From Nitrospira sp. UW-LDO-01 (GTDB lineage: Bacteria > Nitrospirota > Nitrospiria > Nitrospirales > Nitrospiraceae): a stretch of DNA of 39,575 nt. Under the pieces are notes generated by a model, which worked only from the letters and a program-made list of their open reading frames with translations, did no database searches and was not told the DNA's origin. The first letter of the stretch is position 1. The number at the start of each line of letters is the position of its first letter. The translations under genes and the position numbers were made by a program. The stretch spans positions 42,264 through 81,838 of the forward strand of contig NIUT01000146.1 in NCBI GenBank assembly GCA_002254365.1, in the 5' to 3' direction. Below, piece after piece: positions 1 to 39,575 of this stretch.

Positions 1-340
1 ATTAAGCGGACCAATGAACAGAATGATGGAGTTCGAAACATGTGAACGTCTCCCGGTTGGACAACGAGCAGGCATGATATCTTACCGAAACAATAGGAGA
101 TGCGGAAAGAGGCATGCGAGAGGATGACAACGGGAGAGAGCCCACCCGTTGGTTGAGCATGGTGCCAGCTATAGCTGGGAGCGAAAGAATAGATAGATTG
201 TACGATTATTGGACAGTTGTGGGGCAAAGGGTGGCTGTCATGAAAAAAGTGGGGTGATTTTATTTCTGCTTAAGTGTTAGATTCGATTTCCACGACAGAG
301 AGATATGACTCATTCACTCTTCTACCAGGAGGGATGTACG
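1..340. other. Gene-free leading stretch
   Basis: I find no convincing coding region here. The only track ORF that enters it (274-513) is a shadow of the DUF3597 gene. There is no clear -35/-10 pair, no tRNA and no strong hairpin. The last bases hold the ribosome binding site AGGAGGG (327-333) of the next gene. The promoter of that gene is probably in here but cannot be placed. Confidence 0.5.
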
Positions 341-748
341 ATGGGACTCTTTGGCACGATTATGGAGAAACTCGGATTTGGTTCCGCTGCCCACGCAGCC
401 CCCCCGCCGCCGGCTGCGGCTCCAGTAGCAAGTGCTCCGTCAGCTCCCGCTGCGGCGCAGGCTGCTCCCAAGCCCGCTGTGATATCGGCGGTCGATGTCG
501 TGGGAAAGCTTGAAGGGCTTGCTGCGCAGAATTCGCAGAAGCTGAATTGGAAGACGTCGATCGTCGATTTGATGAAGCTCTTGAATTTGGACAGCAGTCT
601 CACGGCACGCAAAGAACTGGCGACTGAACTCGGATGCCCCGCAGACAAGATGGGCGACTCCGCCCAGATGAACATGTGGCTCCACAAAGCGGTGTTGCAG
701 AAGTTGGCGGTGAATGGTGGGAATATTCCCAAGGAACTCTTGCACTGA
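341..748 (+). CDS. DUF3597 family protein
   Basis: This 135-residue protein begins MGLFGTIMEKLGFG, runs through a low-complexity Ala/Pro linker (about residues 17-50), and ends in a compact domain with KLNWKTSIVDLMKLLNLDSSLTARKELATELG and MNMWLHKAVLQKLAVNGG. This is the typical make-up of DUF3597 proteins, whose function is unknown. I start it at 341 rather than at 305 as in the ORF track. AGGAGGG at 327-333 sits seven bases before this ATG, and the family begins with a short amphipathic MG/S-LFG segment. It has no signal peptide or membrane segment. It converges on the bactofilin gene with a gap of about 20 bases. Family assignment is from recognised sequence pattern; no biochemical role should be inferred. 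Confidence 0.85.
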   Translation: MGLFGTIMEKLGFGSAAHAAPPPPAAAPVASAPSAPAAAQAAPKPAVISAVDVVGKLEGLAAQNSQKLNWKTSIVDLMKLLNLDSSLTARKELATELGCPADKMGDSAQMNMWLHKAVLQKLAVNGGNIPKELLH

Positions 749-768
749 CAGAATGCAGGGCGAGAGGA

Positions 769-1227
769 CTATGAGCTCTCTTGCTCGCTCTCGATCAAAA
801 TCGGGCGGGAGAGGCTCAGCCTTTGCGGCGCTTCGGTCAGGACCAAAGGGGTCTGCTGGAACTCATCGACCACCGGATGTGAGCCCATGTCGATCGAGCC
901 TTTAAAAAAGGCGCCTTCTTCCATCGAGAACGACGGCGCAGAGATATCCCCAAGGACAACTGCGGGTTTGAGCAGTTGGATTTTGCTGGTCGCAGTCACG
1001 TTGCCATGGATCTTTCCTCTGGTGACGATGGTTTCAGCGACAATCGTTCCTCGGATCGTGGCATTTTCGCCGATCACCAACATCCCTTTTGCATGGATCT
1101 CGCCCTCGATGGAGCTGTCAAGCTGAACCGTGCTGTGAAAGTGGACGACGCCCTTGAAGGTGACGTCCTTTCCAAGCACGGTGAAATGTCCGTTGTCGGA
1201 ATCACTCTCTCTTTTTTTGTCCCACAT
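769..1227 (-). CDS. Bactofilin family cytoskeletal protein
   Basis: This 152-residue protein carries a central bactofilin domain (about residues 14-110). Its short beta-helix repeats are visible as KDVTFKGVVHFHSTVQLDSSIEGEIHAKGMLVIGENATIRGTI followed by a repeating V-x-G/T-x-I pattern. Bactofilins polymerise without nucleotides into membrane-associated filaments that position cell-wall enzymes, stalks, pili or chromosome partition proteins. The polar N-terminal tail (MWDKKRESDSD) and the C-terminal tail are variable, as usual for the family. The start at 1227 has a GAGGGG Shine-Dalgarno-like run just upstream on the minus strand. A small exported protein gene lies upstream on the same strand, about 108 bases away, so the two could be co-transcribed. 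Confidence 0.88.
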   Translation of the reverse strand: MWDKKRESDSDNGHFTVLGKDVTFKGVVHFHSTVQLDSSIEGEIHAKGMLVIGENATIRGTIVAETIVTRGKIHGNVTATSKIQLLKPAVVLGDISAPSFSMEEGAFFKGSIDMGSHPVVDEFQQTPLVLTEAPQRLSLSRPILIESEQESS

Positions 1228-1335
1228 GATGCCCCTCTTTTCGGAGTGAGTTCAAAAAAATAGGTAGTAACCATACAGGAGTTGGAAGGAAGAATCAAAG
1301 GCTGATTTGTGGGCGGTGTGAGGATGGACGGAGTA

Positions 1336-1605
1336 CTACCGCTTGTCGGATGGCTGATTCCGAGATGGTTTCTGTTCCGAACCATGCCCTGCCATGGATT
1401 TGGCGGTCTTGCCGATCGCCGATCCGATTTTGGGGATTTCCTTTTCGATGTTCTGTGCGGCGCTCCGCAACCCACGTGTGAGATCGTCTACGGTGAGACC
1501 TTTCTGGTGGTCGCCTCGCTGTGAGTCGGCCGCTTCGACCACGACTCCAATCGGGAAACCCATGCAGAGCCACAGAAGCCATCCGGTGATCCATCGGTGC
1601 TGCAT
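1336..1605 (-). CDS. Small exported protein of unknown function
   Basis: This 89-residue ORF starts MQHRWITGWLLWLCMGFPIGVVVEAADS, a good signal peptide with likely cleavage after VEA. The remainder is a hydrophilic, helix-prone segment (TVDDLTRGLRSAAQNIEKEIPKIGSAIGKTAKSM) rich in Lys, Ala and Ser. That segment could be an amphipathic helix at a membrane or the cell wall. It lies on the same strand as, and upstream of, the bactofilin gene. I do not recognise a family. The signal peptide and lack of a competing frame make a real gene likely. Confidence 0.6.
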   Translation of the reverse strand: MQHRWITGWLLWLCMGFPIGVVVEAADSQRGDHQKGLTVDDLTRGLRSAAQNIEKEIPKIGSAIGKTAKSMAGHGSEQKPSRNQPSDKR

Positions 1606-1727
1606 AGCTCAACTATATCAGACGGAGAAACGGCATCTCGTCGCCACGTTGATGGCGTATTCGCCTGGGATCGCGTATGATCGCGCCGGTTGGTCACGAG
1701 AGTATAATAGTTGAGGAGCACTCGAGG

Positions 1728-2117
1728 ATGGATATCGACATCTCAGCTCGTCGGTTGGTGGTCATCGGCGCTCTCAGTGCCGGGTTGGGCGTCGTCGCCG
1801 GTGCCTTTGGTGCGCATATGCTGAAGGATATGTTGGATCAACATCTGCTGGATGTGTATGAAAAAGCGACCCGCTATCAGATGTATCATGCCTTTGGTCT
1901 GGTCCTGAGTGGATTTGCTGTGCAAATCTGGCGCGATACCGGAATGGCCAAAGCTGGGTGGTTGTTTGCCGCTGGGACAATCCTGTTCTCTGGAAGTCTC
2001 TATGGAGTCTCTCTACTAGGGATTCGATGGTTAGGAGCCGTGACGCCGATTGGAGGCCTCCTCTTTATCGCGGGATGGACGGTACTCGCGTGGCGTGCGT
2101 GGCGCGAGGTCGCTTGA
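1728..2117 (+). CDS. DUF423 family membrane protein
   Basis: This 129-residue protein has four predicted transmembrane helices. It carries the family hallmarks GALSAGLGVVAGAFGAHMLKDML at the N-terminus, YEKATRYQMYHAFGLVLSG in the middle and LFSGSLYGVSLLGIRWLGAVTPIGGLLFIAGW near the end. This is the DUF423 (YgdD-like) family of small inner-membrane proteins of unknown function. I start it at 1728 instead of 1677. GAGGAG at 1712-1717 precedes this ATG, and the family starts close to the first helix. A TATAAT-like hexamer at 1703-1708 lies just upstream, but no matching -35 was found. Confidence 0.88.
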   Translation: MDIDISARRLVVIGALSAGLGVVAGAFGAHMLKDMLDQHLLDVYEKATRYQMYHAFGLVLSGFAVQIWRDTGMAKAGWLFAAGTILFSGSLYGVSLLGIRWLGAVTPIGGLLFIAGWTVLAWRAWREVA

Positions 2118-3110
2118 TTATGGTTTGCAGGGCGCGAGGCGTTTACCGCTGATGGGACCCCATCCGCCGGTATTGCTCACAAATGACCCTTCGATCTTCT
2201 GATCGTCCTTGATAAACAGCAGACTGTCTTCTTGAATGTGCCCGTTCTGCTCCCAGCGCAAGTAAATGGCATCTCCGAGAAAGATGCTTTCTGCCGGCGT
2301 TGCGGCATTGGCGGATGTGGCTCCAGGTGGGGGAAAGACGATGGTGGATTTCTGTTCACCATGCTGCTGGTGATTATGAATGATCCACTGCCAGGTTCCG
2401 CAGAGTCGTGACTGCCCTTTGGTTTGTCTGATCCGATCCTTCCACCCATGGATGTTCCACCAGGCTGTGATGGCCTGGTGACTCGCTTCAAACGCCGTAC
2501 GCTCTGCCGCCAAGCGCAATTCGATGTTCCGTGGCTGTGATGTTCCTTGGGCCGTCCGAGAGTCCAGTTCTTCCTTGGTCAGACGGAGCAGGTCGGAGAA
2601 TGCTGCTGTCTGGTTTCTGGCCCGTAACCAGTCTTGTCGTGCTGTCGGTAATGGAAGGACGGGAGTGGATAGGCCGGTTTCTTGACGAAGGGAATTGGCA
2701 AACTGCCATGTCCCCAGTGCGCTCATCAATTCAGAGACAGACTGTGACAACTCCGGTACCCCGAGTTCCTTGACCATTTTGCTGGGGAGTCTGGCACCCA
2801 AGACTCCGGCTGCATCCTTCAGTCCAAGGGCAGGTCCAACCGAGGCCGTAAACAACCTCAGGGCCCCCTCGTCTGACTCGAGTAATGCGAATTGGTCGGC
2901 TCGTTGTGTCACTACGTCGGTCAACAAGCGCGGAGAGTCCTGCCCCTCTGCCATGGTCAACGATGGGAGGAGGAGCACACCCAACAGGATGAGGAGGAAG
3001 CTGACTCTGTCCTGCCGGTGTCCGCGACCAGGTTGATGCTGATTCAGCTCATTTACCATATTGACTAGTGTGTGTGGAGAATCGTCAAAGAGAGAGCGGC
3101 GCTGACTCAT
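2118..3110 (-). CDS. Membrane-anchored or exported protein of unknown function
   Basis: The predicted product is 330 residues. One hydrophobic segment (VSFLLILLGVLLLPSLTMAEG, about residues 35-54) acts as a signal peptide or anchor, so most of the protein lies outside the cytoplasm. The mature part has a helical N-terminal half and a C-terminal beta-rich portion (LCGTWQWIIHNHQQHGEQKSTIVFPPPG, IYLRWEQNGHIQEDSLLFIKDDQKIEGSFVSNTGGWGPISGKRL). That portion looks like a small barrel that reports sample-versus-modified forms, but I do not recognise a named family. The start is chosen at 3110 because it forms an ATGA overlap with the stop of the upstream hydrolase gene, implying translational coupling. 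An ATG at 3059 would give a more normal signal peptide and is a fair alternative. Confidence 0.6.
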   Translation of the reverse strand: MSQRRSLFDDSPHTLVNMVNELNQHQPGRGHRQDRVSFLLILLGVLLLPSLTMAEGQDSPRLLTDVVTQRADQFALLESDEGALRLFTASVGPALGLKDAAGVLGARLPSKMVKELGVPELSQSVSELMSALGTWQFANSLRQETGLSTPVLPLPTARQDWLRARNQTAAFSDLLRLTKEELDSRTAQGTSQPRNIELRLAAERTAFEASHQAITAWWNIHGWKDRIRQTKGQSRLCGTWQWIIHNHQQHGEQKSTIVFPPPGATSANAATPAESIFLGDAIYLRWEQNGHIQEDSLLFIKDDQKIEGSFVSNTGGWGPISGKRLAPCKP

Positions 3111-3907
3111 GTTCCTTGGAAGCACGACTTCAGAAAGTTCGCCGTGCGTTCCCATGCGAGGGAGGTACTCTCGGCATCATAGGCACTTGGCTTCATCTCG
3201 TTGCAGAATGCGTGCGAGGCGTTGGGGTAACAATGGATGTCGACCCGCTTGCCGTACGCTGCGGAGGCGCTCCGTAGTTGCTCAACCACATCCGGTGTGG
3301 CCCAGGTGTCCTTCCCCGCCTGATGGTATAACACCGGGGGAAAGAGGTCTTTCATCGCCTCGTGTGACGTGATCATCTTGCCATAGTACGAGACGGCTGC
3401 GCGCAACCGTTTCCGGTGGCAGGCGAACCGCAGCGCATAGGATCCGCCCATTCCATACCCGACGACTCCATGAATATTTTTCTTGGCCATGGTGCGAGTA
3501 TTGAGGTATTCACAACAGGAATTGATGTCGGTGATGACATGGTCATCATTCTGTCGTTCCAACAACGCGGCCGCCACGTCGTCGTTGGCCGTCACCATGC
3601 CTCCCAATCGACCGTAGAGATTCGGAAGAATCACCATGTAGCCTTCACAGGCCAGGCGAGCTCCCAGATCCTTCATCTGGCCGGTCAGTCCCCACCAATC
3701 ATGTAAGAGGACAATCCCTGGATAGGTTCCGGCTTGCTGCGGCCAGAAGAGCAGGCAATCGACTTGGTGCTCCTTCGGCATTTTACTTTTGAAGTAGGGG
3801 TCCACCATCTGGTCGGTATGGGTGGGGATCGGAACGCCGCTTGGGAAACGGGCGGTTCCCGTGCCGATCTGTTCTAATGTGAAAGGAGTCGCTGGTGCCG
3901 TAGGCAT
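3107..3907 (-). CDS. Dienelactone hydrolase family protein with nucleophile replaced
   Basis: This 266-residue alpha/beta-hydrolase is of the dienelactone hydrolase family. The fold is clear: YPGIVLLHDWWGLTGQMKDLGARLACEGYMVILPNLYGR, then the nucleophile elbow GVVGYGMGGSYAL, the acid-loop AGKDTWATP (Asp200) and the His loop NASHAF (His232). In the family the elbow normally reads G-x-C-x-G-G, with Cys as nucleophile. Here the codon is GGA, giving Gly152 (bases 3452-3454). Family members hydrolyse lactones or esters; this one may be inactive or use a different chemistry. There is no signal peptide. It is the first gene of a two-gene minus-strand unit with the overlapping anchored protein. Confidence 0.82.
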   Translation of the reverse strand: MPTAPATPFTLEQIGTGTARFPSGVPIPTHTDQMVDPYFKSKMPKEHQVDCLLFWPQQAGTYPGIVLLHDWWGLTGQMKDLGARLACEGYMVILPNLYGRLGGMVTANDDVAAALLERQNDDHVITDINSCCEYLNTRTMAKKNIHGVVGYGMGGSYALRFACHRKRLRAAVSYYGKMITSHEAMKDLFPPVLYHQAGKDTWATPDVVEQLRSASAAYGKRVDIHCYPNASHAFCNEMKPSAYDAESTSLAWERTANFLKSCFQGT

Positions 3908-4031
3908 GGTTGAGCTTCTGTTACCGGATCGCTGTTGCGCTGGACATGACGGTACTATATGAAGCTGTTTGTGGGAATGTCAATTGACTGCCGGATGACG
4001 TGGTTCTACAGTGCGGGAGGAGCGACGTATC

Positions 4032-5021
4032 ATGAACAGAGACCGCATTGGAGTGGGGCTGATCGGGGTGGGCCGGCACGGAGCCCGATATGCCCAGCAC
4101 CTTATTCATGATCTGCCGCTGGCGTCTCTCCGTGCCGTGTGTCGACGACATCCTGAGCAAGGATTTCAGCTTCCTGGTGCCGAGTCCGTCACGGTGTACG
4201 GTGAGGCCGCTGCACTCATCGCTGATCCGTCGGTCGACGTAGTGGTGGCGGTGACTCCCCCGCTGTACTCTCCTGAGATCTGTCGCCTTGCGGTGCAAGC
4301 CCGAAAACCCCTGTTGATTGAGAAGCCGCTGGCTACAACCGCAATCGATGCCAGGACAATGGTGGCTCTGGCTCGCGAGGCGGGGATCCCGCTGATGACG
4401 GCACAGACCCTCCGGTTCGACAAGACGATTCAGCACGTGAAGAGTTTCCAATCCTCTCTCGGGCGTTCTCAGGAACTCGACGCGGTCTTTCAGATTGAGA
4501 TTCGGAACACGGCCCCCGACCATGTTGCGGGCTATGGGAAGCGAGGAGCCTTACTGGAAATCGGTGTACACATGCTTGACCTGGTTCGGTTCCTGACAGG
4601 AGAAGAGGCACAAGTCGTGCACTGTACGATGGATCATATTCCACCGATGGCGCCGGAACGAACGGCTTCAATTTACCTTATCACCACAGGGGGAACGGTC
4701 TGTCGCATAGAAATTTCACGAGTTGTGGGCGAACGTGCGGGACGAGCCAGCTGGGTCGGGTCACAGGGGCGGGTGGAGGCCGATTGGATGCGCCGACTGA
4801 TCCACTATGAAACGGGTGCTGAAGCAAAGACCGGGGATATGGATATCCCTCCATCCCTGACCGTCCTCGACACCCTCTCAGCGTTCCTCCAAGCGGTGCG
4901 CGACGGCACACCCATGCCGATCACGGGAGAGGATGGATGCCGAGCCGTGGAAATCGCCGAAGCCTGCTACCAGTCGGCACAGACCGGTGGCGCACCGGTT
5001 ACCGTTGATCGTCGTTCGTGA
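4032..5021 (+). CDS. Gfo/Idh/MocA family NAD(P)-dependent oxidoreductase
   Basis: This 329-residue protein opens with a Rossmann nucleotide-binding motif (IGVGLIGVGRHGARYAQHL). It continues with the family dinucleotide-domain landmarks VDVVVAVTPPLYSPEICRLAVQARKPLLIEKPLATT, where the EKP motif carries the conserved Lys. The C-terminal Gfo/Idh/MocA domain includes GALLEIGVHMLDLVRFLTGEEAQ, whose H-M-x-D pattern is near the usual catalytic site. Such enzymes oxidise or reduce sugars, inositols and related alcohols; the substrate cannot be told from sequence. The start at 4032 is set by GGGAGGAG at 4015-4022. The GTG at 4011 in the ORF track lies within that site and is unlikely. A convergent hairpin follows the stop. 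Confidence 0.87.
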   Translation: MNRDRIGVGLIGVGRHGARYAQHLIHDLPLASLRAVCRRHPEQGFQLPGAESVTVYGEAAALIADPSVDVVVAVTPPLYSPEICRLAVQARKPLLIEKPLATTAIDARTMVALAREAGIPLMTAQTLRFDKTIQHVKSFQSSLGRSQELDAVFQIEIRNTAPDHVAGYGKRGALLEIGVHMLDLVRFLTGEEAQVVHCTMDHIPPMAPERTASIYLITTGGTVCRIEISRVVGERAGRASWVGSQGRVEADWMRRLIHYETGAEAKTGDMDIPPSLTVLDTLSAFLQAVRDGTPMPITGEDGCRAVEIAEACYQSAQTGGAPVTVDRRS

Positions 5022-5067
5022 AGCGAATTTCGCACGTAACGATGAGACGCGCGCTCTTTCCGTCCTG

Positions 5068-5090
5068 CACGTCACGCGTCTCGTGACGTG
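5068..5090. terminator. Perfect hairpin between convergent genes
   Basis: CACGTCAC at 5068-5075 pairs perfectly with GTGACGTG at 5083-5090 around a seven-base loop. It lies between the convergent stops of the oxidoreductase (5021) and the AsnC-type gene (5093). It has no T-run on either strand, so it would be a weak intrinsic terminator or an end-stabilising hairpin that serves both transcripts. Confidence 0.5.
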
Positions 5091-5092
5091 GG

Positions 5093-5329
5093 CTACGACT
5101 CCGCCACGATATGGGTGTCCGTCTCTTCGATCCCGTCGATCGAATGGATTTTCGTAATCACCACATCGGAGAGCGAGCGCTCGTCCTGGACGCTGATAAA
5201 GACAAAAATATCCGGGCGGCCGAAACAGGAGTGAGCCTGTTCAACACCCGGTATGCGCTTCAGTGCGCCGACCACGTCCTTTGTTTTCCCCGCTTTGACC
5301 TTGATGAGAATGTACGCTCTCGTTGCCAT
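5093..5329 (-). CDS. Stand-alone Lrp/AsnC ligand-binding (RAM) domain protein
   Basis: This 78-residue protein matches only the C-terminal alpha/beta ligand-binding domain of Lrp/AsnC regulators: AYILIKVKAGKTKDVVGALKRIPGVEQAHSCFGRPDIFVFISVQDERSLSDVVITKIHSIDGIEETDTHIV. No DNA-binding helix-turn-helix is present and the ORF cannot be extended to include one. Stand-alone RAM domains form dimers and higher oligomers, and are thought to sense amino acids or modulate full-length Lrp proteins. An AGGAGA-type ribosome site (reverse of tctcct at about 5335-5340) precedes the ATG. The gene is monocistronic as far as can be seen. Confidence 0.88.
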   Translation of the reverse strand: MATRAYILIKVKAGKTKDVVGALKRIPGVEQAHSCFGRPDIFVFISVQDERSLSDVVITKIHSIDGIEETDTHIVAES

Positions 5330-5481
5330 GTGATTCTCCTTCGATTAGGGTGCGAGATGTTTATAACGTCGTTCGCGTGATGCCGCTTGGTGATATGAGT
5401 TTCGGGTTGCACGTGTCGGGTTTGAGATTTCATGTTCTTCCCCGAAGCCATCACAACAGACTAGAAACTCGAAACCAGAAA

Positions 5482-5499
5482 CGGCGCGCTAGCGCGCCG
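5482..5499. repeat. 18-bp perfect GC palindrome over a stop codon
   Basis: CGGCGCGCTAGCGCGCCG is a perfect palindrome that contains the TAG stop (5491-5489) of the minus-strand exported protein gene. It could fold into a short, very stable hairpin at the 3' end of that mRNA. No T-run follows, so a role as terminator is only possible. Confidence 0.45.
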
Positions 5500-6130
5500 C
5501 GCCAGGCATTGTACTCCGATGATGGGTATAGACCTCTTCAAAGGCCAATCCTTGTGCCGTGAGGGCTGATCGGCCGTCTCTCACGAGTTGCATGAATCGC
5601 CGAAAATCATCCACCGACAGATTAAATTGTCCGAGTCCCGTGGCCAGTGTCTTCCGCTCGTCAGGTGAGGCGTTGGAGTCGGCATCCGCGAGCGCTTCCA
5701 ACATGTCAGCCGTCCATCCACCGGCTCGAAAGTGCTCCAGGCTGGTTGCGGCGTCCTCCCCGCGCTTGTTGGTTAACGCACGTCGGGCGAATTCCTGAAT
5801 GGAGGGATCCGTTCCCTTGGCAAAGACGGATTGGAGCTGGATGACGGCCTGGATGATGCGATCAGCTTCACGTGTGCCCTCCGGCGGAAGTACCGCAGCC
5901 TGCTGAAGGGTGGCTAGTACCGCCATGGCTGACCCGATGTAGGGCGATGCCGCTTTTGCTCGTTGTGCCAGTGTTGAAGAAATTTCGCTCACGGTGATGG
6001 CCCATGCACCGTCGACCGGGAGCAAGATCAGCCATAGCGTGACCGTAAGGCTCGAGATGGGGTGAGGTTGCCAGCGGAATGATGATCGACCCGAAGGAAC
6101 CACTCCCTCTGGGGATGACCAGAGGCGCAT
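5489..6130 (-). CDS. Exported alpha-helical protein of unknown function
   Basis: The ORF encodes 213 residues with a hydrophobic segment at about residues 27-44 (SSLTVTLWLILLPVDGAWA), most likely a signal peptide ending at GAWA. The mature protein is mainly helical, with a central part QRAKAASPYIGSAMAVLATLQQAAVLPPEG and a repeated acidic-helix style (EALADADSNASPDERKTLATGLGQFNLSVDDFRRFMQLVRDGRSALTAQG). I do not recognise a family. The start is uncertain: no Shine-Dalgarno precedes 6130, and a TATAAT lies only a few bases upstream, so the message may be leaderless or begin at a downstream GTG. The stop codon lies within a GC palindrome. Confidence 0.6.
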   Translation of the reverse strand: MRLWSSPEGVVPSGRSSFRWQPHPISSLTVTLWLILLPVDGAWAITVSEISSTLAQRAKAASPYIGSAMAVLATLQQAAVLPPEGTREADRIIQAVIQLQSVFAKGTDPSIQEFARRALTNKRGEDAATSLEHFRAGGWTADMLEALADADSNASPDERKTLATGLGQFNLSVDDFRRFMQLVRDGRSALTAQGLAFEEVYTHHRSTMPGAAR

Positions 6131-6192
6131 GGGGAGATTATACAGAGTCGCGCGCAGAGGTTCCAGCGAGGAGCGGGCATCGATGTGATCTA

Positions 6193-6221
6193 TTGAAACC
6201 CTTAGAGAGACTTCCTATAAT
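6193..6221 (+). promoter_or_regulatory. Sigma-70-type promoter of the yifB/comM gene
   Basis: TTGAAA at 6193-6198 and a perfect TATAAT at 6216-6221 are separated by exactly 17 bases. The predicted start of transcription is at about 6228, some 37 bases before the GTG start codon of the yifB/comM-like gene, with GGAGAAAGG in between. This is the best-looking housekeeping promoter in the window. Confidence 0.75.
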
Positions 6222-6264
6222 GAACACATTTTGTTTCGGTTCGGTTGGAGAAAGGCACTGAGAC

Positions 6265-7794
6265 GTGCTTGCTAGGGTGACAAGTGCGGCGTTGATCGGT
6301 CTTGACGCGCATCTGGTGGATGTCGAAGTCGATATCTCCGGCGGGCTCCCTCAGTTTTCCGTCGTGGGGTTGCCGGACGCCACGGTGAAGGAAAGCCGCG
6401 ACCGTGTTCGAGCTGCGCTGAAGAACACAGGGTTTCACTTCCCCGCCAAACGCATCACCGTGAATCTCGCTCCCGCCGGGGTCAAAAAAGAAGGCTCGGG
6501 GCTCGACCTCGCGATTGCCGTCGGCATTCTCGTCGCGGAAGAGGTGATCCCGCAGTCGATGCTGGATCATCGCGTCCTTGTCGGGGAGTTGTCGCTGGAC
6601 GGCCGAGTGAAGCCGATTGCCGGAGCCCTTTCCTTTGCGCTGGCCTGCCGAACCGGTTACGACTTACTGCTCCCGGCAGACAATGGAGCTGAAGCGGCAT
6701 GGGTCAAAGGCGTGCAGGCCTATCCGGTCCATACTCTTCCCGAAGCGGTAGAGTTTTTGAAGGGAAGCCAGGTTCTTCTTCCAAGCCCTTCACACCAGGA
6801 TGTTCGGGGGGCACTCAGCTCGACGGACGATGAGGACTATGCCGATGTTCGCGGGCAGGACCATGCCAAGCGAGCCCTCGAAGTCGCGGCGGCAGGGGGA
6901 CACAATGCGTTGATGGTCGGTCCTCCTGGATCCGGCAAAACCATGTTGGCGCGCCGCTTGCCCTCCATCCTGCCGTTGTTGGAATTGGATGAGGCGATTG
7001 AAACGACTAGGGTTCACAGTGTGGCTGGATTGCTCACTCCGGAACGACCGTTGCTCGCTGTTCGGCCGTTTCGAGCTCCGCATCACAGTATCTCGGACGC
7101 TGGCCTGGTCGGGGGCGGGACCATTCCTAAGCCTGGGGAAGTCTCGCTGGCGCATAACGGGGTGTTATTTTTGGATGAATCACTTGAATTTAAGCGAGGG
7201 GCGCTCGAAGGGTTGCGGCAACCGTTAGAGGACGGGTATGTCATCCTGACGCGGGCAAGTGGGACGCTCAAGTATCCGGCGCAGTTCATGCTGATCGCAG
7301 CAATGAATCCCTGTCCCTGTGGGTACTACGGAGACCGGACGCGGTCTTGTATCTGTTCCGGTATCCAGATCCGCCGGTATCGCGCGAAACTCTCCGGTCC
7401 CTTGCTGGATCGACTGGATATCCATCTGGATGTGCCGCCGGTGCCGGTTCGAGAGCTTCGTGCGGAACTTCCTCCCTCGGAAGGTTCAGCGGCGATCCGA
7501 TCGCGTGTCGTCACGGCGCGTGATCGACAGCGGCAGCGATACCGATCCGAGGGGATTTATACAAATGCGCAGTTGAAGCCGCGGCTGGTAAAACGGTATT
7601 GTGGGCTCGAACAGTCGGCCCAAGAGTTGCTTGAGCAAGCGATGGCACGGCTTCGACTTTCTGCGAGGGCGCATGGGCGTATCCTTCGTGTCGCACGGAC
7701 GATCGCAGACCTGGCCGACTCTGATCGGATCGAGACCGTGCATATCGCAGAGGCCATTCAGTATCGTTCCTTTGACCGTAACCCCGACGTGTGA
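6265..7794 (+). CDS. comM: YifB/ComM-type Mg-chelatase-like AAA+ ATPase
   Basis: This 509-residue protein shows the full family layout. An N-terminal Lon-protease-like domain (MLARVTSAALIGLDAHLVDVEVDISGGLPQFSVVGLPDATVKESRDRVRAALKN) is followed by an AAA+ core with Walker A GPPGSGKTM and Walker B GVLFLDES. A zinc-ribbon-like insert (MNPCPCGYYGDRTRSCICS) and a C-terminal Mg_chelatase C domain (LSARAHGRILRVARTIADL) complete it. ComM/YifB is a hexameric helicase that promotes branch migration when transforming DNA is integrated; in many bacteria it is a housekeeping protein. Walker B here reads LFLDESLEF rather than the more usual LFLDELPEF, keeping the Asp-Glu pair. The GTG start fits the ribosome site GGAGAAAGG. 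A small membrane gene follows seven bases after the stop. Confidence 0.93.
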   Translation: MLARVTSAALIGLDAHLVDVEVDISGGLPQFSVVGLPDATVKESRDRVRAALKNTGFHFPAKRITVNLAPAGVKKEGSGLDLAIAVGILVAEEVIPQSMLDHRVLVGELSLDGRVKPIAGALSFALACRTGYDLLLPADNGAEAAWVKGVQAYPVHTLPEAVEFLKGSQVLLPSPSHQDVRGALSSTDDEDYADVRGQDHAKRALEVAAAGGHNALMVGPPGSGKTMLARRLPSILPLLELDEAIETTRVHSVAGLLTPERPLLAVRPFRAPHHSISDAGLVGGGTIPKPGEVSLAHNGVLFLDESLEFKRGALEGLRQPLEDGYVILTRASGTLKYPAQFMLIAAMNPCPCGYYGDRTRSCICSGIQIRRYRAKLSGPLLDRLDIHLDVPPVPVRELRAELPPSEGSAAIRSRVVTARDRQRQRYRSEGIYTNAQLKPRLVKRYCGLEQSAQELLEQAMARLRLSARAHGRILRVARTIADLADSDRIETVHIAEAIQYRSFDRNPDV

Positions 7795-7801
7795 GGCTTC
7801 C

Positions 7802-8014
7802 GTGGCATCAATGCGCGTGTTTGTCTGGTGGTTTATTGTGGGTGCCACGATGGCGTTGTCCGTCATCATGGTGCAAGGTGGCATCAGAGAAGTGATGCAG
7901 GCTCAAGGCTCTGTGTGGGAGCTAAAGCTGGTGGAGCTGCTGACCACCGTGATGGGTGGAGGCCTGTTGGGCGGCTGTATCGCGCTGATTCTCGATCGAA
8001 TCAAGAAGTCGTAA
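7802..8014 (+). CDS. Small two-helix membrane protein
   Basis: This is a 70-residue protein with two hydrophobic stretches (VFVWWFIVGATMALSVIMV and LLTTVMGGGLLGGCIALIL) and a positively charged tail (DRIKKS). It has no recognised family. It starts seven bases after the yifB/comM stop. The GTG at 7802 is preferred because GAGG at 7793-7796 is at a usable distance; the ATG at 7811 is an alternative. The close spacing suggests co-transcription with yifB/comM. The track ORF starting at 7601 is an over-extension through the upstream gene. Confidence 0.6.
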   Translation: MASMRVFVWWFIVGATMALSVIMVQGGIREVMQAQGSVWELKLVELLTTVMGGGLLGGCIALILDRIKKS

Positions 8015-8207
8015 GTGTGCCTAGGTTTTCGTGTGATTCTACAAGTCTCATATTTATCAACATATCCTTATCCCTTCCCGGTATCTGCGCTCAATACTCA
8101 GGACTTGTTCTCTTTTAGGGGGGCGTGATTTCTCGTAAATAAACCGGTAAGCTTCGGCGACTTCTCTCCTGCTTCGATAGCGGGGCTCACTATGTTGTCT
8201 TGGCGGT

Positions 8208-8366
8208 ATGAGCTATAACGAAGCCGAAACCCGCTTCTATTTGATCGATTTGGTTCTTCGCGGGAAAAATTACAACGAGCATTGGAAGCTCAAGCTCGAA
8301 ACTCCTGCACCAGTTGAACCTACCGGAGTCAAAGATCGCTGCCGTCCAGGAGGTGGTCTATCGTGA
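8208..8366 (+). pseudogene. N-terminal remnant of type I restriction enzyme HsdR
   Basis: The reading frame gives MSYNEAETRFYLIDLVLRGKNYNEHWKLKLETPAPVEPTG and then fails, hitting a TGA after 52 codons. This start is characteristic of one group of type I restriction enzyme R subunits (HsdR), where the full protein is close to 1000 residues. Nothing else of the nuclease or helicase domains follows. Similarity seems to stop near base 8335, where a second unrelated remnant begins. I take it as a deletion scar left by loss of a restriction-modification locus. It is shorter than the ORF track limit. The assignment rests on remembered family sequences. Confidence 0.65.
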
Positions 8367-8472
8367 ACAAGACAACGACGGCTTTATCATTACGGCGTTT
8401 CTGACCCACCGCATTCGATCTTTGGAAAAGAGGAGGCAGGTATGGCCATGGCGGATATTCAGGAGTATTTGA
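8335..8472 (+). pseudogene. C-terminal remnant of a DUF4258-like small protein
   Basis: The frame starting at 8335 has no start codon. It reads AVQEVVYREQDNDGFIITAFLTHRIRSLEKRRQVWP before running out, the typical end of small proteins encoded next to DUF2283 genes (DUF4258-like, toxin-fold). Its 5' part is missing and is replaced by the hsdR remnant. Its 3' end overlaps the ATG of the DUF2283 gene, the natural arrangement for such pairs. Family naming is tentative; the truncation is directly visible. Confidence 0.45.
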
Positions 8473-8666
8473 AACTGATTCCAGCCGTCAATCGAGCTCC
8501 GCAGCACGCCGTCTGACTGACGTACGACGCTGAGGCCGACACATTGTATGTCAACTACAAAAAACCTAGTCATGCCACCGACAGCGAGATGACCGACGAA
8601 GATGTGATCATCCGCTATGAGGGTGATGAGGTTATCGGTTTTACTGTATTGCATGCGAGTAAATGA
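8442..8666 (+). pseudogene. DUF2283 gene interrupted by an in-frame TGA
   Basis: Read through, the 75-codon frame gives MAMADIQEYLKLIPAVNRAPQHAV, then TGA at 8514-8516, then LTYDAEADTLYVNYKKPSHATDSEMTDEDVIIRYEGDEVIGFTVLHASK. The second part is a clear DUF2283 domain, a small protein often paired with a DUF4258-like partner and suspected to act as an antitoxin. Relatives, as I recall them, carry Trp at the position of the stop, so a single TGG to TGA change explains the break. Reading frame and protein pattern are otherwise intact, so the damage looks recent. Reinitiation or read-through cannot be excluded. Confidence 0.7.
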
Positions 8667-9015
8667 CTAAAAAACGGCCTAAATCTTCGCAGATACATTG
8701 TTGCGGTAGTCATCAGGGGTTCAGAAACGACTCCCGGATCAGTCCCGGTTCTGAATCAGAGTCAATGGTGAATGGCGCCTGCATACGCACTCAGACATGT
8801 ATTCCATCCTCGGTCTCAAGTCAGCTTGGGGTAAATCCAACAAACCACCAGTCTGACCATATGGGATCGACCAAGTCTGTGCTCCGAATCCAGAGCAGTC
8901 TTCATTCCCCAGACGGCGAGGATTGCAAAATGGCAGGTCTTGAGGATACAAGTTACGACTGAATTAATTGCGACTGCACTTATGCTCTGTGTAATTCATA
9001 ACATGATCGAGGAAC
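8667..9015. other. Gene-free stretch after the accessory remnants
   Basis: I find no convincing gene. The track ORFs here (8663-8962 plus, 8739-8951 minus) are low in domain-like pattern and lack ribosome sites. The composition is more AT-rich and irregular than in the neighbouring genes, in keeping with decayed DNA. No hairpin, repeat or attachment site was recognised. Confidence 0.4.
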
Positions 9016-9441
9016 ATGGATATCGAAATCGGCTCCAATCTATATAAAAATTTCAACGGAACGATCGAAATCGAGGGGGTTCCGCAAATCCAAGTGGCTC
9101 GCCATCCCTCAACTGGGGCGTTGCTGGTCAATTTTGCACAGTTCGACTCAAATGGCCGGATGTTGGCCAAGGTGGTGGATAGCACGCTGATGTTTAACGA
9201 GCGGCGCGCCTATGAGTTAGCGAAGGCCGACAAACGTCTGACAATGAAGGAAGTGGATTCCGGAAAAGTGGTTCTCCAGCTTGATGTGAAGGAACCTCAG
9301 ACTGTCTCCCTGACTCAGGCCGAGTTCCATACAATGAAAGGCCATCTCCTGCAAGTCACCGCGACGGAGTGGAGGATTGATAAACAACACAAGAGCGGTC
9401 TGACACACGACACCCAGGGAGGTGTGGTTTCTATCGGCTAG
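9016..9441 (+). CDS. Protein of unknown function, beta-rich
   Basis: This is a 141-residue ORF, MDIEIGSNLYKNFNGTIEIEGVPQIQVARHPSTGALLVNFAQFDSNGRMLAKVVDSTLMFNERRAYELAKADKRLTMKEVDSGKVVLQLDV. It has no signal peptide or membrane segment. Alternating hydrophobic residues and many Gly/Asn turns suggest a beta-sheet protein. I do not recognise a family. A purine-rich GAGGAA precedes the ATG but is only one or two bases away, which is unusually close. It borders the accessory remnants and may belong to that imported segment. It converges on clpB across a REP-like pair. Confidence 0.6.
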   Translation: MDIEIGSNLYKNFNGTIEIEGVPQIQVARHPSTGALLVNFAQFDSNGRMLAKVVDSTLMFNERRAYELAKADKRLTMKEVDSGKVVLQLDVKEPQTVSLTQAEFHTMKGHLLQVTATEWRIDKQHKSGLTHDTQGGVVSIG

Positions 9442-9469
9442 TGTGGTGTCTCATAAATTCCTTCACCTT

Positions 9470-9547
9470 CCGTTCGTGGTGAGCCTGTCGAACCATGAAC
9501 GGAACCACTTGAAAACACTTGCCCTTCGACAAGCTCAGGGCGAACGG
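9470..9547. repeat. REP-type inverted pair between convergent genes
   Basis: Element A (9470-9502) is CCGTTCGTGGTGAGCCTGTC plus GAACCATGAACGG, itself a hairpin. Element B (9521-9547), read on the minus strand, is CCGTTCGCCCTGAGCTTGTC plus GAAGGGC. The two share the core CCGTTCG...TGAGCYTGTCGAA in opposite orientation with an 18-base spacer, while the inner stems differ by paired changes (TGGT/ACCA versus GCCCT/AGGGC). This is the form of a REP doublet (REPIN). It lies between the convergent ends of the 9016-9441 gene and clpB and could also end transcription from both sides. Confidence 0.75.
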
Positions 9548-9561
9548 CCAATGTCAAAGTA

Positions 9562-12189
9562 CTAAGGAAACACTACACTAGGGGCCGGTGTCTGCTCTCC
9601 CTCCACGATTGCCGTGACAAGCAAGGCACCATTTTTCATCTCGACTGAAGCGGTATTCCCATCCCGTAGCTCTCCCTTGACCAACAACTTGGCGATTGGT
9701 GTTTCCAGCTCCTGCTGAATGAGGCGCTTTAGTGGTCGTGCTCCGTACACCGGATCGTAGCCGCGTTCACCCAGATGTTGGAGTGCGGCGGGGGAGATGG
9801 CCAACGTGATCCGACGTTCTGCGAGTCTATTGCGGAGCCGTTCCAGCTGAATCTCCACGATCTTGATCAAGTGTTCGGTTCCCAGTGGATGGAACACGAC
9901 GAGTTCATCGACTCGGTTCAAGAACTCCGGGCGGAAATGTTGTCGGAGTTCCCCCATCACGACGGTTCTGACTTGGTCATAGGACGCGCCGCGTTGCTGA
10001 GCTTCAAGAATGTGAGGACTGCCGATGTTGGAGGTCATGATCAGGACGGTATTTTTGAAATCGACCGTACGACCTTGCGAATCGGTCAGCCGTCCGTCAT
10101 CGAGCACTTGTAGTAAAACATTGAAGACATCGTGATGCGCCTTCTCGATTTCATCGAACAAGATCACTGAAAATGGGCGTCGCCGAACTGCTTCGGTCAG
10201 CTGACCACCTTCTTCATAGCCGATGTACCCGGGAGGCGCGCCGATCAGGCGGGCGACGGTGTGCTTTTCCATATACTCGGACATGTCGATTCTTACCAAA
10301 TTCCCTTCGTCATCAAAGAGAATGGCGGCGAGCGCTCTGGCCAATTCAGTTTTTCCGACCCCGGTTGGGCCCAGGAACAGAAACGAGCCAATCGGACGAT
10401 TGGGATCCTTGATGCCGGATCGTGCACGAAGCACCGCGTCTGCCACGGCCCGGACTCCTTCTTCTTGGCCGACGACCCGTTCGTGCAGGAGATCCTCGAG
10501 CTTCAACAGCTTGTCGGTTTCGCCTTCGAGTAACCGCGAGACCGGAACACCGGTCCAACGACTGACGACCGCGGCAATCTCGTCTTCATCGACTTCTTCC
10601 TTGAGCAACCGGGTCTCATCCTGTTTCTTCCCCAACTGTTGCTGTTCTAGCTCGAGCTCTCGTTCCAACCGCGGCAGGTCACCGTAGCGGAGTTCAGCTA
10701 CGCGATTCAGGTCATACGCTCGCTCCGCCTGTTCGATCTTGAGCTTCAGCTCCTCGATGGCTTCGCGGGTCTTGCGAAGCCGAGACACAGAGGTCTTTTC
10801 CGATTCCCATCTGGTTTTCAGCACCTGCATGTCACGCTGCTTTTCGTTCAACTCCGTTTCGAGCGCAGTCAGTCGAGCGGCGCTCGCGGCGTCCTTCTCC
10901 TTCTTCAGCGCCTCGCGTTCAATTTCTAGCTGGAGTACTTTGCGAGAGACTTCATCCAGTTCGGCCGGCAGGCTGTCGATCTCGGTTCTGAGCCGTGCCG
11001 CGGCTTCGTCGACTAAGTCGATGGCTTTATCGGGGAGAAACCGATCGGCAATATAACGATGGGACAGTTTGGCTGCAGCCACCAGCGCGCTGTCTTTGAT
11101 ACGCACGCCATGGTGGACTTCATAGCGTTCCTTGAGGCCACGTAGGATGGAAATAGTGTTTTCCACCGATGGCTGGTCAACTAACACCGTTTGGAAGCGG
11201 CGTTCCAAGGCGGCATCTTTTTCGATATGCTTTCGGTATTCGTCCAGTGTCGTGGCACCGATCAGGTGCAACTCGCCCCGCGCCAGCATCGGTTTCAGGA
11301 GATTGGCGGCATCCATCGCCCCTTCTGCTGCTCCTGCTCCGACGACCGTGTGCAATTCATCGATGAAGAGGAGAATCTGACCTTGGGAGGATTGGATTTC
11401 TTTCAAGACGGCTTTCAAGCGCTCCTCAAACTCACCCCGAAATTTGGCACCGGCAACGAGTGACCCCATATCCAGTGCGAAGAGTTTCTTATGCTTGAGG
11501 CTTTCCGGCACGTCGCCTTTCACGATGCGAATAGCTAGTCCTTCCACGATTGCGGTTTTCCCGACCCCCGGTTCACCGATCAGGACCGGGTTATTCTTTG
11601 TCCGACGAGACAAGATTTGAATGACACGCCTAATTTCATCGTCCCGTCCAATGACGGGATCGACTTTGCCCTGTCCGGCCAATTGAGTCAGATCTCGACC
11701 GTATTTCACCAACGACTGGTAGGTGCTTTCAGGATCGTGACTGGTGACCCGTTGATTCCCTCGTACCTGTTGCAATCCCGCTAAGAGCCGGTCACGAGTC
11801 AGGCCTAGCTTCTTGAAGACCCCTCCCTCCTGAACCATGGCGAGGAGGACATGCTCGACGCTCAAAAAGTCATCTTTCAGCGACTTCTGCTCGTCTTCAG
11901 CATGGTTCAGCACCTGAGTGAGTCGATTCGCAATATGAACTTGACCGGGGGCTGCCCCCGAACCTTGTACTTGAGGTAGCTTTGTCAGCGCCTGTTCAGC
12001 GGCTTGTCTCACGGCAGGAAGTGCGAGACCGGCACCTTCAAGGAGGGCCGGAGTTGTCCCTCCCTCCTGTTCGAGGAGTGCTAAGAGGACATGTTCCACA
12101 TCAATGCCTTGATGACTCCTCCGCTGGGCGTGTCCCGAAGCGGACTGCAGAGCCTCCTGCAACTTGACCGTCATACGATTCATGTCCAT
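9562..12189 (-). CDS. clpB: ClpB disaggregase (AAA+ chaperone)
   Basis: This 875-residue protein has the complete ClpB architecture. An N-terminal Clp_N repeat domain (about 1-145) precedes NBD1 with Walker [10 protein letters not shown] (about 208), a long coiled-coil middle domain (about 400-530, seen as [23 protein letters not shown] and [16 protein letters not shown]) and NBD2 with Walker [10 protein letters not shown]. The protein ends in the D2-small domain ([27 protein letters not shown]). ClpB works with DnaK to extract and refold proteins from aggregates, in the cytoplasm. The ATG at 12189 has AGAGGTG at 12198-12203 (minus strand), eight bases upstream. Nearby genes are unrelated; it is probably transcribed alone. 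Confidence 0.96.
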
Positions 12190-12235
12190 GGTGATCCACC
12201 TCTAAATGGTGATATTCATCCTGCTGATACGACCA

Positions 12236-12263
12236 GTGATAATCATTTGGCCGGATAAGTCAA
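12236..12263 (-). promoter_or_regulatory. Possible promoter of clpB
   Basis: Read on the minus strand, TTGACT (12263-12258) is followed after 16 bases by TATCAC (12241-12236). The -35 is good and the -10 is moderate. It would give a leader of about 40 bases before the clpB ATG. No CIRCE element or clear heat-shock sigma signature was seen nearby. Confidence 0.35.
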
Positions 12264-12342
12264 CCTGGAAGCTCCGTTCTTATTGCGACGGCGTGACTAG
12301 TGCTTGACCTCTCGCCCGATCCCGACTAGGGTACGCATCAGC

Positions 12343-13176
12343 ATGAGCAATCTCACTTCGGCTACGGTTCAACTCTATCGACATGTGCTGCGTGTGACCT
12401 GGCGTTCGCTGACCAAAAGTTGGATCGCAATGGTCGCGCTTGTCCTCTTCGGGCTGCTCTTTTTGGGTATTGCACGGATTGCTGCTCCGTTGGGTATGGC
12501 CGGCGGTTTTTTACTCGGGATCGTGAACGCCCTCCTGGTGGGAGCCACGCTCCGGTTGATCGAGCAGTCGCTGAGCGCGTCACGAACCCTTGGGTTCAAG
12601 GATGTGACGGAAAGCTTTGGGCATTATTTTTGGGATGTGATTGGTGTTGGTTTTGTATTATGGCTACCGACGCTGTTGCTTGATATGGGTTTACAAGCTA
12701 ATCCTGCGTACGGTCAATTTCTTCTCTCCGCATTCTTGCTTTTGGTCTTCATCTTGTTGAACCCAACGCCGGAAGTGATTTATCAGGTACGACACGACTC
12801 AACCCTTGATGTATTCAAGACATCCTACGAATTTGTGGTGGAACATTGGATCGAATGGTTTCTCCCATTCGTCCTACTTATCTTGCCGGTGGTGCTTTCT
12901 CCGAGCGGGCTGCAAGAATTCTTTTCGCTGTCCGGCCGTGCCGGTCGAGGAGCAGGGTTGGACTTCCTTCAAATTCTGATGCTGCCACTGACGGCAATCG
13001 GAGGATGGTTGTCTTACATTGGTCTCGATTCGGAGGGGCAGGAGATCGTACTTCTCCTCCTCACTCCCCCTGTAGCCATGGCCATCTTGCTGTTCCGTGG
13101 CCATCTTTTTGCCGCACTTCACGGGTCATCCAGGAGACAACGGCTCTTTTCTCACCAATTTGGCACTAGACAGTAA
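12343..13176 (+). CDS. Multi-pass membrane protein of unknown function
   Basis: This is a 277-residue protein with about six hydrophobic segments: WIAMVALVLFGLLFLGIARIA, AGGFLLGIVNALLVGATLRLI, FWDVIGVGFVLWLPTLLLDMG, FLLSAFLLLVFILLNPTPEVIYQ, WFLPFVLLILPVVLSP and VLLLLTPPVAMAILLFRGHLFAALH. Short cytoplasmic loops include PEVIYQVRHDSTLDVFKTSYEFVVEHWIEW. It resembles general integral inner-membrane proteins annotated without function. I do not name a family. The start at 12343 is supported by AGGG at 12328-12331; the track start at 12304 is TTG with no ribosome site. It is divergent from clpB. Confidence 0.7.
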   Translation: MSNLTSATVQLYRHVLRVTWRSLTKSWIAMVALVLFGLLFLGIARIAAPLGMAGGFLLGIVNALLVGATLRLIEQSLSASRTLGFKDVTESFGHYFWDVIGVGFVLWLPTLLLDMGLQANPAYGQFLLSAFLLLVFILLNPTPEVIYQVRHDSTLDVFKTSYEFVVEHWIEWFLPFVLLILPVVLSPSGLQEFFSLSGRAGRGAGLDFLQILMLPLTAIGGWLSYIGLDSEGQEIVLLLLTPPVAMAILLFRGHLFAALHGSSRRQRLFSHQFGTRQ

Positions 13177-13306
13177 CTGTCTGGGCAGATTCTTTTCTGG
13201 AGTGTCAGGTTGGTCCGAGGCATTTTTATCTCCAGGCACGGGTATGCCCTTGTGGTTGGAAGCTGAAATAGTGTATGGAATAACCTACACTTAAGTTCTG
13301 CCCACC

Positions 13307-13312
13307 TATAAT
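13307..13312 (+). promoter_or_regulatory. Possible -10 box of the glrK-type operon
   Basis: A perfect TATAAT lies 25 bases before the histidine kinase ATG. A weak -35 candidate, CCTACA (13284-13289), is spaced 17 bases away. The implied leader would be short, with GAGG at about 13324 as ribosome site. Confidence 0.45.
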
Positions 13313-13336
13313 CGAGTCCGAACGAGGCACGGACTG

Positions 13337-14812
13337 ATGCGACTTTCAATATTTTCAAGGCTGGTTTTGACCTCCCTGGTCATTATTGCAGTGATGGGGG
13401 GAGTGAATCTCTACGCACTCTTTCAACTTCGACAGCTGACGGCCATGAGTACCCAAATGGCGTCGTATCACTACCCCGCCGTTGAATCTGCTAAGAGGCT
13501 GTTAGGGTCACTGTATGCCCAACAGAATAATGAGAAGAAGTTTCTTGCCACGAAAGATCCCACATTCCGTACCAACGTGACGGAAGAAGTTGAAGAGTTT
13601 CAGCGGGTGCTTCATGTGTTGCGAGGGCAGGAAAGTTCCACACGAGGACTGACACTTTTGCAAGAGACCGGTGAGTTATTGAAAGAGCGCGAGCGATTGT
13701 TTGGCAGTGCCTTTCAGGTGGCAACGCGATCGATCCATCCTGCGATCCCAGACTATGAAAGTAAGCGTGACAGCCTCACGGACCGCATGTCGTTCACGTT
13801 GCAGAATTATATCGATCTTCATGAGGCGCGAGTCAGCGTCGGCGTGACTGAATCGCGTGCAAGTGCCGCCCAAGCCGAGGCGGTGACGGAGCAGCTTGTT
13901 CTTGTGGCGTTGATGTTCGGATTGGGGCTGGCCGGGGTGGCAAGCTATACGATTCTGCGCCCTCTCCGCGAACTGCAGGGACATATCAAACACATCGGAC
14001 AGGGGAATTTTGGGGCATCACTCAACATCAAGGCTCCGGCCGAGCTCCGTGAGTTAGTGGATTCTGTGAACTGGATGGGGCGAAAGCTCCAAGAAATCGA
14101 CGAGATGAAAACGGATTTTCTCGCGCATGTGTCCCATGAATTGCGAACACCTATGGCCTCAATTCAGGAGGGGACGAATCTCTTGCTTGATGAGATTCCG
14201 GGGCCTCTAATGCCGGAGCAACGTATGACGCTTCGGATCATGGCTGACAGCAGTAAACGCCTGATGCATCTCATCGCCACGATTCTAGATTTATCGAAAA
14301 TGGAAGCCGGGATGATGGAGTATCGGTTTGTCCCGGTCGATCTCCAGCGGATTGTCGACATCTCCATCAATAAGATTCGTCTTCTTGCCGACTCCAAGCA
14401 TGTCCAATTGGTTTTGGAGCATGCAGGACAGCAGGCTTGGGTCAAAGCGGATGCATCTCGGTTGGAACAGGTTTTCGACAATCTTTTGTCCAATGCGCTG
14501 AAGTTCAGTCCCGAAGGGGGCGTGGTGAAGGTATATCTGAAGCCAGATCTGCAGGCCGGTGTGTTGGAGGTCGCCGTCTCAGATACGGGGCCTGGTATTG
14601 CACCAGAGGACCTGCCACATATCTTTGAACGCTTTTACCAGGGCCGTACCAAGGTCAAGCAGACGGCGGGAAGTGGGTTAGGGTTGGCATTGGTCAAGAA
14701 TGTTGTCGAAGCGCATGGAGGAAGAATCTGGATTGAGAGTGAGAGGGGGAAGGGGGCAACTGTACGGTTTATCCTACGGTTGACGAAGTCGGAAGCGAAA
14801 GGGAAATCGTGA
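13337..14812 (+). CDS. Sensor histidine kinase (GlrK/QseE-like)
   Basis: This 491-residue membrane kinase has TM1 at about residues 8-28, a helical periplasmic sensor region (about 30-183) and TM2 at about 184-204. A HAMP linker (LRPLRELQGHIKHIGQGNFGASLNIKAPAELRELVDSVNWMG) and a HisKA domain follow, with the phospho-acceptor in FLAHVSHELRTPMAS (His267). The HATPase_c domain shows N-box VFDNLLSNALKFSP, G1 SDTGPGIAPEDLPHIFERFYQ and G2 GSGLGLALVK. The gene order kinase, lipoprotein, sigma-54 activator matches enterobacterial glrK-qseG-glrR, and lengths match too. Its stop overlaps the next start (GTGA). Role by analogy: sensing an envelope signal and phosphorylating the GlrR-like activator. Confidence 0.87.
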   Translation: MRLSIFSRLVLTSLVIIAVMGGVNLYALFQLRQLTAMSTQMASYHYPAVESAKRLLGSLYAQQNNEKKFLATKDPTFRTNVTEEVEEFQRVLHVLRGQESSTRGLTLLQETGELLKERERLFGSAFQVATRSIHPAIPDYESKRDSLTDRMSFTLQNYIDLHEARVSVGVTESRASAAQAEAVTEQLVLVALMFGLGLAGVASYTILRPLRELQGHIKHIGQGNFGASLNIKAPAELRELVDSVNWMGRKLQEIDEMKTDFLAHVSHELRTPMASIQEGTNLLLDEIPGPLMPEQRMTLRIMADSSKRLMHLIATILDLSKMEAGMMEYRFVPVDLQRIVDISINKIRLLADSKHVQLVLEHAGQQAWVKADASRLEQVFDNLLSNALKFSPEGGVVKVYLKPDLQAGVLEVAVSDTGPGIAPEDLPHIFERFYQGRTKVKQTAGSGLGLALVKNVVEAHGGRIWIESERGKGATVRFILRLTKSEAKGKS

Positions 14813-15579
14813 AAACGAAGACATCTCTTATGCCAATCAGTTGCGGTATTCTGTCTTTCTTGCTCGCTGGATGTGCAGCGTGGACGACGTCCGTCCCTGC
14901 CTCTCATCCTTATTTCGCAACGAGTCCACTAGAAGAGGCTAGTTTTCAAGCGCTTGCAAAGAAACAGAAGGAATTAGTCTCGCGATGCGCTCAATCACAC
15001 TCGTGTAGGGAAGTGTATTTTACGCTTGGACTCCTTAGCCTCTATCAAAGTCGCGAAGTTGCAGCGAAATATTTTGAAAAAGTTATCGCTGTCGCTCCAA
15101 CGGGACCGGTTACGGAGACGAGTAAAGCCTGGCTGCAAGTCATCCAGAAATCCGTTGTTCCTGGGGAGAAGGGATGGTCTCAATCCGTATTAACTGCTCC
15201 CGCGATTGCAGAGGCACACACATCACTAGCGATGGTGACGGATCGTTTGGTCCAGAACTTGCTTAGTGAGCAGTCGTTGATACAACAATTCCTTGCCTCG
15301 AAGAATGATGAGTCGGAGGCAATGGAGGCGTTACGGCGGGAACTGGCAGAGCGAGATCGAAGAATCGAGACCCTCCTTTCTAAGAAAGATTCGACAAAGG
15401 GATCGGCAGATCCAGTCACGATGCAAAAACAACTAGCTGAACGAGAGAAGAAGATCGAAGAGCTCTCTTCTCAACTTGAGGCATTGAAGCGAATTGATCA
15501 AGAGATGCGCGAAAAGGTTCGTCCGATCCGTCCCCCGTTGACGACGGTTCCTATCCCGAGCCAAGAAACGACACCCTAA
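14809..15579 (+). CDS. QseG-like outer-membrane lipoprotein
   Basis: This 256-residue lipoprotein begins MKTKTSLMPISCGILSFLLAGCAAW, with lipobox LAGC (Cys22). The residue after Cys is Ala, favouring the outer membrane. Residues 40-115 look like a helical-repeat region (AKKQKELVSRCAQSHSCREVYFTLGLLSLYQSREVAAKYFEKVIAVAP) with a TPR-like feel, and 160-240 form a coiled coil. Sequence similarity to E. coli QseG is not evident by eye, but position between kinase and sigma-54 regulator, size and lipoprotein nature all match. QseG in enterobacteria binds and stimulates the kinase. It starts with GTG in a GTGA overlap with the kinase stop, so translation is coupled. Confidence 0.75.
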   Translation: MKTKTSLMPISCGILSFLLAGCAAWTTSVPASHPYFATSPLEEASFQALAKKQKELVSRCAQSHSCREVYFTLGLLSLYQSREVAAKYFEKVIAVAPTGPVTETSKAWLQVIQKSVVPGEKGWSQSVLTAPAIAEAHTSLAMVTDRLVQNLLSEQSLIQQFLASKNDESEAMEALRRELAERDRRIETLLSKKDSTKGSADPVTMQKQLAEREKKIEELSSQLEALKRIDQEMREKVRPIRPPLTTVPIPSQETTP

Positions 15580-15605
15580 CTGAAAGATAGAAAGATAAGG
15601 TGATC

Positions 15606-17039
15606 ATGGAGTCGAAAGACTTGGAACGAGAGAAGATTCTTGTCATTGATGATGACGAGGGGTTGTTGCATTTGCTGAAAATGCGGTTGTCCGCAATGGG
15701 GTTTTCCGTCACCTCCTGCACAACGGGACAGGAGGCTGGTGAGGCAGCGAAGCAAACGACGTTTGACTTGGCGATAACGGATCTCCGTCTCCGAAATGAA
15801 AATGGGTTGGATGTGACCGAAGCGTTGGTGCAAAACCAGCCAGGGCTTCCGGTCATCATTTTAACGGCTCATGGCAGCATTCCCAACGCTGTCGAGGCGA
15901 TGCAGCGTGGGGCGTTCGGGTATCTGACAAAACCGTTCGATGATAAAGAACTCAAGGAGACGATCGATAAAGCGCTCGCTCAACGGCGGATGAGTCGTGA
16001 GATTGATCGACTCAAATCGTTAGTCAAGGAGCTATACGGGCTGGAAAATGTTGTGGCGAGAAGTTCGGCGATGCAACAGCTTTTTCAGCAAATTGGTCAG
16101 GTTGCTGAATCAGATGCGACCATTTTGCTCTTTGGAGAGACCGGCACCGGTAAGGAAGTCATGGCTCGCGTCATTCATGCGAACAGCCGACGCAGTAAAG
16201 GAGCGTTTGTAGCTCTTAACTGTGCTGCCATTCCTGAAACACTGTTCGAGAGTGAGTTGTTTGGGCATGTGAAGGGTGCGTTTACGAGCGCCCATGGCGC
16301 AAAGCGAGGACTCTTTCAAATGGCCCATGGTGGGACGCTTTTTCTGGATGAAATCGGAGAAATGCCGCTTTCAATGCAGGTGAAGTTGTTGCGTGCCGTT
16401 CAGGAACGGGAGATCAGAGAGGTTGGATCGGAGACGTCGGTCAAGGTCGATGTGCGCATTCTTGCAGCGACGAACAAAGATCTTGGTGAGGCAGTGAAGA
16501 ACGGGACATTCCGCAACGACCTCTACTATCGGATTTCGGTGGTTCCTCTATTCATTCCCCCGTTGCGTGAGCGGCGAGATGATATCCCGTTGCTCGCTCA
16601 GTATTTCTTGAAGCAGAGCATGAAGCGATCCAATAAGGATATCAAAGGGTTTACACCTGCTGCGCTTCATCGTCTGATAATCAATCCATGGCCGGGTAAT
16701 GTGCGTGAGTTGGAAAATGCTGTTGAAAAGGCGGTGGTGATGTCGCAGCAAGAAATGTTGACGCCGGATTTGTTTCCGGCAGTCAGTGCATCGGCTGAGT
16801 CCCCACTCAAACCCCTCACGGAGGCGAAGGAGGAATTTGAACGCACCTACCTGAAGAATGTGCTTCATTTGACCGGTGGCAACATCTCACGTGCTGCTCA
16901 GTTTGCCGGGCGATATAGGGCCGACTTCTATAAAATGCTCAGGAAGTATGGACTCCATCCGTCAACGACGAAGGGAAGACCCGACGCAGAGGTGGATGAG
17001 CTAGAGGGCGAGGAGCATTTGACGGAAGCAGAACGATAA
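15606..17039 (+). CDS. glrR: Sigma-54-dependent response regulator (GlrR/QseF-like)
   Basis: This 477-residue NtrC-family activator has a receiver domain with acidic pocket DDD (15-17) and phospho-acceptor Asp59 in AITDLRL. The AAA+ sigma-54 activation domain has Walker A GETGTGKE and Walker B GGTLFLDEIGEMP, and a Fis-type C-terminal helix-turn-helix ends it (FERTYLKNVLHLTGGNISRAAQFAGRYRADFYKMLRKYGL). That last segment resembles E. coli GlrR closely. The sigma-54 contact loop reads GAFTSA (residues 224-229), not GAFTGA. I start at 15606 because the upstream GTG (15600) overlaps the AAGG ribosome site. It is the third gene of the kinase-lipoprotein-regulator operon; E. coli GlrR drives the small RNA GlmY. 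Confidence 0.9.
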   Translation: MESKDLEREKILVIDDDEGLLHLLKMRLSAMGFSVTSCTTGQEAGEAAKQTTFDLAITDLRLRNENGLDVTEALVQNQPGLPVIILTAHGSIPNAVEAMQRGAFGYLTKPFDDKELKETIDKALAQRRMSREIDRLKSLVKELYGLENVVARSSAMQQLFQQIGQVAESDATILLFGETGTGKEVMARVIHANSRRSKGAFVALNCAAIPETLFESELFGHVKGAFTSAHGAKRGLFQMAHGGTLFLDEIGEMPLSMQVKLLRAVQEREIREVGSETSVKVDVRILAATNKDLGEAVKNGTFRNDLYYRISVVPLFIPPLRERRDDIPLLAQYFLKQSMKRSNKDIKGFTPAALHRLIINPWPGNVRELENAVEKAVVMSQQEMLTPDLFPAVSASAESPLKPLTEAKEEFERTYLKNVLHLTGGNISRAAQFAGRYRADFYKMLRKYGLHPSTTKGRPDAEVDELEGEEHLTEAER

Positions 17040-17114
17040 GGTGTGTGCGGCTGAGGGAGGGCCCGGTTCCTCCGTAGGTCTGAGCAGAAGTTAGGTCTGC
17101 GTTCATATGAATGA

Positions 17115-17142
17115 TAGGGCGGTCTTGAAGAAGACCGCCCTA
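17115..17142. terminator. Bidirectional hairpin between glrR and the BACON gene
   Basis: TAGGGCGGTCTT (17115-17126) and AAGACCGCCCTA (17131-17142) form a perfect 12-bp stem around the four-base loop GAAG. It lies between two convergent genes. There is no T-run after either arm, so termination would rest on the stem alone or on other factors. Confidence 0.6.
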
Positions 17143-17160
17143 TGCAATGCTCTCTCAGGA

Positions 17161-18786
17161 TTAGTAGACGCTCTTGCTCACCTCATTTGAATATCCACTT
17201 TCATTTCCTGCGATGTCAAAGGCCGTCACAACAAAGAAATACGTTGTTCTGGATTGAAGACCTGTTGCTTGGTAGCTTGTCACATTGCCACGGAGCATCG
17301 CAATGACATTTCCCTGATCATATTTCCCCGAGACTGTTGATCGATAGACCTTGTATCCCGCCAGATCTGTTTCGCTATTAGCTTTCCATGTCAATGTTGC
17401 GGATGAACTCGATGGCGCGTTGAGCGTCAGCGTGATCGTGACGGTCTTGATGATGCTTCCACTGGCCACTGTAATTGTAGCCTGGTTCTCTCCTTGTGTT
17501 GCCTTTGAGGTGTCCACATTGGCGGTAATGGTTCCATTGGCAGACCCGGAGGTTTGACTGAGCACAAGCCAAGGGGCTGCCTTCGTTGCCGTCCAAGATC
17601 CAGTGGATTGTACGGTGATGGTCTTGCTCGGTGGGTTTGCCAAACCTTGTGTTGCCGTAAAGGCGAGGCCATTTGATGAGAGGGTTAAGGAACCATCTGA
17701 GAGCGTCAGGGTCACACCGAGAGTTCTCGTCGTGTTTCCGGCAGTCACGGAGAGGCTGGCAGTATTGGTCCTAGCCGACACACTTCCGAGATCGACGCTC
17801 GCGATGATCGTGCCGTTGCCGGAACCAGAGGTTGTGCTCAATTTGAGCCAAGGAGCGGTGACGCCGGCAGTCCAGTTGCCATTTGCGGTGACCGTCACGG
17901 ATTGGCTGGCCGGATTGGATCCCCCTGATATACCTGTATAGGTCAGTGATGACGGGCTTAGCGTGATGGAGATTGGTGCAGGCGTTACGACGAAGGTTAT
18001 CGGTACAGAAACCGGCTGCGCGCCAGGTGCGCTAAGCGTGATGCTGCCGGTATGAGTCCCGACGCCAAGGGATCCGAGGACGGGGGTAATGGTCACCGTG
18101 CCGTTACCGGTGCCGGCTGCGGGCGAGAGAGTGAGCCAGGCAACATTGTCACGTGCAGTCCAACTGAGTGTGCCACCGCCGGTGTTGCGAATACTCAACG
18201 GTTGGGCAGCTGGGTTGCTTCCACCCTGTTGCGCGGTAAATGACAGACTGGTGAAGTTCACACCAATGGCTGGAGGAACAGGCGCAGGCGTCACGGTGAC
18301 GGTAATCGGCACAGAAACAGGCTGCGCGCCAGGTGCGTTGACGGTGACTAGTCCTGTGTGAGTGCCGACCTCAAGGGAACCACTGGCAAGGCTGATGGTC
18401 ACTGTGCCATTACCGGTGCCTGAGGCAGGGCTTAGGGTTAACCATGATGTATTCGTTGTAGCATTCCAGTTCAATGTTCCCCTACCTCGGTTGCTGACGG
18501 TCAAGACTTGCGGAGAAGGGGGTGAACTACCCTGCTGACTAGTAAACGAGAAGCCAAGAGAGTTCAGTGCGATAGCAGGTATTGGATTGGGTGGTGTGGC
18601 AAGCCGTTTCAATGCCGGCATTCTAGACAGCAATCTCGAGTTGGGTGTCGGTGACGTCGTGGTGATAGGGGGATCACCGGCTGCTGCGAAAGCACTGGGG
18701 ATTGGTACATTCGTTGGTTCGAATAGAGTGGAAACCATGCAGAATCCAATAGGGAACATCAACAATTGCCGAATAGTCTGGCGCAT
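17161..18786 (-). CDS. Secreted protein with four BACON-like repeats and a fibronectin III domain
   Basis: This 541-residue exported protein has a signal peptide at its N-terminus (MRQTIRQLLMFPIGFCMVSTLF...AFAAAGDPP). Four tandem BACON-like beta-sandwich repeats follow at about residues 72-168, 173-270, 272-363 and 365-457, each with W-L-x-L-S-x-x-S/A-G-x-G-N-G-T-(V/I). A fibronectin type III domain (about 462-541) includes TWKANSETDLAGYKVYRSTVSGKYD and YFFVVTAFDIAGNESGYSNEVSKSV. BACON and Fn3 domains mediate carbohydrate or protein binding outside the cell; no catalytic domain is present. AAGGAGG (18796-18802) lies nine bases before the ATG and an 8-bp inverted repeat just upstream. It may be cargo or a cell-surface adhesin. 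Confidence 0.87.
   Translation of the reverse strand: MRQTIRQLLMFPIGFCMVSTLFEPTNVPIPSAFAAAGDPPITTTSPTPNSRLLSRMPALKRLATPPNPIPAIALNSLGFSFTSQQGSSPPSPQVLTVSNRGRGTLNWNATTNTSWLTLSPASGTGNGTVTISLASGSLEVGTHTGLVTVNAPGAQPVSVPITVTVTPAPVPPAIGVNFTSLSFTAQQGGSNPAAQPLSIRNTGGGTLSWTARDNVAWLTLSPAAGTGNGTVTITPVLGSLGVGTHTGSITLSAPGAQPVSVPITFVVTPAPISITLSPSSLTYTGISGGSNPASQSVTVTANGNWTAGVTAPWLKLSTTSGSGNGTIIASVDLGSVSARTNTASLSVTAGNTTRTLGVTLTLSDGSLTLSSNGLAFTATQGLANPPSKTITVQSTGSWTATKAAPWLVLSQTSGSANGTITANVDTSKATQGENQATITVASGSIIKTVTITLTLNAPSSSSATLTWKANSETDLAGYKVYRSTVSGKYDQGNVIAMLRGNVTSYQATGLQSRTTYFFVVTAFDIAGNESGYSNEVSKSVY
17416..18573 (-). repeat. Tandem BACON-like coding repeats
   Basis: Four repeats of about 280-300 bases lie within the secreted-protein gene: about 18573-18283, 18270-17977, 17973-17698 and 17694-17416. 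Repeats 1 and 2 are closest (both end GTHTG...APGAQPVSVPIT), which suggests a recent internal duplication. Repeats 3 and 4 are more diverged from them. Confidence 0.75.
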
Positions 18787-19299
18787 TGCTTGGATCCTCC
18801 TTGCGAGTCAATCGTGAAGCGAACGATTCACGATGAGGCTGGATCTGGAGCAAATCGGGTGCCGTGCTTAATGGGCAAATCGGTTCAGTTGGGTTGCCAT
18901 GCGTATTCGGAGGATTTTCAAGTGTTTGAATAAAAAGAGTCGTTCGTGTTGTGGTCAGGAGATATATGTAGCGATACTGAGGAGCAAAAAAGCGCGGTCT
19001 CAACGATTGTACAGGTAATAACATGGTTCATGTGTAAGCTGTAACTGATTGTTAATGTTTATGAATAAATCCATGCGGACAGTCGTCGTCTTCTGATCGC
19101 ATTGATATATCTAAGGCATCGTTCTCTGTTATTAGGGGGCAATGTGGAATTTTATGGTATGTAAGAAAGAAGAGGGACAGCGATTGCAAGAGGAAGACTT
19201 CTTATAAAAGGCGATACAATTCTTGACGACCCACGCATCTTCTGCCATTGTTATCACCGTTCCCATCATGATTGACGCCTGGGAGGATATGAGAAGGAT
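18787..19299. other. Divergent intergenic region
   Basis: This 513-bp gap separates the divergent BACON gene and the UDP-hexosamine dehydrogenase gene. It holds the BACON ribosome site, a leader hairpin (18811-18834), and a 9-bp direct repeat GCAAATCGG at 18850-18858 and 18875-18883. It becomes AT-rich toward the middle. No clear promoter hexamer pair was seen for either gene. Track ORFs here (18674-19024, 19132-19314, both minus) have no supporting features. Confidence 0.45.
18811..18834. promoter_or_regulatory. Inverted repeat in the leader of the BACON gene
   Basis: ATCGTGAA (18811-18818) and TTCACGAT (18827-18834) form a perfect 8-bp inverted repeat with an eight-base loop. It lies directly upstream of the Shine-Dalgarno sequence of the minus-strand BACON gene. 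It could be an operator or an mRNA hairpin near the ribosome site. Confidence 0.45.
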
Positions 19300-20595
19300 A
19301 TGAATAAACGGCAAGCGCGCTCTATTGCAGTGGTCGGATTGGGCTATGTCGGTCTTCCGATCGCTGTGGCATTCGGGAAAATTGGCCCGGTTGTTGGATT
19401 TGATGTTAACAAGAAGAAAATTGAGGAATTGCAGAAGGGAATTGATCGGACCGGCGAAGTGTCAAAAGAGGATCTTGGTCTCGCTCAGGTCCGGTATACT
19501 TCGGAGCCAGCTGATCTGAAATCCGCGAACTTCATTATTGTCGCTGTACCCACACCGATCAACGATGCGTTGCAGCCGGATCTGACAGCGTTGCAGAAGG
19601 CCTCGGAGCTGATTGGGCGAAACTTGTCTTCGGGTGCCATCGTGGTCTACGAGTCAACGGTCTATCCTGGGGCAACAGAGGAAATCTGTTTGCCTATTTT
19701 GGAAAAGGCCTCGGGTATGAAGGCTGGGGTTGATTTTAAATTGGGGTATTCGCCGGAGCGAATCAACCCAGGAGATAAAGAACATACGCTTGCCAAGATT
19801 ATCAAGGTTGTATCAGCACAGGATCAAGATTCTCTGGACATTGTAGCGGACACCTACGCGCTGGTTGTCACAGCAGGCATTCATCGGGCATCAGGCATCA
19901 AAGTTGCTGAAGCCGCCAAGGTCATTGAAAATACGCAGCGAGATTTGAATATTGCACTGATGAATGAGTTGTCGTTGATCTTTCACCGGCTGGGGATCGA
20001 CACCAGATCAGTTCTCGAGGCTGCAGGAACGAAGTGGAACTTTCTCAAGTTTTCCCCCGGCCTCGTTGGTGGGCATTGTATCGGTGTGGATCCATATTAT
20101 TTGACCTCAAAAGCAGAATCAGTGGGCTATCATCCGGAAGTGATTCTTGCCGGCCGTCGTATCAACAACGGGATGGGCAAGTTCGTGGCCGAGCAGACTA
20201 TGAAACTGCTCAGTCAGTTATCGCGCCCGGCTAATGAATTGCGAGTCGGAGTACTTGGTTTGACATTCAAGGAAAATGTGCCGGATCTTCGTAACAGCAA
20301 GGTGCCTGATATCATCCGTGAACTTCATGAATATGGCGTGCAGGTCCTGGTCCATGATCCCATCGCTGAAGCAGAAGAAGCGCTGGCAGAGTATGGCATT
20401 CATTTGGTTGGGTGGGACCAGCTGAAGGATCTTGATGGACTGATCGTTGCTGTCGCGCATAAGCGGTTTTCTGATATGAGCCTCCAAGACTTGTTGAGGT
20501 CGCTTCGGATCAAGAACCAGGGTGTTCTGATTGATGTCAAGAGCATCCTTGATCCGGTTCAGATCCCTCCTTCCCTAAAATATTGGCGATTGTAA
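19300..20595 (+). CDS. Nucleotide-sugar dehydrogenase (TviB/WbpO-type)
   Basis: This 431-residue enzyme belongs to the UDP-sugar dehydrogenase superfamily. It has an N-terminal Rossmann domain (IAVVGLGYVGLPIAVAFGK), a substrate domain with VPTPINDALQPDLTALQKASELIG and YESTVYPGATEEICLPILE, and the catalytic Cys260 in GGHCIGVDPYYL. The C-terminal UDP-binding domain has GLTFKENVPDLRNSKVPDIIREL. Overall pattern is closest to the UDP-N-acetylhexosamine 6-dehydrogenases (TviB/WbpO) rather than UDP-glucose dehydrogenases. It makes a UDP-hexosaminuronic acid for surface polysaccharide. AGAAGG lies just before the ATG. It precedes the secretion gene cluster on the same strand but is separated by about 215 bases and a hairpin. 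Confidence 0.9.
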   Translation: MNKRQARSIAVVGLGYVGLPIAVAFGKIGPVVGFDVNKKKIEELQKGIDRTGEVSKEDLGLAQVRYTSEPADLKSANFIIVAVPTPINDALQPDLTALQKASELIGRNLSSGAIVVYESTVYPGATEEICLPILEKASGMKAGVDFKLGYSPERINPGDKEHTLAKIIKVVSAQDQDSLDIVADTYALVVTAGIHRASGIKVAEAAKVIENTQRDLNIALMNELSLIFHRLGIDTRSVLEAAGTKWNFLKFSPGLVGGHCIGVDPYYLTSKAESVGYHPEVILAGRRINNGMGKFVAEQTMKLLSQLSRPANELRVGVLGLTFKENVPDLRNSKVPDIIRELHEYGVQVLVHDPIAEAEEALAEYGIHLVGWDQLKDLDGLIVAVAHKRFSDMSLQDLLRSLRIKNQGVLIDVKSILDPVQIPPSLKYWRL

Positions 20596-20643
20596 GTGCT
20601 AACCTGACTGGTCTGCGCTAAGGTAATTCTGTACGCATCCACG

Positions 20644-20680
20644 GAACTTCCTGCTCGCATCGAATGCGAGGGAACAGTTC
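20644..20680 (+). terminator. Hairpin after the sugar dehydrogenase gene
   Basis: CTCGCAT (20654-20660) pairs with ATGCGAG (20664-20670) around loop CGA. Outer arms TTCC/GGAA and GAAC/GTTC extend the structure from 20644 to 20680 with small bulges. No T-run follows, so it is a candidate rather than a proven terminator. It sits between the dehydrogenase stop and the promoter candidate of the secretion operon. Confidence 0.45.
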
Positions 20681-20717
20681 AGCTAGTCTTCTCGCCTTCA
20701 ACTTCTGGCCTTTTCCT

Positions 20718-20745
20718 TTGAGCCCGTTTTGATTCGTAGTATAAG
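20718..20745 (+). promoter_or_regulatory. Possible promoter of the secretion operon
   Basis: TTGAGC (20718-20723) and TATAAG (20740-20745) are separated by 16 bases. The implied start of transcription is about 60 bases before the secretin GTG. GAGAGG (20802-20807) is the likely ribosome site. Confidence 0.45.
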
Positions 20746-20811
20746 AAAATGATGGAGGGGTGAGGGCACCCTTCGTTTCTACCCCATGTCATCCCGTATG
20801 AGAGAGGCGTT

Positions 20812-23154
20812 GTGACTTCTCATCGGAAAGCGTGTCGCTATCGTCACCTCGTAGGCAATGTGCTGGGCGTTGGCGTCTTGTGGATCACGGGTTGTTCGCT
20901 CTTTGTTTCGCCGGACATCAAGCGCGGAGATCAACACTTGGCTTCAGAGCGATGGGAGGAAGCGAGTCTTGCCTACAAGCAAGCATTAAAGGATGAGCCA
21001 TTTAATGTTGCGCTTCAAGGTAAGTACGCGTTGGCTCGCGAGCGTGCTGCAGCGGGGCACGCGGAGCGCGGGCGTATACTTCTCAAGGAGAAACAGGTTG
21101 CTCTCGCGCTGGAAGAATTCGAGCGTGCCCTTGCGATCGAACCATCGCGAGCCGAATATCAGGCTGGATTTCAGGACGCGACTCGCGTGAAAGAGTCTCG
21201 GTCTCAGTATCGTGAAGCTGAACGATTGGCACAACTTGGACGAACTGAGGAGGCATTAAGTAGACTTTCACGCGCAGCAGAGCTCGACCCCACATACTCG
21301 GAGCCGTTAGAGCGCATCAGTCGTCTCACCGAAGAGCAACAAGCCCGTGCGAGGGTTGAGCGTTCGAGACAGCCCGTCACACTGAAGTTCAAAAACGCCG
21401 GTATCAGGGAAGTTCTGGAGGGGGTGGCGAGGACGGGTGGGTTCACCCTGGTTTTCGATAAGGATGTTCGGAACGACCCGATATCCATCTCTATTCAGGA
21501 GACACCGTTTGAAGACGCCTTACAGCTGATTCTTAATAGTAACAGTCTATTCTCAAGACAGGTTTCACCGACGGTCTTAGTCGTCAGTCCAGATACCAGG
21601 CAGAAACAAGAACAGTATCAGGATCTGATGATCAGAACATTCTATTTGTCCACGGCCAAGGCGAAGGATATGGTGCTGTTGCTCAAGAGCATGTTGGATT
21701 CAAAGCGGATGCATGCGAACGAACAGCTGAATGCCATCGTCATGCGTGATCAGCCAGAGAAATTGGAACTTGCCGAGAAGATTATTCTGGCCAACGACCG
21801 ATCCGAACCAGAGGTGCTCTTTGAGTTGGAGGTGCTAGAGGTTAATCGGACAAAAGATCAGAAGTACGGCTTAAGTTACCCCAAGCAAGCCGGGGCCGGG
21901 TTGGTGGCTGCTGGGTTTGCAGGACCATTGGCGGCTGAAGCCGTGCAGATGACGTATCGGCAACTGGCTGACCTCGGTCCCAGTAACTATCTTTTTAAAC
22001 TACCGACCACGGTGTTGCTGGATTTCTTTAAACAACAATCCGATGCCAAGACACTCGCGTCACCGAAGGTCCGCGTCCTGAATAATAAAAAAGCCGAGAT
22101 CAACATCGGGGATAAGCAACCAATTCTTCTTTCAACCACCAATGTACTGCCTGGACAAGCCACGACCGGAGCTGTTCCGACGACATCGACCGTCACATCA
22201 ATAGAGTTTCGAGATACGGGCGTAAAACTGACTGTTGAACCTTCGATCCGACTTGGAAACGAACTGTCGCTCAAGATGAAAGTCGAGGTTATTCGAGTTG
22301 GAGAGAAGGAGATCCTCCAAGATGCTCCCCGTATTCAGCAATTTAAGTTTGGTAACCGTTCAGCAGAAACGACGCTGAGTATGCGTGATGGGGAGACGAT
22401 TGTTCTCGGTGGGCTCCTGCAAGAAGAGGACAAACGAACAAGGGTCACGATTCCATGGATCGGAGATTTGCCGCTGATTGGAAATATGTTGAGCTCATTT
22501 GAAACAAAACGTGTCACAACCGAAGTGATTCTCACCATTACTCCCCACATCGCGCAACCGACGTTTCCTGTTGGGTCACACAATCAGGCATTTTGGTCTG
22601 GTACGGAATTTAATTATGCGACCCGCCCGGTTTTTTCTAGCATGTTTCCAAAGACGTCGACGTTGGCGGGAGGTGATGCTGGAAAAAGTATTCTTCGGGC
22701 TGAGGTAATGGGTAAAGGGAGTGGAGAGGTGGACGCGGGGCGATCGCTTGCCCAGTTAGCGACCCCCGGTCCTCAGTTGGCTATCAAGCCGGGGCACTCG
22801 ATCGTGCAATTTGGCAAGGAGGTCATACTTTCCCTCATTGACGGGCAAGTCCGTCCGCCTGACGAAAGCGTGTATAGGTTGGAATATGACGCCACTATTC
22901 TGGAATTTAAGCGATTGGACGATGCAGAGTTGACCAGAAGCAGTGACTCTCTCGGAGCGGGTGGGGAAAGTGAAGCAGGTACGATTATGTTCCGTTTGGC
23001 CCGTCCTGCTGGACGAGCGCCACGGGCCGTGGGGGTCACCTTCCTCGCAAAGGCGCCAGGAGTCTCTCCGGTTCGTGTGGAACTCTTGGATTCCAGTAGT
23101 CCCGTGCAGGCATCACCAGGAATCGTGGGGACGGGTGTGGTGCGAGTCCGGTGA
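20812..23154 (+). CDS. TPR-secretin outer-membrane lipoprotein with C-terminal cohesin-like domain
   Basis: This 780-residue protein is a lipoprotein (lipobox ITGC, Cys28). TPR-like repeats span about residues 35-175 (ERWEEASLAYKQALKDEPFN, ALEEFERALAIEPSRAEYQ). A secretin N-terminal domain (about 187-250, VTLKFKNAGIREVLEGVARTGGFTLVFDKDV), an N1-type domain (272-330) and the secretin pore domain (about 400-585) follow, the last with IPWIGDLPLIGNMLSS. The final 130 residues (KPGHSIVQFGKEVILSLIDGQ..., VGVTFLAKAPG) look like a cohesin-fold module. Secretins form the outer-membrane gate of type II secretion and type IV pilus systems. The gene starts with GTG. It heads an eleven-gene operon and overlaps the next gene by four bases (GTGA). 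Confidence 0.9.
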   Translation: MTSHRKACRYRHLVGNVLGVGVLWITGCSLFVSPDIKRGDQHLASERWEEASLAYKQALKDEPFNVALQGKYALARERAAAGHAERGRILLKEKQVALALEEFERALAIEPSRAEYQAGFQDATRVKESRSQYREAERLAQLGRTEEALSRLSRAAELDPTYSEPLERISRLTEEQQARARVERSRQPVTLKFKNAGIREVLEGVARTGGFTLVFDKDVRNDPISISIQETPFEDALQLILNSNSLFSRQVSPTVLVVSPDTRQKQEQYQDLMIRTFYLSTAKAKDMVLLLKSMLDSKRMHANEQLNAIVMRDQPEKLELAEKIILANDRSEPEVLFELEVLEVNRTKDQKYGLSYPKQAGAGLVAAGFAGPLAAEAVQMTYRQLADLGPSNYLFKLPTTVLLDFFKQQSDAKTLASPKVRVLNNKKAEINIGDKQPILLSTTNVLPGQATTGAVPTTSTVTSIEFRDTGVKLTVEPSIRLGNELSLKMKVEVIRVGEKEILQDAPRIQQFKFGNRSAETTLSMRDGETIVLGGLLQEEDKRTRVTIPWIGDLPLIGNMLSSFETKRVTTEVILTITPHIAQPTFPVGSHNQAFWSGTEFNYATRPVFSSMFPKTSTLAGGDAGKSILRAEVMGKGSGEVDAGRSLAQLATPGPQLAIKPGHSIVQFGKEVILSLIDGQVRPPDESVYRLEYDATILEFKRLDDAELTRSSDSLGAGGESEAGTIMFRLARPAGRAPRAVGVTFLAKAPGVSPVRVELLDSSSPVQASPGIVGTGVVRVR

Positions 23155-23657
23155 AGGGGGATGGGTTCACCCTGGTTGAGATCCTCGTTGCCATGACGAT
23201 TCTTGCCATTCTGGCGTCAGTGGCGATGCCACTGAGTAAGGTCTCGACGAAACGGACACAGGAAATTGAATTACGTCAACAGCTTCGAACAATTCGAAGC
23301 GCCATTGACTCATTTAAATTGGAATGGAACCGTGACGGGGACGTGTTACTGGGACCTGCCTGTGTGAAAAATAGGTTGGTATGTAAGGAAGTGTCAGGCC
23401 CGTACGGTTATCCCAAGACCGTTGAGACGTTGTTGGGAGTCAAACTGACTGGGGAAGAGGCCACCGTTCGGGGTACGACGATGAGACGCTACCTACGGAG
23501 CATGCCGATTGATCCACTGACCGGGAAGGCGGATTGGCTATTACGGTGTTACAAGGATCAGCCCAAGCCAATCAGCTGGTGTGGTGAAGACGTCTATGAT
23601 GTCATGACGCAAAGTGAGGCGGTCGCAATTGATGGATCCAAATATCAGGATTGGTAG
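23151..23657 (+). CDS. Pseudopilin (type II secretion G-like), first copy
   Basis: This 168-residue protein has a type IV prepilin N-terminus: [31 protein letters not shown]. Cleavage is expected after Gly5 and Glu5 of the mature protein is conserved. The rest is a globular pseudopilin head with [20 protein letters not shown] and a conserved end [21 protein letters not shown]...SKYQDW. The family recalls type II secretion G-type proteins found in non-proteobacterial phyla. It starts with GTG in a GTGA overlap with the secretin stop. Two Cys pairs in the head ([22 protein letters not shown]) may form disulphides. Confidence 0.88.
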
Positions 23658-24033
23658 AGCAGGCAGATGGAATGCAAAAGGATTCACGCTGGTCGAACTC
23701 ATGATTGTCGTGTCCATCATCGGCATTCTCGCTACTATCGCGGCTCCGTCCTACCAGTCCTCGTTGGTCAAGGCGAGAGAAACAGTCTTGCGACAGGATC
23801 TATTCACGATGCGTGACCTGTTGGACCATCACCGTGCGGACCAGGGGAAGTATCCGCCATCGTTGGAGGGCTTGGTGGCGACGGGGTATTTGCGGGCTCT
23901 TCCCAAAGATCCGTTCACGAATTCTTCGAGTTCTTGGCAGGAGATGAGTGATCCGACCGAGGGTGGTATTTTTGATGTGTATTCAGGGTCGGATCTTGTT
24001 GGGACCAACGGGGTTCCCTATAACAAGTGGTAA
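23632..24033 (+). CDS. Major-like pseudopilin (GspG-type), second copy
   Basis: This 133-residue GspG-type pseudopilin has prepilin motif [29 protein letters not shown] with conserved Glu5. A GspG-like C-terminal part follows ([44 protein letters not shown]...[21 protein letters not shown]). ATG 23632 is chosen because GAGGCGG (23616-23621) precedes it; the GTG at 23614 is inside that site. It overlaps the end of the first pseudopilin by 26 bases. Major pseudopilins build the short periplasmic pilus that pushes cargo through the secretin. Confidence 0.9.
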
Positions 24034-24040
24034 CTCAGGT

Positions 24041-24874
24041 ATGAGCTTGAACGGTCGTCCATTGTGCTGCCAATGCAAGGCGTTCCGATGGAACCAGGTA
24101 TGGAGAAACTTAGGCATTGGGCTGATTCTGCTCAATCTCGTAGCCTGTCGTTCTCTTGGTGTTCTTGGTGATCCAGGGATGTCGGATCTTCAGCTCACGG
24201 TCGATGTGCTCAACGTATCGTTGAAAGATGCGCAGCAGGCAATGGCAGAATTGCGTGCAGAAGTCGAGGTGCGGAACCAGGAGTTGGCTGAGACGCAGGT
24301 GATGCGCGCGCAGCTCGAAGGGCGGGCTCGAGAAGCGGAGAGCCGGTTGAGCGAGGCTCGCCATGTGATTGCTTTGCAACGGGAAGAGCTAGCCGAATCC
24401 AGGGCTGATCGGGAGCGAATTGCCAGGACAAGAGCAGCACTTCAGAGTCAGCTCAAACAGCTGCGAAAACAACTATCAAGAATCGAGAAGCAGGCATCTG
24501 GAAGTATTTCTCCAGCCATCATGAATTTTCAGGAAGAGAAGCTGCTGAGGCCAGTGCCGGCAGGTATGAAAGAGGCTGTAACGTTCGGTGATTCGCTAGA
24601 AGATCGTCGAGCCCTTCCGCCATCGGATGAGGCGATGTCTGGGGTAATGTCGGTTGATCGAGGGGAGGGACTGGCTCAATCGTCGATACTCGTTACACCA
24701 TCACGAGTCATGATCAAATCTGGAGATACGCTGTGGAGTCTTGCCCACCGATATCGTACCTCTGTGCATCAGCTCATGGCCGTCAACGCGCTCTCCACAG
24801 ATTATATTCAAGCGGGGCAGAGTCTTTGGTTGACGGAGTCGGTGGTGGATGGCTCAGAACTCAAACAACGGTAG
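24041..24874 (+). CDS. LysM coiled-coil lipoprotein in the secretion operon
   Basis: This 277-residue protein starts MSLNGRPLCCQCKAFRWNQVWRNLGIGLILLNLVACRS, a lipoprotein signal with lipobox LVAC (Cys36). A long coiled coil covers about residues 50-150 (LKDAQQAMAELRAEVEVRNQELAETQVMRAQLEGRAREAESRLSEARHVIALQREELAESRADRERIARTRAALQ). A LysM domain closes it (VMIKSGDTLWSLAHRYRTSVHQLMAVNALSTDYIQAGQSLWL), expected to bind peptidoglycan. I use the ATG at 24041, eight bases after the pseudopilin stop, because the track start at 23948 lies deep in that gene. It sits between pseudopilin and GspF genes and may anchor the machine to the cell wall. Confidence 0.85.
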   Translation: MSLNGRPLCCQCKAFRWNQVWRNLGIGLILLNLVACRSLGVLGDPGMSDLQLTVDVLNVSLKDAQQAMAELRAEVEVRNQELAETQVMRAQLEGRAREAESRLSEARHVIALQREELAESRADRERIARTRAALQSQLKQLRKQLSRIEKQASGSISPAIMNFQEEKLLRPVPAGMKEAVTFGDSLEDRRALPPSDEAMSGVMSVDRGEGLAQSSILVTPSRVMIKSGDTLWSLAHRYRTSVHQLMAVNALSTDYIQAGQSLWLTESVVDGSELKQR

Positions 24875-24895
24875 TCCTGTCGAAGGGCCGGAGCT

Positions 24896-26110
24896 ATGGC
24901 AGTATTTGCGTACCGAGTTGCACGATCTGACGGATCCATGATTCAAGGATCTCTGGAAGGAGAAGGGGAAGCGGCCGTTCGCGCGAAACTCGAATCACAA
25001 GGACTGCTGGTTTTTTCCCTCAACCGACGTGGGGCGCACTCAATGCCAAGCCCACGATCTTGGTCATTCGGTGGGCTTCCTCTCGGGCAGTTCATGATTT
25101 TCAATCAGGAATTATTGGCGCTTATCAAGTCTGGGTTGCCGATCTTACGAGTCTGGGACTTGTTGATTGATCGCGCAGGGCATCCAGGATTTCGGCAAGT
25201 ATTACGCGACGTAAAAGAAGACATCCGAAGTGGTGCCTCCGCATCGGAGGCGTTGGCAAAACATACCGCCTATTTCCCGGATCTGTATGTGGCGACCATC
25301 AAGGCTGGTGAGCAGTCGGGCAATCTTTCAGAGGTGCTGCAGCGGTATGTCGTGTATCTGAAGCTGATGATCGGGCTTCGTCAAAAGATGACGAAGGCGA
25401 TTTCTTATCCGATTTTCCTTGTTGTGATCGGCGTGGCCGTGATCGGTTTCTTGGTGGCCTATGTCATGCCCACATTTGTATCTGTGTATGGAGAAACGGG
25501 GAAGACTTTACCATGGGCGACACAGCTGTTGTTGCAGCTGGTTGCACATGCAGAGGCATGGGGCTTGGCTGCGATGATCATCCTGGTTGGGTTAATACTC
25601 AGCATTCGTACCTATTATGCCACTTCCGCCGGGCAGCTTATGATTGACCGTTTCATACTGCATCTTCCACTGGTGGGAACAATAGCAGTTAAACATAACA
25701 CCGTGCAGTTCACGAGAACATTGGGGACCATTCTTGCCGGAGGAACCCCACTTGTGGATGCCTTGCAGGGGGCACGGGCAGCTGTCTCAAATCGTTTTGT
25801 CTCCTCTCGTCTGGTTGGAGCCGTTGAGGAGATTCGGGAAGGAACAACCTTAGCTGATGCCCTGGAGCGCTGTCAGGTGCTGCCCAAGCTGGTGATTGAG
25901 ATGCTGTCGGTCGGTGAGGAGACGGGGTCGCTCGAAGCGATGCTGAAGGATGTGGCGGAATTTTACGAAGCGGATATGGATACGCAACTCAGCCAGCTTA
26001 CAACCTGGATGGAGCCAGCGTTGTTGCTTGTGATGGGAGTCCTGGTGGGCGGGATTGTGATCGTGATGTACCTTCCCGTTTTTCAAATGGCTGGAACGGT
26101 GGGCGGGTAG
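24896..26110 (+). CDS. gspF: GspF/PilC inner-membrane platform protein
   Basis: This 404-residue protein is built like GspF/PilC. An N-terminal cytoplasmic segment (FAYRVARSDGSMIQGSLEGEGEAAVRAKLESQGLLVFSL) leads into two repeated T2SSF domains with membrane helices. In domain 1 (about 70-192) see FNQELLALIKSGLPILRVWDLL and FPDLYVATIKAGEQSGNLSEVLQRYV, then ISYPIFLVVIGVAVIGFLVAYVMPTF. In domain 2 see FTRTLGTILAGGTPLVDALQGA and MLSVGEETGSLEAMLKDVAEFYE, then PALLLVMGVLVGGIVIVMYLPVF. GspF couples the ATPase to the growing pseudopilus. It lies about 20 bases after the LysM gene. It belongs to a common operon with the other machine parts. Confidence 0.95.
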   Translation: MAVFAYRVARSDGSMIQGSLEGEGEAAVRAKLESQGLLVFSLNRRGAHSMPSPRSWSFGGLPLGQFMIFNQELLALIKSGLPILRVWDLLIDRAGHPGFRQVLRDVKEDIRSGASASEALAKHTAYFPDLYVATIKAGEQSGNLSEVLQRYVVYLKLMIGLRQKMTKAISYPIFLVVIGVAVIGFLVAYVMPTFVSVYGETGKTLPWATQLLLQLVAHAEAWGLAAMIILVGLILSIRTYYATSAGQLMIDRFILHLPLVGTIAVKHNTVQFTRTLGTILAGGTPLVDALQGARAAVSNRFVSSRLVGAVEEIREGTTLADALERCQVLPKLVIEMLSVGEETGSLEAMLKDVAEFYEADMDTQLSQLTTWMEPALLLVMGVLVGGIVIVMYLPVFQMAGTVGG

Positions 26111-26146
26111 CCTGCGAGAAATCTATGAGGCTTTGGGAGTCTGTAT

Positions 26147-27874
26147 ATGTTGCGTAGCCTAGCGCGGCCCAGCTTGGCGGAGGTCTTAGTCAGTCAGGGT
26201 GTGCTGACAAGGCACAAGGTGGACGAGGTGTTCCGTCGTGTGAAGGGAGTGCCGGCTGCCTTAGGGAAGGCCTTGACCGATGATGGACTCCTGTCGGAAG
26301 ACCAGCTCGCTCATGCGTTGGCCAGTCAATACGGGCTGACGTACGATCCACTGACGAACTTTCGGATCAATCCTCAGTACTATGAGTCCATCTCGATCAA
26401 ATGGATGCAGCGCGTTCCGTTTGTGCCTCTGAACGAGCAGGCAGGGGTGTTGACGATTGCCGTTGCGGAACCCCACAACCTGCTGGGCCTGGACGAATTG
26501 GAACTGTTGGTTGGAAAACCGTTGGAGCTTGTTGTCAGTCCCAGAAGCGCCATCATGGCGGCACTGGAACGCAGTGAAGGGTCGAGCCAAGTACTCCGCG
26601 AGTTTGAAGCAGAATATCGATCAGTCTTGGTCAAAGAAGATGAGCGAGGGGAAGAGATACTTGCGCTGGATCATGCCGGAGAAGACCAGAGCCCGACGGT
26701 CAAACTGCTGGACTCAATCTTACTGAACGCCATGCAACGCCGAGCGAGCGATATCCACATCGAAGCGGCGGATCGTGCGACCAACGTCAAATTGCGTGTC
26801 GATGGGATTCTTGTTCCAGCCATGGAGCCGTTGGATATTCGATTACACGCTCCCCTGGTATCACGCCTCAAAGTGATGTCGGATCTCGACATTGCGGAGC
26901 GCCGTGTTCCTCAAGACGGAAGTTTCCGCATGCGACTGGATCGAAAAACAGTAGATTTCCGTGTGTCCATCTTGCCCAGTGTCTTTGGGGAGTCCGTGGT
27001 CATCAGAATCCTGGATCGAGATTCGATTGCGACCGGAGTCTCAGACTTGAAGCTTGAGCGTCTTGGTTTTAATCCGGAAGATCTGAAACGATTTCGAAAG
27101 TCGATCACACGCCCGCACGGCATGGTGTTGGTGACCGGGCCGACCGGAAGTGGGAAGACGACGACATTGTACGCCGCGATCTCGGAAATGAACACGCTGG
27201 AAGACAAGCTGATCACGATCGAAGATCCAGTCGAATACCAGCTATCGGGTGTGGTGCAGATTCCGGTCAATGAAAAGAAGGGACTCACCTTTGCCCGAGG
27301 TCTTCGGTCTATTCTCCGTCATGATCCGGATAAGATTATGGTCGGCGAAATTCGTGATGCTGAGACCGCACAGATCGCTATTCAGTCTGCGCTAACAGGA
27401 CATCTGGTCCTTACGACGGTTCATGCCAACAACGTCTTTGATGTCATTGGACGGTTCGCCTCGATGGGGATTGACGCCTATAATTTTCTGGCTGCGCTCA
27501 ATTGCGTGTTGGCTCAACGACTGGTTCGAATCCTGTGCCCATCCTGTCGGACCCCGGGAAAAGCACCACAGGCTCTGATTGAAGAATCAGGGTTGGACTA
27601 TGAGCAGTACAAGAATACGTTATTTTACGAGGGGCCAGGCTGTCCGCAATGTCATGGAACTGGATATCGAGGGAGAAAGTGCATTACGGAGTTTCTGGAT
27701 TTGACAGATGAGATTAAGGAGATGATTCATGCGGAACGACCACTCTCCGAGATCAGGTATCGAGCCGTAACCGGTGGAATGATTACGCTTCGGCAGTCGG
27801 CTCTCAACAAGGTGTTGAACGGCGAGACATCACTTCGTGAGATCAATCGTGTCACGTTCAGCGAGGAAGGCTAG
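26147..27874 (+). CDS. gspE: GspE/PilB-type secretion ATPase
   Basis: This 575-residue ATPase has an N-terminal MshEN/T2SSE_N domain (LAEVLVSQGVLTRHKVDEVFRRVKGVPAALGKALTDDGLLSEDQLAHALASQYG). The core has Walker A GPTGSGKTT (about 331-339), an Asp box (TIEDPVEYQL), Walker B (KIMVGEIRDAETAQIAIQSALTGHLVLTTVHAN) and the tetra-Cys zinc motif CPSCRTPG...GCPQCHGTGYRGR. It powers pseudopilus assembly in the cytoplasm with GspF and GspL/PilM. Similarity is shared between type II secretion and MSHA/type IV pilus ATPases. It follows the gspF stop by about 36 bases and is preceded by a GGGAG site. Confidence 0.95.
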   Translation: MLRSLARPSLAEVLVSQGVLTRHKVDEVFRRVKGVPAALGKALTDDGLLSEDQLAHALASQYGLTYDPLTNFRINPQYYESISIKWMQRVPFVPLNEQAGVLTIAVAEPHNLLGLDELELLVGKPLELVVSPRSAIMAALERSEGSSQVLREFEAEYRSVLVKEDERGEEILALDHAGEDQSPTVKLLDSILLNAMQRRASDIHIEAADRATNVKLRVDGILVPAMEPLDIRLHAPLVSRLKVMSDLDIAERRVPQDGSFRMRLDRKTVDFRVSILPSVFGESVVIRILDRDSIATGVSDLKLERLGFNPEDLKRFRKSITRPHGMVLVTGPTGSGKTTTLYAAISEMNTLEDKLITIEDPVEYQLSGVVQIPVNEKKGLTFARGLRSILRHDPDKIMVGEIRDAETAQIAIQSALTGHLVLTTVHANNVFDVIGRFASMGIDAYNFLAALNCVLAQRLVRILCPSCRTPGKAPQALIEESGLDYEQYKNTLFYEGPGCPQCHGTGYRGRKCITEFLDLTDEIKEMIHAERPLSEIRYRAVTGGMITLRQSALNKVLNGETSLREINRVTFSEEG

Positions 27875-27878
27875 CGAG

Positions 27879-28874
27879 ATGTGGGATTGGGCCAGGCGTC
27901 CCCCACAACGGTGTTTGAAATTCGGCACTGACTGCCTCGGATGGGCGGAGTGTGAGCGAAGCTGGTATGGGCGTCTTCGCCAGAGATACGGCATATCTCC
28001 CCTCGAAGTAGGCGCGATGAGGTCTTCACCCACAGTTGACAATGTGTCACAGCCATCGATCTTGGCTTCACAAGTTTGTGCATTAGCCGGTGTAGGCGGG
28101 AAGCGTTCTTTCATGAGAGGAGCCTTCTTCTCAGAACTTCCTCGGCGCATTGCGGTCTTGCTTCCTGACACAGCGGTGCGAACAGCGGTTTTATATCTCG
28201 ATCAGATTCCGATCAGACGTGAAGAGCGCGACGCGTTGATTCGGTGGCGATTGGGACAAGAGCAGATCTCCCCGCTGAATAGCGCGAAGATTGTGTCGCA
28301 GGTTTTTGGGGGTCATGGAGAAGGTCCGGAGCGTAGGTATACGGTCCTGGCTGTGGCCGTTCAAGAGTCGATTCTCAGTCAATACGAATCACTCTGTGAA
28401 TCTGTTGGCTTAATTCCCTCCGAGGTGGGAATCACGAGCTTGCGGCTGTTTGACCTCTGGAAGAGAATGTCACGGACGGCGGGTTGGTTACGCCACGATG
28501 TCTTGTGGATCACGCTAGCCGACCGATCGCTGACGATCATGGTCTTTCAACGGGGCCAGATCGTGTTCTACCGTTGCAAGCTATTGGGGGAGGACGCTTT
28601 AGAGGTCCTGGCTACAGCCGATTTGCAGAATAGGATTCTTGATGAGTGTCGTGCTTCCCTTGAGGTTTGTCAACAGCAGCATCCCTCCGTCGAGATACAT
28701 GACGCGGTGATCTGTGGCGATGGAGAGATGGCCTCGTTGCAGGCGGAGCTTCAGGGGCAACTCCAGCTTGCCGTGCAACAATTCGGTTGGAAATCAGTCG
28801 AAAAGCTTGGATGGGAAGCGAAGGGGAGCCAGCAAGGCATGGCCGCACTAGCCGCAATAGCAGGGGTTTCATAG
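27879..28874 (+). CDS. PilM/GspL-like cytoplasmic assembly protein
   Basis: This 331-residue protein sits at the position of pilM/gspL (between the ATPase and pilN). It has an actin-like fold signature: an N-terminal strand segment (CLKFGTDCLGWAECERSWYGRL), IAVLLPDTAVRTAVLYLDQIPIRREERDALIRWRLGQEQI, VLAVAVQESILSQYESLCESVGLIPSEVGITSLRLFDL, and a C-terminal part (DVLWITLADRSLTIMVFQRGQIVFYRCKLLG). It lacks a membrane helix, more like PilM than full GspL. PilM-type proteins link the GspE ATPase to PilN at the membrane. ATG 27879 is set by GAGGAAGG at 27863-27870; the track start at 27837 overlaps gspE. Family call is from context plus pattern. Confidence 0.8.
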   Translation: MWDWARRPPQRCLKFGTDCLGWAECERSWYGRLRQRYGISPLEVGAMRSSPTVDNVSQPSILASQVCALAGVGGKRSFMRGAFFSELPRRIAVLLPDTAVRTAVLYLDQIPIRREERDALIRWRLGQEQISPLNSAKIVSQVFGGHGEGPERRYTVLAVAVQESILSQYESLCESVGLIPSEVGITSLRLFDLWKRMSRTAGWLRHDVLWITLADRSLTIMVFQRGQIVFYRCKLLGEDALEVLATADLQNRILDECRASLEVCQQQHPSVEIHDAVICGDGEMASLQAELQGQLQLAVQQFGWKSVEKLGWEAKGSQQGMAALAAIAGVS

Positions 28875-28875
28875 C

Positions 28876-29505
28876 ATGGCAGCGAACAGTGCGTGGAGCA
28901 AATGGCCCGTTGAATTCCTTGCGCAGGTTCAATCAGGGAATCGTACAGGTCGGCAGTTCCAGATCAACTTATCCAGCCGGTATCGGGCGGGGATGACAAC
29001 GTATCGGACCTGGTTGATCAGCGCATGTATTGGACTTCTCTTGAGTATTGCTTGGAGCCTCTGGCAAGGAGTCTTGCTCTATGAGCAGAGTCAGATCATC
29101 GAGGCTGAACTGGAGCGAGTTCGCCAACTCGATCAGATGGTGATGGCTGAAGCCAGGAAGGAGGGGATTGATCTGTCCGAAGGTGCGTTGAAACGATTGT
29201 CCTCCGAAGTTGACCTGGCGAATCAGCTGCTTGAAAAACGGACATTCTCTTGGACCACGTTTTTAGGGGAATTGGAACAAACAATCCCTCCACGTCTTGC
29301 GCTCACGAGCATTCGTCTTGATCAGGCTGGCAAGACGGTTCAGCTCACCGGAACGGCAACGAACTTAGAAGAGATCACGGCGTTTACGGTTGGGTTGCAA
29401 AATCATGCCACATTCAAGGATCCAGTCTTGGCTCAGCATCGAGTTGGATCTGGCGGGCTGGTTGAATTTGACGTGACCGTGCGGTATCGACAAACCGGAG
29501 CATGA
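28876..29505 (+). CDS. PilN-like inner-membrane assembly protein
   Basis: This 209-residue protein has a single transmembrane helix (TWLISACIGLLLSIAWSLWQGVLLY) after a basic N-terminal segment. A coiled-coil stretch follows, then a PilN-type ferredoxin-like periplasmic domain: RTFSWTTFLGELEQTIPPRLALTSIRLDQAGKTVQLTGTATNLEEITAFTVGLQNHATFKDPVL. The conserved L-E-x-x-x-P core of PilN is visible. It starts one base after the PilM-like gene. PilN recruits PilM and pairs with PilO in the alignment complex. The long N-terminal 40 residues before the helix are unusual for PilN and could bind the PilM-like partner. Confidence 0.82.
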   Translation: MAANSAWSKWPVEFLAQVQSGNRTGRQFQINLSSRYRAGMTTYRTWLISACIGLLLSIAWSLWQGVLLYEQSQIIEAELERVRQLDQMVMAEARKEGIDLSEGALKRLSSEVDLANQLLEKRTFSWTTFLGELEQTIPPRLALTSIRLDQAGKTVQLTGTATNLEEITAFTVGLQNHATFKDPVLAQHRVGSGGLVEFDVTVRYRQTGA

Positions 29506-29508
29506 AGG

Positions 29509-30081
29509 ATGAGAGAGCGTCTGATCGCATTGCTGCAGCATCCCTTTGCTCCATTACTTCCCTGGAGCGGCATTGCGATGGGGCTTTTTGTGGTGCTGAT
29601 CTTTGTACAGTCTATTGGGCTTGCAGATCTGCAAGCCAAGCGTCAACGAGTAGAGGCAGAATGGGGAACTGTTCGCCAGTCGTTGGTGCATCACCGAGAA
29701 GCGAGGAATGCCGCCAAGGATCTAACTCAGGTTTGGGCGTTGCTTCCTGGTGAGCGAGACTTTGGCCCACTGGCGTTGGGGATTTCGGATGAGGCCAAGC
29801 GTGAGGGGGTTGTTCTACCGGCGTTGTCCTACAAGACGGAACCTACCACTGTCGCCCATACGACCAAAGGGCTATTACAGGGGTCGATGAGTGGGCGATA
29901 CGAGGATCTCCGGCGATTCATCCATGATCTGGAGACGGCAGACGAGTTATTGTTCATTGAGGATCTGGAGTTGAATCGAGCCGGGAGTCTACAGAATGCA
30001 GCTCTGACCTTTAACATAAAAATCGCAACCTATCTAAAAGCGGATCACGAGAAACGGAACATCCAGGAGATAATTCGCTAG
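29509..30081 (+). CDS. PilO-like inner-membrane assembly protein
   Basis: This 190-residue protein has one transmembrane helix (WSGIAMGLFVVLIFVQSIGLADL) followed by a coiled coil (QAKRQRVEAEWGTVRQSLVHHREARNAAKDLTQ). A PilO/GspM-like domain ends it, with LALGISDEAKREGVVLPALSYKT, GSMSGRYEDLRRFIHDLETADELLFIEDLELNR and AALTFNIKIATYL. It is the partner of PilN in the alignment complex. The start lies three bases after the pilN-like stop. Size and layout fit PilO. Confidence 0.82.
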   Translation: MRERLIALLQHPFAPLLPWSGIAMGLFVVLIFVQSIGLADLQAKRQRVEAEWGTVRQSLVHHREARNAAKDLTQVWALLPGERDFGPLALGISDEAKREGVVLPALSYKTEPTTVAHTTKGLLQGSMSGRYEDLRRFIHDLETADELLFIEDLELNRAGSLQNAALTFNIKIATYLKADHEKRNIQEIIR

Positions 30082-30083
30082 CC

Positions 30084-30671
30084 ATGGATGCAACGAAGAA
30101 GGTGATGATGGCAGGCTCGCTGATCCTCATATGGGCTGCGTTGGCAGTTTGGCAGTGGAATTTGCTGGAAGCGCCAGTTCGTGTTCCCCTAACCAATGTC
30201 ACAGGTCCCGGGACAGGAGGTCGTCAGTCGGACGGAAGAGGGGCAGGGTTGCATGTCAATCTGAGCCTGCTTAAGGCCACAGCGATGGAACGTGATGCCA
30301 CCTATATGATGCCTCGGAATATTTTCTCAATGACATCTGTCGAGGGAACACTCCCGGTGAGTTCTGACGTGGTCGTGCCTGATCAGGAAGAGACACAGGC
30401 AACGGAGTCTCTCACGGATCAGGGTGGTGTCGCAGAGTCGGGGCCGATCAAATATTTGGGGTTCCTGCGTATGGGGGAGGGGGTAACGACCAGTCAGTCT
30501 GTGGCGGTACTTCGCAAGGATGACGATGTCTTGGTGCTCAAGGCCGGTGATCGTATTGACAACCGGCTGGTGCTCAAAAAAATCACGCCTGAGAATGTGA
30601 CCGTGCGGGATTCTGGTGCACAAGTAGACCGGATGGTTGGGTTGTCGGACGAGGCCGAAGCCCAGGAGTGA
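30084..30671 (+). CDS. PilP/GspC-like pilotin-loop protein
   Basis: This 195-residue protein has an N-terminal membrane segment (VMMAGSLILIWAALAVWQWNLL), a Pro/Gly/Ser-rich linker (to about residue 118), and a small C-terminal beta-domain (GPIKYLGFLRMGEGVTTSQSVAVLRKDDDVLVLKAGDRIDNRLVLKKITPENVTVRD). The domain resembles the homology region of GspC and PilP, which touches the secretin N0 domain. It lacks a PDZ domain. It starts two bases after the pilO-like stop, so it is in the same operon. I call it PilP/GspC-like from position and architecture; sequence alone is weak. Confidence 0.7.
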   Translation: MDATKKVMMAGSLILIWAALAVWQWNLLEAPVRVPLTNVTGPGTGGRQSDGRGAGLHVNLSLLKATAMERDATYMMPRNIFSMTSVEGTLPVSSDVVVPDQEETQATESLTDQGGVAESGPIKYLGFLRMGEGVTTSQSVAVLRKDDDVLVLKAGDRIDNRLVLKKITPENVTVRDSGAQVDRMVGLSDEAEAQE

Positions 30672-30675
30672 CACA

Positions 30676-31221
30676 ATGATGCGGCGTTCTGCAGCATGGT
30701 TGAGAGGGACTGAGGCAGGGTTTTCCTATCTTATGGTCATGCTGGCCGTGACACTCATGGGGTTTTTGATGACCGTTGCAGCGAAGCAGTGGAAGACGAT
30801 AATCCAGCGGGAACTCGAGATGGACTTACTGGCCAAGGGCATGGAGATTCAAGCGGCGTTGGCCCTGTATTCGGCGACAGCGAAGGCAGGAAGGGTCATG
30901 CCAGGCGAGATCTATCCTCACACGCTCGCTGAGCTGACACGGCCCCCCAAACCGTTTCTCAGGAAGGTGTATCTTGATCCGGTAGGACATGGCGAATGGG
31001 AACTGCTGCGAGCCCCGACGGGAGGAATCATGGGGGTCCGAAGCACGAGTAAGCTCAGGCCCATCAAACAGAACAACTTTCCATTGGTCGTTCGTCATTT
31101 TCAGGGTAAACCGACTCACCATGACTGGGTCTTTCAACATCCCAGTCCCTCTCAGAGAGGGGTGCTGGGGCCACCCATGCCTGTGGGTGGGGGACCAGGA
31201 CGGATACCCACAGTGAACTAG
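30676..31221 (+). CDS. Pseudopilin-like protein lacking Glu5
   Basis: This 181-residue protein carries a prepilin-type start GTEAG|FSYLMVMLAVTLMGFLMTVAAKQW: the Gly/Phe junction and hydrophobic helix are present, but position 5 of the mature form is Met, not Glu. The head (QRELEMDLLAKGMEIQAALALYSA, YPHTLAELTRPPKPFLRKVYLDPVGHGEWELL, GGIMGVRSTSKLRPIKQNNFP) resembles a known group of Glu-less type II secretion pseudopilins. AGGAGTG precedes ATG 30676. It is the last gene of the operon, five bases after the PilP-like stop. It may cap the pseudopilus, as GspK (also Glu-less) does. Confidence 0.78.
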   Translation: MMRRSAAWLRGTEAGFSYLMVMLAVTLMGFLMTVAAKQWKTIIQRELEMDLLAKGMEIQAALALYSATAKAGRVMPGEIYPHTLAELTRPPKPFLRKVYLDPVGHGEWELLRAPTGGIMGVRSTSKLRPIKQNNFPLVVRHFQGKPTHHDWVFQHPSPSQRGVLGPPMPVGGGPGRIPTVN

Positions 31222-31375
31222 GTTCTTGTTTCGATACAGATTAGGACGTTCCCGATCTTGATTGTTTGCTACATCGGTAGTGACATAGGTACAATCATGT
31301 GCTGTCGAGTGTGACCATGCAGAGAGTTTCTCGTGTCTTTTGGGGAATAGCCACGTAGTGGGAGGAATGTGAGAT

Positions 31376-32389
31376 ATGCGTATATTGATCACAGGCGGGG
31401 CGGGATTCTTAGGGAGCCATTTGGCCGAGTCGCTCGTTGGCCAAGGGCATCAGGTTATCAGTATGGACAATCTCAGCACCGGCAAAGTGGAGAACGTCGC
31501 CCATTTGATGGGGAATGAGCTGTTTTCGTTCGTGAAGTATAACGTCTGTGATTACATTCATGTCGAGGGCCATCTTGATGCGGTCATGCATTTTGCCTCG
31601 CCTGCGAGTCCTCAAGATTATCTCGACATGCCGATTGCGACAATGAAGGTCGGTGGATTGGGAACACATAAGGCCTTGGGGTTGGCGAAAGCAAAAGGGG
31701 CGCGCTTTCTTATCGCAAGCACATCGGAAGTCTATGGGGATCCTCTGGTCAACCCGCAACCCGAATCCTATTGGGGGAACGTCAATCCCATTAGCCCCCG
31801 GGGCGTCTATGATGAAGCGAAGCGTTTTGCCGAGGCAATGACTATGGCGTATCAACGCTATCATGGTCTCGATACAAGGATCGTCCGTATTTTTAATACG
31901 TTTGGCCCAAGGATGAGACCGAACGATGGACGGGTGGTCTCGAATTTCATCGTGCAAGCTATTCAGGGAAAGCCGCTCACGGTGTATGGCGACGGCAATC
32001 AAACCAGAAGTTTTTGTTATGTCGATGACCTCGTGCGCGGCATCATTGCGCTGCTCTTTGTGGATTCCGACAAGACGGTCGAGCAGCGGACCGACCGAAA
32101 ATCGTTTTTCATCAAGCAGGAGTCCAACCAAGTCAGCAGTGTTCATGACCCGGTCAATATCGGGAATCCTCGGGAACTGACGGTGCTGCAGATCGCCAAG
32201 GAAATTCTGAAACTCACGCGGTCGTCGAGTCAGATTACCCACCATCCCTTGCCGGCCGATGATCCGAAAGTGAGACGACCGGATATTACTCGGGCGAAGA
32301 TGTTTCTGAAGTGGGAACCTCAGGTCGAGCTAGAGGATGCGTTAGTGAAAACCATCCAATACTTCAAAAAAGCTTTGGCAGGTTGCTGA
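31376..32389 (+). CDS. UDP-glucuronate decarboxylase-like SDR enzyme
   Basis: This 337-residue extended short-chain dehydrogenase has cofactor motif [14 protein letters not shown], catalytic STSEVYGDP with Tyr145-x3-Lys149 ([11 protein letters not shown]), and substrate motif [24 protein letters not shown]. This fits UDP-glucuronic acid decarboxylase (UXS, making UDP-xylose) better than UDP-glucose 4-epimerase. An insert of about 27 residues ([26 protein letters not shown]) interrupts the segment between [12 protein letters not shown] and PVNIGNP. It is preceded by GGGAGGAATG and follows the secretion operon by about 150 bases. With the upstream UDP-hexosamine dehydrogenase it suggests surface-glycan synthesis near the secretion cluster. 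Confidence 0.87.
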
Positions 32390-32608
32390 AAATCTCCATG
32401 GTCGCGCATTCTGCCTCAATAGCTTGATTCCACAAGGCTCGCAAGGGGGAGCGTTCAGGATATCGAGACCATCTGATAAGGCGCATGCTCGCACCTATTA
32501 TTGGTATCTTGCCAACGAACGAGGTCACCGGACAGTTCAATATTCTGCTGAGGTGGCGGATATCAATGGGCTGAATGTCTTCTCCGATACCACGCAGTTG
32601 TCGAACGC

Positions 32609-32638
32609 TTGACCTCTTTCTTATCCACGCGGTATTGT
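32609..32638 (+). promoter_or_regulatory. Likely promoter of proA
   Basis: TTGACC (32609-32614) and TATTGT (32633-32638) lie 18 bases apart, giving a leader of about 30 bases to the proA ATG (32676). GGTGAG (32665-32670) is the presumed ribosome site. Confidence 0.5.
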
Positions 32639-32675
32639 CTGCATCCTTCTCAATTGTGAGTCGTCGGTGAGAACT

Positions 32676-33986
32676 ATGGAAGCGCTGAGTCAAGCCGTTT
32701 CAGAACCAGGTAGTGAACCATCGAAGCCATTGCCTACGATGGAATATGTCGTTGACCTAGTTTCCAACGCGAAACGGGCAGCCAGACGACTTGCCGCGCT
32801 ACCGACATTGACCAAGAACCAAGCACTGTTGGCTATGGCGGATGCGTTGGAAGCCAAATCGGACGAATTGATCACGGCAAATGAGCGAGATCTCGAGGCC
32901 TTTGGGACTGCCAATGACAAGAAGGCCATGGCGGATCGCTTGCGGTTGACCGACAAACGGATCAAGGAGATGGCAGCGGGGATCCGCGAGGTGGCGCAGC
33001 TGCCGGATCCTGTGGGGATGATGTCTGCCATGTGGACAAGACCCAACGGGATGCAGGTGGGGCGGGTTCGCGTGCCGATCGGGGTGATCGGAATCATTTA
33101 TGAGTCGCGCCCGAATGTGACAGCTGATTCCGCTGCGCTTTGCCTCAAGTCGGGGAATGTCTGTGTGTTGAGAGGCGGCAGCGAAGCGATTCATTCCAAT
33201 ACGGCGATCGCGTCCATTCTCTCCGACGCGTCACAAAAAGCCGGTATCCCACCGGGTGCGATCACGTTCGTCGATCGCGCGGATCGTGAGATCGTACCGG
33301 TCTTGCTCAAGCAGGATCAGTGTATCGACTTGATCATTCCCCGTGGTGGCGAATCGTTGATGAAACTCATTGCCGAACACTCGACCATTCCTGTAGTCAA
33401 ACATGATGCGGGTGTCTGTCATATCTATGTCGATGCTGCAGCCGATGTCGCCATGGCGGAAGCGATTTGCCTCAATGCGAAGGTGCAGCGCCCATCAACC
33501 TGCAACGCCATGGAAACACTGCTGGTTCACCAGTCGATTGCGCGCACGTTCTTGCCGGCGCTGGCGGCTGGTCTCCGGGTAGCCCATGTTGAAATCCGAG
33601 GCTGTGCCAAGACCTGTCAGTTGATCTCGGAGGCCAAGCCGGCCAGTGAGAACGATTACGGGAAAGAATTTTTGGACCTCGTCCTGGCCGTGAAAGTCGT
33701 CAAGAACATGGATGAGGCTATGGAGCATATTGCGCAGTATGGCTCGCGACATACGGAAGCGATCGTGACGTCGGACTATGGGCGCTCGATGCGGTTTCTT
33801 AAAGAGGTTGATGCCAGTGCGGTGATAGTGAACGCTTCTACACGCCTCAATGACGGATATCAGTTCGGTCTCGGGGCCGAGATCGGGATCAGCACGTCGC
33901 GGATTCATGCTCGGGGTCCGATGGGATTAGAAGAACTGACCTGCTCAAAGTTTATGGTTTTAGGGAGCGGCCAGCTCCGCGAGTGA
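32676..33986 (+). CDS. proA: Gamma-glutamyl phosphate reductase (ProA)
   Basis: This 436-residue member of the aldehyde dehydrogenase superfamily matches ProA in full: NAKRAARRLAALPTLTKNQALLAMADALE at the N-terminus, RVPIGVIGIIYESRPNVTADSAALCLKSGNVCVLRGGSEAIHSN, and catalytic Cys276 in NAKVQRPSTCNAMETLLVH. The C-terminal segments SRHTEAIVTSDY and VNASTRLNDGYQFGLGAEIGISTSRIHARGPMGLEELT are also present. It reduces glutamyl-5-phosphate to the semialdehyde in proline synthesis, using NADPH in the cytoplasm. About 20 extra residues at the N-terminus precede the family core. proB is not in the window. The next gene begins immediately after its stop. Confidence 0.96.
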   Translation: MEALSQAVSEPGSEPSKPLPTMEYVVDLVSNAKRAARRLAALPTLTKNQALLAMADALEAKSDELITANERDLEAFGTANDKKAMADRLRLTDKRIKEMAAGIREVAQLPDPVGMMSAMWTRPNGMQVGRVRVPIGVIGIIYESRPNVTADSAALCLKSGNVCVLRGGSEAIHSNTAIASILSDASQKAGIPPGAITFVDRADREIVPVLLKQDQCIDLIIPRGGESLMKLIAEHSTIPVVKHDAGVCHIYVDAAADVAMAEAICLNAKVQRPSTCNAMETLLVHQSIARTFLPALAAGLRVAHVEIRGCAKTCQLISEAKPASENDYGKEFLDLVLAVKVVKNMDEAMEHIAQYGSRHTEAIVTSDYGRSMRFLKEVDASAVIVNASTRLNDGYQFGLGAEIGISTSRIHARGPMGLEELTCSKFMVLGSGQLRE

Positions 33987-35771
33987 ATGTCCTCGGATCC
34001 CATTGCATGTGCCCTGTTCACTCCAGGCCATCTCCGATTTCCTTCCACCCGTGCGCTTGCTGAATCCTTCCACAAGGTCGGCGGATACGTTGGCACGTTA
34101 CCGACCGGGCACCTCGTCTTTTATCGACCTGATGGCAGACGGTTTCTTGCCACCGATCCCACGGGCCAACCTCTCCATGAGTGCGAATGGGAGGTGAGTG
34201 AACTGGGGGTCGTGTCCCTCAAGCGCGCCCGGGTCAAGCTGGATTGGGGGGGCTGGGTCGGAATAGTACCTGCCGGCTTGGTGAATGAAACCCGAGTGAA
34301 TCTTGCCACGAGGTCTAACTGGCAGCGAACTACGCCAGAAGATCTTCGTAGTTTGGCGGCAAAGGCCTTACGGGTGCCAATTGAAGAGGTGCGGTGGTTT
34401 TATCGGGATGAGGATTTTTCCATTGAGCCCACCGGGCTGGCGACGATCCGCCAACGAAAAGATGCGTTCTATCTGTTGGACGATGGCGGGTTTGAAACCG
34501 CACACTTTATGTCCTGCATGGGTGCGATGCACTGGGATGAGATTGATTTTCTCCCAGTTGTTGAACTGTTCAAATCGCTGTTACCCGGGACAGGTTCCGC
34601 GGTGTTGGAACTCATTCGAGGATTGTATGACGATCAACAACAAGGGCATTCGGTACCACGAGCGTTACGGTACCGTGGTATCCCTCCCTATCCATCGGAG
34701 GCGGCGTTTCGGCTGTTCAGCGCCTTTTTCACACCTCAATCATCAGGGACCGGGGATCCCTTTGTCGACTTCATGAATCCATCGAAATCGCAAGTCGTCG
34801 CCTGGCTGCCTGCCGATCATCCACCGGTACGCTATTTTGACGAACGCCAGGGGGTATGTATTACGGTAAAAGATGGGGTCGCGCAGAAGGCAACCCTTGC
34901 GACGGATACGGGAGGCTTGGCCTACGTCAATCCACTGGGTCGTCGCGTGCTTCCCCTTGATCGCAGTATGCGAATAGAGGGCCAGCAGATGATCCTCAAG
35001 GATCGTGAACAAGAAACGATCATCTCTTTGCCGATCGGTCTTCATGTTCGGACGGCCCCATCGCCTGAAGGACCGATGAGCCCTGTCGACTGGCGGACGG
35101 TCTTTGTACCGGAGCCTCCTGCCCTTCATCCGCGTGAAGCGTTTGGCGCTGTGCTGTTGTATCCGGAAGGCCACGAGGAGATCAGTGAGCTTGCGGCACA
35201 ACCCTTTGTCGCCGACTATCTGGATGATCTCGGAGAGCAGGACCGTGAGATCGGCAGACTACGATCGCTGGCGGAACGCGTGCTCATTGTGAACGGAGAT
35301 GCCGTCATTTCGACATGCGTGCTCTTCGACCGACCACGCGACTATACGGTGAGAGTCCACTATGGAGCTTATGCCCAGCGGCAGGCGCAACAGCTCTGGA
35401 CTCAGTGTGCGGAAATCAATCGATGGGACTGGCTGCAACGAATACGTATGGGCGCCGAAGATGTGGTGCAGGAGTCAATGGCTCGTCATGGGCTGTATGA
35501 TCTCCTGTATCTCTGGCTCTCCTACGACACGTTTGGGTCGCTGACGGCAATGAGGACAACTCTCGCCAATGCAGGCCAAGCGTTGAGGCGGGGAGGTGAT
35601 GCATTTGTCGTCGGCCCTGTCGGTGTGCCGGCGGTCCTGGCATCGGAGCTGTGGCAGCTCTGTTGGAGCGATTCAGTGGCGGCGCTGCCCACGTTTGCTA
35701 TGCATAAAACGATCTTGCCGAAGGCCAGGGTCAAAACAGGGCTTACGTTGTTCCATCTCAGACGGGTGTAA
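33987..35771 (+). CDS. Large protein of unknown function abutting proA
   Basis: This 594-residue protein begins on the base after the proA stop, so both are probably one transcript. There is no signal peptide or membrane helix. Distinct parts are a beta-rich N-terminal region (GTLPTGHLVFYRPDGRRFLATDPTGQPLHECEWE), a central segment (VKDGVAQKATLATDTGGLAYVNPLGRRVLP), and a C-terminal alpha/beta part ending LYLWLSYDTFGSLTAMRTTLANAGQALRRGGDAFVVGPVG. That part has a weak flavour of the last strands of a SAM-dependent methyltransferase. I do not recognise a family and do not assign a function. A degenerate methyltransferase is one possibility. Confidence 0.6.
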   Translation: MSSDPIACALFTPGHLRFPSTRALAESFHKVGGYVGTLPTGHLVFYRPDGRRFLATDPTGQPLHECEWEVSELGVVSLKRARVKLDWGGWVGIVPAGLVNETRVNLATRSNWQRTTPEDLRSLAAKALRVPIEEVRWFYRDEDFSIEPTGLATIRQRKDAFYLLDDGGFETAHFMSCMGAMHWDEIDFLPVVELFKSLLPGTGSAVLELIRGLYDDQQQGHSVPRALRYRGIPPYPSEAAFRLFSAFFTPQSSGTGDPFVDFMNPSKSQVVAWLPADHPPVRYFDERQGVCITVKDGVAQKATLATDTGGLAYVNPLGRRVLPLDRSMRIEGQQMILKDREQETIISLPIGLHVRTAPSPEGPMSPVDWRTVFVPEPPALHPREAFGAVLLYPEGHEEISELAAQPFVADYLDDLGEQDREIGRLRSLAERVLIVNGDAVISTCVLFDRPRDYTVRVHYGAYAQRQAQQLWTQCAEINRWDWLQRIRMGAEDVVQESMARHGLYDLLYLWLSYDTFGSLTAMRTTLANAGQALRRGGDAFVVGPVGVPAVLASELWQLCWSDSVAALPTFAMHKTILPKARVKTGLTLFHLRRV

Positions 35772-35941
35772 CTTCATCCGAGAAAGAGTTCCCGGAGTGA
35801 CTGGGTAGAGTGATTGTCTTCGCGAGAAGCGCTGGCTTGTCGGGGACGAGTCTTGTAGAATCCGAATCGTCTGCCCAGTACTCGTTCGTGCAACACTGTA
35901 GATGGGATGAGCGTATAGATAATTGATGGAGGAGGAAGATT

Positions 35942-36118
35942 ATGCCAAGTGTGTTGGATAAGGTGATTGAGAGAGAATTGAGAAAAGAGCTACGGGATGC
36001 CCTAATCAGGTTTGAACAGCAGTTGCGACAGTCCGGCGTAAGTGATGACAACATCAAGAATCGGATGCGGGGCGCCAAGCAGTTTGTCGCGTTTCTGTAT
36101 GGGCGATACCTCGGATAG
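35942..36118 (+). CDS. 58-residue helical protein (below ORF-track limit)
   Basis: MPSVLDKVIERELRKELRDALIRFEQQLRQSGVSDDNIKNRMRGAKQFVAFLYGRYLG is encoded with a strong ribosome site GGAGGAGGA (35928-35936), five bases before the ATG. The track misses it because it is under 60 residues. It is highly charged and all-helical. The part RFEQQLRQSGVSDDNIKNRMRGAKQFVAFLYGR resembles the core-binding (SAM-like) N-terminal domain of tyrosine recombinases, but no catalytic domain follows. It may be a free-standing small DNA-binding or adaptor protein. Its neighbours (unknown protein upstream, type I secretion downstream) give no further clue. Confidence 0.6.
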   Translation: MPSVLDKVIERELRKELRDALIRFEQQLRQSGVSDDNIKNRMRGAKQFVAFLYGRYLG

Positions 36119-36351
36119 TCGTAGTTCGGTTGCCTTGATCGCGGATGAGGCCTGCCCATGAGAAGCGTGCAACATCACCTGCCATTCCATCGCGACCGTG
36201 AAGGTGCGAATGCCTGGTCACAACAAGATGCGCGCTCATGGACAATGCGAAAATGAAATGAGAACCGGATCCTGCGATTACGGAAGCGGCATCTCTGTGC
36301 TAATCCTTGAAAGTATTTGGCCATCGCCAACCTGTCCCCTAAGATGGCTGC

Positions 36352-38535
36352 ATGTCAGCTGCTTCGGAGACAACCTCTTCCCAGCAATCTGATCCGATAC
36401 TGTCATCGCTCGAGTCGGATGAGTCCGATACCGGATTGCGATGCCTTCTGATTATCGCGCAGTACTATGACCTTCCGGTCAATGGCGCGCAGCTTCGACA
36501 TCAGTTTGCCCAGCCTGGACAGAAACTGTCCGACAGTGAACTGCTCCGCACCGCCAAGAATCTTGGATTGAACGCCGGTCTCGTCACGAGTGAGTGGCAC
36601 AAGCTGCAAGGCGCCTCTCTTCCAGCCATGGCCAAGCTCGTGGATGGAGGCTATGTGGTGGTGTCCAAGATCGAAGGCGAGCAGGTGCTGGTTCAGAATC
36701 CTGTGGAAGGTTATTCGCTCGTCCTCTCTCGTGACCGATTCGAACTGATCTGGACGGGAGAGTTGGTGCTCGTGACGAAGCGAGTCACGATTCGTCTTCA
36801 TGATCTCACGTTCGATCTGACCTGGGTGATCCCAGGGATCGTCAAGTATCGGAAGTTGTTCGGCGAGATCTTGATCGCATCGGCGTTTCTCCAATTCGCG
36901 GCCCTCCTCACGCCGTTCTTGACACAACTGGTGATCGATACGATTCTTGTGCACCAGGAGTTGAGCACGCTTTCGTTGATGGCCGGCGGCCTCATCGCAC
37001 TGACTATCTTTGAGGGCATCATCCGTGGGCTCCGCACCTATCTGTTTGCTCATACAACCAATCGCATGACGGTCACCCTGGGTGCTCGACTCTTTCGCCA
37101 TATTCTGGCGCTCCCTGCGACGTATTTTGATGCCAAGCGCGCGGGCGATACGGTCGCTCTGGTGCATGAGTGGGAACAGCTGCGCCAATTCGTCACGAGC
37201 CACTCCATGACGATGCTCCTGGATGTTCCCTTTACCGTGGTCTTTCTGGCCTGCATGTGGCTCTTGAGCCCCGCGCTCACGCTGGTGGTCATGGTCACAC
37301 TGCCGATCTATGCGCTGTTGTACTACGCTATGGCCCCGTCAATACGGGCCTGTCTACGCGATCTATGCAATCGTGAAACGGACAATCAGGCATTCGTGGT
37401 CGAGGCCGTCAGCGGCATCCAAACGGTGAAGGCCATGGCGGGTGAGCCGTCGCTCTGGCGGAAGTGGGACGCACAGCTGGCCGGTTATGTGCAGGCGAGT
37501 GTTCGTGCCACTAGCCTGATCACGATCGCACGGTACATTGCGACGGGGGTGTACCACGTCACCATGGCAGTGGTCTTTTGGCTCGGGGCCTCTCGCGTGA
37601 TTGAAGGGCAGTTGAGTATCGGGCAGTTGATCGCGTTCGTCCTGTTGTCGGCTCACGTGATGGGCCTCCTTCTGAGATGGGTCACACTTTGGCAGGAGTT
37701 CCAGCAAGCGGGTATTTCGGTCCAGCGGTTGGGGGACGTACTGAACAGGCCGCCAGAGCCCTCCTATCACCCGAATCGGATCACGATTCCACAGGTCCAG
37801 TGGCAGGTGCGTTTTGAAACTGTCACGTTTCGCTACCGGCCGGATGGGCCATCAGTGATCCGCAAGCTGTCTTTTTCAGTGGAGCCGGGCCAGATTGTCG
37901 GGATCGTGGGACGTTCAGGCTCAGGCAAAAGCACGATGGCCAAATTGCTCCAGTGTCTGTATAGGCCTGAACAGGGACGAATTCTGGTGGATGGTGTGGA
38001 TCTCGTACAGGTCGATCCGGCTTGGCTGCGTAGGCACGTGGGTGTTGTGCTGCACGAGAATGTCCTCTTCAATGGTTCGGTTCGGGACAACATCGCGATG
38101 ATCAATCCCGCCATGTCGATAGAGCAGATTATGCAGGCGGCAACGTTGTCCGGAGCGCACCAGTTTATCGTCGAATTAGGGGACGGGTATGACACGCAGA
38201 TCGGCGAGCACGGCTGTCTGCTCTCCAGTGGGCAGCGTCAACAGATTGCGATTGCCCGAGCCCTTGCCGCGAATCCCCGCCTGCTGATATTCGACGAGGC
38301 CTTGAGTGCGTTAGACGAGGAATCTGAAACGGTGTTTCAACAGAATATGGGTCAGATCGCTCAGGGCCGTACTGTATTCATCATGGCCACTCGGTTGAGT
38401 TCACTGCGCCAGGCCCATCGCATTTTTGTCCTGGATAAAGGGGAGATTCTTGAACAGGGCACATATGAGGAACTGCGCGAGCAGGAGGGAACTTCCTCAC
38501 GCCTCTCGGTCTCTCACGTTGGAAGTCAATCATGA
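36352..38535 (+). CDS. HlyB-like type I secretion ABC transporter with altered ATPase motifs
   Basis: This 727-residue protein is a full homologue of HlyB. An N-terminal C39-like domain (about 25-150) has Thr in place of the catalytic Cys (DTGLRCLLIIAQYYD). Six membrane helices lie at about 165-455 (GLRTYLFAHTTNRMTVTLGARLFRHILALPATYFDAKRAGDTVALV), and the nucleotide-binding domain at about 480-715. Walker A GRSGSGKST (520-528), Walker B LLIFDEA (Asp648, Glu649) and SALD are intact. The Q-loop has His568 (VVLHENVLF) instead of Gln, the signature is LSSGQ, and the H-loop has Thr680 (MATRLSS) instead of His. Such transporters export RTX-type proteins with HlyD and TolC. It is immediately upstream of the HlyD-like gene. 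Confidence 0.93.
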   Translation: MSAASETTSSQQSDPILSSLESDESDTGLRCLLIIAQYYDLPVNGAQLRHQFAQPGQKLSDSELLRTAKNLGLNAGLVTSEWHKLQGASLPAMAKLVDGGYVVVSKIEGEQVLVQNPVEGYSLVLSRDRFELIWTGELVLVTKRVTIRLHDLTFDLTWVIPGIVKYRKLFGEILIASAFLQFAALLTPFLTQLVIDTILVHQELSTLSLMAGGLIALTIFEGIIRGLRTYLFAHTTNRMTVTLGARLFRHILALPATYFDAKRAGDTVALVHEWEQLRQFVTSHSMTMLLDVPFTVVFLACMWLLSPALTLVVMVTLPIYALLYYAMAPSIRACLRDLCNRETDNQAFVVEAVSGIQTVKAMAGEPSLWRKWDAQLAGYVQASVRATSLITIARYIATGVYHVTMAVVFWLGASRVIEGQLSIGQLIAFVLLSAHVMGLLLRWVTLWQEFQQAGISVQRLGDVLNRPPEPSYHPNRITIPQVQWQVRFETVTFRYRPDGPSVIRKLSFSVEPGQIVGIVGRSGSGKSTMAKLLQCLYRPEQGRILVDGVDLVQVDPAWLRRHVGVVLHENVLFNGSVRDNIAMINPAMSIEQIMQAATLSGAHQFIVELGDGYDTQIGEHGCLLSSGQRQQIAIARALAANPRLLIFDEALSALDEESETVFQQNMGQIAQGRTVFIMATRLSSLRQAHRIFVLDKGEILEQGTYEELREQEGTSSRLSVSHVGSQS

Positions 38536-38542
38536 GGCGGCG

Positions 38543-39571
38543 ATGGCTCTCAGTACACTAGAACGACAGTGGATGGTCTGGAAGGCGGCCTGGCAGGCTG
38601 AGTCAGGTCAGCCTCCCAATAGAGCCGTTCCAGAGGGACCGGCCGCAGAGTTTCTTCCGGAGGCGTTGGACATTCAGGAGACGCCTCCCTCTCCGATCGG
38701 CCGAGCGCTCTTGTGGACCATCCTGATCTCCTGTGTGGTCGGAGCGGTATGGACCACGGTCGTGAAGATTGATACCGTGACGATGGCGCAGGGGAAGGTC
38801 GTACAAAGTGAGGACTCAAGGGTCCTTCACCCGCATGAAGCAGGGGTCATTACAGCCATTCACGTTCATGAGGGACAAGTGGTCAAATCGGGCGAGATCT
38901 TGATCGAACTGGATCTGACCAGGAAACTCACGGAAGCCGAGCCACAGTCTCACATCCTGGTCTCAGATGTTCAGCAGATGACAGCGGCGGAGCGCTCCGC
39001 GCTCGAAGACAATGCCGCGTCCGTTTCGCAAGCGATCACGAAAGTCGAACAGAACGCGGGAGTTCAGCGGGTGCTCTCACCGATTGATGGGGTAGTGCGG
39101 CAACTTGGGGTTCAGACGGTGGGCACGGTGGTGACGCCGGCACAGCCGCTGTTTATCATTGTGCCTCTGAAGCACTCGCTGGAGGTCGAGGCGCGGATCG
39201 AGAGTAGGGATGTGGGGATCGTCCTCAAGGGACAGCCGGTTGCGATCAAGCTCGCCAGGGTTCAGCCGGTGTATCAGGAGACCATTGCCGGTCATGTAAT
39301 GAGGGGGCCTGACAAGAGCACGTCGAACACACACGTCGGGCTTGTTTCGGCTATCAGGGTTGGTCTTGATCATTCGACGACTCGAGTCGGGAGCACAGAG
39401 GTCAAGCTTGTTCCCGGTATGGCGGTGGCGGTTGAAATCAAGACCGGTCAGCGCCGGATGATCGAATACCTCCTGGAGCCCGTACACCAGCTCATGAACG
39501 AACGTGTGCGGGAATGGACCGCGCTCATTCAGGTTGTGCGCAGTTTCATCGAGCGCCGGAATCTATCGTGA
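38543..39571 (+). CDS. HlyD-like membrane fusion protein with missing hairpin
   Basis: This 342-residue protein has one transmembrane helix (about 55-73), a half-lipoyl motif (VLHPHEAGVITAIHVHEGQVVKSGEILIELD, about 94-124), a second lipoyl half (RVLSPIDGVVRQLGVQTVGTVVTPAQPLFIIVP, 176-208), and a C-terminal beta-barrel that ends VPGMAVAVEIKTGQRRMIEYLLEPVHQLMNERVRE as in HlyD. HlyD of E. coli is 478 residues; here only about 50 residues separate the lipoyl halves instead of about 190, so the coiled-coil hairpin toward TolC is nearly absent. The ATG at 38543 has GAGGCGG before it and lies seven bases after the ABC-transporter stop. The track start at 38426 is inside that gene. The stop is four bases before the window end. 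Confidence 0.9.
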   Translation: MALSTLERQWMVWKAAWQAESGQPPNRAVPEGPAAEFLPEALDIQETPPSPIGRALLWTILISCVVGAVWTTVVKIDTVTMAQGKVVQSEDSRVLHPHEAGVITAIHVHEGQVVKSGEILIELDLTRKLTEAEPQSHILVSDVQQMTAAERSALEDNAASVSQAITKVEQNAGVQRVLSPIDGVVRQLGVQTVGTVVTPAQPLFIIVPLKHSLEVEARIESRDVGIVLKGQPVAIKLARVQPVYQETIAGHVMRGPDKSTSNTHVGLVSAIRVGLDHSTTRVGSTEVKLVPGMAVAVEIKTGQRRMIEYLLEPVHQLMNERVREWTALIQVVRSFIERRNLS

Positions 39572-39575
39572 GATC

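Follow-up and report, generated by a model that had tools for sequence, protein, structure and literature searches.

Non-hydrolysing sites are well known in heterodimeric ABC proteins that handle drugs, peptides or ions, and in the classical heterodimers the partner subunit contributes a non-canonical signature motif opposite the degenerate site. In E. coli HlyB, exchange of the H-loop histidine (H662A) preserves ATP binding and dimerisation of the nucleotide-binding domains (NBDs), leaves less than 0.1% of ATPase activity and yields no secretion (PMC6222333, PMC5018854). In the atypical type I secretion systems (T1SS) of MARTX proteins, very large RTX proteins of Vibrio, both RtxB and RtxE are required for secretion (PMC3034196), and the adaptor BesA illustrates that a missing hairpin alone does not exclude a tripartite pump (PMC3807786). 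In the open-access literature we found no HlyB-type secretion ATPase with a clade-wide, still selected loss of its hydrolytic sites, nor one of this kind paired with a hairpin-less HlyD. A candidate for such a pair is encoded in the DNA analysed here, a stretch of 39,575 nucleotides from Nitrospira sp. UW-LDO-01 (contig NIUT01000146.1), referred to as the window; its genome is denoted G000.

The ABC exporter gene occupies positions 36352-38535 on the + strand and encodes 727 residues with a C39-like domain (CLD), a transmembrane domain (TMD) and an NBD, detected in Pfam as PF03412, PF00664 and PF00005. In profile searches, the protein scored 843 bits against TIGR01846, above the curated cut-off of 725.6, and is therefore a member of the HlyB family; in the PDB it aligns with E. 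coli HlyB (7sgr, E 1e-206). This agrees with an earlier note on the sequence, which had called it an otherwise well-preserved HlyB homologue. As it appears to be a hydrolysis-impaired paralogue, we term it dHlyB, using d for odd copies of the window's type and c for canonical ones. Walker A (GRSGSGKST, residues 520-528, 37909-37935, +) is intact, with its G, K, S and T positions invariant in 11/11 d copies, as is the D-loop (SALD, residues 652-655), and Walker B has both Asp648 and Glu649 (38293-38298, +; Glu649 is GAG at 38296-38298). The catalytic set of Q-loop Gln, Walker-B Glu and H-loop His is incomplete: the Q-loop position, aligned to the Q of LQDN in 7sgr, is His568 (CAC, 38053-38055, +), and the H-loop position, aligned to H662, is Thr680 (ACT, 38389-38391, +). 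The signature motif or C-loop (residues 624-628, 38221-38235, +) reads LSSGQ, changed at the third position of LSGGQ. The residues and coordinates that the note had reported are exact.

Among 79 genomes of the genus, d copies were found in 11 Nitrospira species (including UBA5698, ACE_NIT7 and RBC100), one in each, and are monophyletic. At the Q-loop, signature, Walker-B Glu and H-loop positions, the copies of the window, G005, G042, G036 and G076 read H/LSSGQ/E/T, and that of G009 reads H/LSSGQ/E/S. The other five read Y/LSSGQ/D/H (G075), H/LSSGQ/D/H (G072), Q/LSNGQ/G/H (G035), Q/LSSGQ/G/H (G027) and Q/LSSGQ/D/N (G060, where the gene is split across two contigs). Over the clade, the Q-loop residue is His, Tyr or Gln, the signature LSSGQ in ten copies and LSNGQ in one, the Walker-B Glu replaced by Asp or Gly in five, and the H-loop residue Thr or Ser in six, Asn in one and His in four. 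Every one of the 11 copies is without the Walker-B Glu or without the H-loop His, through differing substitutions, and no catalytic position shows a consistent replacement residue. The idea that His and Thr might be fixed in a clade holds for the window's six-species subclade, where His568 is joined by Thr or Ser680, and does not extend to the other five members, with their Walker-B Asp or Gly and an H-loop that has His in four and Asn in G060. Close strains with Gln and His would have pointed to a sequencing error or a unique mutation; the five orthologues with 79-95% identity to dHlyB all carry His568 and Thr/Ser680, and the same residues in independent assemblies rule out both an error and a private mutation.

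For comparison, of 130 different HlyB-type sequences, whole or fragmentary, drawn from the genus, the family and further phyla, 109 have Q/LSGGQ/DE/H. Only d copies depart at the Walker-B Glu or the H-loop His, bar one distant match from Rhodocyclaceae whose alignment at that position is uncertain, and the few exceptions outside the d clade are partial sequences, differ in the signature only, or are a distant, poorly aligned match. One HlyB fragment, from G032 (Nitrospira ACE_NIT12; L129 / L145), combines LSSGQ with canonical Q, DE and H and falls outside the d clade.

The earlier note had proposed a search for a second, canonical HlyB-like subunit, and one was found in the same genome: it is 65% identical to dHlyB, has canonical LQEN, LSGGQ, FDEA and AHRLS motifs, and its gene is preceded by one for an RTX protein and followed by those for a full-length HlyD and a TolC-type protein. 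The 11 genomes with d copies all encode a canonical HlyB as well, along with HlyD, TolC and a giant RTX protein. In three of them (G005, G009 and G072), the giant RTX gene, whose product has about 3800 residues, lies between the d and c genes on one contig (in G009 it extends over two sequence pieces). These giant RTX proteins (~3800 aa; L063:5967-17384, L073:4552-16077) have a GYSLxG lipase-like motif near the N-terminus and are followed by a canonical T1SS; in several genomes, TolC at this locus precedes genes for a histidine kinase and a LuxR-type regulator. In G075 (L070:13655-19000), the odd T1SS genes are direct neighbours of the canonical ones, with cas1/cas2-like genes between them and the ProA locus.

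In the window, dhlyB follows genes for a ProA-like aldehyde dehydrogenase family protein (32667-33986, +), which served as locus marker, and for a 594-residue protein of the resident, ProA-adjacent locus (33987-35771, +). Phylogenetically, the d copies fall into a single clade (100/100), and the c copies that accompany them in the 11 genomes make up a second (100/100). The d clade groups with the HlyB of G008, G001, G074, G058, G034 and G064 (99/95), and five of these genomes (G001, G008, G034, G058 and G064) have their T1SS at this locus or close to it, behind ProA and the 594-residue protein. A tree with a joint d and c clade was rejected (p-AU 0.014), and with it the idea that d arose recently from the canonical copy by tandem duplication, though long-branch effects are possible given the long stem of the d clade. 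Because the d copies group with those of the resident locus and a joint clade is rejected, the best reading makes d the resident T1SS gene and c a separate T1SS lineage; we infer the order in which the two systems arrived in these genomes. ProA genes at least 91% identical to that of the window occur in exactly the 11 d genomes, the next best being 86% identical, so that d has been retained in 11/11 species of its group.

No gene for TolC or another outer-membrane factor adjoins any d locus; the same genome has one next to its canonical HlyD, and a TolC-type gene follows the resident HlyD in G008, G001 and G064. Between the 594-residue protein and dhlyB, the window contains no substrate gene; in G035, RTX frames occupy this place. 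The interval also holds a conserved 58-residue frame (MPSVLDKVIERELRKELRDAL..., 35942-36118), with counterparts in the corresponding position of G008, G001 and G021. Directly behind dHlyD, at least 7 of the 11 genomes encode a small, secreted-looking protein of about 140 residues after the signal (L067:12479-12952 and relatives; G000:C203:599-1003); neither this nor the 594-residue protein has a match in Pfam. In G042, second, broken versions of both with internal stops (G042:C208:1213-1550, 5581-6819) may stem from contamination or from a duplicate that has decayed. At 23151-31221, ahead of the ProA locus, the window carries a run of genes with type IV pilin or type II secretion-like N-termini. 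Rfam gave no match within the window.

The adaptor gene behind dhlyB (38543-39571, +) encodes a HlyD-type protein of 342 residues, dHlyD, which scores 191 bits against TIGR01843, under the cut-off of 209, and does so in two stretches. Alignment with canonical and resident HlyD reveals a gap of 139 residues, equivalent to canonical residues 127-265, where the periplasmic helical hairpin would be expected. The in-frame deletion junction is at 38920/38921 (+), and its boundary is common to G000, G005, G036, G009 and G076; the contig of G042 ends before this region. Hairpin loss coincides with the Thr/Ser680 subclade, HlyD being full-length in the other five d genomes, and the HlyD of G009 and G076 has an extra deletion of 15 residues. 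In the structure model of canonical HlyD, long helices span residues 126-154, 167-231 and 237-311, with residues 130-300 mostly at pLDDT >90; the model of dHlyD shows the beta domains, with no more than a short helix where the hairpin would be. With mean pLDDT values of 65 (dHlyD) and 63 (canonical HlyD), the models were used only for the presence of hairpin helices. Judged by them, the segment absent from dHlyD is the TolC-contacting hairpin, and dHlyD does not possess the TolC-docking element that marks a T1SS adaptor. As the locus has no adjacent TolC gene and its adaptor no TolC-docking hairpin, normal type I secretion by the dHlyB/dHlyD pair alone appears unlikely.

Just upstream of dhlyB, a promoter-like element of 31 nt (TTGGCC-17 nt-TAAGAT, 36317-36347, +; TTGGCCATC-N-CCTAAGATGG) ends 4 nt before the start codon. 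The 79 genomes contain 22 copies, all of them, where coordinates were compared, just upstream of hlyB copies, and 0 matches to a reversed control pattern; the window's genome has two, before dhlyB and before chlyB (G000:C51:5401-5431). Around the element, 33/43 positions are invariant among ten d copies, versus 18% of fourfold sites in the gene. The element is plausibly a sigma-70-type promoter with transcription starting at or near the ATG, and the position of its -10-like box, 6 nt before the ATG, suggests leaderless transcripts; a generic promoter scan at 9/12 matches did not list it. It contains an inverted repeat, GCCATC...GATGGC. An RNA structure was considered in view of a conserved 7-bp inverted repeat, but folding was no better than that of shuffled sequences in two of three cases, and a promoter fits the element better.

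The d reading frames have no internal stop in any copy read; a TGA in G027 sits beyond the end of its 725-residue frame. Under a codon model, dN/dS over the whole of HlyB is about 0.22-0.23 for d and 0.07 for c, and by domain, d versus c, 0.22 versus 0.048 for the TMD, 0.23 versus 0.063 for the NBD and 0.23 versus 0.18 for the CLD. For close pairs of d copies it is 0.15-0.30, below 1 in every pair, with upper confidence limits of at most 0.49 for HlyB; the corresponding upper limit for HlyD is 0.87. HlyD itself gives 0.43 in its shortened form, 0.35 in full-length d copies and 0.10 in canonical ones. Open frames together with the values from close pairs rule out a pseudogene, and the dHlyB protein is still under purifying selection, albeit weakly (0.43 in HlyD) and in a way that could in part act against misfolding. 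Retention of the CLD for substrate binding was rejected: its dN/dS is similar in d and c (ratio 1.3, interval 0.75-2.09), but all d domains lie at about 0.22 and the CLD is not singled out. All 12 ATP-binding or sandwich residues (the A-loop Tyr, Walker-A G/G/G/K/S/T, C-loop S/G/Q, Walker-B Asp and D-loop Asp) are invariant in the d clade, versus 49% of the NBD columns that are invariant in c, a contrast with p of about 2e-4 if columns are treated as independent. By contrast, none of the Q-loop Gln, the catalytic Glu and the H-loop His is constant. Such a combination is what would be expected if ATP binding mattered and hydrolysis did not.

We put the probability at roughly one half that dHlyB and dHlyD are the ABC protein and adaptor of a superseded T1SS that have been repurposed, binding ATP, hydrolysing it poorly or not at all, and acting in a non-transport or helper role; dHlyB is probably repurposed rather than simply broken. 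We infer the loss of hydrolysis, continued ATP binding, the course of events and the role today as follows. The resident T1SS of this Nitrospira lineage would have been superseded by another, canonical T1SS in the same genomes. Afterwards the resident pair may have lost, or never kept, an adjacent TolC gene, the residues for ATP hydrolysis would have been lost from its HlyB by several routes, and in the window's subclade the TolC-docking hairpin would have been lost from its HlyD. By analogy with HlyB H662A, dHlyB is expected to retain ATP binding with very slow or no hydrolysis, its NBDs presumably closing as an ATP-sandwich dimer. It may work with the shortened HlyD in the inner membrane, as a complex whose role for the neighbouring RTX system is non-secretory, regulatory or that of a helper. 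The narrower proposal, that the pair is a dedicated non-secretory complex serving as an ATP-dependent regulator or assembly helper of canonical RTX secretion, is tentative, and we consider it less likely than not. Against repurposing speak ABC proteins with a Walker-B Asp or an altered H-loop that can keep some activity, Pdr5 being the cited exception, and hairpin-less adaptors that can serve tripartite pumps, as BesA does (PMC3807786); the other T1SS also supplies a TolC.

The alternatives rank in the order of a heterodimer, slow decay and an active exporter, the first two being live alternatives. According to the first and main rival, a possible reading to which we assign a minor share, dHlyB would be the non-hydrolysing half of a mixed dimer with canonical HlyB, having one degenerate and one consensus ATP site. 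The potential partner is present in 11/11 genomes, the two ABC genes flank one giant RTX gene in three of them, the ATP-binding residues are retained, and degenerate sites usually carry Asp for the Walker-B Glu, whether or not the H-loop is altered too (PMC7756269); the need of MARTX secretion for both RtxB and RtxE is a further point in favour (PMC3034196). On the other hand, the partner has a plain LSGGQ in 11/11 canonical copies, the signature change being in dHlyB's own motif. Relatives of the c copy in other Nitrospira, judged by gene content, manage secretion with no odd copy present, the membrane domain of dHlyB is relaxed by a factor of about 4-5, and a hairpin-less HlyD alongside would be unexpected for a secretion partner. 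The earlier note had offered either an ATPase half dependent on another subunit, or a slow or regulatory transporter. The former gains from the canonical HlyB in the same genome and loses by the fully canonical signature of that protein and by its close relatives, which by their gene content work without an odd copy; the latter is closer to the evidence.

Slow decay, which we regard as unlikely, would make the locus a superseded system without a positive role that drifts to loss, with the motif changes and the hairpin deletion as its steps. The relaxed selection on TMD and NBD, more so on dHlyD, the several independent substitutions of catalytic residues, the lack of an adjacent TolC gene and the further HlyD deletion in G009 and G076 all fit this course. 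It is less easily reconciled with the copies read, which have neither stop nor frameshift (that of G060 extending over two contigs), with dN/dS below 1 in every pair up to the confidence limits given above, with retention of the gene in every species of the group, and with the invariant ATP-binding residues and conserved upstream element. An ordinary active homodimeric exporter that tolerates the substitutions and borrows TolC from the neighbouring locus is very improbable, for although fold, TMD and ATP-binding motifs are intact, LSSGQ retains the functional Ser and Gly, and BesA is a hairpin-less adaptor in a tripartite pump (PMC3807786), three motifs depart together, the hairpin is gone, the catalytic positions have no consistent replacement in the clade, and HlyB H662A has less than 0.1% ATPase and no secretion.

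The 11 related species show the change in stages, with loss of the Walker-B Glu and a full HlyD in some and loss of the H-loop His and a hairpin-less HlyD in others. Set beside the canonical copies in the same cells, these stages allow one to ask what remains within the reach of a secretion ABC protein once ATP hydrolysis is gone, and whether parts of a T1SS are reused after its replacement.

Of the known systems, E. coli HlyB (TIGR01846) shares with dHlyB the C39-like domain, TMD and NBD, the length of 727 residues, Walker A, the A-loop Tyr, the Walker-B Asp and the D-loop, and an hlyD gene directly behind; dHlyB differs in its Q-loop His, LSSGQ and H-loop Thr, in a HlyD without hairpin and in having no adjoining TolC gene. 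As in TAP1/2, TM287/288 and CFTR, the d copies show Walker-B Glu to Asp exchanges and H-loop changes with ATP-binding residues kept, and as in heterodimers with degenerate sites a canonical paralogue is present in the same cell (PMC7756269). Unlike in those heterodimers, the signature of the candidate partner is canonical, the architecture is that of a full HlyB, and the mixed dimer is here a hypothesis. The MARTX system RtxB/RtxD/RtxE likewise has two HlyB-type ABC genes near a very large RTX gene (PMC3034196), a likeness in gene arrangement that G005, G009 and G072 show; in Nitrospira, each ABC gene has its own HlyD and the genes do not form one operon. BesA resembles dHlyD as an adaptor without alpha-hairpin (PMC3807786). 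It belongs to a drug efflux pump of Borrelia, whereas dHlyD is encoded behind a HlyB-type gene and, unlike in BesA, its loss of the hairpin is recent and visible against full-length relatives.
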